DNA of 64,000 bases, from the NCBI RefSeq assembly GCF_014280075.1, contig NZ_CP047950.1, forward strand, positions 124,001 to 188,000, read 5' to 3'. The DNA comes from Synechococcus sp. A15-62. GTDB lineage: Bacteria; Cyanobacteriota; Cyanobacteriia; PCC-6307; Cyanobiaceae. The translations under genes and the position numbers were made by a program. How positions within the stretch are numbered: position 1 is the stretch's first letter; each line of letters starts with the position of its first letter. This document shows, in pieces, positions 1-64,000 of this stretch. Under the pieces are notes generated by a model, which searched no databases, had not been told where the DNA came from, and saw only the letters and a list, made by a program, of their open reading frames with translations.

Positions 1-2879
1 TCTAGTGGAAGCATCGATTCGCTTACGCAGCGGAGGAAATAACGAATTGTCGCTGCAACTGCTGGATGCAGCTGTTGAGTTTGGAGTGAGGAGCGGGTTG
101 GTAGATGACAACCGCGCATGGTCTTTAGTGGGTCTGGGTCGGCGTTCAGAAGCGATTGGACTTTGGAATGAGTTGCTGGTTCACCAAGAGGAAGGTCTGC
201 GGACCCAGGCGCAAGACAATTTGAGGCTGCAAACTGCGGCTTTAGTGGGTCTGGGTCGGCGTTCAGAAGCGATTGGACTTTGGAATGAGTTGCTGGTTCA
301 CCAAGAGGAAGGTCTGCGGACCCAGGCGCAAGACAATTTGAGGCTGCTAGCTGCGGAGCTCAGCAATCAGCTGAAGCAACTGGCTGAAGCGGCTGGGGAG
401 AGCCTGGTCGAATTCGAGGGAAGAGAGTTCAGTGCGCTGTCTGAACTAGAGCAGCCTCTAGTGGAAGCATCGATTCGCTTACGCAGCGGAGGAAATAACG
501 AATTGTCGCTGCAACTGCTGGATGCAGCTGTTGAGTTTGGAGTGAGGAGCGGGTTGGTAGATGACAACCGCGCATGGTCTTTAGTGGGTCTGGGTCGGCG
601 TTCAGAAGCGATTGGACTTTGGAATGAGTTGCTGGTTCACCAAGAGGAAGGTCTGCGGACCCAGGCGCAAGACAATTTGAGGCTGCAAACTGCGGCTTTA
701 GTGGGTCTGGGTCGGCGTTCAGAAGCGATTGGACTTTGGAATGAGTTGCTGGTTCACCAAGAGGAAGGTCTGCGGACCCAGGCGCAAGACAATTTGAGGC
801 TGCTAGCTGCGGAGCTCAGCAATCAGCTGAAGCAACTGGCTGAAGCGGCTGGGGAGAGCCTGGTCGAATTCGAGGGAAGAGAGTTCAGTGCGCTGTCTGA
901 ACTAGAGCAGCCTCTAGTGGAAGCATCGATTCGCTTACGCAGCGGAGGAAATAACGAATTGTCGCTGCAACTGCTGGATGCAGCTGTTGAGTTTGGAGTG
1001 AGGAGCGGGTTGGTAGATGACAACCGCGCATGGTCTTTAGTGGGTCTGGGTCGGCGTTCAGAAGCGATTGGACTTTGGAATGAGTTGCTGGTTCACCAAG
1101 AGGAAGGTCTGCGGACCCAGGCGCAAGACAATTTGAGGCTGCAAACTGCGGCTTTAGTGGGTCTGGGTCGGCGTTCAGAAGCGATTGGACTTTGGAATGA
1201 GTTGCTGGTTCACCAAGAGGAAGGTCTGCGGACCCAGGCGCAAGACAATTTGAGGCTGCTAGCTGCGGAGCTCAGCAATCAGCTGAAGCAACTGGCTGAA
1301 GCGGCTGGGGAGAGCCTGGTCGAATTCGAGGGAAGAGAGTTCAGTGCGCTGTCTGAACTAGAGCAGCCTCTAGTGGAAGCATCGATTCGCTTACGCAGCG
1401 GAGGAAATAACGAATTGTCGCTGCAACTGCTGGATGCAGCTGTTGAGTTTGGAGTGAGGAGCGGGTTGGTAGATGACAACCGCGCATGGTCTTTAGTGGG
1501 TCTGGGTCGGCGTTCAGAAGCGATTGGACTTTGGAATGAGTTGCTGGTTCACCAAGAGGAAGGTCTGCGGACCCAGGCGCAAGACAATTTGAGGCTGCAA
1601 ACTGCGGCTTTAGTGGGTCTGGGTCGGCGTTCAGAAGCGATTGGACTTTGGAATGAGTTGCTGGTTCACCAAGAGGAAGGTCTGCGGACCCAGGCGCAAG
1701 ACAATTTGAGGCTGCTAGCTGCGGAGCTCAGCAATCAGCTGAAGCAACTGGCTGAAGCGGCTGGGGAGAGCCTGGTCGAATTCGAGGGAAGAGAGTTCAG
1801 TGCGCTGTCTGAACTAGAGCAGCCTCTAGTGGAAGCATCGATTCGCTTACGCAGCGGAGGAAATAACGAATTGTCGCTGCAACTGCTGGATGCAGCTGTT
1901 GAGTTTGGAGTGAGGAGCGGGTTGGTAGATGACAACCGCGCATGGTCTTTAGTGGGTCTGGGTCGGCGTTCAGAAGCGATTGGACTTTGGAATGAGTTGC
2001 TGGTTCACCAAGAGGAAGGTCTGCGGACCCAGGCGCAAGACAATTTGAGGCTGCAAACTGCGGCTTTAGTGGGTCTGGGTCGGCGTTCAGAAGCGATTGG
2101 ACTTTGGAATGAGTTGCTGGTTCACCAAGAGGAAGGTCTGCGGACCCAGGCGCAAGACAATTTGAGGCTGCTAGCTGCGGAGCTCAGCAATCAGCTGAAG
2201 CAACTGGCTGAAGCGGCTGGGGAGAGCCTGGTCGAATTCGAGGGAAGAGAGTTCAGTGCGCTGTCTGAACTAGAGCAGCCTCTAGTGGAAGCATCGATTC
2301 GCTTACGCAGCGGAGGAAATAACGAATTGTCGCTGCAACTGCTGGATGCAGCTGTTGAGTTTGGAGTGAGGAGCGGGTTGGTAGATGACAACCGCGCATG
2401 GTCTTTAGTGGGTCTGGGTCGGCGTTCAGAAGCGATTGGACTTTGGAATGAGTTGCTGGTTCACCAAGAGGAAGGTCTGCGGACCCAGGCGCAAGACAAT
2501 TTGAGGCTGCAAACTGCGGCTTTAGTGGGTCTGGGTCGGCGTTCAGAAGCGATTGGACTTTGGAATGAGTTGCTGGTTCACCAAGAGGAAGGTCTGCGGA
2601 CCCAGGCGCAAGACAATTTGAGGCTGCTAGCTGCGGAGCTCAGCAATCAGCTGAAGCAACTGGCTGAAGCGGCTGGGGAGAGCCTGGTCGAATTCGAGGG
2701 AAGAGAGTTCAGTGCGCTGTCTGAACTAGAGCAGCCTCTAGTGGAAGCATCGATTCGCTTACGCAGCGGAGGAAATAACGAATTGTCGCTGCAACTGCTG
2801 GATGCAGCTGTTGAGTTTGGAGTGAGGAGCGGGTTGGTAGATGACAACCGCGCATGGTCTTTAGTGGGTCTGGGTCGGC
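1..2879 (+). repeat. Perfect 456-bp tandem repeat array (six full copies plus a partial one)
   Basis: The unit starts at 1, 457, 913, 1369, 1825, 2281 and 2737, and the array diverges at 2880. I saw no base difference between copies, and the translated units are identical. 456 is divisible by three, so gain or loss of a unit keeps the frame. The array begins before the window, so the true copy number is unknown. Confidence 0.95.
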
Positions 2880-3265
2880 TTCCAGAGGCAGTGGGACTGT
2901 GGAGAGAATTGGAAGCCTCGTCAGATAACGATGCCTTAGTCGAAATGGTCCAAGAAAGGCTTCGGAATTACGCTACTGAGGCTGATCGCATTTCTCAGAC
3001 GAACAAAGCGCAGCTACTTAATGATGAGGGCCTGTACCAACAGGCCAAGATCCTGTTGGTACGGGCCATGTTGGATGATCCCAGCTGGGATGGTTACACC
3101 ACAAAGTTGATAGAAGTGCTGAAAACAGAGCGTGGCTACGAGGACGATGCAGATTTGCTGCAACGGGAGCTTGAGGAGGATCAGTTCAGTTTGGAGGTCT
3201 TTGATTTGTACTTGGATTATGTGGAGCGTCGACTGAAGGAGATTGATGTGAGTAGCTCTTCTTGA
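1..3265 (+). CDS. Giant tandem-repeat helical (TPR-like) protein, 5' end outside window
   Basis: The reading frame is open from the first base, so the gene starts upstream. It consists of six identical 152-residue units plus the first 48 residues or so of a seventh, followed by a unique C-terminal part of about 130 residues. Each unit contains the pattern AWSLVGLGRRSEAIGLWNEL, whose spacing of W, L, G, EA and W resembles a tetratricopeptide helix pair. The tail (from about position 2880) is also helical and charged and contains TPR-like stretches such as LLNDEGLYQQAKILL. No signal peptide or membrane segment is visible in the part seen. I do not recognise a named family. A repeat-solenoid scaffold or adhesin-like role is only inference from the architecture and the glycan-island setting. 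Confidence 0.8.
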   Translation, partial: LVEASIRLRSGGNNELSLQLLDAAVEFGVRSGLVDDNRAWSLVGLGRRSEAIGLWNELLVHQEEGLRTQAQDNLRLQTAALVGLGRRSEAIGLWNELLVHQEEGLRTQAQDNLRLLAAELSNQLKQLAEAAGESLVEFEGREFSALSELEQPLVEASIRLRSGGNNELSLQLLDAAVEFGVRSGLVDDNRAWSLVGLGRRSEAIGLWNELLVHQEEGLRTQAQDNLRLQTAALVGLGRRSEAIGLWNELLVHQEEGLRTQAQDNLRLLAAELSNQLKQLAEAAGESLVEFEGREFSALSELEQPLVEASIRLRSGGNNELSLQLLDAAVEFGVRSGLVDDNRAWSLVGLGRRSEAIGLWNELLVHQEEGLRTQAQDNLRLQTAALVGLGRRSEAIGLWNELLVHQEEGLRTQAQDNLRLLAAELSNQLKQLAEAAGESLVEFEGREFSALSELEQPLVEASIRLRSGGNNELSLQLLDAAVEFGVRSGLVDDNRAWSLVGLGRRSEAIGLWNELLVHQEEGLRTQAQDNLRLQTAALVGLGRRSEAIGLWNELLVHQEEGLRTQAQDNLRLLAAELSNQLKQLAEAAGESLVEFEGREFSALSELEQPLVEASIRLRSGGNNELSLQLLDAAVEFGVRSGLVDDNRAWSLVGLGRRSEAIGLWNELLVHQEEGLRTQAQDNLRLQTAALVGLGRRSEAIGLWNELLVHQEEGLRTQAQDNLRLLAAELSNQLKQLAEAAGESLVEFEGREFSALSELEQPLVEASIRLRSGGNNELSLQLLDAAVEFGVRSGLVDDNRAWSLVGLGRRSEAIGLWNELLVHQEEGLRTQAQDNLRLQTAALVGLGRRSEAIGLWNELLVHQEEGLRTQAQDNLRLLAAELSNQLKQLAEAAGESLVEFEGREFSALSELEQPLVEASIRLRSGGNNELSLQLLDAAVEFGVRSGLVDDNRAWSLVGLGRLPEAVGLWRELEASSDNDALVEMVQERLRNYATEADRISQTNKAQLLNDEGLYQQAKILLVRAMLDDPSWDGYTTKLIEVLKTERGYEDDADLLQRELEEDQFSLEVFDLYLDYVERRLKEIDVSSSS
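125..358 (+). repeat. Nested 117-bp duplication inside each 456-bp unit (first instance)
   Basis: Within each large unit a 39-residue segment starting LVGLGRRSEAIGLWNELL occurs twice in a row, at 125 and 242 in the first copy. The two halves are identical except for a few bases near their ends (QTAA against LAAE). The same nested pair recurs in every full unit. The gene therefore grew by at least two rounds of duplication. Confidence 0.9.
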
Positions 3266-3939
3266 ACACCTCACCCTTTCTGTCCTTTGATCGTCAGGTT
3301 TAAACGCTGTGAGTGTCACTTGTAATAGCAAGGCCTGATTGAATCGCAGGTTTTGAATTGGGTTTTAGAGGCTGGCTGGTCGCGATTCCGGGTGGGGGGT
3401 ATCTACGCTGCTTTATTTGCCTGAAGTCTCGAGCCTCATTCAGCTCAGTCTGCTTGAGATTCAGATCAAGATAATGCTCTCCCTGGTAAGAATAATGGCT
3501 GATTGAGTAACTGCTTCCGAATTTGACGATTTCACCAGGCTTCGGTGGTTTGCTTTTGAATCGGATAACGACAGAATCGATCTATCTACATTTTGCAAAA
3601 TGAGCCGATCGTCGATTATGGGGTATTAACCGCAGATCCCAGTCGTTACGGTACTGGGAACCAGAGGAGGATCAAATTTGCCTTAATGGATTATCAGTGC
3701 ACATCGGGAAATGGGTGATTTCAGGCTTTTATTTGAAGTGCCTTGATATTTAAAGGTGCTTGCTATGTCATGGTTCTGATTGATGATTGGAAGGATCATT
3801 AATGCCCTGACAAATATAAATGCTTGGCAAAGAATAACTTGTTTCGTAGTTGTTCTATGTAGTGACTATTAACGCTTTTATCGTACAAAGAACGAGGTTA
3901 TGCCCCATGACTCGAATAGATATAAACGTTGAATAGTCC
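3266..3939. other. AT-rich stretch without a supported gene
   Basis: This lies between the end of the repeat protein and the decayed reading frames that begin near 3940. I found no start codon with a ribosome-binding site leading into a frame of useful length, no clear terminator hairpin and no RNA gene. Confidence 0.5.
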
Positions 3940-4355
3940 ATGGTTGATCTTTGTCTGAGTGCGTTTCATGAGGCGATTGGTCTTGTGAACTAGAGCCTTG
4001 GTCTGCAAGAGTTCCAGTCAGTAAAGATCTATGGTTATGAAGGCTGTTGGTGCGATCATGTCTCTCTTCATTTATCGACATCTTTGGCTAGTCTTCGCGA
4101 CGCTTTGAGCAGATAATGCTTCAAAAGATATCTCTTGATCGATTCAACTCTGTTGATAATCCTTCCGCTTCAGCGATTCAAGAACAACTCCTGAAGTAGG
4201 CAGAACTAGATTGTAATTTTAAAGCAGAATATCTGGCGCCGATGAGTAAAGATTTAAGATAATTTTTTCTTGGAGTTGATAAATGAGAGCAGCTTGAGTA
4301 TGGCTGCTTTCATAAAGAATCTTGGCGAGGCTACTCCAGAGGTTTAACATACTAA
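3940..4355 (+). pseudogene. Decayed gene remnants with in-frame stops
   Basis: Two coding-like frames lie head to tail. The first (3940-4116) is interrupted by TAG at 3991 and continues as a well-composed peptide containing VKIYGYEGCWCDHVSLHL. It ends in TAA, which overlaps an ATG at 4116. The second frame starts MLQKISLDRFNSVDNPSASA, meets TAG at 4197, and goes on through two more stops with coding-like text to 4355. Amino-acid composition, the stop/start overlap and continued sense text after the stops suggest a broken gene pair rather than random sequence. The family is not recognised. This is inference from composition only. Confidence 0.4.
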
Positions 4356-4527
4356 CTTATCTAAGATTAAAGTATTAAGATCAGAGTAGAGTAAAAAATA
4401 AAGCCATGAATCATGCATTAGAAATTTATTAAGTATTTAATATTCCAAAGCATGCCTGCAAGTTAAATCGCCAAATATCTAGGAGAAGCTCTGAGCTTTA
4501 AGGCTGGAATCAAAAAGATAAATGCAT

Positions 4528-5766
4528 TTAGAGCTTGATCCTTGCCAATATCTTTGACATTAATTCTTTTGTGTTTTTTTGTTGAGTATTGTGCTTCTGA
4601 AGCAACTCACTTTTTTTGCGTGATTCATGAAAGTAGTGATTCAATTCTTTCTGGACTTGCTGCAATTGAAGTAAGGTTAGCTTGGCTTCCTCAGATGTAG
4701 CCCTCGCTTCCAATTCTTTTTCAGCCAATGATGTCGAAGCTTGCTCTAGCTGTTGCTTGAGTTGCACCATCTGCTGATGTACTTCGTCTCTCTCCTTAGC
4801 TCTGGCATCTCGCTCTTCCATCACCAACTGCAGCTCTCCGCTCTTCTCCTCTAGCTCTTTATTTAATTTCTGGTTTGTCAAAAAGACCTGTTCTAACTCC
4901 TCTTGCGCCTGATGCATTTGAAGCAAGGAGAGCTCGGCATCCTCAGATGCAGCCTTTGTTTCTGATTCTTTTTCAGTCAGTAATGTCGAAGACTGCTCAA
5001 GCTGGTTCCTCAAATCTCCAATGGTCTTCTGCAGTTCTTCTTTCTCCTTTGCTCGGGCATCACGATCGCTTTTGGTACCAGCGAGCTGTTCTTCAAGAGC
5101 TTTCACGCGCTCTGCTCCAGCGTCCTTCTGTTGCTTGAGGTCTTCAACGGTCTTCTGCAGTTCTTCTTTCTCCTTTGCTCGGGCATCACGATCGCTTTTG
5201 GCACCTGCGAGCTGTTCTTCAAGAGCTTTCACGCGCTCTGCTCCAGCGTCCTTCTGTTGCTTGAGGTCTTCAACGGTCTTCTGCAGTTCTTCTTTCTCCT
5301 TTGCTCGGGCATCACGATCGCTTTTGGCACCTGCGAGCTGTTCTTCAAGAGCTTTCACGCGCTCTGCTCCAGCGTCCTTCTGTTGCTTGAGGTCTTCAAC
5401 GGTCTTCTGCAGTTCTTCTTTCTCCTTTGCTCGGGCATCACGATCGCTTTTGGTACCAGCGAGCTGTTCTTCAAGAGCTTTCACGCGCTCTGCTCCAGCG
5501 TCCTTCTGTTGCTTGAGGTCTTCAACGGTCTTCTGCAGTTCTTCTTTCTCCTTTGCTCGGGCATCACGATCGCTTTTGGCACTAGCGAGCTGTTCTTCAA
5601 GAGCTTTCACGCGCTCTGCTACAGCCGCCTTCTCCTTTGCTCGCGCATTATATTCGGCATCAAGCGTTTGTAATCGAATTTCTGTCGTTTTCCGAAGTTC
5701 GTCGAGACACTCCTCGAACTCACTTGGCGAGGTTTGTATTGTGAAATGATCCAACCTTGACTCCAA
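4528..5766 (-). CDS. Coiled-coil protein with 42-residue tandem repeats
   Basis: A 412-residue, highly charged protein that reads as coiled coil almost throughout. About residues 40-250 are five near-identical copies of a 42-residue unit (six heptads) containing ERVKALEEQLAGAKSDRDAR and LQKTVEDLKQQKDAG. The C-terminal 150 residues are also coiled coil but not repeated. No signal peptide, membrane segment or catalytic motif is visible. The ATG at 5766 faces the sulfotransferase start at 5809 with 42 bp between them. A scaffold or spacer is plausible. Long coiled coils are sometimes found next to glycosyltransferases of surface-polysaccharide loci, but no function can be read from the sequence. 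Confidence 0.8.
   Translation of the reverse strand: MESRLDHFTIQTSPSEFEECLDELRKTTEIRLQTLDAEYNARAKEKAAVAERVKALEEQLASAKSDRDARAKEKEELQKTVEDLKQQKDAGAERVKALEEQLAGTKSDRDARAKEKEELQKTVEDLKQQKDAGAERVKALEEQLAGAKSDRDARAKEKEELQKTVEDLKQQKDAGAERVKALEEQLAGAKSDRDARAKEKEELQKTVEDLKQQKDAGAERVKALEEQLAGTKSDRDARAKEKEELQKTIGDLRNQLEQSSTLLTEKESETKAASEDAELSLLQMHQAQEELEQVFLTNQKLNKELEEKSGELQLVMEERDARAKERDEVHQQMVQLKQQLEQASTSLAEKELEARATSEEAKLTLLQLQQVQKELNHYFHESRKKSELLQKHNTQQKNTKELMSKILARIKL
5018..5647 (-). repeat. 126-bp tandem repeats in the coiled-coil gene (about five copies)
   Basis: The phrase tttctcctttgctcgg recurs every 126 bp (for example at 5041 and 5167). Copies are nearly identical. They differ mainly at one alanine/threonine codon (LAGT, LAGA, LASA in the protein), and the first copy on the plus strand is more diverged. 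The repeat is frame-neutral. Confidence 0.9.
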
Positions 5767-5808
5767 TCATTACTGCATACTACAATAACCTTAAGTTAGG
5801 CAAGGGTC

Positions 5809-7278
5809 ATGGAGGCGGGGCAAGATGAACCAATTAATAATGTATCCAATGATTTAGGCGGTAATTGGATTAAGGGCATTAAAATTCATGCGGAAGAACT
5901 TAAGCTTATAAAAAATCGCTTGCGCTATAAAAGCATGAAAGAATTGCAAGACGAAGGAGTTTCAGCTTCTGCCAAGTATTTTATTGAAGATTCGGTATGG
6001 GGATTGAGAATTAACGAATACCTTAAAGTTGAATCCGAAAGCAAAAAGATAGCTTCTAGTCCCAAATTGGCAGCCAAGTTAGCTGCAATCGAGGTAAGTT
6101 CTGAAAAAAAATTATTAATCGCAATTGAGCTAGCAAGTAGCGGATATGAAATTAGTTCGCTTAATTCAATTTTGCAAATTATTGAAGATGAAGAGGTTGA
6201 CGTAGAAGAGCGTGTTGATGCCTTTCTGCTAGTACTGAATAATATTCTTAACAATAGAAATTTAGCCCAAAGATTGTGCAAAAATGACTTGAACTCACAA
6301 GAACTGCTCTATAATATAAGTTTTGTTGAACGACTTGCTAAGTGCTTTAAAGCTGCAGTTAACTCTGCTGAAGATAGCCTAGATACTTTATCAGGAGCCA
6401 TTTCTGAGACGTTAATGTCGGCATCATTGAGGGCATCTCCCAAGCTTCATAGAGATGAATCTGTCGGGTTTTGTATTGCAAAGGAAAGAAACCAAATTTC
6501 TCAAAGGCTGTCTGCTACACATAAAAAACCTGTAATTCGTTCTATCCACCACTTGGCATGCACTGGCGGAACCTTGATTTCAAAGTGCTTAGCGTCAATG
6601 TGCAATGTTGCGCTTGTTGGCGAGATCAATCCGTTCAATGAAACAGGCACAAAATATGAACTTACTAACCCTCTCCTGCTGTTGCGGAACAACTATCGAA
6701 AGCTTACTGAAGAAGAGATAATGGAAGCGTTTAAAGAACAAATAGCTAATGTGTACCGAATTTGCAAAAATGACGACGTCGATCTTATCCTACGCGATCA
6801 TAGCCATACTGACTTCTTTATAGGAGATAAAATATCCAAGATTTGCCCTATCAAAGACGGGCTCGGTGATGATTATGAATTAATTTCAGTTGTAACTATA
6901 CGCCACCCGCTCGATAGTTATTTGAGCATGCTTTTCAATGGTTGGGAAAAGCAATTTTATCCAAATGATATTAATGAATATAGCAAGAGGTATATGTGTT
7001 TTCTCGATAAATATAGCGATCTTCCGCTTATTCGCTATGAAGACTTCTGTGCTAATCCTGTTAGTACAATGCAGTCGATATGTGAAATTCTTGAGCTTCA
7101 GTTTAACGAAGATTTTTTGCAAGAATTTGGAGATCACAAGTTGTCTGGTGATAGTGGCCGATCGGGAACAAAAAGCATTGAGCAACGCTCAAGAAGAAAA
7201 ATGCCACAAGGTCTTGAAGAGTCTTTGCAAAAATCTGAATATTATTTCAAACTTATTGAAAAACTTGGCTATTCATGA
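5809..7278 (+). CDS. Sulfotransferase-family protein with unknown N-terminal half
   Basis: 489 residues. The C-terminal half has the PAPS-binding hallmarks: a 5'-phosphosulfate loop IHHLACTGGTLISKCL near residue 247, and a 3'-phosphate motif TIRHPLDSYLSMLFNGW near residue 365, followed by LIRYEDFCANP. Sulfotransferases move sulfate from PAPS to hydroxyls or amines, here probably on a glycan. The first 230 residues are helical and unrecognised. They may be a docking domain. The gene is divergent from the coiled-coil gene and AT-rich like its neighbours. The loop has CTGG where many family members have a basic residue before S/T, so activity is likely but not certain. Confidence 0.75.
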   Translation: MEAGQDEPINNVSNDLGGNWIKGIKIHAEELKLIKNRLRYKSMKELQDEGVSASAKYFIEDSVWGLRINEYLKVESESKKIASSPKLAAKLAAIEVSSEKKLLIAIELASSGYEISSLNSILQIIEDEEVDVEERVDAFLLVLNNILNNRNLAQRLCKNDLNSQELLYNISFVERLAKCFKAAVNSAEDSLDTLSGAISETLMSASLRASPKLHRDESVGFCIAKERNQISQRLSATHKKPVIRSIHHLACTGGTLISKCLASMCNVALVGEINPFNETGTKYELTNPLLLLRNNYRKLTEEEIMEAFKEQIANVYRICKNDDVDLILRDHSHTDFFIGDKISKICPIKDGLGDDYELISVVTIRHPLDSYLSMLFNGWEKQFYPNDINEYSKRYMCFLDKYSDLPLIRYEDFCANPVSTMQSICEILELQFNEDFLQEFGDHKLSGDSGRSGTKSIEQRSRRKMPQGLEESLQKSEYYFKLIEKLGYS

Positions 7279-7642
7279 TTGAGGTATTTGTGAGGCTTGA
7301 TGCCTTGCAAATTTTGACTAATCACAAATTTTTAAATTTACAAGTTTACCATCAGTCTATTTTGATATATGGTATTAATTGTATGTTCGTGAGTGGTTAA
7401 AAATTGAATTTAATGAATATTGTCCCGAGGTTCAGAGTTAATCATTTTTCTTATAAGCAGACGCTTGATATGCTTTACATGCAACTTTTTTATCCGTGCA
7501 TCCAGTATCTCATGGGTTATGCACGAAAATTTTATTGTATTTAACTAATAAATTAAGAAGTTTAATGAGTCTGGAGAAATTGAAAGCGAAAGAGCCTTGG
7601 CTGATATTATTGCATTGGCGCTGAACTTCCTTGCTTGCATAT
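7279..7642. other. 364-bp AT-rich intergenic stretch
   Basis: This separates convergent genes. It holds one 43-codon open frame (7413-7544, starting MNIVPRFRVNHFSYKQ) with no ribosome-binding site. I see no stable terminator followed by a T run and no RNA gene. Confidence 0.4.
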
Positions 7643-9988
7643 TTACCAATTATCCCAAAGTGATTTTAACCTTTCGCGATAGCGAGTTCCAGCTTCTATA
7701 AAACTAAATCGCTTTTGATAGTCAGCTAATACCATCGCATCACGGCTTGGATAATAAGCATTTGGATTACTGGCTATCTCGAGTCGTCGTTCCGCTATCT
7801 CTTGCATCAGCTGAGCTGCGTGATTTAGATCTGGTTCACCCCAGCAATGGCCATCGGCGTAGGGATAGGCAGCTCGAGGAATGGGTACTTCTAAGCAACG
7901 TACGGGGTGTGCGAGAGGTCCCACACAGAAATCTGCGTTGCCGCCGTAATCTGTGGCGATCACGTCAAGACCAAGTTGGAATGCTTCTGCCAAGCCTCTT
8001 CCAAAGCCTTCGGAACGATGTAGAGAAACAAATACGTCACTACAGCCATAAATTGCAAGCATCTCATCTCTCTCTAAATTGGCTTCCAGCAGATGAACGC
8101 GCGGATCCTCTTGCGCTCTGATTTGTAACCAGTTCCATTCCGGAATGAAGTTACGCGGAGGGAACGTTTTAATCAGCAACTCCACTCGTTCCGACAGGGG
8201 GTGAGTGTTGTCAGAGCGTCCTTGGATTGCTAGTAACTGAGGCAAGGGAAAGGCTTGTTGAAAAGTTTCCAACACCGCCACAGGGTTTTTACGGATGGCA
8301 GTGGAGTTGAGATCGAAGCTGTAAACAAACACAATTGCATCATTCGATAGACCGAGATGATTACGTGTAAATAGCCGGCTTGAATGAGAGTAAAATCGAT
8401 TCGGTTCTGGGATTTCCGCAGCCATGTGCATCAACTGCAATGGAACATCTGCCTGAGCTGCGGGTTCCTGGAGGGCTCGGGCAGTAAATGTGCTCGATGG
8501 CCATACTTCATCCGTAACTTCCAACAGGGGCTTCCAAGCCTCTGGCCATTGACTTGTTTCCCAGGGCCAGGCGGTAATGGTGTAGCGCTGATTAAGACCA
8601 CTTAACCCTTGTTTGAGCAACCATCGCGCATAGATGGGAGCCTGCATACATACCAAGTTGAAGGCGTAGGGGCCACCATCTTGATCGCTAGAGACCAGCT
8701 TATCTATGCTGCGATCAGTACATGCGGCGTCATTGCCTGCTGGGTGATGAATTACGCAACAGGGCACATCAGCAGCTTGCAGGGCGCGGGCTGCCATGCG
8801 GATGTCTTCTCCGATGCCAAATATTTCATAGGCGTGCCCTATCAGGTTTACCCCGAAGGGTCGCTTTGATCTAGAGTTTTGAGACTGTGCTAACAACTGT
8901 CTCGTGGTTATCGATGCTTTGTCTGTGTCTAGCAAACGGTAATTTTGCTTGTGGATGGCGATGAACTGCTCACAGCGCATTTTGCGTTCAACGGGTGAGC
9001 CTGGTGCATTCGGGTGCAACTGAGGATGAAGAGCTTCGAGTAACTGAATTGCTAATGATTGTCTCGCTTCTGTTTTGCTCTGAGATGGTGGGCTGGATTC
9101 TGTGGCACTGCTTAGCTGATCATCATTGAGATGCCAGTCATGGCGGAAGTCTTCCAGCGCTTTTGGATTAAGCCATGGTGCTGCTTGATCTGCGAGCTCA
9201 CGTAACAGTTCAGTGTTGGTTTGGCCTGCTTTGGTTTCCGCAAGGCCGAGCTGTAGATCTAATCCAAGGTTGTGTAGGCGCGTAGTTGGCGCGGATCCAA
9301 AGTGTTTTGCGACTAGCTTTATGAATTCCAGATCAGCTTGTGTGCGCTGCTTGTTTGTAATGGTGTTTTCATGTAATCGTGTTCTACCCTGAAGGTGAGG
9401 TAGATAACCAATACGGTATGGGAAAGTCTCGAATGCTCGGAGCCAGTAATCGAAATCAAAAGCTGTTTTCAAGTGCGCATCAAATGGCCCGAGCATGAGC
9501 CCCATGGTGCGGCGAAACACCACAGAAGGTTGACAAATGAAGCAGTGTGATCGAAAGCCTTCAACGCCTGTAGTGGGCGGCAGGGTGGGATAGCGCTGAC
9601 GTAAGCCTGTAGAATTGTTGAATTCTTCTCCTTCTCCGTAAAGCATCAGCCATTGGGGATTTGCTTCAAGTGCGTATGTCGCACGGGCTAGTGCACCTGG
9701 TGGATATAAGTCATCGGCATTGAGCCAGCCGATAAGGGTTCCGCGAGCGGCCTTGAAGGCTTTGTTGAGGGCATCGGCAGGACCGCTATCAGTGGTACTG
9801 ACGATTCGAAGCCGAGGATCAACGACCGAGAGCCTTTCTAGAAATTGCAGACTGCCATCAGTAGAGCCGCCATCTGCTACGAGGAGTTCTAAACATTCAG
9901 CCTGATTCAGAACTGAACGGACTGCCGGTTCAAGAAAGCGACCTGCATTCAGACACGGCATCAAGACTGAAACTGAACTAATTAGCAA
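7643..9988 (-). CDS. Two-domain glycosyltransferase, GT2 fused to GT4
   Basis: 781 residues. The N-terminal 240 form a GT-A family 2 domain: SVLMPCLNAGRFLEPAV, then LLVADGGSTDGSL and the metal-binding region IGWLNADDLYPPGA. The C-terminal 400 are a GT-B domain with GVNLIGHAYEIFGIGEDIRM at its start and the family 4 nucleotide-sugar motif HRSEGFGRGLAEAFQLGLD near the end. One polypeptide could therefore add two successive sugars. The start is uncertain. The frame is closed by TAA upstream and has only a TTG at 9988. An ATG ten codons further in (at MPCLNAG) would cut into the first strand, so TTG is preferred despite a weak ribosome-binding site. Confidence 0.85.
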   Translation of the reverse strand: MLISSVSVLMPCLNAGRFLEPAVRSVLNQAECLELLVADGGSTDGSLQFLERLSVVDPRLRIVSTTDSGPADALNKAFKAARGTLIGWLNADDLYPPGALARATYALEANPQWLMLYGEGEEFNNSTGLRQRYPTLPPTTGVEGFRSHCFICQPSVVFRRTMGLMLGPFDAHLKTAFDFDYWLRAFETFPYRIGYLPHLQGRTRLHENTITNKQRTQADLEFIKLVAKHFGSAPTTRLHNLGLDLQLGLAETKAGQTNTELLRELADQAAPWLNPKALEDFRHDWHLNDDQLSSATESSPPSQSKTEARQSLAIQLLEALHPQLHPNAPGSPVERKMRCEQFIAIHKQNYRLLDTDKASITTRQLLAQSQNSRSKRPFGVNLIGHAYEIFGIGEDIRMAARALQAADVPCCVIHHPAGNDAACTDRSIDKLVSSDQDGGPYAFNLVCMQAPIYARWLLKQGLSGLNQRYTITAWPWETSQWPEAWKPLLEVTDEVWPSSTFTARALQEPAAQADVPLQLMHMAAEIPEPNRFYSHSSRLFTRNHLGLSNDAIVFVYSFDLNSTAIRKNPVAVLETFQQAFPLPQLLAIQGRSDNTHPLSERVELLIKTFPPRNFIPEWNWLQIRAQEDPRVHLLEANLERDEMLAIYGCSDVFVSLHRSEGFGRGLAEAFQLGLDVIATDYGGNADFCVGPLAHPVRCLEVPIPRAAYPYADGHCWGEPDLNHAAQLMQEIAERRLEIASNPNAYYPSRDAMVLADYQKRFSFIEAGTRYRERLKSLWDNW

Positions 9989-10111
9989 AAGGAGAACACT
10001 AGTGAATCCATTATTATCTTAACCTACACCGGCAGCAAATTTTTCACATATTAAAAGCATGGCTTTCAAAAATAGAGGACTATCAAGAATTAATGCCATG
10101 AGTTAGAATGA

Positions 10112-10312
10112 CTATCCTTCAAAAAAATCTAACGTGTTCATAATGCTCAAATTTCTGTCCAGTTGAGTTGAATTAAGCATATATGCCTGCTGTACATCTG
10201 TTTTGCCAAAATTAAAAACATTATTTGCTATCGTATGCTTTACTAGATCTAGAAGGCTTGGAAGTACAAAATTGTGTATAAGTTTATTTTTAAGGTATTG
10301 ATGGAACAGGTG
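10112..10312 (-). pseudogene. Coding-like remnant downstream of sulfotransferase
   Basis: A 66-codon open stretch on the minus strand ends in TAG at 10112. It contains the well-composed text LLDLVKHTIANNVFNFG and QQAYMLNSTQLDRNLSIMN, but has no ATG, GTG or TTG near its 5' end, where a TGA closes it at 10313. It follows the sulfotransferase stop by about 35 bp on the same strand. It is probably the surviving 3' end of a lost gene. The family is not recognised. The rest of the 9989-10346 interval shows nothing. Confidence 0.35.
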
Positions 10313-10346
10313 TCAACAAATTGGTGGCATGTCGGGACAAAATAAG

Positions 10347-11123
10347 TTACAATAAGTAACCTAAAGGACGTACAATTTCTCTGAATTGATCTGAAAGTTG
10401 ATTTATCAAATCTTGGTCCATATGATTTAAATAGTCGCCAGGATACATGTGACGAACATGTTGCCCTGTGAGGTTTGATCCCGGCTTGATGTACTTGTCG
10501 CTGCACTTGCAGGAACGAATCACTTCGTTGGAATTCACAGGTAAACCCATATGATTCATCATACAGGAAAAGAGGTGGGGCTTATTAAATAGGAATGATT
10601 CATAGTTATAAACCTGACAGGAGGCACCTTCGTATGAGAGTAAGTCATTGATTTCTATATATTGTGAAAGTACATTTACAGAATCTTCCAAAAAGATTTG
10701 TTCTTTTTCGACAAAATGAGCCTTTTCCCCTATATTAATCATCTCTTGATGAAAGTCTTGATTGCCAGGATTCGTGTGTCCCCCATCAGAAACTTTGTAG
10801 AATTGATAGTAGCGGCTAACCAAAATGTCTAATGGATGTCGAATTAAAAACACAACTTTAGTGTCAGAAAAGCACAATTCTTGCTTAGCGTAATCAGGGA
10901 GGCCTCGAAAACCTATAAATAGTTTCAGGCCTTCAGATAGCATTTTGAGATACAATCCGGGAGCAGATGAAGGCCCGATTTCAGATACAAAAGCTGCATC
11001 TTCAGGGTTACCATACTGTAAATCAACTGAAGAGAAGTATTCAGAAAGAATAGTATTAAGCATGCTGCTTCCAGCACGTTGCATCGAGATGAAGAAGCGG
11101 TAATTGTTAATTGAATCTTGCAT
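10347..11123 (-). CDS. Sulfotransferase-family protein
   Basis: About 258 residues from the ATG at 11123, a typical size for a single-domain sulfotransferase. The PAPS 5'-phosphosulfate loop is FFISMQRAGSSMLNTIL near residue 10. The 3'-phosphate motif is FLIRHPLDILVSRYYQFY near residue 90, and VYNYESFLF follows. The frame is open further upstream to 11168, but the ATG at 11123 lies just past the stop of the preceding glycosyltransferase (11126), which suits co-transcription. The likely role is O-sulfation of a sugar in the glycan made by the cluster. The acceptor is unknown. Confidence 0.8.
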   Translation of the reverse strand: MQDSINNYRFFISMQRAGSSMLNTILSEYFSSVDLQYGNPEDAAFVSEIGPSSAPGLYLKMLSEGLKLFIGFRGLPDYAKQELCFSDTKVVFLIRHPLDILVSRYYQFYKVSDGGHTNPGNQDFHQEMINIGEKAHFVEKEQIFLEDSVNVLSQYIEINDLLSYEGASCQVYNYESFLFNKPHLFSCMMNHMGLPVNSNEVIRSCKCSDKYIKPGSNLTGQHVRHMYPGDYLNHMDQDLINQLSDQFREIVRPLGYLL

Positions 11124-11125
11124 TA

Positions 11126-12289
11126 TTATAGTTGAACCTCTGATTGAGCCATTCGGAGGCGTAAACAATGACTTTGATCATCAGCTTCAATTGGATAATT
11201 GCCTACAATTTCAAGAAGATGAATGATTTTATCGGCCATCGCTTTCCAACTAAAATGTTTTATGTGCTCCAAACCAGCTTGTCTTTTCTTGTCTGAAAAA
11301 ACAGGATCGTTGACTAATTGATCCATTACAGACAATAATTGATCGGTTGAAGATCCATCGATGTAGCAGGCTGCTTCACCACCAGCCTCGGCTAGTGAAC
11401 CACATTGTGTGGTGATCACAGGGCAACCAGATGCCATAGCTTCGATGACGGGCATACCAAAGCCTTCATAAAGTGAGGGATAAATCAGACCTAAAGCACC
11501 TTGATAAGCCAAAGATAATGAGGTATCATCAAAATAAAATCGTCTAATCGGATATTTTAGATTTGCCTGAGCTTGTAGAACCCAATCTTCAAGTTTCTCA
11601 TCACCACCTGCACATATTACACCATACGGCTTAATGGAAGAATCATCAGAAATAGCATTAAAAAATAAACGTGTATTCTTGTATGATTTGTATTGATCAC
11701 GGGACCCTACAAATATCCAATACGGATAGTCTAAACCATGTATATTTTTAAAATCACGAAGTTCTTTTTCACTTCGAACACGAAATTTTTCTTCACTTAC
11801 TCCGCAGTAACTCACATCGATAGAGTTGGAGGAGATCTCGGGATGAAATTCTTTTAGGTCATTAGCTGTACTTTTTGAGATGCAGGTATATGCACAGGCA
11901 TGCTTGATTGCTGCAATCTTTTCAAGCCAGCCAGGATCATCCATAGGGAAGTCAAACTTCTCAGGAATCATGTCGTAGACCATCATTAAAGACTTTGTTT
12001 TAATTGGGAATGTATAATAACTTGATATGAAAACATCAATTTTTAGATCATCGCAGATGTGTTGAATAGCAATTGAATCAGTGCCAGAAAAACGAAAGTC
12101 TTTGCTTTTGCAAAATGGAATGTAGAAATAATTGGAAATATGCGGTACTTTATCTGACCTGTCTAAGATATAAATCTCATGTCTCCTGTTGATGTCAGAT
12201 TTGTTCCACTCTTGAAGAATCGATGCCCAGACCCGAGCAATACCTGTATTAGCAATTTCGAAAAAAATAGGGTCAAAAAGTATTTTCAC
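11126..12289 (-). CDS. GT4-family glycosyltransferase
   Basis: 387 residues with GT-B architecture. The N-terminus KILFDPIFFEIANTGIARVW is the acceptor-domain start typical of mannosyl- or rhamnosyl-transferase-like GT4 proteins. The donor domain shows WIFVGSRDQYKSYKNTRLFF and the signature YEGFGMPVIEAMASGCPVIT near residue 280. GDP-mannose, GDP-fucose or a related GDP-sugar would be a natural donor given manC, gmd and fcl upstream on the same strand, but donor use cannot be read from the motifs. It overlaps the start of the 637-residue gene's 3' end by 4 bp (12286-12289), which suggests translational coupling. Confidence 0.85.
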   Translation of the reverse strand: MKILFDPIFFEIANTGIARVWASILQEWNKSDINRRHEIYILDRSDKVPHISNYFYIPFCKSKDFRFSGTDSIAIQHICDDLKIDVFISSYYTFPIKTKSLMMVYDMIPEKFDFPMDDPGWLEKIAAIKHACAYTCISKSTANDLKEFHPEISSNSIDVSYCGVSEEKFRVRSEKELRDFKNIHGLDYPYWIFVGSRDQYKSYKNTRLFFNAISDDSSIKPYGVICAGGDEKLEDWVLQAQANLKYPIRRFYFDDTSLSLAYQGALGLIYPSLYEGFGMPVIEAMASGCPVITTQCGSLAEAGGEAACYIDGSSTDQLLSVMDQLVNDPVFSDKKRQAGLEHIKHFSWKAMADKIIHLLEIVGNYPIEADDQSHCLRLRMAQSEVQL

Positions 12290-14199
12290 GTTACAGGAAC
12301 GAATGATTTAGAAGAGTTTAGGCTGCGATATCGAGATTGTAACTCAATGTACGATAATAACAACTGAGAACGTCTTGGCAACGATCGAGAAGCGATGTGC
12401 AATTGATTGAATTTAGCATCTGGTATGATAAGAGTTGAGTCGTCCGTCATAATTAAATCCTTGAAGTGTTTATTTGTTATTGAAGCAACTTCTTCTATAC
12501 CTTTTGTCTCTGATGATGTAGAAATACCTTCAGGATTCTGATAATAGCCAGACAAAGGAATGGGTATAAAGTAAAAGTTTTTATGAGCTTTAATGCATCT
12601 TAGCCAAAATTCCCAATCAGCAGCTGATGCATATTTTGCATCAAATAATCCGACTTCTTGATGCAAGCTTTTTCTCCATAATGGAGCGCAATGTGGGTAA
12701 TTGCAGGAAATCAAAATGCCGGGAGATAAATGCGTTAAAGAGCTCTTTATTCCAATTGACTCTATTAGATTCCAAGATGGATTTGCTTCAAAATAATAGT
12801 AAAAATCGCCATAGCAAATGTCAAATGAAGGAAAACGCTCGAGGCATTCAACCTGCATACTTAAACCATAAGGAGCTCGTAAATCATCCAGGTTAGCATT
12901 TGTCAAATACTTGCCTTTCGACATTGAAACTCCTAAATTCCATGCATCGTATATAGAAATTCTATCTTCACACCTATGGTAGATAATATTTGGATGCTTG
13001 CACATGTATTCCTTGATAATTGTATTTTCGTCGCCTGGCGAGCATGCATCAATAATTATCAGCTCGAAATTGTCAAAATTTATCTGGTTAACCATATTTT
13101 CCATAAAGTTTCTTATGAATTTGTCTCCATTATATAGGCTTGTGATAATTGATAGAGAAGGGTTGTCAGGCGTTTTTGTATTATGTTCTTTATAGAAAAT
13201 ACTATTCTTTGCGATCCTAGCAAAGTCATTACTGCTTCGTTTGTTTAAATTCGATTTAATTTCGTCCCAATCCTTAACTGTAATATGTTGATTAGTGCCC
13301 ATAATCAAAGCACCACTATGCTCAGGCTTGTGTTTATTAGTTCCAGGATTTAAAATTTTATTTCTTCCAAAAGTTTCTAATACTAAATTATTTTGCAGAA
13401 ATAATGGGTCTATTGATGCTTGAATAGCTGCAAAAGCTTGCTTTCTTGTATAATCGTCAATTAAATGATGATAAGCCCATCCCCAGACCTCATATGTTGT
13501 TGGGAAACGCCCCAATATTCCGTTAAAGAGATATATGATGTACTCAGCATCGCTAAGATGAGGCAATATCGACCTTTCGTTATCTTTTCTTGATTTATAT
13601 TCTTCAGAATCAAATAGTGCTTCTGCGTATATAGATACATCACCTTGTGAACATTCTAGTAAATCATCTAAACTTTTGATTTCTTCATTGGACACTGAAC
13701 GAGCTAGAATTGTTTCAGCGATACGAACATGAACTGCTGTATTTACAATAATGTTTGAAGATGATTCCAAATCATCGTTGGGCAATGATCTGCTTTTGTT
13801 ATTAGCCTCCTCTAAAAAGAATATTTTACATTCAGAGCTTTGTGATTGTTCCTCCAAGAATTGCTGAATTTGTATTGCCGTGTCCGGCGACTCTATGGAT
13901 GAACATAAGCTGGAAATGAACCAATCTAAGGATAAAATGCTACTTGATATTAGGTTTAATTCACTCTTAAGTTGAAGAATAGTTTGCTTTAGCTCTTTTG
14001 ATGCAAATTTGCATATAAATAATTGATTGAGCAAGATGCCGGCCGCATCCTTTCTTAGATATAAGCCTGATTGTTCATTTTCTTTTGCATTTTCACCTTG
14101 CATTGTTTTTTTGAGAAAAAGCAATGGAGTACCATAATAGCATTTGCGATGACGCGTGTAAATTTTTTGTTTCGCTGGCACTCTGAATGTCAAGTGCAA
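12286..14199 (-). CDS. GT2 glycosyltransferase with DUF4214-like N-terminal region
   Basis: 637 residues if the TTG at 14199 is used. An ATG at 14103 (MQGENAKENEQSG) is an equally possible start. The middle segment IIYLFNGILGRFPTTYEVWG resembles the DUF4214 helical repeat found in cyanobacterial glycan-related proteins. From about residue 345 a GT-A family 2 domain begins: LSIITSLYNGDKFIRNFMEN, FELIIIDACSPGDENT, then ISIYDAWNLGVSMSKGKYLT with NLDD as the metal-binding site. The gene lies 21 bp after the GMD-like gene's stop and is probably in its operon. Strongly AT-rich. Confidence 0.8.
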   Translation of the reverse strand: MHLTFRVPAKQKIYTRHRKCYYGTPLLFLKKTMQGENAKENEQSGLYLRKDAAGILLNQLFICKFASKELKQTILQLKSELNLISSSILSLDWFISSLCSSIESPDTAIQIQQFLEEQSQSSECKIFFLEEANNKSRSLPNDDLESSSNIIVNTAVHVRIAETILARSVSNEEIKSLDDLLECSQGDVSIYAEALFDSEEYKSRKDNERSILPHLSDAEYIIYLFNGILGRFPTTYEVWGWAYHHLIDDYTRKQAFAAIQASIDPLFLQNNLVLETFGRNKILNPGTNKHKPEHSGALIMGTNQHITVKDWDEIKSNLNKRSSNDFARIAKNSIFYKEHNTKTPDNPSLSIITSLYNGDKFIRNFMENMVNQINFDNFELIIIDACSPGDENTIIKEYMCKHPNIIYHRCEDRISIYDAWNLGVSMSKGKYLTNANLDDLRAPYGLSMQVECLERFPSFDICYGDFYYYFEANPSWNLIESIGIKSSLTHLSPGILISCNYPHCAPLWRKSLHQEVGLFDAKYASAADWEFWLRCIKAHKNFYFIPIPLSGYYQNPEGISTSSETKGIEEVASITNKHFKDLIMTDDSTLIIPDAKFNQLHIASRSLPRRSQLLLSYIELQSRYRSLNSSKSFVPVT

Positions 14200-14220
14200 A
14201 TCTATTAATAAATTTTTTGT

Positions 14221-15171
14221 TCAGAATAAATTTCCGAGATACATTTTTTTTACAATTTCTTCAATTGTTTTTGATGATGACCATCCAAGGTCTGTTTTTA
14301 TTAGTTGAGGACTTAGAGCAGAGTAAGCAAGGTCTGATGGCCTTTTTAAGGAATCATCAACTTGCAAATATTTTGCTTCATTTAAGCCTGCAATATCAAA
14401 TGCATGAGATACAAATTCGCGAAGAGAGCTGGTATGGCCTGAAGCAATTAAATAATCTTTTGCAATAGGAGCTTGAAGCATTAGATGCATTGCTTTGACG
14501 TAATCAGGCGCCCACCCCCAATCTCTGAAAATATTTAGATTTCCTAATTTTAGTGACTTCAAACGATTTTGCTTAATTGCAATGACACCGTCTATAATTT
14601 TTCTGGTAACGAATTTTTTTGGTCTTAGTGGTGATTCGTGATTAGCTAAAATTCCAGTGCAAGCATACATATCATATGCTGTCCGATAAGTAGCAACTTG
14701 CCAGAAAGAAGCTGATTTTGCTACCCCATATGGACTCCTTGGCTTAAACTTAGTTTCTTCCGTAGCTGCTAACATTCCACAATCTCCGAAACACTCTGAA
14801 CTTCCTGCACTAAAGTATTTGATATTATTACCTAAATATCGTATTACTTCTAAAAAATTTAGCGTTGAAGATACAATTGACTCCATGCACTCTACTGGCT
14901 GATCAAATGAAAGTCCAACGCTAGTTTGACCAGATAGATTGTATATCTCATCAGGCATTACTGTTGAAACGACTTTCAAGACGCTTCTGAAATCGTTTGG
15001 CGCTAATGACGTTAGCTCAATATTATTGTCTATGTCGAGTAGAGACAGTCTTGAGACGTCGCAACTTTGGCAATCTCGACTAGTTCCTATCACTTTGTAG
15101 CCAATATCCAAGAGGTAGCGTGCTAAATATGCGCCATCTTGGCCGGTAACACCAACAATCAGAGCCTTCAT
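14221..15171 (-). CDS. GMD-like NAD(P)-dependent sugar-nucleotide epimerase/dehydratase
   Basis: 316 residues of the extended short-chain dehydrogenase family. The Rossmann loop is GVTGQDGAYLARYLLDIGY. The catalytic Ser/Thr region is FSAGSSECFGD and the YxxxK pair is in [28 protein letters not shown] matches the substrate loop of GDP-mannose 4,6-dehydratase. It is shorter and much diverged from the true GMD two genes upstream. It may act on the 4-keto intermediate (a reductase of RMD type) or be a second dehydratase giving another deoxy sugar. Follows fcl by 127 bp on the same strand. Confidence 0.75.
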   Translation of the reverse strand: MKALIVGVTGQDGAYLARYLLDIGYKVIGTSRDCQSCDVSRLSLLDIDNNIELTSLAPNDFRSVLKVVSTVMPDEIYNLSGQTSVGLSFDQPVECMESIVSSTLNFLEVIRYLGNNIKYFSAGSSECFGDCGMLAATEETKFKPRSPYGVAKSASFWQVATYRTAYDMYACTGILANHESPLRPKKFVTRKIIDGVIAIKQNRLKSLKLGNLNIFRDWGWAPDYVKAMHLMLQAPIAKDYLIASGHTSSLREFVSHAFDIAGLNEAKYLQVDDSLKRPSDLAYSALSPQLIKTDLGWSSSKTIEEIVKKMYLGNLF

Positions 15172-15298
15172 GAATTGTCTTCTTTAAAATCCAGGAGCAA
15201 AGACCATAAGTAATAACTTGTATTTGTCAGTAAGTGCATAAATATAAAGTACATTCAAGCAGCCTCGAGGATTCTTTGATAAATGTATTCAGTTGTTA

Positions 15299-16303
15299 TC
15301 ATAATCGAATGCCTGAATTTGGATCCTTTAGCTGGCTCTTGAAACAATCTATTGATTCAGTTAATCCCTTGTCGAGTGATATTTTGGATTTCCAGCCAAG
15401 TTTTGTTAGTCTGCCAACATCTAATTGTTTTTTTGGGGTTCCGTCTGGTTTATCTTTGTCCCAATGGATAACGCCCATGAAACCTGTTTTTTCTGCTATT
15501 AATTCAGAAAGTTGTTTAATTGATAAATCGCTGCCGGTACCAACGTTTAAATATGGCAGCAATCTTCCTGTTTCGTCTGTTGGCGCATTGCTGCTGTTAA
15601 GGCTCCAATTCTCAAGTGAAAATACACATGCATCGCCAAGATCATCAACATGAAGAAATTCACGCATTGGCGTTCCTGTCCCCCAGCAAGTAACACTCTC
15701 TGCACCTAACTCTTTTGCTTCATGGAATCGGCGAATTAATGCAGGTAGGACGTGGCTGTTCTCGGGGTGATAATTATCTCCAGGCCCATAGAGATTCGTA
15801 GGCATTAAGCTAATCGCATCAAAGTCATATTGTTTTCTTAGTGATTCACATAATTTGATTCCAGCTATTTTTGCAATCGCATACCATTCATTGGTTGGCT
15901 CTAGAGATCCTGTTAATAGCGATTCCTCTTTAATCGGCTGCTCTGCGAATTTGGGATAAATGCAGCTGCTACCCAAAAATAGTAAGCGCCTGACTCCACT
16001 CTGCCACGCAGTTTCGATCACATTATTTTGAATTTTTAGGTTCTCCAGCAAAAAATCTGCTGGATATAGGTTATTGGCATGAATGCCGCCTACCTTGGCA
16101 GCGGCTAGCACCACAACAGTTGGTTTGTTTTTAGCAAACCATTTCTGCACAGCTTGGAGATTTAAGAGATTCAGTTCATTGCGGTTTGCAGTCAATAAAT
16201 TCTTGTAACCAGAGCGTTGCAGAGCTCGACAGATTGCGCTGCCGGCCATGCCGCCATGGCCAGCAACGAAAAAGAGATCGTTTTTATTGATTAATGTCCC
16301 CAT
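15299..16303 (-). CDS. fcl: GDP-L-fucose synthase
   Basis: About 334 residues. The bifunctional 3,5-epimerase/4-reductase converts GDP-4-keto-6-deoxymannose to GDP-L-fucose. Visible are the NADPH loop FVAGHGGMAGSAICRAL at the N-terminus, the LFLGSSCIYPKFAEQP segment, and the catalytic YAIAKIAGIKLCE. MPTNLYGPGDNYHPENSHVL is the usual substrate-site text. The ATG at 16303 overlaps the gmd stop (TGATG), so the two are translationally coupled; an upstream in-frame TTG is disfavoured. Full family length. A truncated copy of its first codons remains beside the second gmd. Confidence 0.93.
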   Translation of the reverse strand: MGTLINKNDLFFVAGHGGMAGSAICRALQRSGYKNLLTANRNELNLLNLQAVQKWFAKNKPTVVVLAAAKVGGIHANNLYPADFLLENLKIQNNVIETAWQSGVRRLLFLGSSCIYPKFAEQPIKEESLLTGSLEPTNEWYAIAKIAGIKLCESLRKQYDFDAISLMPTNLYGPGDNYHPENSHVLPALIRRFHEAKELGAESVTCWGTGTPMREFLHVDDLGDACVFSLENWSLNSSNAPTDETGRLLPYLNVGTGSDLSIKQLSELIAEKTGFMGVIHWDKDKPDGTPKKQLDVGRLTKLGWKSKISLDKGLTESIDCFKSQLKDPNSGIRL

Positions 16304-17439
16304 CAACCTTTGCTCCTGTTGGCCTGAATCGCTGCAGAGGTGGTCGGTGGGTTCTCCATCGATCCCACTACGTTGAATCCTTTGAGACGTAGTAACGCTT
16401 CTTTCCTGGCTTCTTCTTTGTCTGCCTCAACCATCTCGGCAACAAGTTCTTCCAGGGTGGTGGTAGGTGTCCAATCCAGTTTCTCATGAGCTTTGCTGGG
16501 ATCGCCAAGCAGGGTCTCCACCTCTGCAGGTCGGAAGTAGCGAGGATCAATGCGCACAACCACTTCACCGGTGCTGCGGCGCCCCACCTCATCTACTCCT
16601 TCGCCCTCCCATATTAGCGATCCCCATCCCAGTGATTCTGCAGTGAGTTCGATGAATCGCCGGACGCTCTCCTGTCGGCCTGTTGCTATCACAAAATCTT
16701 CAGGTGGACCCTCCTGCTGAAGCATCCGCCACTGCATTTCCACGTAATCCCTTGCGTGACCCCAGTCTCTCAAAGAGTCGAGATTACCCATGTATAAGCA
16801 ATCATCAAGTCCTTCATTAATGCGAGCCATGCCTCTTGTGATTTTCCGTGTCACAAAAGTTTCACCACGTCTAGGACTTTCGTGATTAAATAATATGCCG
16901 TTACAGGCATACATGCCATAGGCCTCGCGGTAGTTCACCGTGATCCAGTAGCCGTAAAGCTTCGCTACGCCATAGGGGCTTCTCGGGTAAAAAGGTGTGG
17001 TTTCTTTTTGAGGTACTTCCTGCACAAGTCCGTAAAGTTCACTTGTGCTGGCTTGGTAAATTCGACAAGTCTCAGTTAAGTTCAGAATTCGTACAGCTTC
17101 AAGGATTCTGAGTGTTCCCAGCGCATCACTATTGGCTGTATATTCGGGCGCTTCAAAGCTGACTGCTACGTGGCTTTGGGCACCCAAATTATAAATTTCA
17201 TCGGGCTTAACTTGTTGGATAATTCTGATCAAATTGGTGCTATCGGTTAAGTCTCCATAATGCAGAATCAAGCGTGGGTCAGCTTCGTGCGGATCCTGAT
17301 ATAGGTGATCAATGCGACTTGTATTGAAGCTGCTGGCGCGACGTTTAATGCCATGCACTTCGTATCCCTTGTCAAGAAGTAATTCTGCTAAGTAACTTCC
17401 ATCTTGGCCGGTGATGCCAGTAATAAGTGCTTTCTTCAT
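16303..17439 (-). CDS. gmd: GDP-mannose 4,6-dehydratase, copy 1
   Basis: 378 residues. It makes GDP-4-keto-6-deoxy-D-mannose, the precursor of GDP-fucose, GDP-rhamnose and perosamine. The NADP loop is [20 protein letters not shown]. The catalytic region is [19 protein letters not shown] with [10 protein letters not shown] as the YxxxK site. [15 protein letters not shown] completes the family signature. It follows manC by one base of spacing and is coupled to fcl. Its protein is identical to copy 2 at 30326-31462, and I saw no nucleotide difference between the two genes. Confidence 0.95.
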
Positions 17440-17440
17440 T

Positions 17441-18907
17441 TCAAGCTTTTGCTTTAGTCATTATTGCATCACTGCGTCCATAACGGTCCTGAAACCGCAC
17501 AATGTCGTCTTCACCGAGGTATTCGCCGCTCTGTACTTCAATGAGCTCTACAGGAATTTTTCCTGGATTTGACAGGCGGTGTTTGCAGCCAAGAGGGATA
17601 TAGGTGCTCTGGTTCTCGCCCAGCAGTTGCTCTTCTCCGTCGCGCTCAACAATGGCTGTTCCCCGCACCACGATCCAGTGTTCGGCCCGGTGGTGGTGCA
17701 TCTGCAACGATAGGCTTGCGCCGGGTTTCACCGAGATCCGCTTCACCTGCCAGCGGCTGCCCTCCACCACACCCGTGTAGGAGCCCCAGGGGCGATAGAT
17801 CTTGCGGTGCGCCTTGCCTTCCGGGCTGCCGGCGGCCTCCAGTTGCTTCACCACGGTCTTGATCTCCTGGGCCTTGTAGCGATCCGCAATCAACACGGCG
17901 TCGTCGGTTTCCACCACCACCAGGTTTTCAACCCCCAGCCCCACCACCAGACGGTGTTCGCTGCGTAGATAGCAGTCGCGGCTTTCTTCGGCAATCACGT
18001 GGCCCTGCAGCACATTTCCTTGGGAATCCTTTTGTTCTGAGGTGTCCCAGAGGGCACTCCAGCTGCCCACATCACTCCAGCCCGCATCCAGCGGCAGCAC
18101 ACTGCCCAGTTCCGTTTTTTCCATCACGGCCACGTCAATGGCCACGTTGGGGCACTTGGCGAAGGCCTCCCGCTCCAGCCGATGGAATTCCAGGTCGGCT
18201 GTGTCCTGCTCCAGCGCTGCCCGGCAGCAACTCACCACCTCTGGTGCCAGCCGCTCCAGTTCCGCCAGCATCGCGCTGGCGCGGAACAGGAACATGCCGC
18301 TGTTCCAGGTGAAGCGGCCGGTGGCCAAAAACTGCTCTGCTGTGGCCTGGTCGGGCTTCTCGACGAAGCGCTTGATCGTCACATGGGCGGGTTCTCCGAG
18401 GGAGAACGTTTCGCTGGCCTCGATGTAGCCGTAGCCAGTTTCCGGGGCCGTCGGCACGATGCCGAAGGTCACCAGGCGGCCTTCTTCTGCCGGCTTGCGG
18501 CCGGCGTTGATGGCCTGGCGGAACTGTGCTCCATCACGGATCAGATGATCCGCCGCCAGCACCAGCAGCAGGGGGTCCTCGCCGTTGGCCGTGGCCTGCA
18601 GTGCGGCCACCGTCACCGCCGGGGCGGTGTTGCGGCCCATCGGCTCCAGCAGGATCGCGTTCGGTTCAACCCCGATCTGGCGCATCTGCTCGGCCACGAT
18701 GAAGCGGTGGTCTTCATTGCAGATCAGCAAGGGAGCCGCTAAGGCCTCGAGCCCTGTCAGCCGTTGCTGGGTCTGCTGCAGCAGCGTCGCTTCGCCGTCA
18801 CCGCTTAGGGGCCAGTACTGCTTGGGGTAACTCGCCCGCGACAGCGGCCACAGGCGTGTGCCGGTTCCTCCGCAAAGGATCACAGGAATCAGCGGTGTCG
18901 CGGCCAT
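17441..18907 (-). CDS. manC: Mannose-1-phosphate guanylyltransferase / mannose-6-phosphate isomerase, copy 1
   Basis: 488 residues from ATG 18907 ([14 protein letters not shown]). The guanylyltransferase domain has the pyrophosphorylase signature [20 protein letters not shown] and the FVEKPD sugar-binding motif. The C-terminal type II isomerase cupin has [17 protein letters not shown]. It converts mannose-6-phosphate towards GDP-mannose for gmd directly downstream. The frame stays open 27 codons further upstream, but homology with copy 2 supports this start. The protein differs from copy 2 at about 15 positions, all in the parts away from gmd; the region next to gmd is identical. Confidence 0.95.
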
Positions 18908-19269
18908 CGTGTCCTGAAAGCGGTGACCCAGATTCGCTCGCCCCAGGGGGTTCTGTCGATCCCCCCTGCAGTTAATGCTTGGTCTCATAGCTCAGGCTAA
19001 TCTAGTTAAACTGGGATCTTTAGTCGGATCGTTAGTAAAGGCATGAAAGCCGCTTTACCTTGAATTGCTCCAGTATCGTTACCATTCTAATAAATGTAGA
19101 GATTTTGATTTGAAGCTCTTGGAGTGCGGACATGACCTGGCCGGAACTGAGCTTATGAAGCCTATCTCTGTTCCGACGAGTTTCTCTGAATATGTATTCA
19201 GATGGTTTTACGATCTCTAGCAAGATTTATTTGGTTGTTTTTGAGTAGTGTAATTCAAAGAATTTAGTA

Positions 19270-19435
19270 TTCAGATCAAGCAGTTAGCTGAGGCGGTCAG
19301 GGAGAGCCTGCCCGAATGGAGACAACTGAATTCAGCGCCTTGTCTGCACTTAAAAATTAGCTCTATGTAGCGTTGATTCGCTTATGCAAGACAGGCGTCA
19401 ATGAAATATTGCGATAAAAGTTGCCGACGCTTTAG
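19270..19435 (+). pseudogene. Decayed fragment related to the 456-bp repeat unit
   Basis: Read in the plus strand, the text IKQLAEAVRESLPE matches LKQLAEAAGESLVE of the large repeat protein. After a frameshift, EFSALSALKN, a TAG stop, then LYVALIRLCKTGVNEIL matches EFSALSELEQPLVEASIRLRSGGNNELSL. The order and spacing are preserved, with one frameshift and two stop codons. The divergence is much larger than between the units at 1-2.9 kb, so this is an old family member and not a recent stray copy. Confidence 0.75.
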
Positions 19436-19545
19436 CGTGGCTGTCATTAATTTTCGGGATTGGCTTTAAATTTTATACAACTAATCTCTAATTGACTTCC
19501 CTTGCAAAAGTTTCACTGTGAAATCGCTTTGGCTTGGAGGGGTTG

Positions 19546-19647
19546 ATGATGGAATATGGTTATGAGCTTGGTGCTTGTCTTAGGCCGTACTGGTCAATTG
19601 AGCAGGCTGCCTGCTGGATCAATATTTATGCCACTGATGACTTTTAA
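19546..19647 (+). CDS. Possible 33-residue small protein
   Basis: Two tandem ATG codons at 19546 follow a good ribosome-binding site (ggagg at 19536-19540, five bases away). The peptide is MMEYGYELGACLRPYWSIEQ followed by 13 more residues. After the TAA the same frame continues with sense-like text, so a truncated gene is as likely as a real small protein. No family recognised. Confidence 0.25.
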   Translation: MMEYGYELGACLRPYWSIEQAACWINIYATDDF

Positions 19648-20621
19648 GAGCCTGAGGGTCATAGACCCAAAAACTTGATGCCTAAGTTGCAGCTATATCT
19701 CTTAAATTCTGTGGCACAGCATTCAGGATTGGGCTCGGCTCAAGCCACGCGAAGCTGGTGAACTGTCTGAATAGTTTGGTTGGTTCTTCGAGTTTGATTT
19801 TACGGTTTGCCACTTTGCTTTAAGGCTCTCCACCTTCGTTTCCTCAGTATTGCAGGCTGTCGATGCTTATTGCGAGGTGTCCACCTTATCTGTCAATCTC
19901 TATACCTCCCACTAGCGCTCTTAAAGAGTTACTGAGACTGAGTGAACGAACAAGAGAGTAATTTTCGATGGAGGTGATCAGATCGTAACTTAATTGTCGG
20001 CTTGCTGCATACCAATCGGCTCATGCCTGCTATATCAGCAGACATCGACATCACCTGCAGCGAAATACCTGTCTGTGTGATGGTTAGTTCAGGTTTTGAG
20101 TTGTGACGCTTCTCGAGGTTGTCAATTTAATCATTTTACATTGTCTCTTACAAATTCTGGCCTCTTTTGTCCCTCCCAAGCCCCTGCTGTGAAGGCAGTG
20201 GATCAACGCCCATTGAATTTATTTGCGTCCTTTGATTTATTCAGTCATGCAAATAGGTAATATAATCAGAAGATCTTTTCTGTTGCTATCCATCAAGATT
20301 TTACGGCTGTAGTGTGTACATATAGCGTTATTTGCAGCTGGTCAATGGTTTACGTGATAAGCCACATTACCGTTTGAAAGGTTTGAGCAGTCTTGCAGTC
20401 GTACTTTCTAATTTCACTTTAAAGTGTGACCAAACAGGGTTACTTTGAAAGTTCGTTTTGAGCTATAGCACTTGGTTTTGTGCAGATATTGGTTGTTTAG
20501 AAGGAGAAGCTTTGACAGTGTTCAATAGTTGTTATTGCTACTGATCGTTTATGATGAGATGTAGCCAGCTGGTCACTCTTCCTACCGCTGTAGTTCGAAT
20601 TTTACTTTTAACTGGGGAGGA

Positions 20622-20765
20622 ATGGTCTTTAATAACTGCCCTGCTAAGGTTGTTCAGGCCGCGACCTGCTTGGAGTCGCTTAGCTTGGGTCTGCTTGTGG
20701 TTTCTTGGTCTACGTTGAGTTCCAGGTATGGGAAAAGAGTTTTATTTTCGGTGCTTTGTGATTAA
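20622..20765 (+). CDS. Possible 47-residue small protein
   Basis: ATG directly after ggggagga, which is a strong but very close ribosome-binding site. The peptide begins MVFNNCPAKVVQAATCLESL and continues with a short hydrophobic stretch (LGLLVVSW). It lies in the gene-poor stretch and nothing else supports expression. Confidence 0.2.
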   Translation: MVFNNCPAKVVQAATCLESLSLGLLVVSWSTLSSRYGKRVLFSVLCD

Positions 20766-21050
20766 TTAGTTATGTTGGCTCTTTAACCTGGAGTCACTGT
20801 TTGTTTGGCCGGGTTTGGTTTTATCGAAGCTGTGCTCTAGCCCTATCCAAGGTTCTCTATTTGCGTGGCTTGAGTTGATCCCAAGTCTCTTGCTATCAGC
20901 TTTATCTTTTTTCGCCAACCTGACGACAATAGGTCTTCGCGATGTCGCATTTTCTTATCTCGTTATGCTTTGAAGGTGAGTGATATTCGATATGGTCTTA
21001 AGAAGATACTACTTATCATAGCCCAAGCAACACCAAAATTATTTTTATAA

Positions 21051-21427
21051 TTAATCATTCAATTCACTAAAAGATTCTTTTGCAATCTTAGTACATTGCG
21101 TAATCATTCCAGCATTCATTAATAAGCCCGTAGGATATGATCGTGATACAAAATATTTATGTATTGCCCAAGCTTTATGTCCTTTCTTACTTAGCCCTCC
21201 TGCCTATAATTTTTCTCACAAAATTAATGTTACCAAGGGCTCGCAATGCGGATCTAACTTTATTCATTTCTTTGTTTGTACTTGCACTTTTATAAATTTT
21301 ATTTGTAATGCCTGACTGGTGAACCGCTTCAGTTTTTTGTTCGCATATTAAATGTACTGCACAACTATTTATGCTCTGGATTTTAATCTCCTATCTCCAT
21401 ATCAGAGAATATAGGTAATGCATCCAT
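21051..21427 (-). pseudogene. Decayed gene of about 130 codons, two frameshifts
   Basis: Three minus-strand frames join into one sensible protein. It starts at ATG 21427 (MDALPIFSDMEIGD), shifts near 21385, and continues with CEQKTEAVHQSGITNKIYKS and VRSALRALGNINFVRKIIGR. It shifts again near 21180 and ends with KKGHKAWAIHKYFVSRSYPT, GLLMNAGMITQCTKIAKESF and SELND before TAA at 21051. Each piece has coding-like composition and no ribosome-binding site of its own. The family is not recognised. Two single-base sequencing errors would give the same picture, so this is either a pseudogene or an intact gene misread. Confidence 0.5.
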
Positions 21428-21544
21428 TTTATACGACTTGGCTGGTATAGGCTTAATTGACAAATATCCCAAGAGTTTATAAAACTTTTATGTTTTCATG
21501 AAGTATTACTGTTGCTATCAGTGTTCAGTTGTCACTCTGTAAGG

Positions 21545-22336
21545 ATGAAAAAAATTTGTGAACTAATTTGGTTGCTAGAAGCTTCAGTCTTACTCTTTAG
21601 CGCTTATAATGAAGTTACTTTCGGCTGTAGCCCAACCATGAAGGGTACTAAGGTTTCTAGCAAAAATTCCTTTTTAAAGCGATATTTAGACTCCGGAAAT
21701 AAGATTAACACTGTTTTTGACGTAGGCGTTAACGAAAGAACCCAGGAGTTGATTAATCTCTTCCCCGATGCTCTCCACTATTTATTTGAGCCAAGTACCA
21801 TTTACAATGAGAAAATATATACTTATTACGCCTCTATAAACCATTCTTTGCACAATATAGCTTTAGCAGATAAAAATGAAATAACGTATATTATTGAAAC
21901 AAGTTTAAAAAAGGACGGAGTGATTACTCACGCCCGAATGTCGCCACACTATATTGAACCTAATGGCCTCTCAATTGTCAGATGTTCTGAGGTGGAAATC
22001 AAAAGGCTTGATTCAATGTTCGACGCAATACCCGCCAATTCTCTCCTCAAAATTGATACTGATGGGTCCGATCTACTTGTTCTCAAAGGATGTGGAGATC
22101 TTCTGCAATCATTCTCTATTATCTTGGTGGAAGCCGCATTACATAAGTTTTCCGAAACTGTTAGTTTTCTCGAGGAGAAGGGTTTTGCATTCAGGGACAT
22201 GGTTGATAGGTGTTATTATCACGAGCGTTTGTGGCAAGCAGATCTTGTGTTTTTTCCAGTAGATGCCATACCTGATGGATGGGACCATAATCCATCAGTA
22301 AACTTCAAACGCGAAGCTTATATTGAGTGTGATTAA
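21545..22336 (+). CDS. FkbM-family methyltransferase
   Basis: About 263 residues from ATG 21545; the frame can also be entered at a TTG at 21512 or at an ATG near 21638 (MKGTKVSSKNSFLKRYLD). The SAM-binding fold starts at KINTVFDVGVNERTQELINL. FEPSTIYNEKI is the acidic motif after strand 2, and LLKIDTDGSDLLVLKGCGDL is the hallmark of the FkbM family, which methylates hydroxyls of sugars or lipids. It is the first gene of a plus-strand cassette with a sulfotransferase, a GSCFA protein and an SGNH-like protein, which suggests decoration of a glycan. Confidence 0.85.
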   Translation: MKKICELIWLLEASVLLFSAYNEVTFGCSPTMKGTKVSSKNSFLKRYLDSGNKINTVFDVGVNERTQELINLFPDALHYLFEPSTIYNEKIYTYYASINHSLHNIALADKNEITYIIETSLKKDGVITHARMSPHYIEPNGLSIVRCSEVEIKRLDSMFDAIPANSLLKIDTDGSDLLVLKGCGDLLQSFSIILVEAALHKFSETVSFLEEKGFAFRDMVDRCYYHERLWQADLVFFPVDAIPDGWDHNPSVNFKREAYIECD

Positions 22337-22338
22337 AT

Positions 22339-23541
22339 ATGAATATACAAGATACAGAACATCGTGCTTTGAATCATGAAAGCAACGGTGACCTTGAATC
22401 AGCCCTGATGTTATGGGAAAAACTTTCTTCTGAAAAACCTCATAAATGGCAATATTTTGTTTCGAGATTTCGTTGTTTGATTTCTATCAATAATATACCA
22501 TCTCTTCTTGGTGCCATTGATGAGGCAAAATCTTATTTTCCCAATAATACCAATGTTATAAAATATCTTGCTGATTTGCTTTGTAGATCTGGTCACTTCA
22601 AGAAAGCTGAATCACAATATATTGATTTGCTATCTCTAGAATCATCTGACTGGACATACGAAAAACTTTGCAAAAATGATAATTATAGAAAAACTATTTT
22701 TAATTTAAGGGGAATATATGATGCTAGTAAAATTCTGCCCATTACCAACCTTTCACAAGACAACGAATCAACTATTATTGATAAACACTTTATATTTGTT
22801 TCAGGTTTGCCTCGCGCTGGCACAACTGCATTGGGTAGTTTGTTGAGAGTTCTCCTTCGAGAAAAATTATACATATTCACTGAGTTGACAAATCCTTATC
22901 AAGCATCTTGTCCTGATTCCTTTAACCCAATAAATATCCAAAAGAAGTTAACACAAATGAACTTAATTAATGCACGAATAAAGGCCCAAGGCATGAAGAC
23001 TAATTCACCGGGCATACCTCTCGACGATAAGGCGATTGCAGGTTATCCATTTATTGGCGACAAACGTCCTATGTTGCATTATGCAATACCTCACATGCAA
23101 AAAAACTTTAGTAATTCTAAAGTTGATATTTTTCATATATTAAGAGATCCAATAGATGCACTTCATTCTTGTACTAAACGAGCTGAAAACATGAAGGATT
23201 CATGGGATCCCCTTAGAAGTTATGAGCAGTGTTCTCACGAATATAATGTCATGAATAATTTTTTAGACGAGTATTTCAATACAAGTCAGAATTCAGCCAA
23301 CTTTACTGTTCACCTAATAGATTATAATCAGGTGTTTCGCTCTAGGTCTTATATCCAAGAAAAAATCCTTCGTAAGTTAGGATTAGCTAATGATCTTGTA
23401 GATCACGCAGATTCCTTTCTTAAGAAATCAGCCAGTTTCCTCGAAGGTCGTAACCTCATACCAAGGCAAGATATTTTAAGTGCCTATGAAAGAATAATCG
23501 ATAGAAGTAAGGAAAATGCAGTAGCACAGTTTTTAGAATAA
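22339..23541 (+). CDS. Sulfotransferase with TPR-like N-terminus
   Basis: 400 residues. The first 110 are helical and TPR-like (LNHESNGDLESALMLWEKLS, then YFPNNTNVIKYLADLLCRSG), an arrangement common in bacterial TPR-sulfotransferases. The PAPS 5'-phosphosulfate loop is FVSGLPRAGTTALGSLLRVL near residue 153. The 3'-phosphate motif is HILRDPIDALHSCTKRAENM near residue 268. The ATG lies 2 bp after the methyltransferase stop, so they are surely co-transcribed. Likely a glycan O-sulfotransferase; acceptor unknown. Confidence 0.88.
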   Translation: MNIQDTEHRALNHESNGDLESALMLWEKLSSEKPHKWQYFVSRFRCLISINNIPSLLGAIDEAKSYFPNNTNVIKYLADLLCRSGHFKKAESQYIDLLSLESSDWTYEKLCKNDNYRKTIFNLRGIYDASKILPITNLSQDNESTIIDKHFIFVSGLPRAGTTALGSLLRVLLREKLYIFTELTNPYQASCPDSFNPINIQKKLTQMNLINARIKAQGMKTNSPGIPLDDKAIAGYPFIGDKRPMLHYAIPHMQKNFSNSKVDIFHILRDPIDALHSCTKRAENMKDSWDPLRSYEQCSHEYNVMNNFLDEYFNTSQNSANFTVHLIDYNQVFRSRSYIQEKILRKLGLANDLVDHADSFLKKSASFLEGRNLIPRQDILSAYERIIDRSKENAVAQFLE

Positions 23542-23615
23542 GGACAATTATAAGATCAGTAACTTTTCTTTGTTCTAATTGTGTTAACAGTTAAAATTCT
23601 ATTTTAGTATAATTA

Positions 23616-24668
23616 ATGAATCCCTACGAAGATCTGCCAGAAATTGCTTTTTGGAAAACTGGGGTTTTCAAGGAGTCTCCTTTTTTCATAAAAGATATTT
23701 ACAAAAAAAAATTTAATATCTCCTCTAATTCAAAAATAGCTTCGGCTGGATCTTGTTTTGCACAACATATAGCTGATAAATTAAAAATTTCTGGTTTTAA
23801 TTTTCTTGATACTGAGATTGCTCCAGCGGGATTCCCTCCAGAACTATGTCGTAAATACGGCTATGGGATGTACAGTTCAAGGTACGGTAACATTTATAAT
23901 GTATTACAATTAAGGCAACTTGCAGATGAAGCATTAGGCAGTTACAAGCCAGACGATTATATTTGGCGTAACAATGGCCGATATTACGATGCTATCAGGC
24001 CAAGTATTCAGCCTCAAGGTTTTGATTCTCCTGAGGAAGTAGAGTTTCAGAGACAGTGCCATATTGATAATGTCAGAAAAATGTTTAAGCAGTTAGATGT
24101 TTTTATATTTACATTAGGTCTTACAGAAGTATGGGTAAATAAAAAATCAAACACAGCTTACCCTATAGCTCCTGGTGTTATTGCTGGAGGATACAATCCA
24201 GATAATTATCATCTGATTAATACAGGATTTAATGATATCATTTCAGATTTTAATTCTTTTCAACAAAGCGTGAAACAAATAAGGTCCGGTCGCCCTTTCA
24301 AGATCATTTTAACAGTCTCACCAGTTCCACTCACAGCTACTGCTACTGGAAGGCATGTTTTGGCAGCCACTTGTTATTCTAAATCCATTCTTCGAGCTGT
24401 AGCTGGTCATCTTTATGAGAAGCAGGCTCACGTAGATTATTTTCCGTCATATGAACTTATTACAAACCCTAGATCTCATTCGACATTCTTTTCTGACAAT
24501 CTTCGAACTATTCGATCTGAAGCTGTTGAAAGTGTGATGAAACATTTTTTCGCTGAGCACAAACCTCATGTAAGTAATATATCCAAGCAAAGGAAAATAA
24601 ATAACCAGTCTACTTCGAGTGATAAGATACAATGCGAAGAAGCATTGCTAGAAGCGTTCAGACAGTGA
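23616..24668 (+). CDS. GSCFA-domain protein
   Basis: 350 residues. The family-defining SAGSCFAQHIADKLK lies near residue 45, with the conserved YGMYSSRYGNIYNVLQLRQL and FIFTLGLTEVWV further on. GSCFA proteins are predicted relatives of SGNH esterases/acyltransferases found in surface-polysaccharide loci; a proven reaction is lacking. It follows the sulfotransferase by 74 bp and overlaps the SGNH-like gene by 4 bp. It could remove or add acyl groups on the glycan (inference). Confidence 0.85.
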   Translation: MNPYEDLPEIAFWKTGVFKESPFFIKDIYKKKFNISSNSKIASAGSCFAQHIADKLKISGFNFLDTEIAPAGFPPELCRKYGYGMYSSRYGNIYNVLQLRQLADEALGSYKPDDYIWRNNGRYYDAIRPSIQPQGFDSPEEVEFQRQCHIDNVRKMFKQLDVFIFTLGLTEVWVNKKSNTAYPIAPGVIAGGYNPDNYHLINTGFNDIISDFNSFQQSVKQIRSGRPFKIILTVSPVPLTATATGRHVLAATCYSKSILRAVAGHLYEKQAHVDYFPSYELITNPRSHSTFFSDNLRTIRSEAVESVMKHFFAEHKPHVSNISKQRKINNQSTSSDKIQCEEALLEAFRQ

Positions 24669-25369
24669 AAAGAATTCTTGTTATCGGCAATTCCCATCTG
24701 GCGGCAATCAAGCTTGGCTGGGATCAGTTAGTTAATTCTAATAATAACTACAGAGATACTTTTATTTTGGATTTTTATGGTTCTAATAATATCCATTTCG
24801 TAAATTGGACATGTCTTCCCAATGGAGACATTTATGATCACCAAGCTTCACTTGTAACACAATGTTCAAATTATGACCATATACTTATAGTTAGCATGAC
24901 TTCAAAATTAGATGTTAATCAATATGCCGGTGGGAAAACTCTAAACTTTTTAAGTTTGGAAGTCATTAAAACCATTGTACATTCATACCATTTTTACCAC
25001 GCACCAATTCAAAACCGTGCAAAAATAGTCTCACAAGTTTTAATAGCCGCTCCAGCAAAAGCCTACTTTTTGGGTGCACCATGCCGGCCACAAAGCAAAA
25101 TAACTATCAATATCGAACAACATCAAAATCAGATCAAACATCTGATTCATCATATAAGAAATTATTCAGACGAAAGCCTGAAATCAAATTCCTCTATCTC
25201 CTTTCTTGTGCCACCTACTCACTTACTCTGTAGCTATGGCATTTCAACACCTTTACGTTACTTACGTGATCATAATCCTCAAGAGATCCATGGAAACTCT
25301 GACTATGGTAGGGAAATTCTTATTTATTTTTTGGATACATTAATGTTAAACAACCAATTTCCTAGTTAA
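24665..25369 (+). CDS. SGNH-like protein paired with GSCFA
   Basis: About 234 residues from the GTG at 24665, whose GTGA overlaps the GSCFA stop. An ATG at 24632 lies further inside the upstream gene and is less likely. The N-terminus VKRILVIGNSHLAAIKLGWD looks like block I of SGNH hydrolases, with S in the GNSH motif as candidate nucleophile. DYDHIL-like and late HGN text is seen, but no clear catalytic D-x-x-H could be fixed. Location and coupling suggest it works with the GSCFA protein on glycan acylation. Confidence 0.65.
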   Translation: MKRILVIGNSHLAAIKLGWDQLVNSNNNYRDTFILDFYGSNNIHFVNWTCLPNGDIYDHQASLVTQCSNYDHILIVSMTSKLDVNQYAGGKTLNFLSLEVIKTIVHSYHFYHAPIQNRAKIVSQVLIAAPAKAYFLGAPCRPQSKITINIEQHQNQIKHLIHHIRNYSDESLKSNSSISFLVPPTHLLCSYGISTPLRYLRDHNPQEIHGNSDYGREILIYFLDTLMLNNQFPS

Positions 25370-25445
25370 CTTGTCCTATACATGCATGGACGCTAGTGAT
25401 TTTGCTTAAGTAGACCAAACTCTCAAAAATTAAATACCTTTGTAA

Positions 25446-26336
25446 CTATACATTCAATTCATTTGCCCAATTTGTCAAAGTTTTCCACTTAGGCAGGTTT
25501 CCTTCAATTTGATAATATCCTCTTGTTCCAAGGTAGTCTCTACATGCCAAAATTAAATTATCAGAGTTAGTCAGGTCTGCAAAATTGATTTGCGATAATT
25601 GCTCATATAGTTGTTGTGGTGAGGCATCCCTTGCTAAAGTATCAAGAAATGGATTTGGTAATTCACCAAATATTTTTTTATAATGTTGAATTCGTTCATT
25701 GATTAAAGTTGTATTTAACATGTATCCCATTCCACCAGCTCTGAACCCCATTAAGTATATCTCTTCTTGGATAACCTTAATAGAATCATCTAATTTAATG
25801 CGTGAACATATATCTAAGTCACCTGCAAGCTTATACGATGTGTCGTATCCACCGAGCTCACTATATATATCGCCGGGAATTAACATCAATTCGTGCCTCA
25901 AGGGCATTCGCAGATGTGCAGAATAGTTCCACGAACGTATCGGAATATTTCGAATAAACTGCCTACCTCGTTCACTAAACTCACACGCCAAGGCCGAAAC
26001 TATCGTTCTATCATCATGCATTGATGCGATACCAATTAAGTGTTCTATTGTTTTTGGGAAATACAAGTCGTCACTATTTAATATTATAATATATTCTCCT
26101 GTTGAAGCCTTTATACCTTTATTTATTGCGTCGTACATGCCATTATCTTTTTCGCTTATACATAAAGACACTATATGGTTATATGCATCGGCAATTTCAA
26201 GAGTTGCATCATTACTAGCACCATCAATTAGTAATAGTTCTATGTCATCAAATGTCTGAGAAGCAATTGAATCTAAGCTTTTTGGTAAAGTTAATGAACT
26301 ATTATAAGTAGGCATTACAATAGATACCTTAGGCAT
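25446..26336 (-). CDS. GT2-family glycosyltransferase
   Basis: 296 residues. A standard GT-A family 2 domain: KVSIVMPTYNSSLTLPKSLD at the N-terminus, IELLLIDGASNDATLEI, then MYDAINKGIKASTGEYIIIL followed by NSDD as the metal-binding motif. GGYDTSYKLAGDLDICSRI is the acceptor-side ED-like region. Similar to WcaE/WcaA-type colanic acid enzymes, but a specific linkage cannot be assigned. It overlaps the upstream 897-residue gene by 8 bp, which implies coupling, and meets the SGNH-like gene tail to tail. Confidence 0.88.
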   Translation of the reverse strand: MPKVSIVMPTYNSSLTLPKSLDSIASQTFDDIELLLIDGASNDATLEIADAYNHIVSLCISEKDNGMYDAINKGIKASTGEYIIILNSDDLYFPKTIEHLIGIASMHDDRTIVSALACEFSERGRQFIRNIPIRSWNYSAHLRMPLRHELMLIPGDIYSELGGYDTSYKLAGDLDICSRIKLDDSIKVIQEEIYLMGFRAGGMGYMLNTTLINERIQHYKKIFGELPNPFLDTLARDASPQQLYEQLSQINFADLTNSDNLILACRDYLGTRGYYQIEGNLPKWKTLTNWANELNV

Positions 26337-29022
26337 TAGAAATACCCCTCAAATATTCATTATAATGCTTTCTAGCATTACTATAAGGATCTGCATACAA
26401 TTTAGCTGTATCTATGCATTTCTTCTTGATTAACCTTTGGTCACATGTGTTTAATCTGTTTATAAAATCTGCTGCAGAATCTGCAAGTGATGACACGGAA
26501 GAAGGAGGTATTGTTCTACATATTTCATCTACCTTAAAGTAAGAGACAATATCTGCTAGTATTCCTATATTAAATCCAAGTACTGGTGTACCGCATAACA
26601 AAGACTCACAAACGGTCATTGGACCAACATCTTCAATACTCAATGAAATAAATAAATTAGACGAGTAAAAGTGTTGACATAGTCGATCAAATCTTAGACC
26701 TTTTGTGAATTTAACAACTTTATCATTGTATTGATTTGAATCTGGTAGCGCCTCATTACCTAGTCCCAAAATACGAATATCTGGAATCTTTTTTGTTGTT
26801 GATAAATGTGTTAGACGTGATATAAGTTGTTTTGCTATTAAGCCACCTTTTCTAGGTTTAGTTTCTTCAGTTGACATAACCAGTACATTAAAAGTAGAAC
26901 TCTCGAAATGCGATACGCTGTTATCTTCAATAAAGCAAGAACTACTGTGATCATGAGTGTTAGCATATTGTCGAAAATTATTTACTGGGTATGCATTTGG
27001 TATAACCACATGTGTTGTTGCCATGTGTTGTTGAGACCCAGAGATTAGATTTTTTATATTATGTGATGGGTATACAAAAGTTATGCCCGAATTTTTCAGT
27101 GCAAGCGTCTTTTTTTTGTGAACGTGCTTGATGTAATTTTGTTTACTTGGAAATACTTGGTGGCATGAGTCGCATTCACTTAGAAACTTATCGCACCCTT
27201 CGCTATAGTGACAGCCACCTGTTACGGGGAACATATCTCCTGTAGTCCAAAATATCGGTAAATTCTTTTTTCTGCACATACTTAAAAAGTTTGGAAGATC
27301 AATAAACCCTGAGATCCAATGTAAATGTATTGCATCCGCCCAATTTAATATGCTAGTTAAATTTTCACCGTTGCATAATGCTATATCGGCTGAAAAGAAT
27401 TCGCCTCTCGTTGAATCGTTGTCTACCAGTTCTATTCTATCGGCTTCAATAAGTTGCCAAGTCGTTTTATCTGTATAGTTTTCAATTGGAGGGGAAACTT
27501 CATAAACATAGTGTAAATTAGAATACGATCCTGCATTCAACGTAAATATCCTTACGTCTAAACCAAGTTGTCTTAATGCTTGAACTCTTCTGAGACTGCC
27601 TTGGCCTGCACCTCCTTGAAGGAGAGTGCAAAATGTAGCAATTTTTAGTGGTTTTATTGATTTTTTTGAGTTGATAGATTTTCCCTGGTAATCACTTGAG
27701 CGTCTAAGAACATCGTTTCCTCTCGGTGAATTAATAAGGTTGACGGCAAAATTTACGGATTTCACATCGCTTTCAAAAACCTCAAATTTTGGATCTGCAG
27801 TATTTTCTGGTACGTATTTTATAATATCAAAGCTTAGTTTCTTGTTTTCTACATTATTAATATCTTTTCGCTGATCCTTTTCAATGGCCTCGTTCATTTC
27901 AGCAAAGTATGCCGCAATATTGTTTGTTTTTTGATTGCTATGCTTTCTGAAGCTTCCTAGTGCTTGGTCCACACATAATGGCTGAGATGACTTTGCAAAT
28001 CTTCGCCATAAGTCCCAGTCTCCAGCATATTTATATTTTTCATCAATACCATTTACTTTATCCCACAATGAGAATAACCAAAAAGATCCTTCTTGCTGTA
28101 TGAATGGCCAGTTTTTCCCTTCGCAAAAACCAGCTTCAATAATCTGTCGTGGATATCCCTTGAAATCTGTTGAGAGAATTGTGTCATTTGAGGATATACA
28201 TTTTTGTTTTCCAATAATCCAGTCAATTGAAATATTATTCGAGAATAATGAGTAAACCAATGCGCATGATCCAATCTCCAATACGTCATCACTGTTAATC
28301 CAAGTGCAGATGTCACTTGGGAATATCCTAAATCCATCAAAGCCTTTTTTTATCGCTTCATACATGCCACTGTCTTTTTCGCTGTCCCAGCTAAAGTATA
28401 GTCTGAAATCAGGTGATAGTTCTTTTAATTGTTCGATTATGCGTCCCCACTCTTTAATGATTGATATTGTTTTGTCTGAAGAGCCGCCATCTTGAATATG
28501 GTAATAGATGTCGTATTTATCTGAAACTTGACTGATTATTGAATTTATGGTTTTTGATAGATATTGTTCTGAGTTATAACAGGGTGTCACAATAAAAATA
28601 TTTGCATTGCCACCGCCTGATTTAGGCAGTGAAAGCTCATTGGTAGAAAGAGATGTTCTTTCCCCTTTGTGGAACCCCCAGGCACGCGACTTCCTATTCT
28701 TTATATATCTTTCATTTGAAGAACGTGGACCACTCTTGCTTTCTGAGTATTCCGTATGTTTTGGATTTGCAAATCTTGAATAAAATTCTCTAATTTGTGT
28801 GAGGTCTGCTGTCTCACTCGTTCCATCTTTTAGTTCAGGTCTATTGAGACCTTTGTATCTCTTTTGAAGAAGGGATTGTATTTTAAAAAGAGTATTCAGC
28901 GAACCAGGCTTATTGGTCTTGGCATGTTCTATTAATTCGTGCAAAAGGCGTGGTGAGTTTTCATAGTTTCTAACTGCTTCAGACAGTTGAGAGGTGAAAG
29001 ACTCGGAGTAATTTTTTTCCAC
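26329..29022 (-). CDS. Two-domain glycosyltransferase, GT2 fused to GT4
   Basis: 897 residues. After about 140 helical residues a GT2 domain starts (IFIVTPCYNSEQYLSKTINS, then YHIQDGGSSDKTI and INSDD). From about residue 455 a GT4 domain follows: IATFCTLLQGGAGQGSLRRV. It has the Cys-rich insert GGCHYSEGCDKFLSECDSCH known from a GT4 subgroup, and ends with the donor motif region IEDVGPMTVCESLLCGTPVL. It is the second large GT2-GT4 fusion in the island, not related in layout to the one at 7.6-10 kb. It sits 26 bp after sqdB on the same strand, where many cyanobacteria have sqdX. Its sequence is not SqdX-like and it is far richer in AT than sqdB. Confidence 0.85.
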   Translation of the reverse strand: MEKNYSESFTSQLSEAVRNYENSPRLLHELIEHAKTNKPGSLNTLFKIQSLLQKRYKGLNRPELKDGTSETADLTQIREFYSRFANPKHTEYSESKSGPRSSNERYIKNRKSRAWGFHKGERTSLSTNELSLPKSGGGNANIFIVTPCYNSEQYLSKTINSIISQVSDKYDIYYHIQDGGSSDKTISIIKEWGRIIEQLKELSPDFRLYFSWDSEKDSGMYEAIKKGFDGFRIFPSDICTWINSDDVLEIGSCALVYSLFSNNISIDWIIGKQKCISSNDTILSTDFKGYPRQIIEAGFCEGKNWPFIQQEGSFWLFSLWDKVNGIDEKYKYAGDWDLWRRFAKSSQPLCVDQALGSFRKHSNQKTNNIAAYFAEMNEAIEKDQRKDINNVENKKLSFDIIKYVPENTADPKFEVFESDVKSVNFAVNLINSPRGNDVLRRSSDYQGKSINSKKSIKPLKIATFCTLLQGGAGQGSLRRVQALRQLGLDVRIFTLNAGSYSNLHYVYEVSPPIENYTDKTTWQLIEADRIELVDNDSTRGEFFSADIALCNGENLTSILNWADAIHLHWISGFIDLPNFLSMCRKKNLPIFWTTGDMFPVTGGCHYSEGCDKFLSECDSCHQVFPSKQNYIKHVHKKKTLALKNSGITFVYPSHNIKNLISGSQQHMATTHVVIPNAYPVNNFRQYANTHDHSSSCFIEDNSVSHFESSTFNVLVMSTEETKPRKGGLIAKQLISRLTHLSTTKKIPDIRILGLGNEALPDSNQYNDKVVKFTKGLRFDRLCQHFYSSNLFISLSIEDVGPMTVCESLLCGTPVLGFNIGILADIVSYFKVDEICRTIPPSSVSSLADSAADFINRLNTCDQRLIKKKCIDTAKLYADPYSNARKHYNEYLRGISNA

Positions 29023-29048
29023 CGGTTATGCCTTATATTCAATAGTGA

Positions 29049-30242
29049 TTAATGAGATTGAATTGCCTGGGCCTGGGTTTTGGTCCAGGCGGAGGTGCAG
29101 AGGATGCGGTTGCGGTCGCAACGGTCGGCGTAGCGGGTGGCGATCTCCACAACTTCCTTCAGCAGGCCGTCATCGAGGGTGGTGGGGTTGAGGCCCAGCT
29201 CGATGAAGCAGTGGTTGTCCACGATCAGATCGTTTTCAACGGCCTCGTTGCGGGGGTTGGCCAGGTTGTTCACCTGAGCGCCGGTGAGAGCGGCCACCTT
29301 CTTGGCCAGTTCGCCCACCTGATGGCTTTCGGTCATCTGGTTGAAGATCTTGACTCGCTCCCCTTGTTCCGGAGGGTTCTCCAGCGCCAGCTGAACGCAG
29401 CGCACGGAATCGCGGATGTGGATGAAGGCGCGGGTCTGGCCACCGGTCCCATGAACGGTGAGCGGGTAGCCGATCGCGGCCTGCATCAGGAAGCGGTTCA
29501 GCACCGTGCCGTAATCGCCGTCGTAATCGAAGCGGTTGGTGAGCCGCGGGTCGCGGTCAGTGGCATCGGTGTTGGTTCCCCAGACGATGCCCTGGTGCAG
29601 GTCGGTGATGCGGACCTTGTCGTTCTTGTTGTAGTAGAGGAAGAGAAGCTGATCGAGCGTCTTGGTCATGTGATAGACGCTGCCGGGGCTTGCCGGGTGG
29701 AGGATTTCCTCCTCGAAGCGGCTGCCGTCGGGCTGAGGCACTTCCACCTTCAGGTAGCCCTCTGGAATGGTGGCTCCGCGGTGGGAGCCGTAGCCGTAGA
29801 CGCCCATGGTGCCCAGATGCACCACGTGGATGTCCTGACCGCTTTCAACGATGGCGGCCAGGAGGTTGTGGGTTCCGTTGACGTTGTTATCGACGGTGTA
29901 GCGCTTGGTGGCGCTGCTCTTCATCGAATAGGGGGCGGCACGTTGTTCCGCGAAGTGGACCACGGAATCCGGGCGCTCGTCCTGAAGCAGATCCAGCAAC
30001 CGCTGGTACTCATGGGCAATGTCCATGTGGACAAACCGCATCGGTTTGCCACCGGTCTCCTCCCAGACCTTGAGGCGCTCGCCGATGCTCACGATCGGCG
30101 TCAACGACTCAACCTCAAGGTCGATATCGATCTTGCGACGGCTGAGGTTGTCCACGATCAGCACGTCGTGGCCCTGATCAGCCAGGTTCACCGCACAGGG
30201 CCAGCCGCAGAAGCCGTCACCGCCGAGAACGAGAACTTTCAC
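29049..30242 (-). CDS. sqdB: UDP-sulfoquinovose synthase
   Basis: 397 residues, close to the usual length. It makes UDP-sulfoquinovose from UDP-glucose and sulfite, for the thylakoid lipid SQDG. The NAD loop is VLVLGGDGFCGWPCAVNLAD. FAEQRAAPYSM, VVHLGTMGVYGYG and the catalytic YHMTKTLDQLLF are all family text, and LHQGIVWGT follows. It starts with GTG at 30242; AGGAG at 30249-30253 is ideally placed. GC-rich, unlike the genes downstream, so it looks native. It follows gmd copy 2 and a broken fcl on the same strand. Confidence 0.95.
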   Translation of the reverse strand: MKVLVLGGDGFCGWPCAVNLADQGHDVLIVDNLSRRKIDIDLEVESLTPIVSIGERLKVWEETGGKPMRFVHMDIAHEYQRLLDLLQDERPDSVVHFAEQRAAPYSMKSSATKRYTVDNNVNGTHNLLAAIVESGQDIHVVHLGTMGVYGYGSHRGATIPEGYLKVEVPQPDGSRFEEEILHPASPGSVYHMTKTLDQLLFLYYNKNDKVRITDLHQGIVWGTNTDATDRDPRLTNRFDYDGDYGTVLNRFLMQAAIGYPLTVHGTGGQTRAFIHIRDSVRCVQLALENPPEQGERVKIFNQMTESHQVGELAKKVAALTGAQVNNLANPRNEAVENDLIVDNHCFIELGLNPTTLDDGLLKEVVEIATRYADRCDRNRILCTSAWTKTQAQAIQSH

Positions 30243-30272
30243 CCCAAACTCCTGTTGGAACGAGCGTGATGC

Positions 30273-30326
30273 TCAGTCTTGGCAAGTTACTACAAAGAGA
30301 TCGTTTTTATTGATTAATGTCCCCAT
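30273..30326 (-). pseudogene. Truncated fcl start left beside gmd copy 2
   Basis: The first eleven codons of GDP-fucose synthase ([11 protein letters not shown]) are identical to those at 16303, including the TGATG overlap with the gmd stop. The match ends abruptly at 30294. The frame then runs VVTCQD into a TGA at 30273. This marks a recombination breakpoint inside fcl. Confidence 0.9.
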
Positions 30327-31462
30327 CAACCTTTGCTCCTGTTGGCCTGAATCGCTGCAGAGGTGGTCGGTGGGTTCTCCATCGATCCCACTACGTTGAA
30401 TCCTTTGAGACGTAGTAACGCTTCTTTCCTGGCTTCTTCTTTGTCTGCCTCAACCATCTCGGCAACAAGTTCTTCCAGGGTGGTGGTAGGTGTCCAATCC
30501 AGTTTCTCATGAGCTTTGCTGGGATCGCCAAGCAGGGTCTCCACCTCTGCAGGTCGGAAGTAGCGAGGATCAATGCGCACAACCACTTCACCGGTGCTGC
30601 GGCGCCCCACCTCATCTACTCCTTCGCCCTCCCATATTAGCGATCCCCATCCCAGTGATTCTGCAGTGAGTTCGATGAATCGCCGGACGCTCTCCTGTCG
30701 GCCTGTTGCTATCACAAAATCTTCAGGTGGACCCTCCTGCTGAAGCATCCGCCACTGCATTTCCACGTAATCCCTTGCGTGACCCCAGTCTCTCAAAGAG
30801 TCGAGATTACCCATGTATAAGCAATCATCAAGTCCTTCATTAATGCGAGCCATGCCTCTTGTGATTTTCCGTGTCACAAAAGTTTCACCACGTCTAGGAC
30901 TTTCGTGATTAAATAATATGCCGTTACAGGCATACATGCCATAGGCCTCGCGGTAGTTCACCGTGATCCAGTAGCCGTAAAGCTTCGCTACGCCATAGGG
31001 GCTTCTCGGGTAAAAAGGTGTGGTTTCTTTTTGAGGTACTTCCTGCACAAGTCCGTAAAGTTCACTTGTGCTGGCTTGGTAAATTCGACAAGTCTCAGTT
31101 AAGTTCAGAATTCGTACAGCTTCAAGGATTCTGAGTGTTCCCAGCGCATCACTATTGGCTGTATATTCGGGCGCTTCAAAGCTGACTGCTACGTGGCTTT
31201 GGGCACCCAAATTATAAATTTCATCGGGCTTAACTTGTTGGATAATTCTGATCAAATTGGTGCTATCGGTTAAGTCTCCATAATGCAGAATCAAGCGTGG
31301 GTCAGCTTCGTGCGGATCCTGATATAGGTGATCAATGCGACTTGTATTGAAGCTGCTGGCGCGACGTTTAATGCCATGCACTTCGTATCCCTTGTCAAGA
31401 AGTAATTCTGCTAAGTAACTTCCATCTTGGCCGGTGATGCCAGTAATAAGTGCTTTCTTCAT
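30326..31462 (-). CDS. gmd: GDP-mannose 4,6-dehydratase, copy 2
   Basis: 378 residues, identical in protein to the gene at 16303-17439, with the same [12 protein letters not shown] loop and [10 protein letters not shown] catalytic site. In this copy the coupled downstream fcl is cut off after eleven codons and sqdB follows instead. The dehydratase product could still reach the fcl product encoded 14 kb away. Perfect identity points to very recent duplication or gene conversion. Confidence 0.95.
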
Positions 31463-31463
31463 T

Positions 31464-32930
31464 TCAAGCTTTTGCTTTAGTCATTATTGCATCACTGCGT
31501 CCATAACGGTCCTGAAACCGCACAATGTCGTCTTCACCGAGGTATTCGCCGCTCTGTACTTCAATGAGCTCTACAGGAATTTTTCCTGGATTTGACAGGC
31601 GGTGTTTGCAGCCAAGAGGGATATAGGTGCTCTGGTTTTCGCCCAGCAGTTGCTCTTCTCCGTCGCGCTCAACAATGGCTGTTCCCCGCACCACGATCCA
31701 GTGTTCGGCCCGGTGGTGGTGCATCTGCAGCGACAGGCTGGCGCCGGGTTTCACCGAGATCCGTTTCACCTGCCAGCGGGTTCCTTCGGTGACGCCGGTG
31801 TAGTGGCCCCAGGGGCGATAGATCTTGCGGTGCGCCTTGCCCTCGGGGCTGCCGGCGGCCTCCAGCTGCTTCACCACCGTCTTGATCTCCTGGGCCTTGG
31901 AGCGATCCGCAATCAACACGGCGTCGTCGGTTTCCACCACCACGAGGTTTTCAACGCCCAGACCCACCACCAAGCGGTGTTCGCTGCGCAGGTAGCAGTT
32001 GCGGCTGCCTTCGGCGATCACGTGGCCCTGCAGCACATTCCCTTGGGAATTGCGGTGCTCTGAGGTCTCCCAGAGGGCACTCCAGCTGCCCACATCACTC
32101 CAGCCCGCATCCAGCGGCAGCACACTGCCCAGTTCCGTTTTTTCCATCACGGCCACATCAATGGCCACGTTGGGGCACTTGGCGAAGGCCTCCCGTTCCA
32201 GCCGATGGAATTCCAGGTCGGCTGTGTCCTGCTCCAGAGCGGCCCGGCAGCAGCTCACCACCTCCGGGGCCAGGCGTTCCAGTTCCGCCAGCATGGCGCT
32301 GGCGCGGAATAGGAACATGCCGCTGTTCCAGGTGAAGCGACCTGTGGCTAGGAACTGCTCTGCTGTGGCCTGGTCGGGCTTCTCCACGAAGCGCTTGATC
32401 GTCACATGGGCGGGTTCTCCGAGGGAGAACGTTTCGCTGGCCTCGATGTAGCCGTAGCCGGTTTCCGGGGCCGTCGGCACGATGCCGAAGGTCACCAGGC
32501 GCCCCTCCTCGGCGGGTTTGCGACCGGAGGCGATGGCCTGGCGGAATTGGGCGGCATCGCGGATCAGGTGGTCTGCCGCCAGCACCAGCAGCAGGGGATC
32601 ATCGCCATTGGCCGTGGCCTGCAGGGCAGCCACTGTCACCGCCGGGGCAGTGTTGCGGCCCATCGGCTCCAGCAGGATCGCGTTCGGTTCAACCCCGATC
32701 TGGCGCATCTGCTCGGCCACGATGAAGCGGTGGTCTTCATTGCAGATCAGCAACGGAGCCGCCAACGCTTCCAGGCCATTGAGGCGCTGCTGGGTTTGCT
32801 GCAGCAGCGTCGCTTCGCCATCGCCACTCAACGGCCAGTACTGCTTGGGGTAACTCGCCCGCGACAGCGGCCACAGCCGTGTGCCGGTTCCTCCGCAGAG
32901 GATCACAGGAATCAGCGGTGTGGCGGCCAT
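31464..32930 (-). CDS. manC: Mannose-1-phosphate guanylyltransferase / mannose-6-phosphate isomerase, copy 2
   Basis: 488 residues with the same [20 protein letters not shown] and [17 protein letters not shown] motifs as copy 1. It differs from copy 1 at about 15 residues (for example NGDDP against [16 protein letters not shown] against [11 protein letters not shown]). It lies 76 bp downstream of rimM on the same strand and is GC-rich, so this is probably the resident copy. One base separates it from gmd. Confidence 0.95.
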
Positions 32931-33006
32931 CAGGTCCTGCAGGCGGTGACCCAGGTTCGCTTGCCCCAGGGGCTTCTGTCGATGCCCTGGGAACGACCGA
33001 TTTGCG

Positions 33007-33540
33007 TCAGAGCTCCAGCAAGCCCGGTGGCGGCGTGAGCAGCAGCCAGCCCTCCTCGAGCTGCACCTCCGGCACGATCGCTTCCACGAAGGGGATCAGC
33101 AGCTTGCGGCCATCAGTGGTGGTGATTTCCAGCAGATCGTTGCCGCCACTGATCAGGTCGCTCACCGTGCCGATGGCTGGGCCATCGGCTTCGAGCCGTG
33201 ACTCCAGTCCGATCAGATCGAGCAGGTGAAATTCTCCCTCCGCCAGCTCGGGGCGATCGTCCGCCGACACCAGCAGCTCATTGCCCACCAGGGCTTCAGC
33301 GGCACCGCGGTTGTCGATCCCTTCAAAACGCACCACAAACAACGACTTGCCCGGCAGCTGCCGGCCTTTTTTGAGCTGGATCTCGGTGGGCTCTCCACCC
33401 TTGCGGCTGCGCAGCCAGCGCGGCCCTGGTGCCGTGAAGCGCTCAGGGAAATCACTGGCGGGGTTCACCCGCAGCTCCCCCTGCAGCCCCTGGACTCCAA
33501 CGATCTTGCCGACGCTGAGCCAGTCGTCGCTCTCCGCCAT
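33007..33540 (-). CDS. rimM: Ribosome maturation factor RimM
   Basis: About 177 residues from ATG 33540. It assists 16S rRNA processing and 30S assembly by binding S19. The N-terminal RimM barrel begins [20 protein letters not shown]. The C-terminal PRC-barrel includes [36 protein letters not shown] and [20 protein letters not shown]. The frame is open to 33654, but longer starts would run over the divergent ndhS start, and the family begins at this methionine. First core gene next to the glycan island. Confidence 0.93.
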
Positions 33541-33595
33541 GCCATCCGCCACACACTCTGCCGATAATGGCGCCAGATCCGTCCGAGACCGAGCC

Positions 33596-33781
33596 ATGGC
33601 GTCTGCACCCGCTCCGATCCTTCCCGGCTCCACCGTCACCGTGGCCGATGCCACCTCGATCTACAACGGCTACACCGGCTTTGTTCAACGGATCAGCGGA
33701 GATTGTGCGGCCGTTTTGTTTGAAGGTGGCAACTGGGACAAGTTGGTGACCCTGCGCTTGAAAGACCTCCAGCCGGCCTAA
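33596..33781 (+). CDS. ndhS: NDH-1 subunit S-like small SH3 protein
   Basis: 61 residues. NdhS is the ferredoxin-binding subunit of the photosynthetic NDH-1 complex that supports cyclic electron flow. The text [38 protein letters not shown] and [13 protein letters not shown] matches the short SH3-like NdhS of cyanobacteria. It is divergent from rimM with about 55 bp between them and followed 4 bp later by the channel gene. An overlapping longer frame exists upstream, but only this ATG gives the normal family size. Confidence 0.75.
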
Positions 33782-33785
33782 GGCA

Positions 33786-34613
33786 ATGGACACTGGCCGC
33801 AACCTGCGACAACGCCTGCAGGCCACGGTGCTGGAAGCCAGCACCCCGGCGGGCAAGGCCTACAACGCCGTCATCTTCGGGGCAATTCTCCTGAGTGTTC
33901 TGGCCCTGCTGCTGGAGCCAGATCCCTTGGGTAACTCGGCCCTGCGCCAGACCAATGTGCTCTGGATTGATCTGGTGCAGAACGTCTGCTTGGCGGTGTT
34001 CGCGGCGGATTTCGTTCTGCACCTGGCCTTGGTGGAGAAGCCTCGCCGCTACCTGTTCAGCTTCACCGGATTGATCGACGCTTCAGCGGTGCTGTTCTTC
34101 TTCGTGCCGCAGGTGCGTAGTGAGTTGCTGCTGTGGGTGTTCAAGTTCGGCCGCATCCTGCGGGTGTTCAAGCTGCTCAAGTTCATCGATGAGGCCCGCG
34201 TGTTGGGGCAGGCGCTGCGGGGCAGTGCCCGCACCATCGGCGTCTTTTTGTTCTTCGTCTTTCTGCTGCAGGTGGTGCTCGGTTACAGCATCTTCGTGAT
34301 CGAAAGCGTCCGGCCCGACACCCAGTTCCAGTCGGTGGGGAGCGGCGTCTACTGGGCGATCGTGACCATGACCACCGTGGGTTACGGCGATGTGGTGCCC
34401 CAGACAGAACTGGGGCGGCTATTGGCTTCGGTGGTGATGCTCTTGGGTTTCGGCATCATTGCCATCCCCACCGGCATCCTGACCGTGTCTGGGGTGCGCC
34501 ATCATCAGCATCGCGTGGTGGAGTTGAGCTGCAACAGCTGTGGGCGTCAGGGGCACCGTAGGGACGCCCTTCACTGCGATGCCTGTGGCGCATCGCTGCC
34601 CTCGAGGGCCTGA
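33786..34613 (+). CDS. Voltage-gated-type potassium channel with zinc-ribbon tail
   Basis: 275 residues. Six membrane segments are visible, including VIFGAILLSVLALLLEP (S1), the arginine/lysine-rich S4-like VFKFGRILRVFKLLKFI, and VFLFFVFLLQVVLGYSIFVI (S5). The pore has the K+ selectivity filter TVGYGD at about residue 200. After S6 the short cytoplasmic tail carries a CxxC...CxxC pair (CNSCGRQ and CDACGAS), a zinc-ribbon-like end. It should conduct K+ across the cytoplasmic membrane. Convergent with rnc, overlapping it by 43 bp. Confidence 0.88.
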   Translation: MDTGRNLRQRLQATVLEASTPAGKAYNAVIFGAILLSVLALLLEPDPLGNSALRQTNVLWIDLVQNVCLAVFAADFVLHLALVEKPRRYLFSFTGLIDASAVLFFFVPQVRSELLLWVFKFGRILRVFKLLKFIDEARVLGQALRGSARTIGVFLFFVFLLQVVLGYSIFVIESVRPDTQFQSVGSGVYWAIVTMTTVGYGDVVPQTELGRLLASVVMLLGFGIIAIPTGILTVSGVRHHQHRVVELSCNSCGRQGHRRDALHCDACGASLPSRA

Positions 34614-35296
34614 AGAGCACCGGCAGCGGCGTTCTGTTCGGCCTCCTTGCGGGAGCGGCCCTTGGCCTCCGCCAGCTCTTTGTTGTGGATGCTCACCCGG
34701 CAGAGGAAGCGTTCGGGGTCGCCGTGCTGGTGGCTGCATTCCTCGGTGGAGTAGTCGGGTAGTCCCAGCCCTTGGCCTTGGCTCCACTCCTGCAGGCTGG
34801 TTTTGCCGTTGAACTGATGGGGAGTCGCCAGCACCGCTTGGGCGGTGGCACGCCAGTGGGGGGTGAGCCAGCGGTGAATCGTCTCAAGGTCGCCAAGGGC
34901 GCTGTACAACGCTCCGATGAGTGCCTCGGTGGCATCGGCCCGCAGCCTGGATTGGGCGGAACGATCCCCTTGGGCGTGCCGCCCCAACAGCAGGTGCTGT
35001 TCGATGCCAAGCGTTTCACCCACCTCCGCCAGCCAGCGGTCGCTGACCAGTTGGGCCCGCAGGTTGGAGCAGGCACCCACCGCGAGATCGGTATGGTGGC
35101 GATCAATGAATTCGGTGGCGGCGAGCCGCAGGACCGCATCACCAAGGAACTCCAACCGTTCCAGGTTGCGGGTCCGGCCGCTCGACACGTGGGTGAGGGC
35201 CTGATCCACCAGGTCCAGCAGCTTCGGGTCGATCGGGATCTCAGCGTCGAGGCGCTGGATCAGGTCGCTGAGCTCTGCGGCGCGGAATGGATCCAC
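34571..35296 (-). CDS. rnc: Ribonuclease III
   Basis: 241 residues. It cleaves double-stranded RNA in rRNA and mRNA processing. The catalytic signature ERLEFLGDAVLRLAATEFI lies near residue 43, with the second acidic site in DATEALIGALYSALGDL near residue 115. The C-terminal dsRNA-binding domain runs from KTSLQEWSQGQGLGLPDY to KEAEQNAAAGALQAL. It starts with GTG at 35296; AGGAG lies five bases upstream. It sits directly after rnpB on the same strand. Confidence 0.93.
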   Translation of the reverse strand: MDPFRAAELSDLIQRLDAEIPIDPKLLDLVDQALTHVSSGRTRNLERLEFLGDAVLRLAATEFIDRHHTDLAVGACSNLRAQLVSDRWLAEVGETLGIEQHLLLGRHAQGDRSAQSRLRADATEALIGALYSALGDLETIHRWLTPHWRATAQAVLATPHQFNGKTSLQEWSQGQGLGLPDYSTEECSHQHGDPERFLCRVSIHNKELAEAKGRSRKEAEQNAAAGALQALEGSDAPQASQ

Positions 35297-35326
35297 AAGG
35301 ACTCCTGAGCAACGCTGATAGGGGGT

Positions 35327-35716
35327 GAAAGCAGGACATAAGCCGGGTTCTGTTCACACCTCGCAGAGGTTGGTCTGCAGAGGATGGGTGGCTATCTATC
35401 TGGGACCGCCGTTACCGACGGCCTCGAGCGGCGCTTTCAAGCGGAACGGGGCCAATGGCCAGCCGTCGTTCCTTGGCCTTGCTCCTAGCCGGGGTTTACC
35501 GAGCCAGCACCTCTCGATGCTGCTGGTGCGCTCTTACCGCACCTTTGCACCCTTGCCTGTGCCGGCGAACCGGCCATCGGCGGTGTGTTTCTGTGGCACT
35601 CTCCTCACGGTCACCCGCACTGGGCGTTACCCAGCAAGCCTGGCCATCAGGGAGCCCGGACTTTCCTCAGCCGACACTCAAAGAGATCGGCTGCAACCAC
35701 CTCGCCTGCTTTCAGA
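35327..35716 (-). ncRNA. rnpB: RNase P RNA
   Basis: On the minus strand the gene has the conserved 5' element gaggaaagtccgggctcc and the 3' element gaacccggcttat. It also has the P8/P9-type segment and a cyanobacterial type A layout of about 390 nt. The two ends pair as gaaagcagg with cctgctttc, which fixes the limits. It matures tRNA 5' ends together with the RnpA protein. Confidence 0.93.
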
Positions 35717-35735
35717 TCTCATCATGCCTCGTGGG

Positions 35736-35741
35736 CATAAT
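35736..35741 (+). promoter_or_regulatory. Possible -10 element of tRNA-Arg
   Basis: CATAAT ten bases before the mature tRNA 5' end. No convincing -35 was found, so this is weak. Confidence 0.25.
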
Positions 35742-35751
35742 TCAGAGGTCT

Positions 35752-35825
<74 letters not shown>

Positions 35826-35918
35826 TGAGAACTGCTTAAGAAGTAGTGAGCGCTACATCTGGTGGGGTGGGCAGATCGTTCACCACCGCTAGGGTTGAGT
35901 CAACCTGTTGTGGGTGCC

Positions 35919-36245
35919 ATGACCCAGCTTCACGATCTTCGTCTGCGGCTGTTGGTGCAGCAGGAAAGTGAGCGGATTGCTGAGTCCCAGCCCACGGATC
36001 TGGACCTATCGGTGGTTCAGGCCCGCTGTCTCTGCTGGCTGGCTCTTCTGGCGGAAGCCCATGAAGACCAGGCCAGTGATGCCGAACGCCGCGGCGATAC
36101 CGAACAAGCCATGGGCTGGTTTGCGGATTCGATGCGGCTGCGGGACGTCATCGGTGTGGTGTCGTCCATTGAAATCCCTCTGCCCGACACGGCTGCGGAG
36201 GATGGCCCCCAGGCCGAGGAGGATTTGGGACCTCAGGCGGCTTGA
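35919..36245 (+). CDS. Small hypothetical protein, possibly picocyanobacterial
   Basis: About 108 residues from ATG 35919 (MTQLHDLRLRLLVQQESERI). All-helical and acidic, with a segment ALLAEAHEDQASDAERRGDT and a disordered acidic tail. No motif or membrane segment. The longer frame from 35862 is not supported by composition. It lies 37 bp before the next gene on the same strand and may be co-transcribed with it. Function unknown. Confidence 0.7.
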   Translation: MTQLHDLRLRLLVQQESERIAESQPTDLDLSVVQARCLCWLALLAEAHEDQASDAERRGDTEQAMGWFADSMRLRDVIGVVSSIEIPLPDTAAEDGPQAEEDLGPQAA

Positions 36246-36282
36246 TCAGTGGCATAGTGGGGAATGACCGCGAGGGACTGCA

Positions 36283-36750
36283 TTGCCGGAAGAGCCCTGC
36301 CAGTGCCCGGATTGCCAACGGTTTTACCGGGAGCATGATCGGCTAATCCGGGAATCCCCCACGCTTCGTCAACAACAGGAGCTCAACTGGGCCGCTCTGC
36401 AGTCGTTCCGCACATTGTCCGGACGCGTTCTCGAGGATCTGCAAAAGCAGCACGGGTCCCGTCAGACAGCAGATGCAGCCGCCTCAAAGCCTGCAGCAAC
36501 TGGAGCGCCCCTCCCTGAGGAATCAGGCGATGCTCTCCAGCAGGCCATTGCTGATCTGGAGAACATCAACGCCCATCTCTTCTCGATTGAGGCCTTGATG
36601 GAACGGGTCTTTGATGTGCGAGTTCCCGAAGAAATTGAGCAGAAGTTCCGCGAGCTGGCCGGCGAGTTGGCTCCTGATCCGTTGAATGTGGACCGTCTTC
36701 GGCTCAATCGCCTGTTGCACCAGACTCCGGATTTACCCGATCGGAACTGA
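36283..36750 (+). CDS. Small CxxC-containing hypothetical protein
   Basis: 155 residues starting with TTG at 36283, preceded by gaggga at five bases; a TGA closes the frame 18 bp upstream, so this is the only usable start. The N-terminus has CQCPDCQRF, which could bind a metal or be redox-active. The rest is helical (LQQAIADLENINAHLFSIEA). Composition is like the surrounding core genes. Function unknown. A terminator follows. Confidence 0.7.
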   Translation: MPEEPCQCPDCQRFYREHDRLIRESPTLRQQQELNWAALQSFRTLSGRVLEDLQKQHGSRQTADAAASKPAATGAPLPEESGDALQQAIADLENINAHLFSIEALMERVFDVRVPEEIEQKFRELAGELAPDPLNVDRLRLNRLLHQTPDLPDRN

Positions 36751-36768
36751 CACTCGATGTCCGATAAG

Positions 36769-36800
36769 AGCCTTGGAGAAGTCTCCAGGGCTTCTTTTTT
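36769..36800 (+). terminator. Rho-independent terminator
   Basis: The stem agccttggaga pairs with tctccagggct (one G-U pair), followed by six T residues. It ends the plus-strand pair of small genes and lies just before the convergent glgP. Confidence 0.75.
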
Positions 36801-36808
36801 GGCTGTTT

Positions 36809-39331
36809 TCAGCGCACGTCGCAGGTGATCTCCACGTTGAGTGGATCCACGGCCCAGATGTTGTTGCAGTACTCGCTGATCGAACGGTCGGAGGAGAAGA
36901 ACCCGGTTCGGGCCGTGTTCAGTAGCGACATCCGATTCCAGTGCATCCGGTCGCTCCAGGCGCGGCTGACTGCCTCCTGGGCGCGCAGGTAGTCGGCATA
37001 GTCCGCCATCACATAGAAGGGGTCGTTCCCGGTGAGGTTGTCGAGCAGAGGGCGGAACAGTTCGCCGTCGCCGTTGCTGAAGTGCCCCATCTCGATCAGC
37101 CGTAGGGCCTCCTGCAGTTCCGGCAGCGCTGATATCACGTCGCTCGGGCGGTAACCGCTTTGCTTGAGGGCCGTGATCTCTTCGACGGTCTTGCCGAACA
37201 GGAAGAAGTTTTCGCTCCTCACCAGCTCGCGGATCTCCACATTGGCCCCATCGAGGGTGCCGATGGTGAGGGCACCATTCATGGCAAATTTCATGTTGCC
37301 GGTGCCGGAGGCTTCCTTGCCGGCGGTGGAGATCTGTTCGGAGAGGTCGGAGGCGGGATACACCTGCTCTCCCAATTTCACGTTGTAGTCCGGCAGGAAA
37401 ACCACCCGCAGCAGACCATCCATGTCCGGATCGGCATTGATCGTGTCGGCAATGCCGTTGATGAAGCGGATTATCAACTTCGCCATGTAGTAGCCCGGAG
37501 CGGCCTTGCCGCCGAAGATCACGGTGCGGGGCGCCATGCCATCGGTCTGGCCGTTCTTGATCCGCAGGTATTGGGTGATCACCTGCAGGGCGTTGAGGTG
37601 TTGGCGCTTGTATTCGTGGATGCGCTTCACCTGCACGTCGAACAAGCTGGAAGGGTCCACCAGCACGCCGGTGTTGCGGTGGATGTAGGTGGCCAGCTTG
37701 CGCTTCACCGACAGTTTTGTGTTGCCCCAGAGCTCCAGGAAGCCCTGATCGTTTTGCCGCTCTTCCAGCTTGCGCAGGCTCTCCATGTTGGAGATCCAGT
37801 CGGGCCCGACGTGCTCATCGAGTAAGGCGGACATCTCGGGGTTGGCCAGAGCAACCCAGCGGCGTGGGGTGACGCCATTGGTGACGTTGGTGAACTTCTC
37901 CGGCCAGAGCGCTGCGAATTCCGGCAGCAGGTCGGTTTTCACCAGATCGGAGTGAAGCGCCGCCACACCGTTCACATGGTGGGCGCCGATGGTGGCCAGG
38001 TGGGCCATTCGCACGGCCTTGCTGCCCTCTTCATCGATGATCGAGAGCTTGCGCTGAATGGCATCGTTGCCGGGATAACGCAGCCGCACCTGCTGCAGGA
38101 AACGCCGGTTGATCTCGTAAATCAGCTCGAGATGGCGGGGAAGCAGGCTTCCGAACAGGTCGAGGTCCCACTTCTCCAGCGCCTCGGGCAGGAGGGTGTG
38201 GTTGGTGTAGGCCACGGAGCGGGAAGTGATGTCCCAGGCCCGATCCCACTCCAGATGCCGATCATCGATCAGCAGGCGCATCAACTCAGCCACGGCGATG
38301 GCTGGGTGGGTGTCGTTGAGCTGAACGGTCCAGTAGTTGTGGAAGTCCTCAACCGCCAGCCCCCGGTTGTCGAGGCTGCGGAGCATGTCCTGAAGGGAGC
38401 AGCTGACGAAGAAATGCTGTTGCTTCAGTCGCAGACGCCGGCCCTCGTCGGTGCCGTCGTTGGGATACAGCACCTTGGAGAGGGTTTCGCTGCCCACCTT
38501 TTCTTCCACGGCGCCGTAGTAGTCGCCGATGTTGAAGGCATAGAAATCGAAGCTTTCGGTGGCATCGGCACGCCACAGCCGCAGCCGGTCGCAGATGTTG
38601 ACCCGATAGCCCAGCACGGGCACGTCATGGGGGATGCCGATGGCGTGTTCCGCCGGGATCCAGCGGGAGCGGTAGTTGCCCTTGTCGTCGATGTAGCTCT
38701 CGGTGCGGCCACCGAAGCCAACGAAGCAGGCCTCGTCGGGCTGGGGCAGCTCCCAGGGCCAGCCTCCCTTGAGCCACTTGTCGGTGATCTCCACCTGCCA
38801 GCCATCGCGGATTAGCTGGTCGAAGATGCCGAACTCATAACGGATGCCGTAGCCGGTGGCTGGAATTTTCAGGCTCGCCAGCGACTCCATGTAGCAAGCC
38901 GCCAGCCGACCTAGACCGCCGTTGCCCAGCCCAGGTTCCTCCTCCACATCCAAGATCTGCTGCAGTGAATCAATGCCGAAATTCTTCAGTGCCTCCTCGG
39001 CCTCCTTCTGGATCCCCAGGTTCAGCAGATTGCTGTTGAGCTGCGGACCGATCAGGAATTCCGCTGAGAGGTAGGCCACCGATTTCTGCGGGTGGGCCCG
39101 CATCGCTTCGGTGGTGGCCAGGTAGCGCATCATCAGGCGATCACGCACCGCATAGCTCAGGGCCATGTAGAGGTCGTGGCGACTGGCGGTCGGTGCCAGT
39201 TTCCCGAGCGTGAAGAACAGGTGCTCGGTCATGCCGTCGAACACGCTCTTGGCATCGAGACCGGCGCGCTCAGGGTCGTTGTAACAACCGGGCGTGGGCA
39301 GACGCAGATCGAAGGGCTGGGAAGTGGTCAT
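36809..39331 (-). CDS. glgP: Glycogen phosphorylase
   Basis: 840 residues, the full family length. It releases glucose-1-phosphate from glycogen using pyridoxal phosphate. The PLP lysine lies in EASGTGNMKFAMNGALTIGT near residue 680. GNGGLGRLAACYMESLASL near residue 115 and YGIRYEFGIFDQ are substrate-site signatures. GVTPRRWVALANPEMSAL and VKRIHEYKRQHLNALQVITQ confirm the family. It is a single gene on the minus strand facing the upstream plus-strand pair. About 200 bp separate it from the divergent antiporter gene. Confidence 0.97.
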   Translation of the reverse strand: MTTSQPFDLRLPTPGCYNDPERAGLDAKSVFDGMTEHLFFTLGKLAPTASRHDLYMALSYAVRDRLMMRYLATTEAMRAHPQKSVAYLSAEFLIGPQLNSNLLNLGIQKEAEEALKNFGIDSLQQILDVEEEPGLGNGGLGRLAACYMESLASLKIPATGYGIRYEFGIFDQLIRDGWQVEITDKWLKGGWPWELPQPDEACFVGFGGRTESYIDDKGNYRSRWIPAEHAIGIPHDVPVLGYRVNICDRLRLWRADATESFDFYAFNIGDYYGAVEEKVGSETLSKVLYPNDGTDEGRRLRLKQQHFFVSCSLQDMLRSLDNRGLAVEDFHNYWTVQLNDTHPAIAVAELMRLLIDDRHLEWDRAWDITSRSVAYTNHTLLPEALEKWDLDLFGSLLPRHLELIYEINRRFLQQVRLRYPGNDAIQRKLSIIDEEGSKAVRMAHLATIGAHHVNGVAALHSDLVKTDLLPEFAALWPEKFTNVTNGVTPRRWVALANPEMSALLDEHVGPDWISNMESLRKLEERQNDQGFLELWGNTKLSVKRKLATYIHRNTGVLVDPSSLFDVQVKRIHEYKRQHLNALQVITQYLRIKNGQTDGMAPRTVIFGGKAAPGYYMAKLIIRFINGIADTINADPDMDGLLRVVFLPDYNVKLGEQVYPASDLSEQISTAGKEASGTGNMKFAMNGALTIGTLDGANVEIRELVRSENFFLFGKTVEEITALKQSGYRPSDVISALPELQEALRLIEMGHFSNGDGELFRPLLDNLTGNDPFYVMADYADYLRAQEAVSRAWSDRMHWNRMSLLNTARTGFFSSDRSISEYCNNIWAVDPLNVEITCDVR

Positions 39332-39531
39332 GGGGGTTCAGCGAGCCATGGAGCGTGGAATCACCGTCAGGCCAAGGGTGCTCGGAGCCCAACTCAATGA
39401 ATTGTCTGGACCGTAGCCATCACAACTGGGGCTGCCTGCAAAAAATCGAGCTTCTACAGCATCTCCAGTTAATTCGGCTCATCCAGCGAACAGTTCACCG
39501 GCGGAATGACCATTAAGGTTCGGCGTGAAAC

Positions 39532-40920
39532 GTGCCCGGCTTGATGCTGCTGCCCACCCTGCTGAGCGAAATCAGCAGCCATGACTTCGAGGTCGCCGAA
39601 ACGTTGATCGGTGTTCTGAGGTTCGTGCTGATCTTCATCGCAGCCCGGACTCTGGCTGAAATCCTTGTTCGGTTCGAACTGCCGACAATTCTTGGTGAGC
39701 TGCTGGCCGGCGTCATCATTGGCGCTTCCGGGTTGCATCTGCTGGTGCCACCGGAAACCCAGGTGCAACTGAGTGGGGCCTTCTCCAATGCCCTGGGGGG
39801 GCTGGCTCACGTTCCCCCTGAGGAAATTGGGTTGATTTACAACGAGAGCTTCGGGTCGCTTCGATCGGTTTCCAACCTCGGCCTCTATTCCCTGCTCTTT
39901 CTTACCGGTTTGGAGAGTGAGCTTGATGAATTGATGGCTGTCGGCGCCCAGGCCTTCTCGGTTGCTGTGGTGGGGGTTGTACTTCCGTTCGCCCTCGGAA
40001 CCTTCGGCCTGATGGCTCTGTTCCATGTGGATCCAATTCAGGCGATCTTTGCTGGCGCTTCGATGACGGCCACCAGCATCGGTATTACCGCCAGCGTGTT
40101 TGGTGAGCTGGGTTATCTACGCACCCGTGAGGGCCAGATCGTGATCGGCGCCGCTGTACTCGACGACATCCTTGGCATCGTGATCCTGGCGGTGGTCGTC
40201 TCCCTCGCGGCAGGCGGCAGCCTTGAAATCGCTCCAATTGTTCAGCTCGTGGTGGCTGCCGTGCTGTTTGTGGTGGTGGCTCTTGTGCTGAGCCGCAAAG
40301 CAGCTCCCGCCTTCGACTGGATGATCGACCAGCTCAAAGCGCCGGGAGCAAAGCTGGTCGGCTCCTACCTGTTGCTGGGAGCCAGCTGCTTCATCGCCAC
40401 GGCGATTGGTCTCGAGGCTGCCTTGGGTGCGTTCGCTGCTGGTCTGATCGCCAGCACCTCAAAGCATCGCCATGAGATTCAGGCGGCTGTCATGCCGATC
40501 GTGGGCTTGTTCGCAACGGTGTTCTTCGTGCTTGTGGGCGCCGGCATGGATCTTTCGGTGATCAACCCGTCCGATCCCGAAGCTCGTTCAGCGCTGGTGA
40601 TCGCTGGCTTCATGTTCATTGTGGCCATCATCGGCAAGGTGGTCGCTGGCTGGGCCGTGTTCGGCAAGCAGAAAACCAACCATCTAGTGGTGGGGCTCGG
40701 GATGCTGCCCCGTGGCGAGGTGGGCCTGATCTTTTTGGGTCTTGGCACTGCTGCCAAGTTGCTCAGCCCAGGCCTGGAAGCGGCGATTCTGCTGATGGTG
40801 ATCGGCACCACGTTCCTGGCACCGGTTTTGCTGCGCTTGGTGTTGAAGGGCAAGCCGCCTGAGGATGGCGATCAAGTGCCTGAGGAATTGGCAGCCGATC
40901 CTCTAGCGGGTGCCTCCTGA
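39532..40920 (+). CDS. Cation/proton antiporter, CPA2 family
   Basis: 462 residues with about twelve membrane segments. LPTILGELLAGVIIGASGLH near residue 50 and GASMTATSIGITASVFGELG near residue 185 are typical of NapA/KefB-type exchangers. GAAVLDDILGIVILAVVVS carries the paired aspartates used for ion binding. No C-terminal RCK/TrkA domain is present. The start is GTG 39532, or ATG 39544. It would exchange Na+ or K+ for H+ at the membrane, useful in a marine cell. Convergent with the small membrane protein gene. Confidence 0.88.
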   Translation: MPGLMLLPTLLSEISSHDFEVAETLIGVLRFVLIFIAARTLAEILVRFELPTILGELLAGVIIGASGLHLLVPPETQVQLSGAFSNALGGLAHVPPEEIGLIYNESFGSLRSVSNLGLYSLLFLTGLESELDELMAVGAQAFSVAVVGVVLPFALGTFGLMALFHVDPIQAIFAGASMTATSIGITASVFGELGYLRTREGQIVIGAAVLDDILGIVILAVVVSLAAGGSLEIAPIVQLVVAAVLFVVVALVLSRKAAPAFDWMIDQLKAPGAKLVGSYLLLGASCFIATAIGLEAALGAFAAGLIASTSKHRHEIQAAVMPIVGLFATVFFVLVGAGMDLSVINPSDPEARSALVIAGFMFIVAIIGKVVAGWAVFGKQKTNHLVVGLGMLPRGEVGLIFLGLGTAAKLLSPGLEAAILLMVIGTTFLAPVLLRLVLKGKPPEDGDQVPEELAADPLAGAS

Positions 40921-40922
40921 AA

Positions 40923-41246
40923 TCAATCGGTTTTGCCTGCATTGGCAAGGATGAGCAACACACTCCAGCCCACGGCCACAACGCCAAGGCTGGAGGCCCA
41001 GCCTGGTCCCAAGGCCCAGCTGAATCCAAGCTGGGTCACCACGCCGGTGGCCAAGGCAAGCAGCAAGCTGCTGATCACCAGGGCCGGTTGACGCACCGAT
41101 TCCGGGAGCTCACTCTCCTCAAGGCTGGATTCCAACGTGCTGAGCGGGCCGCTCAGCGGCACGTAAAGAGCGATGGCCCAGAGCAAAGCTCCGCGCCAGA
41201 CGGAGGGGTCTGCCAGCGGTCCGCCCATTACCTCGTAGTTCAGCAT
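40923..41246 (-). CDS. Small membrane protein, unknown
   Basis: About 107 residues from ATG 41246 (MLNYEVMGGPLADPSVWRGA); the ATG at 41273 gives nine more. Three hydrophobic segments are visible: GALLWAIALYVPL, ALVISSLLLALATGVVTQLG and SLGVVAVGWSVLLILA. An acidic loop with ESSLEESELPESV lies between the first two. I see no family motif. It resembles a conserved cyanobacterial membrane protein of unknown function, but this is from memory of style, not a match. Confidence 0.6.
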   Translation of the reverse strand: MLNYEVMGGPLADPSVWRGALLWAIALYVPLSGPLSTLESSLEESELPESVRQPALVISSLLLALATGVVTQLGFSWALGPGWASSLGVVAVGWSVLLILANAGKTD

Positions 41247-41293
41247 CCAGGCCGCTCCAGTGCTGCTTAGCATCGCGTCCCTCGCAGCCGGCT

Positions 41294-42214
41294 GTGGATC
41301 GCGTCACCTGGAGCTATCTCGGCCACGCCGTGGACACGGTGCATCAGCATCCTGAGCAGGACAGTGCTGATCGCCCTGCCCTTCTGTTGGTCCACGGTTT
41401 TGGGGCATCCACCGATCACTGGCGCCACAACATTCCCGTGTTGGCCGAGACCCATGCCGTGCATGCGATCGATCTGCTCGGCTTCGGCAGGAGTGCCAAG
41501 CCGGCGGGCCTGAATTACGGCGGCGCTCTGTGGCGAGATCAGCTGGTGGCCTACGTGCGCGAGCGGATCGGGCGTCCGACGGTGATCGCAGGCAATTCCC
41601 TGGGAGGTTTTGCGGCCCTTGCAGCCGGAGCTGCCTTGGGATCGGACTGTGCGGGGGTTGTGCTGCTCAATGCCGCCGGTCCCTTCAGTGATGAGCAGAA
41701 ACCGCCGCAGAGCTGGGGCGCCATCGCCCGCCAGAGCATTGGCACGGCCCTGCTGAAAAGTCCTGTGCTGCAGCGGCTGCTGTTCGAGAACCTGCGCCGG
41801 CCCGCCACGATTCGCCGCACCCTGAACCAGGTGTATTTGGACAAAACCAATGTCGATGACTGGCTGGTGGAGTCGATCCGGCGCCCCTCCCTTGACCCTG
41901 GTGCCTTTGGGGTGTTTCGCACCGTCTTCGATATTCCCCGCGGTCAGCCCCTCGACGAGCTCTTCGCGGAACTGACGGCGCCGCTGTTGCTGCTCTGGGG
42001 CATTCGTGATCCCTGGATCAACGCCCCCGGTCGCCGCTCCACCTTCCAGCGCCATGCTCCAGAGGCCACCACTGAGGTGGTGCTTGAGGCAGGGCACTGC
42101 CCCCACGATGAAGTGCCGGATCAGGTGAATGCGGCGCTGCTGCAATGGCTTGAGGGCCTCAAGTCGGCTGCGGCACCGACAAATTCTGATCTGCTGGCTA
42201 AGGGAGTGAATTAG
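41294..42214 (+). CDS. Alpha/beta-fold hydrolase
   Basis: 306 residues. The catalytic triad is visible: nucleophile serine in VIAGNSLGGFAALAAG near residue 100, aspartate in LLWGIRDPWI, and histidine in AGHCPHDEVPDQ. The oxyanion region is LLVHGFGASTDHWRHNI. It is similar to MenH/haloperoxidase-like hydrolases of cyanobacteria; the substrate is unknown. Starts with GTG. The epimerase-like gene follows 17 bp later, so the two likely form an operon. Confidence 0.85.
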   Translation: MDRVTWSYLGHAVDTVHQHPEQDSADRPALLLVHGFGASTDHWRHNIPVLAETHAVHAIDLLGFGRSAKPAGLNYGGALWRDQLVAYVRERIGRPTVIAGNSLGGFAALAAGAALGSDCAGVVLLNAAGPFSDEQKPPQSWGAIARQSIGTALLKSPVLQRLLFENLRRPATIRRTLNQVYLDKTNVDDWLVESIRRPSLDPGAFGVFRTVFDIPRGQPLDELFAELTAPLLLLWGIRDPWINAPGRRSTFQRHAPEATTEVVLEAGHCPHDEVPDQVNAALLQWLEGLKSAAAPTNSDLLAKGVN

Positions 42215-42231
42215 ACACCCCGCATCGGCGG

Positions 42232-43086
42232 ATGCCCATGACCCTCACCCAGCAGTCGGCCCCCTACGCCCACTGGGACTTCCTGCATCCCAGCAGCGGT
42301 GATCGGTTGCGGATCATCCCCGAGCGGGGTGGTTTGGTGAGCAGCTGGGTTTGCGGAGGACGGGAGATCCTGTATTTCGATCAGGACCGCTACGCCGATC
42401 CCAGCAAAAGCATTCGCGGCGGCATCCCGGTGTTGTTTCCGATCTGCGGCAATCTCCCCGGTGACGTGCTCCCCGTGGATGGGGTTGATTACCCCCTCAA
42501 GCAGCACGGCTTCGCGCGGGATCTGCCTTGGCAGCTTCAGTTGCTGGACGATCAGAGCGGCGTGCGCCTCAGCCTCTCCAGCACCGACGCGACGCTGAAG
42601 GCCTATCCCTTCCCCTTCCGTTTGGAGATGGAGCTGCGCCCGGTGAGCTCTGCGTTGGAGATCTCCACCACGGTGCACAACTGTGGTGCTGTCGCCATGC
42701 CCTTCAGTTTTGGCTTCCACCCTTACTTCAACGTGAGTGATCTGGCCCAGACCCGGCTCATGGGTCTGGCGGAGCGCTGCCTCAACCATTTGGAGATGGC
42801 GGAGGCCGCCACCGCCGATCAGCTCAGGCGGTTGCCCGAGGGGGTGGATTTCCTCTGCCGCCCTGCTGGTCCGGTCACGCTGATCGACGACTCCACCGGG
42901 GTGAAGCTTGAGCTGCAGCATCAGGCGCCGCTGGATCTCAGCGTGGTCTGGACCGAACCCCCGCGGCCGATGGTTTGTCTGGAGCCCTGGACAGGGCCCC
43001 GGCAGGCGCTGGTTAGCGGTGATCGCAAGCTAGTGCTCGAGCCCGGCGCGAAGCAGACCCTCGCCTGTCGCTACAGCGTCTGCTGA
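42232..43086 (+). CDS. Aldose 1-epimerase-like protein
   Basis: 284 residues. Galactose-mutarotase-like fold: IRGGIPVLFPICGNLPGD, then PLKQHGFARDLPWQLQ with the catalytic histidine candidate, and MPFSFGFHPYFNVSD with the second histidine. The members with RGGIPVLFP are often hexose-6-phosphate mutarotases, so the substrate may be phosphorylated. It overlaps the end of glcE by 16 bp on the opposite strand. Confidence 0.85.
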   Translation: MPMTLTQQSAPYAHWDFLHPSSGDRLRIIPERGGLVSSWVCGGREILYFDQDRYADPSKSIRGGIPVLFPICGNLPGDVLPVDGVDYPLKQHGFARDLPWQLQLLDDQSGVRLSLSSTDATLKAYPFPFRLEMELRPVSSALEISTTVHNCGAVAMPFSFGFHPYFNVSDLAQTRLMGLAERCLNHLEMAEAATADQLRRLPEGVDFLCRPAGPVTLIDDSTGVKLELQHQAPLDLSVVWTEPPRPMVCLEPWTGPRQALVSGDRKLVLEPGAKQTLACRYSVC

Positions 43087-44222
43087 TTCACCCCCGGTAG
43101 CCGACCGCGGCTGAGTTGCAGTTTGGGGTCGAACTGGCGTTTCACCGCTTCGATCAGTGGACGGGAGGGACGGTCGAGCCAGGCCGGCACAGTTGATCCG
43201 GCTGCTCGTTTCAACAGCGTCATTTCACCGCCGAGGCGGATCACGCTGCGGCGCAACGCTTCCAGCTGGTGATCCGGAGTTGCCATATCGCACCAGCCAT
43301 CGCCACAGCCGGTTCCGGCGGCCAGCTCCCAGCACCACGGCTTCAGAGCCGTCAAGGCCTCATCCCGCAGCAACTGTTGCAACTGGGCCGGCGGCAGCAC
43401 CAGTCGCACCAGTTGTGCGGAGGGGCTGGCCTCAACGGATGTGGTCAGCGCATCGGCGCAGGGCTGGCGCTGGGCACTGAGCTGTTGTTGCAGCGCCAAA
43501 CTCTCCAGCCGTTTCAGCTGGTCTTCCACCGCCTGCTCCGAGACGCTGCTCACCACCAGCCGTAGCTGCCAGGTGCCGTTGCCATTGTTGATCCAGTCAC
43601 AGCGTTCTGGTGTGAGGCTGGAGCGCAGCAGTTCGCTGCGGAAGGCCTCCTGGTCCGCCAGCTCGCCGTCCACGATCAGGCTGCTTCGGGCGGGGCGCAG
43701 CGGTTGCAGCCGCAGAGTGAGTTCGGTGATCAGCGCCAGGCTTCCCCAGCTGCCGCAGAGCAGCCGCATCAGGTCGTAGCCCGCCACGTTCTTCACCACC
43801 CGTCCACCGGCGTGGGCTTCGGTGCCATCCGCACGCAAAAGGCCGATGCCGATGATCTGATCCCGCACCCCCAGATGGCGGTGACGCAGCCCGCCGGCCA
43901 GACCCCGGGCTACCAGGCCGCCGATGCTGCCGGGAGCGCCGGCTCGGGGCCAGTCAATCGGCAGCCATTGGCCCTGCTCTTTCAGCAGATCCTGCAGGTC
44001 CTGAAGCGGCAGACCGGCTTCCACCGTGATCGTCAGATCGTCTACGGCATGGTCGATCACCCGGTTGAGCTGACGGCAGGAGAGCACCTCATGGCGTGGA
44101 TCCAGCGGCGGGCCCCAGTCCAGGCGTGTGCCCAGGCCACTGGGACTCCAGGGGATGCCGCTCTGATGCCACTGGTGCACCAGGTCGATCAGAGCGCTGC
44201 GGCTGGCGGGGGAATGGCTCAC
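43071..44222 (-). CDS. glcE: Glycolate oxidase FAD subunit GlcE-like
   Basis: 383 residues. The FAD-binding type 4 fold: LPIDWPRAGAPGSIGGLVAR, then GVRDQIIGIGLLRADGTEAH and GGRVVKNVAGYDLMRLLCGS. The C-terminal part is the shortened FAD-oxidase C domain as in GlcE. Together with the FeS protein GlcF, encoded 1.3 kb away on the same strand, it would oxidise glycolate from photorespiration. No glcD is in the window. Starts with GTG at 44222; 14 bp separate it from the divergent kinase gene. Confidence 0.82.
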   Translation of the reverse strand: MSHSPASRSALIDLVHQWHQSGIPWSPSGLGTRLDWGPPLDPRHEVLSCRQLNRVIDHAVDDLTITVEAGLPLQDLQDLLKEQGQWLPIDWPRAGAPGSIGGLVARGLAGGLRHRHLGVRDQIIGIGLLRADGTEAHAGGRVVKNVAGYDLMRLLCGSWGSLALITELTLRLQPLRPARSSLIVDGELADQEAFRSELLRSSLTPERCDWINNGNGTWQLRLVVSSVSEQAVEDQLKRLESLALQQQLSAQRQPCADALTTSVEASPSAQLVRLVLPPAQLQQLLRDEALTALKPWCWELAAGTGCGDGWCDMATPDHQLEALRRSVIRLGGEMTLLKRAAGSTVPAWLDRPSRPLIEAVKRQFDPKLQLSRGRLPGVNQQTL

Positions 44223-44236
44223 GGCACGATGGTGCC

Positions 44237-45583
44237 ATGAAGGTTGTGGTCATTGACGACGATCCCACCGGCTCGCAGACGGTGCACAGCTGTCCGCTGT
44301 TGCTGCGCTGGGATGTCGACACCCTGCGCCGGGGACTGCGCCATGCGTCGCCGCTGTTGTTTCTGCTGGCCGACACCCGGGCGCTGACGCCCACGGTTGC
44401 AGCGGAACGCAACCGCGGCATTGCGGCGGCTTTGGATCTGGCGCTGCAACGGGAGGGATTGGGCCGTGATCAGGTGCTGCTGGTGAGTCGTGGCGATTCG
44501 ACTTTGCGCGGCCACGGGGTGCTGGAGCCGGAGGTCTTGCAGGGGGCTTTTGGTCCCTTTGATGCCACCTTTCATGTGCCGGCGTTCTTGGAGGGGGGGC
44601 GCACCACCGTGAATGGGGTGCATCTCCTCCACGGGGAACCGGTGCACACCACGCCGTTCGCCCAGGACCGGCTGTTCGGCTTCAGCAGCAGTGATCTGGC
44701 CCGTTGGCTGGAGGAGAAAAGTGACGGGGCCATTGCCGCGGCTTCGGTGCTGCGCATCAGCGGTCGGGAGCTCGATGCCGGCTGTGGGGCGGGTTTGCCG
44801 CTGTTGATTGATCGCCTGCGTTCTCTCCAGGGCAATGCAGCGGTGGTGGTGGATGCCGAGCGGCAGGAGCAGCTCACCGCTCTGGCTGCAGCGGTGCGCG
44901 CCCTCCAAGGGCAGAAACGCTTCCTGTTCCGTTCCGCCGCCAGCATGGTGAAGGCCTTGGCGGATCCAGGTCCGCAGCCGCTTGATCCCAAGGGCTTGGC
45001 GGGGTTGCGCCGACTGGCTGCTGATGGAACGCCCCTGCCGGGATTGGTGATGGTGGGCTCCCACGTGCCCTTGGCGGATCAGCAGCTGGAGTTGTTGCTG
45101 CAGCGATCGGGTTGCCAAGGGATTGAGCTGCCGGTGCCGCGCATTGCCCGGGTGCTGGAACGGCCCACACCCGATCTGCTCCTGGCGGATCTGGAGAGGG
45201 TCTGGTTGCAGCAGCTGCAAGAGCTGCTGGGAGCAGGCCTCACGCCGGTGCTGTTCACCAGCCGCGGTGAGCTGCGCTGTGCTTCAGAGCAGGAGGGGCG
45301 GCGTTTGTCCTCCGCGCTGGCGGAGTTGATGGGTCGACTGGCGGCAGCCCTTGCTCCTGATCTGGGCTACCTGATCAGCAAAGGCGGTATCACCACCCAG
45401 ACGCTGCTGGCCCGGGGCCTGGGCCTCGAGTCGATTCAGTCGGAGGGCCAACTGCTGCCTGGCCTGTCGCTGGTGCGTCCGTCAGCGGGCCCCTGTAGCG
45501 GACTGCCGATTCTCACCTTCCCCGGCAATCTCGGCGTTGCCGGCACGTTGAGGGACGCCTGGCAGCTGATGGAGGCCGGCTGA
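44237..45583 (+). CDS. DUF1537 / four-carbon acid sugar kinase family protein
   Basis: 448 residues from ATG 44237. The N-terminal domain starts VVIDDDPTGSQTVHS, the family hallmark. It continues with SRGDSTLRGHGVLEPEVLQG and VPAFLEGGRTTVNGVHL. The C-terminal nucleotide-binding domain has SKGGITTQTLLARGLGL near residue 380 and LTFPGNLGVAGTL. Known members phosphorylate 3-oxo-tetronate, threonate or erythronate. Placed between glcE and glcF on the opposite strand, it might handle another C2-C4 hydroxy acid (inference). Its 3' end overlaps glcF by 102 bp. Confidence 0.82.
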   Translation: MKVVVIDDDPTGSQTVHSCPLLLRWDVDTLRRGLRHASPLLFLLADTRALTPTVAAERNRGIAAALDLALQREGLGRDQVLLVSRGDSTLRGHGVLEPEVLQGAFGPFDATFHVPAFLEGGRTTVNGVHLLHGEPVHTTPFAQDRLFGFSSSDLARWLEEKSDGAIAAASVLRISGRELDAGCGAGLPLLIDRLRSLQGNAAVVVDAERQEQLTALAAAVRALQGQKRFLFRSAASMVKALADPGPQPLDPKGLAGLRRLAADGTPLPGLVMVGSHVPLADQQLELLLQRSGCQGIELPVPRIARVLERPTPDLLLADLERVWLQQLQELLGAGLTPVLFTSRGELRCASEQEGRRLSSALAELMGRLAAALAPDLGYLISKGGITTQTLLARGLGLESIQSEGQLLPGLSLVRPSAGPCSGLPILTFPGNLGVAGTLRDAWQLMEAG

Positions 45584-46840
45584 GGCTGCCAGCAGTTCCA
45601 TCGGATGCTGCACCCGGGCCCGATCGCCCAGATGGCGCCGCAGCTGCAGGGTGCAACCGATGTTGGCGCTGGCCACCAGTTCGGCGCCGGTGCTGCTGAG
45701 GTCATCGGCCTTGATCCGGCCCAGTTTGGCGGCTTCCTCCGGTTGCACCAGGTTGTAGATGCCGGCACTGCCGCAGCAGACCCCCGCCTCGGTCGCTTCC
45801 CGCAGCTGGATGCCGGGGATGGCGCGCAGCAGCTGGCGCGGCTGGGCCTGGATTCCCTGGCCGTGAATCATGTGGCAGGCGTCATGCATGGCCACCACGC
45901 CGGGTAGAGGTTGCAGTTGGGCGCGGAATGTCTCCAGCAGGCCGCGGTCCGCCAGGAATTCCTGCACATCCAGCACCGGAGCGCGGAAGGCAGTGTCGCC
46001 GTTCAGCAGCCCGCCGTAGGCCTTCATCGTGTGGCCACAGCCTGAAGCGGCCACCAGTACCGCATCCAGGTCTCCCTGGATTGCGTTCATGCTGCGGATG
46101 AGATCCGTCGCCAATTGGCGGGTGAGTTCCAGCTCTCCTTGGTGATGGCTCACCGCCCCGCAGCATCCCTGTTCCGGTGGAATCACCACCTCAAATCCGT
46201 TGGCCTGCAGCACTTTCACCGTTGCGCTGCTGACGCTGGGATCGAAGCAGCGCTGCACGCAGCCCAGCAACAGCGCCACGCGGCCGCGGCGATCACCGCT
46301 GGCGGGATTGATCTGGGGCAGTTGGTCGCTGAAGTTCTCCGGTACTAGGGGCGGCAGCAGCTGTTCCATCGCTTCGATCTCCGGCCCGAACAGACGGGTG
46401 AGCCCGGAGCGGCGGACCAGCTGTTGCAGCGGTGTGCCGGCATAGGCCCGCAGCGGCTGGAGCAGGGCCCGTAGGCGCTTGGGGTAGGGCAGCACCTGCA
46501 GCAGCAGCCTGCGAAAACTGGTTTGCCAGCTGCTGCGCTGGTTGGCCTGATTCAGCTTGGGCCGGGTGGCCTCGATTAGCTGGTCGTAGCGAACCCCGGA
46601 TGGGCAGGCGGAAACACAGGCGTAGCAGCCCAGGCAGGTGTCGAAATGGCTGGCGACCGTGGCATCCAATTCCAGCTCCCCGGCTTCGATCGCCCGCAGG
46701 GCATGGATGCGACCGCGGGGGGAGTCCATTTCACTGGCCAGCACGCGATAGCTGGCACAGGTGGGCAGACAGAAGCCGCAGTGCACGCAGGGGTCAGCGG
46801 CGCCGGCGGGAAGTCCGGGGAGCTGGGTGGAAGAGGCCAT
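45482..46840 (-). CDS. glcF: Glycolate oxidase iron-sulfur subunit
   Basis: 452 residues. Two [4Fe-4S] motifs at the N-terminus: CVHCGFCLPTC near residue 18 and CLGCYACVSACP near residue 68. Two CCG domains follow, with QGCCGAVSHHQGELEL and VCCGSAGIYNLVQPEEA. It passes electrons from glycolate oxidation to the chain. The stop lies within the convergent kinase gene, an overlap of 102 bp, so the last 30 residues may be a recent extension. Starts at ATG 46840, 34 bp downstream of icd. Confidence 0.92.
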   Translation of the reverse strand: MASSTQLPGLPAGAADPCVHCGFCLPTCASYRVLASEMDSPRGRIHALRAIEAGELELDATVASHFDTCLGCYACVSACPSGVRYDQLIEATRPKLNQANQRSSWQTSFRRLLLQVLPYPKRLRALLQPLRAYAGTPLQQLVRRSGLTRLFGPEIEAMEQLLPPLVPENFSDQLPQINPASGDRRGRVALLLGCVQRCFDPSVSSATVKVLQANGFEVVIPPEQGCCGAVSHHQGELELTRQLATDLIRSMNAIQGDLDAVLVAASGCGHTMKAYGGLLNGDTAFRAPVLDVQEFLADRGLLETFRAQLQPLPGVVAMHDACHMIHGQGIQAQPRQLLRAIPGIQLREATEAGVCCGSAGIYNLVQPEEAAKLGRIKADDLSSTGAELVASANIGCTLQLRRHLGDRARVQHPMELLAASAGLHQLPGVPQRAGNAEIAGEGENRQSATGAR

Positions 46841-46874
46841 CGCCTCAGTTTGGCGTGAATGCCAGCTCTGGCGA

Positions 46875-48299
46875 TCAGAAGCGCTTGATGACCGCTTCGG
46901 CGAAGCCGCTGCAGCTCACTGGATCCACCTGGGGTTCCATCAATCGGGCCAGGTCGTAAGTGACCTGTTTGTCCGCGATGGCGGCACTGAGGCCCTTGGT
47001 CACCAGATCGGCAGCTTCCTGCCAGCCGAGGAACTCCAGCATCATTACGCCGCTGAGGATCACTGAGCCCGGGTTGATCCGATCGAGCCCGGCGTGTTTC
47101 GGGGCGGTGCCGTGGGTGGCTTCGAAGATGGCGGCGTTCTCGCCGATGTTGGCCCCGGGGGCCATGCCCAGGCCACCGACCATTGCAGCGGCGGCATCGG
47201 AGATGTAGTCACCGTTGAGGTTGAGCGTGGCGAGGATCGAATACTCCTGGGGGCGGGTCTGGATCTGCTGGAAAATGCTGTCGGCGATGCGGTCATCCAC
47301 CAGCACCATCTCCCTCCACTTGCCGCCACCGTGGCTGCTACCGATGGCGTCGATCACCGCCTGCACCTCGGCATCAATTTCAGCTTTTTTCTCCGGGGTC
47401 AGGCTGTCGTAACCGGGCTCGATCATCCGGGCGTTGGCCTGAACGCTCAGGTTGGGTTCCTTTTCGAGGTTGCCGAGAATCCAGCTTTCCCGCTCGGTGA
47501 TGCACACGTGGCGGAATTCTGTGGTGGCCAGCTCGTAGCCCCAGTCGCGGAAGGCTCCTTCCGTGAACTTCATGATGTTGCCCTTGTGCACCAAAGTCAC
47601 ATGGCGCTTGTCGCCCTGAAGACGCAGGGCGTGCTGGATCGCCTTGCGGATGTGGCGCTGGCTGCCGGCTTTGCTCACCGGCTTGATGCCGATGCCGGAT
47701 CCCTCGGGGATCTGACGCTTGCCCAGCTTGCCGTTGGCGGGGATGACCACCTCGTTGAGGTGCTTCCGCAGCTCTTGACCGACGGCGTCATCGGCTTCCC
47801 ATTCAACCCCCATGTAGATGTCTTCGGTGTTCTCCCGGTAGACGATCACGTCCAGATCCTGGGGACGCTTGTGGGGGCTTGGAGTGCCCTCGTAATAACG
47901 GCAGGGGCGCACGCAGGAATACAGATCAAAGATCTGGCGCAGGGCCACGTTCAGCGACCGGATACCGCCACCCACCGGAGTGGTGAGGGGGCCTTTGATG
48001 GCCACGCCGTAGGCGCGGATCGCCTCGAGGGTGTCCTCCGGCAGGTACTGGTAAGTGCCGTAGAGGTCGCAGGCCTCATCGCCGGCGTAAACCTTGAACC
48101 ATTCGATGCTCTTGCTGCCGCCGTAGGCCTTGGCCACAGCCGCATCCAACACCTTCTGCGTGGCTGGCCAGATGTCCACGCCGGTGCCATCACCCCGGAT
48201 GAAGGGGATGATCGGGTTGTCGGCCACAACGGGTTGGCCGTTCTCGAAGCGGATTGGTGTGCCCTGGCTGGGGGCGGTGAGCTTCTCGAACTGGGCCAT
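46875..48299 (-). CDS. icd: NADP-dependent isocitrate dehydrogenase
   Basis: 474 residues, the length usual for cyanobacteria. It makes 2-oxoglutarate, the carbon skeleton and signal for nitrogen assimilation. IPFIRGDGTGVDIWPATQKV is the N-terminal motif, RPCRYYEGTPSPHKRPQDLD the substrate arginine region, and NLNGDYISDAAAAMVGGLGM the metal/substrate signature. EATHGTAPKHAG completes the nucleotide site. I looked for a GTA-N8-TAC NtcA box upstream and did not find one in the 80 bp before the start. Confidence 0.97.
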   Translation of the reverse strand: MAQFEKLTAPSQGTPIRFENGQPVVADNPIIPFIRGDGTGVDIWPATQKVLDAAVAKAYGGSKSIEWFKVYAGDEACDLYGTYQYLPEDTLEAIRAYGVAIKGPLTTPVGGGIRSLNVALRQIFDLYSCVRPCRYYEGTPSPHKRPQDLDVIVYRENTEDIYMGVEWEADDAVGQELRKHLNEVVIPANGKLGKRQIPEGSGIGIKPVSKAGSQRHIRKAIQHALRLQGDKRHVTLVHKGNIMKFTEGAFRDWGYELATTEFRHVCITERESWILGNLEKEPNLSVQANARMIEPGYDSLTPEKKAEIDAEVQAVIDAIGSSHGGGKWREMVLVDDRIADSIFQQIQTRPQEYSILATLNLNGDYISDAAAAMVGGLGMAPGANIGENAAIFEATHGTAPKHAGLDRINPGSVILSGVMMLEFLGWQEAADLVTKGLSAAIADKQVTYDLARLMEPQVDPVSCSGFAEAVIKRF

Positions 48300-48380
48300 G
48301 GCGGTTGGTCGGGCGTCAGCAGGCCGAGCCTATGACTGAGCCGGGAGCCTTACGGTTCAAACAGTGCAGACCGCGCATTG

Positions 48381-49331
48381 ATGGCCAGCGAGCAGGTATG
48401 GGTGGTGGCGGCCTGCTTCAACGAAGCCGAGGTGATCAGCGCCTTCATTGAGCGTGTGTTGGCCTTGCCGGAGGTGGACCATCTGCTGCTGATTGATGAC
48501 GGTTCCTCCGATGCCACGGTTGCTGTGATCCGTGCCTGGCAGCAGAGCCATGCCAATCCTGCCGTCACGCTGTTGGAGCTCACCCGCAACTTCGGCAAGG
48601 AGGCCGCGATGCTGGCGGGGTTGGACTACGCCAATGGCCGCTGTGCCGCTGCGGTGCTGATCGATTCCGACCTGCAGCACCCGCCGGAGCGGATTCCCGC
48701 CATGGTCCAGGCCTGGCGAAACGGGGCTGAGGTGGTGACCGCGGTGAGGGACGACCGCGATGCTGAAGGGCTCGTCAAGGTGGCCACGGCGTCTTGGTTT
48801 TATCGGGTGTTCAACCGCTTGGTGGATTCGATCCAGCTTCAGGAAGGGGCGGGCGACTTCCGGCTCTTGAGTGCTCCAGTGGTGGAGGCGGTGACCCAGT
48901 TGCGTGAGGCCACGCGCTTCTCCAAAGGATTGATGCCTTGGACTGGTTACCGCAGCGAGGAGATCGCCTACAGCCGGGTGGCCCGCGTCGGTGGCACCAC
49001 GTCTTGGAGTTCCCTCAAGCTCTGGCGCTATGCGCTGGACGGCATCTTTTCCTTCACGGTCAAGCCCCTGAAGGTCTGGGGCGTGATCGGTGTGCTGATT
49101 TCATTCCTGAGTTTTGTCTATGCCGCCCTGATCGTGTTGCGCACCCTGGTTTTCGGTATCGACCTGCCGGGCTACGCCTCACTGATCGTGGCTGTTCTGT
49201 TCCTTGGGGGAATTCAGCTGATTGGCATCGGGGTGCTGGGCGAGTACATCGGTCGGATCTACATCGATGTGAAACGGCGTCCGCACTATTTCGTTAGAGC
49301 TGTGCATCAGGGCTCAAAGCTGTTGCGCTGA
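48381..49331 (+). CDS. GtrB-like polyprenyl-phosphate glycosyltransferase
   Basis: 316 residues from ATG 48381. The GT2 domain begins QVWVVAACFNEAEVISAFIE, with DHLLLIDDGSSDATVAVIRA and the metal motif VLIDSDLQHPPERIPAM. EGAGDFRLLSAPVVEAV and a C-terminal pair of membrane helices (VWGVIGVLISFLSFVYAALI and GYASLIVAVLFLGGIQLIGI) are those of GtrB/YkcC-type enzymes. These load glucose or another sugar onto undecaprenyl phosphate on the inner face of the membrane. It meets the GtrA-YdjC fusion tail to tail (18 bp overlap). Confidence 0.9.
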   Translation: MASEQVWVVAACFNEAEVISAFIERVLALPEVDHLLLIDDGSSDATVAVIRAWQQSHANPAVTLLELTRNFGKEAAMLAGLDYANGRCAAAVLIDSDLQHPPERIPAMVQAWRNGAEVVTAVRDDRDAEGLVKVATASWFYRVFNRLVDSIQLQEGAGDFRLLSAPVVEAVTQLREATRFSKGLMPWTGYRSEEIAYSRVARVGGTTSWSSLKLWRYALDGIFSFTVKPLKVWGVIGVLISFLSFVYAALIVLRTLVFGIDLPGYASLIVAVLFLGGIQLIGIGVLGEYIGRIYIDVKRRPHYFVRAVHQGSKLLR

Positions 49332-50522
49332 GCTCCACTCTTTCTGGCGGTTGGTGGAACTGAAAAAAGCCACAGACTGCTGAAACGCCGCCTGATCCAT
49401 TCCCGACGCAGCATTAGGGAGGGCTGGGTGGATCAGAACAACCGGCTGTGCAGCACGTTCCTCAGTGATTGAGCTGTAGGCCGTTTCCCAGCAGCGGCGA
49501 AAGGCTGTTCCGAACATTGATCCACTGAACAGCACTCCGGCGAAGCGCCGGTTGGTTTGAAGCCCGGCCCGGCGTAGGCGCGGGATGGCCAGCCTGCTCA
49601 GCAGTCGCAGAACCAGCCACTTCAGCAGACCTCCTGTCTGCAGGCTGCGCCACCAGAGTTTCAATGGCAGGCCTTCCGGCAGGGGTTCCCGCGTCGTACG
49701 CACCCAGGTGATTGATTCGTCGCTGGCCAGATCCAGCACCGCATCCAGCACAAGCGGAACCAAATGGATGTGTTGGTGGCCATCGAGGCGGATGTGTCGC
49801 AGCCCCGTGAGCTGGCGGTAGCGGCTGATCTGCTGCAGCAAAACCGTGCGCAACTGGGGGGCGATGCGCCGCCGTTGCCACGGCATGAAGGAGGCCAGCA
49901 GCAAGGTCCCGAATCCGGTTGGGATCTCTGGGCAGTCGGGTAGGCCATGCCCCTCGGTGAGACAGACATGCAGGCTGAGCGGTGGTGGGTCGGCAAGATC
50001 ACGCCACGCCTGCATGGCGGCGGTCGCAGTGGGACCATTCACCAGAAGACTGGCCCCCTGAAGCCGCCCGCTTTGGGCCAGATCGAGGATGGCCGCATCG
50101 ACGCCCTCCGCCAGGCCGAGGTCGTCTGCATGGAGAAGCGGTGGATGCCCCTGCTGGTGCTGGCGGGCCTGAGCACTGAAGCGAGCCGCTCGGCTCCAGA
50201 TCAGGGCGTTGAGCAGGGTGGGTGTGAACACCAGCACCAGGGTCGGGGCCTTGAGCAGTGGCAGCAGGGCACAGACACTGATGTTGACCACGTATTGCAG
50301 CAGCAGCCAGCGACGGGCGAACTGGCGTCCGCCGGTCTCTTCTCGGAACGTCAGCAGTGCATGGCCGAGATATCCCGCGACGGAGGCGGCCAGAAAGGCA
50401 ATGGGATTGGCCAGGCTCAGGCTCATCCACTGGCCCAGCAGCAGCAGTACGCCGATGTGGACGGCTGCGGCAGTGCCACCCACCAGGCCGTAGCGCAGCA
50501 TGCGGTTCAGCACAGGCATCAT
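49314..50522 (-). CDS. GtrA-YdjC fusion: lipid-linked sugar flippase domain plus ChbG-type deacetylase domain
   Basis: 402 residues from ATG 50522. Residues 1-115 form a GtrA domain with four membrane segments (LVGGTAAAVHIGVLLLLGQW, then LANPIAFLAASVAGYLGHAL and FTPTLLNALIWSRAARFS). From about residue 130 a YdjC/ChbG carbohydrate deacetylase domain starts: PLLHADDLGLAEGVDAAILD with the metal-binding DD. SLHVCLTEGHGLP and IRLDGHQHIHLVPLVLDAVL follow with the histidine ligands. The start overlaps the nucleosidase stop by 4 bp. Next to a GtrB-like enzyme, it could flip and then, or first, deacetylate a lipid-linked amino sugar (inference). Confidence 0.82.
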   Translation of the reverse strand: MMPVLNRMLRYGLVGGTAAAVHIGVLLLLGQWMSLSLANPIAFLAASVAGYLGHALLTFREETGGRQFARRWLLLQYVVNISVCALLPLLKAPTLVLVFTPTLLNALIWSRAARFSAQARQHQQGHPPLLHADDLGLAEGVDAAILDLAQSGRLQGASLLVNGPTATAAMQAWRDLADPPPLSLHVCLTEGHGLPDCPEIPTGFGTLLLASFMPWQRRRIAPQLRTVLLQQISRYRQLTGLRHIRLDGHQHIHLVPLVLDAVLDLASDESITWVRTTREPLPEGLPLKLWWRSLQTGGLLKWLVLRLLSRLAIPRLRRAGLQTNRRFAGVLFSGSMFGTAFRRCWETAYSSITEERAAQPVVLIHPALPNAASGMDQAAFQQSVAFFSSTNRQKEWSSAQQL

Positions 50523-51274
50523 GCGCAACGTCGAGGTGCGTCCTTGCAGCGTTTCAGCAGGGCCTCAATCAGCCGCCAGGCCTGCTGTTCGTAGCGCTTG
50601 ACGAAATCTTCGAAGCTTTGGGCGGCCGTTTCGTCGGCACCATCGGAAATCACCCGCAGCACCAGCCAAGGCACACCCTCCTGCTCGGCCACCTGCGCGA
50701 CAGCAGCACCTTCCATCTCAACGGCCTGCAGGTCGGGCAGGGCATCCCGCAGCGCCTGCAGCACCGCTGGATCTCCGATGAAGCGATCCCCCGTGGCGAT
50801 CAGACCGCTGCTGGGCCGTGCGAATCCCTTCAGGTCGCCTGCATTGTGGGCCTCCAGCAGAGCGGTCTTGGCCCAGTCGAACCAGGGCGGCTGCGGTTGG
50901 AGCCGGTCCTGGTTCAGTGCTGGCAGCGTGAAGCGTGGGAACAAGGGCCGGGCATCCATGTCGTGCTGCACCACGGCATCAGCCAACACAACATCCCATT
51001 GACTCAGGGCCGGATCCGCAGCGCCCGCAACGCCAGTGAACACCAGCAGATCGATGCTGGGATCGCTGGCCAGCAGGCGAGTGGCGGCCCGCGCAGCGCT
51101 CACCTTCCCCCAGCCGCTCCAGGCCAGGCTCAGGCGAACCTCGTCGCCCCACGATCCCCTGTGGATTCTCAGATCGCCGTGGTCGCTGCAGCTCAGATCC
51201 TTCAGGTGGCTGAGATCAGAGCCGATCTCTTCCGGCATGGCGCCCAGTAGGCCCAGGTGCAGCGGTTGCGTCAT
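50519..51274 (-). CDS. 5'-methylthioadenosine/S-adenosylhomocysteine nucleosidase-like protein
   Basis: About 251 residues from ATG 51274 (MTQPLHLGLLGAMPEEIGSD). Phosphorylase/nucleosidase fold: GAMPEE at the N-terminus, LVFTGVAGAADPALSQWDVV, and the ribose-binding AVEMEGAAVAQVAEQEGVP near residue 185. RVISDGADETAAQSFEDFV carries the catalytic aspartate (SDGAD). It removes adenine from SAM by-products. The longer frame upstream to 51403 overlaps the next gene and is not supported. It is coupled to the GtrA-YdjC fusion. Confidence 0.85.
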   Translation of the reverse strand: MTQPLHLGLLGAMPEEIGSDLSHLKDLSCSDHGDLRIHRGSWGDEVRLSLAWSGWGKVSAARAATRLLASDPSIDLLVFTGVAGAADPALSQWDVVLADAVVQHDMDARPLFPRFTLPALNQDRLQPQPPWFDWAKTALLEAHNAGDLKGFARPSSGLIATGDRFIGDPAVLQALRDALPDLQAVEMEGAAVAQVAEQEGVPWLVLRVISDGADETAAQSFEDFVKRYEQQAWRLIEALLKRCKDAPRRCA

Positions 51275-51387
51275 GGTTTCGTGAACCTCGCGCAACCGTA
51301 ACGGCGACCTCTTGCATCTCCCTCCACACTGTGCGGAATGACGAGGTTGCAGTGAACGCGGGCGAATCGGTACACAGCGTGGCCCGG

Positions 51388-51795
51388 ATGCGAGCGCTTG
51401 CATCCACGATCACGCTTGTGCGTCGTCAATTTCCCGCTGCACAGGCCAACCTCAGCCCCTGGCGGGACGACCCGCAGACCCGACAGTGGACTGAGACGGA
51501 ATCGCTGGACCTCTCGTTTCACTTCCCTGGCTGGAGTCCAAGGCTGGAATGCCGCAGTTTGCTGATGCAATTGCGCATCAGCACGGATCGTGGTGACGAC
51601 CAGCTGCGCCTGTTGGGGGTGTTGATGCGGGGCATGACCTACGACGGCGAACGCTGGCGCCTTGCCACGGTTGGTGAATGGTTGCCGGAAGGCCCCCACC
51701 TGCCTCAGCAGCAGCAGGTGAAGCAGCTTCAGCAGATCTGTCGCGAGCTGTTCGAGCTCTTTGATGGAACTGCTGCGTGCGAACCAGCGGCGTAA
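51388..51795 (+). CDS. Hypothetical protein
   Basis: About 135 residues from ATG 51388 (MRALASTITLVRRQFPAAQA). Mixed alpha/beta, with DDPQTRQWTETESLDLSFHF and PRLECRSLLMQLRISTD. Toward the end MRGMTYDGERWRLATVGEW is followed by a helical tail. No known motif. Divergent from the nucleosidase and 72 bp before heme oxygenase. Codon use is like the core genes. It may be picocyanobacteria-specific; function unknown. Confidence 0.65.
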   Translation: MRALASTITLVRRQFPAAQANLSPWRDDPQTRQWTETESLDLSFHFPGWSPRLECRSLLMQLRISTDRGDDQLRLLGVLMRGMTYDGERWRLATVGEWLPEGPHLPQQQQVKQLQQICRELFELFDGTAACEPAA

Positions 51796-51867
51796 CCCTT
51801 CGCAACGCACAAAGCCGTCCTGCCTGGAACTCCTTTTAAGTTCGAAGTCAGGCCGTTTCTCGTCATC

Positions 51868-52581
51868 ATGTCTGTCGCCCTTGCTGCCCAGCTCCGGGAA
51901 GGCACGAAAAAGTCCCACACTATGGCCGAGAACACCGGCTTCGTGAGCTGCTTTCTGAAGGGAGTCGTTGATAAGGCCAGCTACCGCAAGCTGGTGGCTG
52001 ATCTCTATTTCGTTTACTCCGCCATGGAGGACGAGATCAGCAAGCTGACGGATCATCCCGTGGTTGGTCCTGTCGCCATGGCCCAGCTGAACCGTCGTGA
52101 GGCTCTTGAGCAAGACCTCACTTATTACTTCGGTGACAGCTGGAAGGACAACATCCAGCCCTCCCCCTCTGCAGCGGCCTATGTGGAGCGCATTCACGCT
52201 GTGGCCAAGGACTCTCCCGAGTTGTTGGTGGGTCATCACTACACCCGCTATCTCGGTGATCTCTCTGGTGGGCAGATCCTCAAGAACATTGCCCAGAAGG
52301 CGATGAATATGGATGGGGATGATGGCCTGCGCTTTTACGTCTTTGACGACATCGCCGATGAGAAGGCGTTCAAGACGACCTATCGCTCTGCGATGGACAC
52401 GCTGCCGATCGACCAGGCCATGGCCGATCGCATCGTTGAGGAGGCCAATCACGCCTTCCACCTGAACATGAACATGTTCAAAGAGCTGGAGGGCAACCTG
52501 GTGGCCGCCATCGGCAAGGTGCTGTTTGGTTTCCTCACCCGCCGTCAGCGGGCCGGCAGCACGGAGGCGGTTGCGGCCTGA
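51868..52581 (+). CDS. ho1: Heme oxygenase
   Basis: 237 residues. It opens heme to biliverdin IX-alpha, the first step to phycobilins. The proximal heme histidine is in EGTKKSHTMAENTGFVS near residue 17. The distal-helix glycine motif is YLGDLSGGQILKNIAQKAM near residue 130. DLYFVYSAMEDEI and ANHAFHLNMNMFKELEG are further family text. Ferredoxin is the usual electron donor in cyanobacteria. It is followed 16 bp later by a glycosyltransferase gene that is probably unrelated in function. Confidence 0.96.
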   Translation: MSVALAAQLREGTKKSHTMAENTGFVSCFLKGVVDKASYRKLVADLYFVYSAMEDEISKLTDHPVVGPVAMAQLNRREALEQDLTYYFGDSWKDNIQPSPSAAAYVERIHAVAKDSPELLVGHHYTRYLGDLSGGQILKNIAQKAMNMDGDDGLRFYVFDDIADEKAFKTTYRSAMDTLPIDQAMADRIVEEANHAFHLNMNMFKELEGNLVAAIGKVLFGFLTRRQRAGSTEAVAA

Positions 52582-52597
52582 TTCGCTGCCTAAATCT

Positions 52598-53635
52598 GTG
52601 GCCCCTGCGCTTGTCCGCTTTCTGGTTCCCGGCACCAGTGTCAAGTTCCGGTGTGGCGGACTGAGCGTCGAACGGCAGACCGCCCGCCTGGTGGCGAATT
52701 TGTGCCCGACAGAACTGGTCACTTATCGCGAGCGCTCACCCGATCATCCGTATCTGGATGACTGTCTTCGCGATGAGCCCACTGATGCTCAGGTTCTCTG
52801 GGTGGTGAGCTGGGGCTTTGATGTTCCTGGCTTGATCAGGCGCTTGAGCGGTCGAAGGGTTGTGTATCACGCCCACAGCAGCCAGTACGGCTTTGGCTTG
52901 CCGCCGGGGGTTCCTGTGTTGGCCGTGAGCCGCAACACCTTGGGCTACTGGGGGAACAAGGCTCCCCGCAATCCCTTGTTTCTGGTTCCGAATGCCTTGG
53001 ACCAGGTTTGGCTGGATCGTGGCAACCGTTCGGCAAGCCAGCGTCGCCCGATCGATGTGCTGGTGCAGGCCCGCAAGAGCAGCCCCTACGTGCTGAAGCA
53101 ACTGGTGCCGGCGTTGCGACAGGCTGGCCTGGTGGTGGAGGTGCAGACGGGCTGGGTGGATGACTTGGTCGATCTGTTCAACCGCTCCACGCTCTACCTC
53201 TACGACTCGGCGGAGTACTGGCGTGGCCGCGGCGTGACTGAGGGTTTTGGGCTGCCACCGCTGGAGGCGCTGGCCTGTGGCTGCGTTGTGTTCAGCAGCC
53301 TGAATCATGCTTTGGCCGACTACGGCGACCCCGGGCACACCCTGCATCAGATCGGTTGTGGGCGGCTGCTTTTCGACGTTGAGCGGATCCAGGCTGCTGC
53401 TGCATCTCCTCAGGTCTGGCGGCCCTCCCGCGATCGTTTGGAGGCCCTCCTGCGGGAGTGTTCGGAAGCTGCGCTGTTGGAGCGCTGGCGCGACGCCCTC
53501 GCTCACCTGGAATCTCTGAAGGCTGTTTCAGGTCCACCCCTCAGCACTCCTCCCACGTGGCGGTTACGACTGCAGCAGCTGCTCGCTCGGCTGCAGCGAG
53601 TGGTCAATCGGTTGCCCGGCTGGCCTTGCAGATAG
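52598..53635 (+). CDS. GT4-like glycosyltransferase
   Basis: About 345 residues from GTG 52598. GT-B fold. The donor domain has DVLVQARKSSPYVLKQLVPA, LYDSAEYWRGRGVTEGFGLP and PLEALACGCVVFSSLNHAL, which match the EGFGLPPLEA nucleotide-sugar motif of GT4. The N-terminal half, with VSWGFDVPGLIRRL and VYHAHSSQYGFGLP, is short. The upstream in-frame start overlaps ho1 and is rejected. First gene of the second glycan cluster, 66 bp before the ABC exporter. Confidence 0.8.
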   Translation: MAPALVRFLVPGTSVKFRCGGLSVERQTARLVANLCPTELVTYRERSPDHPYLDDCLRDEPTDAQVLWVVSWGFDVPGLIRRLSGRRVVYHAHSSQYGFGLPPGVPVLAVSRNTLGYWGNKAPRNPLFLVPNALDQVWLDRGNRSASQRRPIDVLVQARKSSPYVLKQLVPALRQAGLVVEVQTGWVDDLVDLFNRSTLYLYDSAEYWRGRGVTEGFGLPPLEALACGCVVFSSLNHALADYGDPGHTLHQIGCGRLLFDVERIQAAAASPQVWRPSRDRLEALLRECSEAALLERWRDALAHLESLKAVSGPPLSTPPTWRLRLQQLLARLQRVVNRLPGWPCR

Positions 53636-53701
53636 TTCAGCCTGATCTTCGCCGCGTACGGTCAGTTCACAGGTTGATGTGTCGGTTCTGGCTTGGGGAA
53701 G

Positions 53702-55540
53702 ATGAGCCGCCAGTTTCCAAGATTTTCGCTGCAGAGTCAGACCTGGAAAGATGTCTCTGCGCTGCTGGGCAAGTTGCCGGCGCGGCGGAAGTGGTTGGTT
53801 GGGTTCGTTCTTCTTGCTTCGTTTTTTCAAGGCATTCTTGACCTTCTTCTGATTGCCTTTTTGGCTCGATTTGTGGGCCTTTTTTCAGGGGCAAAGCTTG
53901 CAGATCGTTTGCCTGGGATTTGGGTCTTTGGGGGTGGAATTTTAGATCAAACAGGTTGGTTGTTAGCACTATTGATTGCCTCTTTCTGGCTCACGTCTTT
54001 CGTGCGTTTTTCTGTGTCTTTGATGCAAAGTTTGTTGAGCGCGGAGATTTGGAACGATCTTGTTAATCAAGTTTATCAAAATGTTCTGCAGCAGAGGTAT
54101 GAATTTTTTATAGAAAATCGTACCGCCAATCTCTCCGAAAAATTCAATCGAATACTCAATAGTGTTTCGACGAAAGTTGTCATTCCTTTAATTGCGATCG
54201 CTGGCAATGCTTTGTCGGTGACTTCGTTGCTGATTGGGGTTGTTTTTGTTCTTGGTTATCAGGCTTTGGCCATCTTCATGTTGATGTTGCTGGCCTATGC
54301 CATTGCCTCAATGCTCATTACTCCCTATTTGAGATTGGCGACCAAGCAGCGAGTCCGTTATGGCCGCCGTATCAACCTGTTGTTGATGGAGTCGTTGAGA
54401 TCCATTCGTGATGTGCATCTTTACTCCGCTGACCAACATTTTGCAACTCGTTTCTCTTCTGATGGTGTCATCGCAAAACGATATGACCGATTAACGCGAC
54501 TGCTTCCTGATGTGCCGCGCTTCGTGATTGAACCTGCCGGAATCTCCATTTTATTTTTAATCGGCTTGGCTCCTGCTGTTTTGAGCGGAGATTCGAGCGA
54601 TGTGCGTAATGCGATACCTGATTTGTTCGCTATCATGTTCACACTGTTGAAAATTTCTGGGCCGCTTCAGAACACATTCCGCAGCCTGAATCGTTTGCGA
54701 GGTGGTCTCCCGGAGATCAAAGATGCACTTGATTTGTTGGATCTAAAGCCCGAACGGCTTCTTCTGGCTTCTCCAGGTGTACCAACCCCGGAAGGGCTGA
54801 TGCCCCGTCGTCTTATTCAGCTGAAGGATGCCAGTTTTTCGTACCGCCGCAGTGACAAATTAATTCTCGATTCAATTAATATTTCCATTCCGGTCGGATC
54901 TCGTTTTGCCCTTGTGGGGCGCACCGGAAGCGGGAAAACAACAATTGCCCATCTGCTGTTGGGTTTGTTGCAGCCGTCCTCCGGCCAGCTCATGTTGGAC
55001 GGTATTCCTGTGAGTCCGCAAGATTTGCCAGCATGGCAGGCCAATTGTGCTTTGGTTCCTCAAGACATTCGTCTTTTTGATGGAAGCATTCGCGATAACG
55101 TTGCTTTTGGATTGGATAGCGATTCGATCGATGATGAAGATATTTGGTCGGCGTTGAAAACGGCTCAGTTCGATGATGTTGTTGCTCAAATGCCTTATGG
55201 CCTTTACACCATGATTGGTGAGAATGGCGTGAAATTGTCTGGCGGGCAGCGTCAGCGTCTTGCTCTTGCGCGAGCTTTTCATCGTGGAGCCAAGGTTCTG
55301 GTCCTCGATGAAGCGACCAGTGCTCTCGATAATAGAACTGAGCATGATGTGCTCCAGGCTTTGGATCTGGTTGGGCGTCGTTGCACAACGATTGTGATTG
55401 CCCATCGCTTATCAACGGTGAAAAAGTGTGATCGGATTGTCGAGATTGAAAACGGCAGGATCCATGCTCAGGGTGATTTTGTTTCTCTGTGCGATAAGTC
55501 AGAGACGTTCAGAGATATGTATCGCATTGAAAATACTTGA
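53702..55540 (+). CDS. ABC exporter (fused membrane and ATPase domains)
   Basis: 612 residues from ATG 53702. Six membrane helices lie in the first 340 residues (for example WLVGFVLLASFFQGILDLLL). The ATPase follows: Walker A FALVGRTGSGKTTIAHLLLG, signature KLSGGQRQRLALARAFHRG and Walker B VLVLDEATSALDN. It is an MsbA/PglK-type half-transporter that works as a dimer. In a run of glycosyltransferases it is best explained as the flippase or exporter for a lipid-linked saccharide or glycolipid. Its stop overlaps the next start (TGATG). Base composition is more AT-rich than the core. Confidence 0.9.
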   Translation: MSRQFPRFSLQSQTWKDVSALLGKLPARRKWLVGFVLLASFFQGILDLLLIAFLARFVGLFSGAKLADRLPGIWVFGGGILDQTGWLLALLIASFWLTSFVRFSVSLMQSLLSAEIWNDLVNQVYQNVLQQRYEFFIENRTANLSEKFNRILNSVSTKVVIPLIAIAGNALSVTSLLIGVVFVLGYQALAIFMLMLLAYAIASMLITPYLRLATKQRVRYGRRINLLLMESLRSIRDVHLYSADQHFATRFSSDGVIAKRYDRLTRLLPDVPRFVIEPAGISILFLIGLAPAVLSGDSSDVRNAIPDLFAIMFTLLKISGPLQNTFRSLNRLRGGLPEIKDALDLLDLKPERLLLASPGVPTPEGLMPRRLIQLKDASFSYRRSDKLILDSINISIPVGSRFALVGRTGSGKTTIAHLLLGLLQPSSGQLMLDGIPVSPQDLPAWQANCALVPQDIRLFDGSIRDNVAFGLDSDSIDDEDIWSALKTAQFDDVVAQMPYGLYTMIGENGVKLSGGQRQRLALARAFHRGAKVLVLDEATSALDNRTEHDVLQALDLVGRRCTTIVIAHRLSTVKKCDRIVEIENGRIHAQGDFVSLCDKSETFRDMYRIENT

Positions 55541-56727
55541 TGGCAGATATTGTTCTGCTCTCAACGGCCGATTGGGATCATCCACTCTGGACCAACAAAC
55601 AGCATGTTGCATGCTCGCTCGCCGCTGAAGGTGAACGAATTTTGTATGTTGAATCCCTTGGTCTTCGCTCTGTTCAAGCCAAAACTCAGGATTTAAGAAG
55701 GATTCTCCGGCGGATGTTGCTTGGATTTCGTCTTGTTCGACAGGTAAGGCCGGGGATTTGGGTACTTTCGCCGTTGGTTTTGCCCGGTGGCTCCCATGGG
55801 ATGGCGCTACGCCTTAATCGGTTGATGCTCCGTTGCAGCATTGCATTGGCGTGTCAGTTGTTGCGTTTCCGTTCCCCTTGGTTGTGGACATACAACCCGT
55901 TGACGTTGCTTTATTTGCCGTTGCGGGGTTTCGATCTGTCGATTTATCACGCGGTTGACGCAGTTCAAGAGCAACCCTGCATGCCCAAGGCTTTGATTGA
56001 ATCCGAGGAAGCCCGCTTGTGTCGCTCCGTCGATCAGGTCTTTACGACATCGCCTTATCTGGCTGAACGACTGTCCAGGTATACAGATCGCGTCTGTTAT
56101 GAACCCAATGTGGCTGACCGGGACCATTTCTCAGGTGCACTTGCATTGCGCCAGGACCCGGCGTTCCTTGCTCCTGAGGGATTGGCTCGTATTCCGGAGC
56201 CCAGAATTGGTTTTGTTGGTGCGATCAGCAGCTACAAACTCGACTTCGGGTTGATCCGCGCGGTGGCGAATCGCCATCCTGAGTGGCAATTCGTCTTTGT
56301 CGGGCCCCAGTCAGAGGGAGAGCCCAGCACAGATCTTTCCCAGTTGTGTGGTCTCGAAAATGTGCACTGGCTTGGCCCCAAGCCCTACAGCCAGCTTCCT
56401 CGGTTTTTGGCTGCCTTTCAGTGCTCCTGGTTGCCATTGCAGTGCAATGCCTACACAAAGGCGATGTTTCCGATGAAATTTTTTGAGTATCTCTTTGCTG
56501 GTCTGCCGGTAGTGTCCACACGGATTCATTCTCTCCTTTCCTTCGATTCCATTTGCCGCCTCTGCCCACCGGATCCGCTGGAGTTCAGTGAGCAGCTCCA
56601 ACAGGTTTTGGCAGGAGAGGGCCCGACTCTTGATGAGCGATTAAGCGGGATCGAGGGTTACACCTACGTCAGTCGAACGCGCCGCATGCTGAAGCTGCTT
56701 CGCACTCAATCGGGACGCATTCGATGA
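55540..56727 (+). CDS. GT4-like glycosyltransferase (TuaH-like)
   Basis: 395 residues from ATG 55540. The N-terminus IVLLSTADWDHPLWTNKQHV is that of a GT-B subgroup including TuaH and related surface-polysaccharide enzymes. IYHAVDAVQEQPCMPKAL and FTTSPYLAERLSRYTDRVCY are in the acceptor domain. The donor domain shows IGFVGAISSYKLDFGLIRAV and FPMKFFEYLFAGLPVVSTRI, in which E of FFEYL takes the usual ribose/phosphate role. Coupled to the ABC gene upstream and to the ATP-grasp gene downstream (ATGA). Confidence 0.85.
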   Translation: MADIVLLSTADWDHPLWTNKQHVACSLAAEGERILYVESLGLRSVQAKTQDLRRILRRMLLGFRLVRQVRPGIWVLSPLVLPGGSHGMALRLNRLMLRCSIALACQLLRFRSPWLWTYNPLTLLYLPLRGFDLSIYHAVDAVQEQPCMPKALIESEEARLCRSVDQVFTTSPYLAERLSRYTDRVCYEPNVADRDHFSGALALRQDPAFLAPEGLARIPEPRIGFVGAISSYKLDFGLIRAVANRHPEWQFVFVGPQSEGEPSTDLSQLCGLENVHWLGPKPYSQLPRFLAAFQCSWLPLQCNAYTKAMFPMKFFEYLFAGLPVVSTRIHSLLSFDSICRLCPPDPLEFSEQLQQVLAGEGPTLDERLSGIEGYTYVSRTRRMLKLLRTQSGRIR

Positions 56728-57743
56728 AGCAGCAGTTCCTGCTCATGTTGGCTTCTGGAAAGAGTTGGCTGAAACATGCAGCACCGGTGATGTTTGCGTT
56801 GCTGAAATCGTTAAACCAGAGTCGAAAGCGGCTTTGGGCGATTCCGTTTGTGTATGGCTTGCGTGGCCGTTGTTTCGTCTTGAAGGAACGTTGCATGGGC
56901 TATCCGGCTTTGCGGCGGCAATTCATCGAAAAAACTGGATATGAGATGGATCTGAAATCTCCTCGCAGTTTTAACCAGAAGATTTCATGGCTCAAGCTTC
57001 AGCGTGTGACTCCGCTCCACGTTCAGGCGGTGGATAAAGCCACTGCTAAGCAGCTCGCTTTGGCCTGGGCGAACGAACATGGCGTGGCGCTTCATGCTTC
57101 TCGAACCCTTGCTGTGGTGTCTCGTCCAGCTGAGATCCCATGGGCTTCCCTGCCACCCAGGGTGGTGTTGAAGGCAACGCATGCGTCTGGGGCTGTGCAG
57201 TTTGTCGATCGCACGCGGGGAGATTTTTCTGAATCTTTAGAGCCACTTTTGAGATCGTGGCTTCGACATCCCTACGGGGTTTATAAGCATGAGTGGGTCT
57301 ACTGGCCCGTGCGTCGTCGCTTGCTCGTGGAGGAGTGGTTGGATGCAGATCGTGAGTCTGGATTGGTTGATTACAAATTTCATATGAGTCGTGGTCGTTG
57401 TTTTGCGATTCAGGTGAATGAAGGATTTCAGACTGACGAACGAACCCGTGCGATCTTGACGCCGGATTGGCAGCCATACGATGTGCGCTGGATTTACGCG
57501 CGTCCTCTTTCGTTGCCACAGTGTCCTTCAAATTTGGCTGATATGTTGAATATTGCTCGGCTTTTTTCTCGGGAATTTCCCTACATCAGGATTGATTTGT
57601 ATAATCTCCCGAGAAAAGATGGCGGATTTAATATTTATTTTGGTGAATTCACTTTTTTCCCTGCCAGTGGTTGTGTAGATATGAATCCACGTTCGTTTGA
57701 CTACTGGCTGGGTGAACAGATCATGTTGAGGACATCGTTGTGA
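56724..57743 (+). CDS. TupA-like ATP-grasp protein
   Basis: 339 residues. Text such as RSFNQKISWLKLQRVTPLHV, VVLKATHASGAVQFVDRTRG and LLVEEWLDADRESGLVDYKF matches the TupA-like ATP-grasp family found in polysaccharide loci. FNIYFGEFTFFPASGCVDMN near the end holds the metal-binding E and N residues. ATP-grasp enzymes join a carboxylate to an amine or similar group through an acyl phosphate, so this one may attach an amino acid to a uronic acid of the glycan (inference from teichuronopeptide TupA). Overlaps both neighbours by 4 bp. Confidence 0.82.
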   Translation: MKQQFLLMLASGKSWLKHAAPVMFALLKSLNQSRKRLWAIPFVYGLRGRCFVLKERCMGYPALRRQFIEKTGYEMDLKSPRSFNQKISWLKLQRVTPLHVQAVDKATAKQLALAWANEHGVALHASRTLAVVSRPAEIPWASLPPRVVLKATHASGAVQFVDRTRGDFSESLEPLLRSWLRHPYGVYKHEWVYWPVRRRLLVEEWLDADRESGLVDYKFHMSRGRCFAIQVNEGFQTDERTRAILTPDWQPYDVRWIYARPLSLPQCPSNLADMLNIARLFSREFPYIRIDLYNLPRKDGGFNIYFGEFTFFPASGCVDMNPRSFDYWLGEQIMLRTSL

Positions 57744-58789
57744 TTCGACTGATTGATGTCGGCCGCCTTAGACATGCGTTGCGCGTTCTTGTTTTTCGGT
57801 TCACTGGTGGAAGGCTGACGTCAGCCTTAAAGAGCTATCGCTTGTTTGAAGGGAGCCTTCGCCTTCACCAATACCAACAGGCCTCTTCGATTGCCGATAC
57901 GGCGTGGCGCCGCTGGCCGGAAGCGATTGATGTTGTTTCGATGCAGTGCACGCTGGCGTTCAAGGCCGGTGCGCTACCTGAAGCCTTTGCGTTGTTGGAT
58001 CGCTGTTTGTCTGCTTCGGACTATCGGGCTGTAGATCGGGTGCTTTTTCGCACCGGATCACGCCCCCGTGACCTTTACCAAAGCGACGAGGTCTTTCGTT
58101 CCCTCTCGCAGCGTGCTGATCTCGATTTCACCCGGCGCTCCTACGCCCTCGTCGCAGAGGCCTATCTGATTCTTCGCCTGAAGAATGCGGCCCGTGCAGA
58201 GGAGTTGGTTGCTGCTTTGGAGGACAGGGCCGAGAAGCTGCGCAGCAATCCAGCAACAACCCGTTGTTCGCAGTCCAATCGGCAGAATCTCGGGAAGCTT
58301 TATGTGTCGATCGGAAGCGCTCTCTATCACCTGGCTCTCCTTCAGGGGGACATGGCGTTGATGGCGCGGTGTTGGCAGCGCTTGGCTGATTTCAGCCAAG
58401 CGATCGACAGGGAGCACATGAATGCTGACGCTTTGTTTCGCATGTCCAGCAACCTCGGCCGAGGCCTTGCCCTTGGCTTTCTGCTGGATCCCCGTCACCA
58501 CGGAGGGGTCCGCGTCGATGCGTTGGCTTTGTTGAGTGCTTGGGTTAGCGCCAACGCCGCTGGGCTCGTCACAAGGCGACACGTCAAGGGAAGGACGCCT
58601 CAGGAAAACCATCTCCTCTTCCTTGAGGCTCTTCGGGACAGTTGTGAGGAGCTCCACCAGGCCGGTGGCTCCGTCACCCCGCAGGCTTGCCGTCATTGGG
58701 CTCGACTGCTGAATCACTCGTCTGAGCGAAGCTTGACGGACACGATCGCGACGTTGGTGCAGCGGCAACTAACGGACCCCGAGCCGTGA
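57740..58789 (+). CDS. Helical (TPR-like) hypothetical protein
   Basis: 349 residues starting with GTG that overlaps the previous stop (GTGA). Helical throughout, with TPR-like pairs such as YQQASSIADTAWRRWPEAID and TLAFKAGALPEAFALLDRCL. RRSYALVAEAYLILRLKNAA follows. No catalytic motif and no membrane segment. Its place in the middle of a coupled glycosyltransferase chain suggests a helper or scaffold for the glycan machinery, but nothing in the sequence proves it. Not recognised as a named family. Confidence 0.7.
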   Translation: MIRLIDVGRLRHALRVLVFRFTGGRLTSALKSYRLFEGSLRLHQYQQASSIADTAWRRWPEAIDVVSMQCTLAFKAGALPEAFALLDRCLSASDYRAVDRVLFRTGSRPRDLYQSDEVFRSLSQRADLDFTRRSYALVAEAYLILRLKNAARAEELVAALEDRAEKLRSNPATTRCSQSNRQNLGKLYVSIGSALYHLALLQGDMALMARCWQRLADFSQAIDREHMNADALFRMSSNLGRGLALGFLLDPRHHGGVRVDALALLSAWVSANAAGLVTRRHVKGRTPQENHLLFLEALRDSCEELHQAGGSVTPQACRHWARLLNHSSERSLTDTIATLVQRQLTDPEP

Positions 58790-58802
58790 CGGCTGCAGCG
58801 CC

Positions 58803-59942
58803 ATGACCCATGCAGTACCGCCGCGCAGGTCGGCATTGCTTTTCATTGATTCGCTCAAGCTCGGTGGTGCTGAGCGTGTCACCCTTCAGTGGGCCGAATG
58901 GTTGTCGGAAGCCGGTTGGAATGTCACCTTGTTGACCTCGAAGCCCACCAGCCACGACTTCTATCCGGCTCCTACGGGTCTCCGCCGCTTGCGGGAACCG
59001 GCGATGCCGGGGTTGTTGGATCGTGCCTTGTTTTGGCCGTTGAAGCTTTGGCGCTTACGCAAGTTGCTTCGACGGGAGCAGCCAGATCTCTTGATCGGGA
59101 TGACGACGCTGCCGTCGATCAAGTTGGCGTTGGCATCGATCGGTCTTGCGTCGCGCCTGGTGCTCTCGGAGCGCAACTACCCACCGGCCCGTCCATTGGC
59201 GTGGCGTTGGCGTCTGCTGCGTCGTTTCGCGTATCCCAGAGCTCATTTGCATCTGGTGCAAACGCGGGGCATTGCTCAGTGGCTTCATCAACGCGGCTTG
59301 GCCCGACGTACCGCGGTTTTGCCCAATGCGATTGTTTGGCCGATACCGCCACTTGCTCCCCAGCTCGCCCCCGAGGCTTTTGTTCCGCCGGGTCAGAAGA
59401 TGATCCTTGCGGTTGGTACCAAGCTCCATCAGAAAGGCTTTGACCGCTTGGTGGCCGCTTTTGCCGGCCTGCAGGCTGATTTCGCCGATTGGTCGCTGGT
59501 GATTCTTGGCATCGAGGATGAGTCGTATCGCGGCGTCGATCAGGCGGCCCGGCTGCGTCAGCTGATGGGTTCGGAGTCTTCGCGTCTGATCCTTCCGGGC
59601 AACGTCGGCAATGTGGGGGATTGGTACAAGGCCAGTGATCTGTTTGTCCTTGCATCTCGCTTTGAGGGATATCCCAATGTGTTGCTCGAGGCGATGGCCT
59701 CTGGCCTTGCCTGTCTTGCGGTGGACTGTCCCACAGGCCCTTCAGATCTGATTGATCCAGGCGTGAACGGTTGGCTCGTATCCGAGCACGTTGCCTCCAC
59801 CGACATGGCACCACCCTTGCGCCAGGCCTTGGAGGATGTTTCTGCGCGCGCTGCCTTTGCCTCACGAGCACAAGCGGTTCGCCAGCGCAATGCGCCGGAG
59901 AGCTTGCGGCCTTTGTTTCTCGATTTAATGGGGTCGCTTTGA
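58803..59942 (+). CDS. GT4-family glycosyltransferase
   Basis: 379 residues. ALLFIDSLKLGGAERVTLQW is the glycine-rich acceptor-domain loop of GT4. SRLVLSERNYPPARPLAWRW and LHLVQTRGIAQWLHQRG follow. The donor domain shows MILAVGTKLHQKGFDRLVAA and ASRFEGYPNVLLEAMASGLA near residue 290. Resembles the GalNAc-transferase-like group with SERN in the acceptor domain. Its stop overlaps the next ATG (TGATG). Linkage and donor unknown. Confidence 0.88.
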   Translation: MTHAVPPRRSALLFIDSLKLGGAERVTLQWAEWLSEAGWNVTLLTSKPTSHDFYPAPTGLRRLREPAMPGLLDRALFWPLKLWRLRKLLRREQPDLLIGMTTLPSIKLALASIGLASRLVLSERNYPPARPLAWRWRLLRRFAYPRAHLHLVQTRGIAQWLHQRGLARRTAVLPNAIVWPIPPLAPQLAPEAFVPPGQKMILAVGTKLHQKGFDRLVAAFAGLQADFADWSLVILGIEDESYRGVDQAARLRQLMGSESSRLILPGNVGNVGDWYKASDLFVLASRFEGYPNVLLEAMASGLACLAVDCPTGPSDLIDPGVNGWLVSEHVASTDMAPPLRQALEDVSARAAFASRAQAVRQRNAPESLRPLFLDLMGSL

Positions 59943-61204
59943 TGATCGTGCCGGAGCTGGTGGATTCAGGCCGTGATGATCTTTGGCTTGTGTTGCCGCA
60001 TCTCGGAGCGGGGGGCGCTCAGAGAGTGGCCTTGATTGCAGCCCGTCATTTCGCCGGTCGGGGGTTGAAGGTGAAGTTGGTCACGCTCATCCCAGGCCAT
60101 CCCGTGGCCCATGCCCTTCCCGACGGGATTCCACTGCTGGAACTGGGGGCACCGACCCATCGCTCCTGGTGGGCCCTCGGAGGGCACTTCACCCTGGCGC
60201 AGTGTGACAAGTTGATCCGCTTGTTGTTTCAGCTGCAGCTGCGTTGGTTCGCCGGTTGGTTCCAAGCCCGTGTGGATCCAGGGGCGCGGGGCCTGGCCAT
60301 GCAGTTGTTTCGTGTCGGCACCGAGGCGACAGCTGGTTTTCGGTTTCGGCAGCTGCGCCGGCAGTTCCGTTCTCAGCGGCCCCATCGAGTCTTGGCCCTG
60401 CTCACCCGCACCAACATCACCTGCTGTTGTGCCGCCTGGGATTTGCCGATCCACCTCGTGGTGTCCGAGCGAAACGACCCCTCGCTTCAGCTGCTGCCGG
60501 AGGTGTGGCAGCGGGTGCGACCTCTTGCCTATCTCCGGGCCGATGTGGTGACCGCTAACACAGCAGGCGTTCTCACGGCTTTGGAATCCATGGGGCCCTG
60601 GGAGCGGTTGGCCCTGCTGCCCAATCCGTTGCCCGGTGTGCCTGCCCCTGCTGTGAACAGCGGGACGGCCAACGCCATCGGCTTCATCAGCGTGGCCCGG
60701 TTGGTGCCGCAGAAGGGGCTGGATGTGTTGATTGCAGCCTTGCCCATGTTGAGCGGAGCTGCAGCGGATTGGCCCGTCACCTTGGTGGGTGATGGACCGG
60801 AGCGCGACAGATTGAAGGCGCAGGCGCAGGACCTTGGCGTGTCGGATCAACTGCGATGCCTGGGGTTTCGCTCTGACCCAGAACGCTTCCTGGCGGCCGC
60901 TGCTGTGTTCGTGTTGCCCTCCCGTTTTGAGGGCATGCCCAATGCTCTGCTGGAGGCCATGGCGGCGGGGCTGGCCGTGATCGTCACGGATGCGTCCCCT
61001 GGACCCCTTGAAGTGGTGGAGCCAGGGGTGAGCGGTTTGGTCGTACCCAGTGATGATCCTGATGCGCTGGCTGCAGCGATGGCATTGCTGGCTTCCGATC
61101 CAGAGCGGTGCCGGCGGATGGGCGCTGCGGCCCGAGCACGCATCGCTGCCTTGGATTGGCCCCAGTTGGAGCCGCTCTGGCGGTCGATCCTGGCGTTGTC
61201 ATGA
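59942..61204 (+). CDS. GT4-family glycosyltransferase
   Basis: 420 residues from ATG 59942. LWLVLPHLGAGGAQRVALIA is the N-terminal loop and VVSERNDPSLQLLPEVWQRV the SERN-type acceptor segment. The donor motif PSRFEGMPNALLEAMAAGLA lies near residue 325. It is clearly homologous to the gene before it, so the pair probably arose by duplication. An in-frame start far upstream inside the previous gene is rejected. Coupled on both sides (TGATG and ATGA). Confidence 0.88.
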   Translation: MIVPELVDSGRDDLWLVLPHLGAGGAQRVALIAARHFAGRGLKVKLVTLIPGHPVAHALPDGIPLLELGAPTHRSWWALGGHFTLAQCDKLIRLLFQLQLRWFAGWFQARVDPGARGLAMQLFRVGTEATAGFRFRQLRRQFRSQRPHRVLALLTRTNITCCCAAWDLPIHLVVSERNDPSLQLLPEVWQRVRPLAYLRADVVTANTAGVLTALESMGPWERLALLPNPLPGVPAPAVNSGTANAIGFISVARLVPQKGLDVLIAALPMLSGAAADWPVTLVGDGPERDRLKAQAQDLGVSDQLRCLGFRSDPERFLAAAAVFVLPSRFEGMPNALLEAMAAGLAVIVTDASPGPLEVVEPGVSGLVVPSDDPDALAAAMALLASDPERCRRMGAAARARIAALDWPQLEPLWRSILALS

Positions 61205-62325
61205 CAGCACGTGTTCTGGTGTTGGCGCCGACCCGGAGAGCGCGGACGGAAACCTTCGTGCGGGCGAATCTGGCCCGCCTGCCGTTTGCGGTGGAGGCCT
61301 GTTTCGGGGATGAGATTCCCTGGCGCGAGCCCCTCAAAGCCCTGTATGGCTTGGCGGTGCTGACCAGCAAGGTTTTTACCCGGTTGGGCTGGCTTCGGCT
61401 GGCCACCTTGCCCGCCTCCAGCGTCGCTGTGCTGCTGGTGCGCCGCCACCGGCCGGATGTGGTGATGGTGGAGTTTGGCTTTCATGCCGTACGGGTGATG
61501 GAGCTGGCCCGCACCGGAGTCCCCCTGGCGGTTCATTTCCGTGGCGCCGATGCTTCGGCGGAGCGTTACGTGAGGCGCCTGGAACAGCGTTATCGCCGTT
61601 TGTTTCGGCTCACCTCGGCTGTGATCGTCAAGAATCAAACGATGCGGAGCCGTCTGATCGCCCTTGGCGCCGAGCCGGCACAGCTTTTGATCAGTCCATC
61701 CGGTGCCGATGAGCGGCGGTTTCAGGGGGGCAATCCAGCCTCCATGCCTCCCCGGTTTCTGGCGGTGGGTCGCTTCGTATCCAAAAAAGGGCCGTTGGAC
61801 ACCCTGGAAGCCTTTGCTCTCTTGCGGGGCCTGACGGAACAAGCCAATGCCTGCAGCCTGGTGATGGTGGGTGATGGACCTCTCTTCCCCCTCGTGCAGG
61901 ACAGGGCTCGTCAGCTCGGCCTCGAGCAGTTTGTTCAGTTCCCTGGCGTGCTGTCACCCGATGCGGTGGCCCAGGAGATGCGCCGTGCGCGGGTGTTTGT
62001 GCAGCATTCCCGCACGGCGGAGGATGGGGATGAGGAGGGATGCCCGGTCTCCGTGATGGAAGCTCAACTTTGCGGTCTGCCCGTTGTGGCTACCCGTCAT
62101 GGCGGGATCCCTGATGTGGTTGTGGATCAGCAGACCGGTCGGCTGGTGGAGGAAGGCGACCGTCGGGCCATGGCGGAGGCGATGGCTTTGCTGGTGGATC
62201 AGCCGGATCTCGCGGCTGCTTGGGGTGCGGCTGGGCAGCTTCGGGCTCAGGCTCGGTTCACCGTGGCGCATCACGTGGATCAGATCACAATGCTTCTCAA
62301 CGATTTGGTGGGCCGAAGCCGATGA
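61201..62325 (+). CDS. GT4-family glycosyltransferase
   Basis: 374 residues from ATG 61201. It has VLVLAPTRRARTETFVRANL at the N-terminus and PLAVHFRGADASAERYVRRL in the acceptor domain. The donor domain has FLAVGRFVSKKGPLDTLEAF and DEEGCPVSVMEAQLCGLPVV, in which EEG replaces the more common EGF/EGM. This colanic-acid WcaL-like/AmsK-like subgroup often acts late in repeat-unit assembly. Overlaps neighbours with ATGA on both sides. Confidence 0.88.
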   Translation: MTARVLVLAPTRRARTETFVRANLARLPFAVEACFGDEIPWREPLKALYGLAVLTSKVFTRLGWLRLATLPASSVAVLLVRRHRPDVVMVEFGFHAVRVMELARTGVPLAVHFRGADASAERYVRRLEQRYRRLFRLTSAVIVKNQTMRSRLIALGAEPAQLLISPSGADERRFQGGNPASMPPRFLAVGRFVSKKGPLDTLEAFALLRGLTEQANACSLVMVGDGPLFPLVQDRARQLGLEQFVQFPGVLSPDAVAQEMRRARVFVQHSRTAEDGDEEGCPVSVMEAQLCGLPVVATRHGGIPDVVVDQQTGRLVEEGDRRAMAEAMALLVDQPDLAAAWGAAGQLRAQARFTVAHHVDQITMLLNDLVGRSR

Positions 62326-63182
62326 GCAGCAAGCGATTGAAGTTGCTGCTGATCCGTGGTCTTGGCCACAGCGGCACAACAATGCTGGATTTGGCCCTGG
62401 GGGCGCATCCGCAGATCATTGGCCTGGGTGAGGCGGCGCGAATTCTGGCGATGCCACAGCCGGGGGATGAGCATCGCGGGCCCAGCCAACTGCGCGGTGC
62501 TCACCGGTTTGAGCGGCGTTGCACCTGTGGGGTTGTTGCCGCAGAGTGCCCAATCTGGGGGCCTCAGCTTGAGTGGTTGCGCCTGCATGACCAAGCGCCG
62601 ATGCAGGAGAAAGTGCAGCGGCTGCTGATGCATTCACCCCACGCCGGTGAGGCGGTGTGGCACGTGGACTCGTATCAGGACGATCTAGAGATGACGCGGT
62701 TGCCCGAGGCCGTGTTTGACATCCGGATCATCCATCTCGTGCGCGACGTGCGCTCTTGGGTGCATTCCCGGGCCCAGGCCGGCCGTAAGGCAGGCCAGCG
62801 CTGGCCTGCAGCGCGTCAGCTGGCGCGCTGGTGGCGTGTCAACGCCAAGTTTGAACGGGCTTTCCGGCAGTCTCCATACCCGGTTTTTCGTCTGGGATAT
62901 GAGGAGTTTGCGCTTCAGCCCGAGCGCAGTTTGCAGTTGCTCTGCGGCTGGCTAGCCATCGATTTCCAGGAGATGATGCTGGCTCCCGGTCTGAACAGCA
63001 GCAGTCACATTCTCGCGGGAAACCGGGTGCGTTTCGATGCGGAGCGCAGTCGAACGATTTCTTACGACGGTGCCTGGTTGGCGGCGCCGGCACCCACGGC
63101 TGCTCATCTTGGCTTGCTCCTGCCAGGCGTTGCCCTGATGAACCGCCGGCTGGTGTATTCCAACGACCTGCTCAGACGCTGA
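62322..63182 (+). CDS. Sulfotransferase-family protein
   Basis: 286 residues from ATG 62322. The PAPS 5'-phosphosulfate loop is LLLIRGLGHSGTTMLDLALG at the N-terminus. The 3'-phosphate motif is IIHLVRDVRSWVHSRAQAGR near residue 140. RRCTCGVVAAECPIW is a Cys-bearing insert (CxC...C) seen in a subgroup of bacterial sulfotransferases. It is the last gene of the coupled chain, so sulfation is likely the final decoration of the product made by the glycosyltransferases upstream. Confidence 0.85.
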   Translation: MSSKRLKLLLIRGLGHSGTTMLDLALGAHPQIIGLGEAARILAMPQPGDEHRGPSQLRGAHRFERRCTCGVVAAECPIWGPQLEWLRLHDQAPMQEKVQRLLMHSPHAGEAVWHVDSYQDDLEMTRLPEAVFDIRIIHLVRDVRSWVHSRAQAGRKAGQRWPAARQLARWWRVNAKFERAFRQSPYPVFRLGYEEFALQPERSLQLLCGWLAIDFQEMMLAPGLNSSSHILAGNRVRFDAERSRTISYDGAWLAAPAPTAAHLGLLLPGVALMNRRLVYSNDLLRR

Positions 63183-63187
63183 TGGTC

Positions 63188-64000
63188 TTAGGCCTCCCGC
63201 CAGGTCGTGGCGGTGGCCCAGTGCTGCTCAACGTTCAGAGCCGGGCAGCGGTCCTGCACAGCCGTCACCAAAGGGGCGAAATGCCGGCCCAGGCGCTGCA
63301 GCACCCCCGCCGGAACCTCTGTGGTGGCCTGACTGGCATTCACCCGGTGGCTCAAATCGGGGATCTGCTCGGGGATGCCGAGATGCCGGCACAACCCCCG
63401 ATGTGTTGCTGCAGTGAACAGGGTCTCGTAGAGGCCGATGAAGACCTGTGATTCAGCGAGTCCGCTCCGCAGGGCATCGAGGGTGGCGGGGTAGTCGTTC
63501 CGTGGGGATTCACGCTTGAGCAGCTTCAGGCTGGCTTTGTCCAGGTGCTCGATTTCATGGGCTGGTGTGAGCAAACCACGCTTGCGCAGTTGCATGCGTT
63601 GCTGCGACAAGAACCGTTCCACCGGGTCGCGCATGATGAACACCGCTCGCGTTTGCACGCCGCGTTGTGCAAAGGCCTGCTCAATGCGCCGATAGCTCTC
63701 AGTGCTCAACCCGGCATAGGAGGGGGTGATGTCTCCTGTCAGGCGGATCCTGGCTGGTTTGAGGCGTGAAGCGAAGTAGTCGAAGTAGCGCTCGGGATTG
63801 GCGATGAATCGTGCCCGTCGCCAGGTGCGCCACTTCAACGGCGAGGGGCGTTTGGGCCGGAAGCTGGCAAAACGCTCCAATTCGAGAGCATCGAAAACGT
63901 GGTACTCCTTCAGAAAACCGAAGTCGACATCGTTGCGGCGTTGCAGTTGATCGTGAAGCCAGGAGGTTCCTGCTTTCTGTGCACCAACGCCGAGCAGAAA
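63188..64000 (-). CDS. Sulfotransferase, 5' end outside window
   Basis: At least 271 residues; the frame is open to the last base, so the start lies beyond the window. The first codons seen give FLLGVGAQKAGTSWLHDQLQ, the PAPS 5'-phosphosulfate loop. The 3'-phosphate motif is FIMRDPVERFLSQQRMQLRK, and RLTGDITPSYAGLSTESYRR is typical of the heparan-sulfotransferase-like group. It meets the other sulfotransferase tail to tail with 5 bp between the stops. A TTG at 63880 could be mistaken for a start but falls after the cofactor loop. Confidence 0.9.
   Translation of the reverse strand, partial: FLLGVGAQKAGTSWLHDQLQRRNDVDFGFLKEYHVFDALELERFASFRPKRPSPLKWRTWRRARFIANPERYFDYFASRLKPARIRLTGDITPSYAGLSTESYRRIEQAFAQRGVQTRAVFIMRDPVERFLSQQRMQLRKRGLLTPAHEIEHLDKASLKLLKRESPRNDYPATLDALRSGLAESQVFIGLYETLFTAATHRGLCRHLGIPEQIPDLSHRVNASQATTEVPAGVLQRLGRHFAPLVTAVQDRCPALNVEQHWATATTWREA

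Follow-up and report, generated by a model that had tools for sequence, protein, structure and literature searches.

The perfect repeats at the start of the window (the whole stretch of DNA that was analysed, 64,000 nucleotides of Synechococcus sp. A15-62, C1:124001-188000) are probably the middle of a cytoplasmic alpha-solenoid of the TPR/PPR class. This protein would serve as a scaffold or docking protein of a surface-glycan locus, and it would be paired with the product of a convergent coiled-coil gene that itself expands in whole heptads. We put the probability of this reading at about 55%. The assembly consists of one contig of 2,294,140 bp (genome G000 below), and because the genome encodes photosystem II proteins, the organism is an oxygenic phototroph; genome size and gene content suggest a marine picocyanobacterium. 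Near-identical coding arrays mark a gene that is being rewritten now, and here neighbouring genes that differ in structural type are both repeat-expanded, side by side in three genomes, in loci for the surface coat. Were copy number to tune this coat, it would provide a simple genetic dial for escape from phages and grazers, one that can be read by long reads and tested in culturable strains. The gene pair may act as a scaffold for surface-sugar synthesis that can itself evolve, and it gives a handle on a gene family with no assigned function in a highly variable part of these genomes. The features of the locus are collected in Table 1.

Table 1. Features of the repeat gene, its convergent partner and the adjoining locus (positions are those of the window)
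Feature	Position	Strand	Basis
3' part of the TPR-like repeat gene	1..3265	+	Open frame; the N-terminus of a relative (L073:4815-6461) matches and supports the ATG
Six identical 456-bp units and 143 bp of a seventh	1..2879	+	219 bp more of the array lies before the window
Internal 117-bp duplication (39 codons), one example; present in every 456-bp unit	123..356	+	TRF; 4 differences between copies
Single-copy C-terminal part, conserved in orthologs	2880..3262	+	Alignment
Convergent coiled-coil partner gene, 412 aa	4528..5766	-	ORF; heptad periodicity; adjacency in relatives
126-bp (42-residue, 6-heptad) tandem array in the partner, 4.9 copies, 97% match	5015..5633	-	Tandem-repeat analysis
Conserved C-terminal helix motif of the partner, consensus LTLLQLxQVQEELEHYFL...	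4531..4710	-	Alignments and genome searches
Sulfotransferase-domain gene adjoining the pair	5809..7278	+	Pfam PF13469, 29.2 bits, cut-off 27
Glycan genes: glycosyltransferases, second sulfotransferase, GDP-mannose dehydratase and epimerase genes, manC	7643..18988	-	Pfam
Decayed remnant, a second copy of the start of the repeat gene, behind manC copy 1	19233..19388	+	blastn matches to the G029 gene start (72% over 83 bp, E 4e-7) and to the array (70% over 122 bp)

A homogenised array in a helical-repeat gene

The first 2736 nucleotides of the window are six complete 456-bp units that are base for base one sequence. A seventh copy, of 143 bp, is identical through position 2879, and the first mismatch falls at 2880. 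An earlier note on this DNA, made from its letters alone, had described six identical copies, a partial seventh ending at 2879 and a frame-neutral unit; all three statements hold and the end coordinate is exact, each unit being 152 codons inside one open frame of 1235 codons counted from its ATG (C1:123558-127265). The gene starts 443 bp before the window and 291 bp downstream of L010:11377-13266, which we take to be glmS; the C-terminal counterpart of the latter in G029, another genome of the genus, has a SIS domain. The array itself begins at C1:123782, and identity at period 456 spans C1:123782-126879, or about 6.8 copies as assembled. Twenty 20-kb stretches sampled from the genome, 400 kb in all, contained no tandem array whose period exceeds 48 bp at a TRF score of 50 or more, which excludes chance and makes repeat expansion look like a property of the locus rather than of the genome.

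Two parts, module A (117 bp) and block B (222 bp), make up the unit, and the gene runs from its N-terminus through A-B, six A-A-B units and a diverged A to a single-copy C-terminus. The two copies of A within a unit differ at 4 of their 117 positions. The ortholog in G029 (441 aa) is built on a plain A-B unit of 339 bp, present in 2.7 copies with a 100% match. Its presence suggests that 339 bp is probably the older unit size, and that the 456-bp unit arose through a doubling of A.

Comparison of these two orthologs bears directly on the age of the arrays. Neither the six copies in G000 nor the 2.7 copies in G029 differ among themselves, whereas 63 of 339 bases differ between the two genomes, arguing that the arrays were homogenised separately in each lineage, long after the lineages parted. 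By the rule of three, divergence among the G000 units is below 0.0044 per synonymous site (six units with about 115 synonymous sites each). Between the genomes the unit has a dS of 0.76 and a dN of 0.092 (dN/dS about 0.12), and its protein sequence is, by this measure, held by purifying selection. Over the 131 codons of the single-copy C-terminus dS is similar, 0.66, but dN is higher, 0.257. These results support the earlier proposal that the array is either young or continually homogenised. The proposal that the protein varies in length finds support between genomes of different species, in which it measures 1235, 441 and 501 aa.

Taken by itself, the array belongs to a known kind. Published examples already include cyanobacterial TPR arrays that were amplified recently, and in each ortholog separately (eLife 2016, PMC5074805). 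As described for those arrays, the repeats here are more alike within a protein than between orthologs, and their extents differ (6.8 x 456 bp vs 2.7 x 339 bp). Unlike the amplification reported there, which proceeds from a single helical hairpin, the unit here is a block of 113 or 152 residues, and the array lies in glycan loci and is paired with an expanding coiled-coil gene. Near-identical cyanobacterial coding repeats that lack silent changes are likewise reported for recently amplified beta-propellers such as the WRAP domain of Npun_R6612 (PMC9218822); these propellers have another fold, and the setting described for them is one of STAND proteins and immunity rather than of glycans. Three aspects look new, namely the coupling to a second gene that expands, growth in heptad steps and the location in a glycan locus; neither these nor the gene pair itself turned up among the titles and abstract openings listed in searches of the open-access literature.

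Sequence profiles place the protein in the TPR/PPR class of helical repeats. The Pfam family TPR_2 (PF07719) reaches 56.1 bits against a curated cut-off of 27, a score that is summed over the repeats and inflated by them, with no single stretch passing E 0.01 alone. The G029 ortholog scores 27.6 bits, and TPR_2 matches at E<=0.01 occur in 7 of 12 family members. A profile of the 12 members matches designed PPR chains in the PDB at E 2.9e-15, with weak matches to a TPR protein (0.014) and to the TPR of OGT (E 0.022); a PDB search with the array protein as a single sequence returned one match, at E 0.89. AlphaFold2, run without an alignment, gave mostly helix at low confidence (mean pLDDT 46.6 and 52.0 in two predictions). 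The earlier note had not recognised the family; the TPR_2 result speaks against a family beyond recognition, though the 113-residue unit looks lineage-specific. The remaining Pfam matches were discarded as repeat-inflated chance; the only one to pass its cut-off is that of the window's protein to the unrelated CaiF_GrlA, which does so just barely (25.4 vs 25 bits). The NCBIfam matches of the array protein, all far below their cut-offs, were discarded on the same ground.

Hydropathy analysis detected no hydrophobic segment in the window's protein or in its 11 relatives (the 19-residue maximum is 1.08 here and at most 1.49 across the 12), and by the same measure none of the 12 members has an evident signal peptide. 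A cytoplasmic scaffold fits this result better than a surface protein does. The scaffold, one of two roles that the earlier note had put forward, is made plausible by the TPR/PPR class of the sequence.

The convergent coiled-coil partner

The gene that converges on the repeat gene has a tandem array of its own, which the earlier note had missed. In G000 the repeat gene carries 6.8 copies of 456 bp and the coil gene 4.9 copies of 126 bp (97%). The corresponding values in G029 are 2.7 copies of 339 bp and 4.1 copies of 147 bp (95%), and at 95% the coil array there would be older than its neighbour's. In G198 the repeat gene contains a 705-bp duplication (93% in the best 300 bp) and the coil gene 13.5 copies of 231 bp (99%); this last array, at L076:6014-9133, comprises 13 full units of two kinds, one base apart. 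The three coil units measure 42, 49 and 77 residues, exactly 6, 7 and 11 heptads, and the hydrophobic period peaks at 3.5 in all three.

Such expansion is recurrent but not universal in either gene. The partner in G015 has a weaker 105-bp repeat (5 heptads, 80%, with an overlapping 51-bp reading at 59%), and no tandem repeat was detected in the other 8 of 12 partners. Near-identical repeats are absent from 9 of the 12 repeat genes, in which the best internal 240-bp identity is 0.39-0.76, so amplification is not needed for function. To judge from the sequences, the relatives lengthened the same gene pair independently.

The pairing itself is conserved. In 11 of 12 family loci, including that of the window, the next downstream gene is convergent and has a coil-type tail, as read from the ORF list with spurious overlapping ORFs set aside by eye; the exception is G005, where an RgpF gene stands between the repeat gene and the coil gene. 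A profile of the tail (60 positions, 7 rows) matches the partner in 11 of the 12 genomes and misses the partner in G026; four of the 11 genomes had not been used in the profile, and three of the 11 matches are weak (G014, G005 and G211). The same profile gives weak matches elsewhere in G000, G029, G026 and G211, and it matches one of eight genomes that lack the repeat gene. Of 400 genomes, 46 have the tail, 23 have the repeat gene and 12 have both (vs 2.6 expected). The coil model was built from seven partner genes, so these counts lean towards the genomes of those genes; with the seven excluded, co-occurrence is modest (5 observed vs 1.6 expected, P 0.014). A further instance of the pairing was found in G281, where a second, stand-alone family gene (E 1e-56; L124:724-3139) that had been missed by the genome-wide family search ends 25 bp from a convergent coil gene.

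The coil also seems to be a module with exchangeable partners, found in more than one setting. No TPR-family match was obtained in 34 of the 46 genomes with the coil motif. When the loci of five coil-motif genomes were viewed, a different gene faced the coil in three, and in a fourth of the five, G021, no family gene was found within about 7 kb. At L125, L126 and L128 the coil tail is faced by another gene family, with the start MLAFxKRR in two of its members and GLISGWV common to all three. An N-terminal stretch with a motif like W-S/F-SPF is common to several partner coils (L039:5563-6123, L074:7509-8486, L076:5914-9663 and L078:2273-2926).

A precedent for a coiled-coil rod in a glycan locus is WbdD of E. 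coli O9a, for which a changed coil length is reported to change the chain length (PMC5082667). The partner resembles this ruler in being a coiled-coil rod encoded in a glycan locus. Unlike WbdD, in which the coil is described together with a chain-terminating kinase/methyltransferase and a membrane-binding end, the partner shows no kinase, methyltransferase or membrane part by Pfam or hydropathy. Pfam analysis of the partner returned only three matches, all below cut-off and to families of the coiled-coil type, and no hydrophobic segment was found in it (hydropathy maximum 0.03). A search of the open-access literature for the letters of the coil motif gave no match.

The glycan locus and the distribution of the family

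Pfam analysis of the neighbouring genes upholds the earlier placement of the array in a glycan island. The place equivalent to that of the adjoining sulfotransferase-domain gene is occupied in G029 by a sulfotransferase-domain gene as well (L037:7070-8215, PF00685). The neighbourhood was also surveyed at 11 family loci, a set that excludes G000, G010 and G281 and in which ORFs were picked mechanically by length. Among the 58 neighbour ORFs, 8 matched the group-1 glycosyltransferase family Glyco_trans_1_4, 6 matched rhamnan-synthesis RgpF and 4 matched GT2. The control consisted of 106 of 137 ORFs, at 12 of 16 loci (L093-L096 were dropped), from eight family-holding genomes; the group-1 glycosyltransferase and RgpF were each found in at most 1 of these 106 ORFs and GT2 in 2.

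The link to glycans is well supported, and it extends to the proteins themselves. In G010 and in G281 one protein combines the repeat domain with glycosyltransferase domains of the WsaF-like and GT2 types; in G211 the fusion is to RgpF, PhyH and GT2. Giant glycosyltransferase fusions with the repeat domain were seen at L041:1-3729, L079:2351-6532 and L078:2939-7267. In FlmG the TPR domain, not the glycosyltransferase domain, is reported to bind the acceptor, docking flagellin for its glycosyltransferase. The members of the present family that are like FlmG and OGT are the repeat-glycosyltransferase fusions of G010, G281 and G211. The window's gene is unlike both: Pfam detected no glycosyltransferase domain in it, so that TPR and glycosyltransferase are not joined in a single protein here, and it has a perfect expanded array.

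A search with an alignment of six members, run over 400 genomes of the taxonomic family, detected the repeat family in 23, spread over 8 of 59 genera. As a count of family genes, 23 is a lower bound, since at least one member gene, in G281, escaped detection. The family is patchy, and the 377 of 400 genomes with no detected member count against the favoured explanation.

Origin and possible action of the gene pair

Under the scaffold reading, unequal recombination or replication slippage between neighbouring copies would expand the repeats and sweep them to identity, lineage by lineage, while selection would keep the protein sequence of the unit. The same process would add whole heptads to the convergent coiled-coil rod. 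Binding between the two proteins is probable, and the groove of the solenoid may take up the rod's conserved C-terminal helix, although this is a guess. The pair could hold glycosyltransferases and sulfotransferases, or their acceptor, in the cytoplasm, by analogy with the docking performed by the TPR domain of FlmG. Copy number would then set valency or reach, and the rod could set a distance, by analogy with the WbdD coil and O-antigen length. An extension of this model, which we regard as unlikely, makes the pair one device, in which solenoid and rod lengthen by recombination in period-preserving steps and together govern how long or dense the surface glycan is or how its sulfates are spaced. 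Such a device would be an inheritable and rapidly tunable ruler by which picocyanobacteria could change their coats against phages and grazers.

Another possibility, doubtful in our judgement, is that the array reflects neutral dynamics, with a unit that is prone to slippage or unequal crossing-over, a copy number that drifts, extra copies that are inert and a protein that tolerates any length. The 9 of 12 family genes that lack near-identical repeats are in keeping with this idea, as are the recently amplified TPR arrays and beta-propellers reported in many proteins (PMC5074805, PMC9218822). It is harder to reconcile with the purifying selection on the unit (dN/dS about 0.12), and with a repeat that stays in frame through 1235 codons. 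Nor would neutral drift lead one to expect that both adjacent genes bear repeats in three genomes, with the coil in whole heptads, or that the 400-kb genome sample would hold no array of period above 48 bp. It is very unlikely that the true genome has fewer units and that the rest were created by assembly or cloning. Assembling identical 456-bp repeats is indeed hard, but assemblers usually collapse identical units rather than invent them. Moreover, the unit junctions require at least two units, and G029 and G198 have arrays of their own with different unit sizes.

The earlier note had suggested, beside a scaffold, a length-variable surface protein, and an adhesin or other surface protein of the kind that often bears repeats in bacteria would suit both the glycan island and the identity of silent sites among the repeats. 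Its probability is nonetheless very small: no member of the 12 has a hydrophobic segment, the protein is acidic, and relatives have the repeat domain joined to glycosyltransferase domains. This reading was rejected on the strength of hydropathy, which revealed neither an export signal nor an anchor, and of the domain fusions. The least probable reading assigns the protein to a conflict or defence system, as a recognition module whose repeats turn over fast in the manner of the near-identical propellers published for cyanobacterial STAND proteins (PMC9218822). Besides this precedent, there is a match to a NACHT helical domain (PF22733) that stays below cut-off (23.5 of 27 bits), and PADLOC matched the two coil proteins examined to its DndD, PbeC, JetC and LmuB models. 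The PADLOC matches of the coils, including that of the G198 coil to DndD (4e-24), are read as coiled-coil similarity, however, and the repeat protein of the window has no PADLOC match at E<=0.01, with weak matches for its G029 ortholog; on these grounds the defence reading was rejected. Neither gene has an NTPase or effector domain, and most of the neighbours scanned with Pfam are of the glycan type. A phage origin was also rejected, a scan of viral contigs having given no relative.

The remainder of the window contains a hint that the locus recombines. Two gmd-manC copies lie 14 kb apart (window 16257-18964 and 30280-32987) and are 95.7% identical. The two gmd copies are identical over all 1137 bp while the manC copies differ with a dS of 0.28, which points to gene conversion of gmd. 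The decayed remnant behind the first manC copy suggests a trace of a lost second copy of the gene pair. The region around it (19065-19388) has weak similarity (E 0.01) to the region upstream of the G029 gene. Finally, two low-GC stretches that lack large ORFs (window 3301-4500 and 19001-21500; 40% GC vs 59% in the genome sample) are perhaps gene graveyards of the island.
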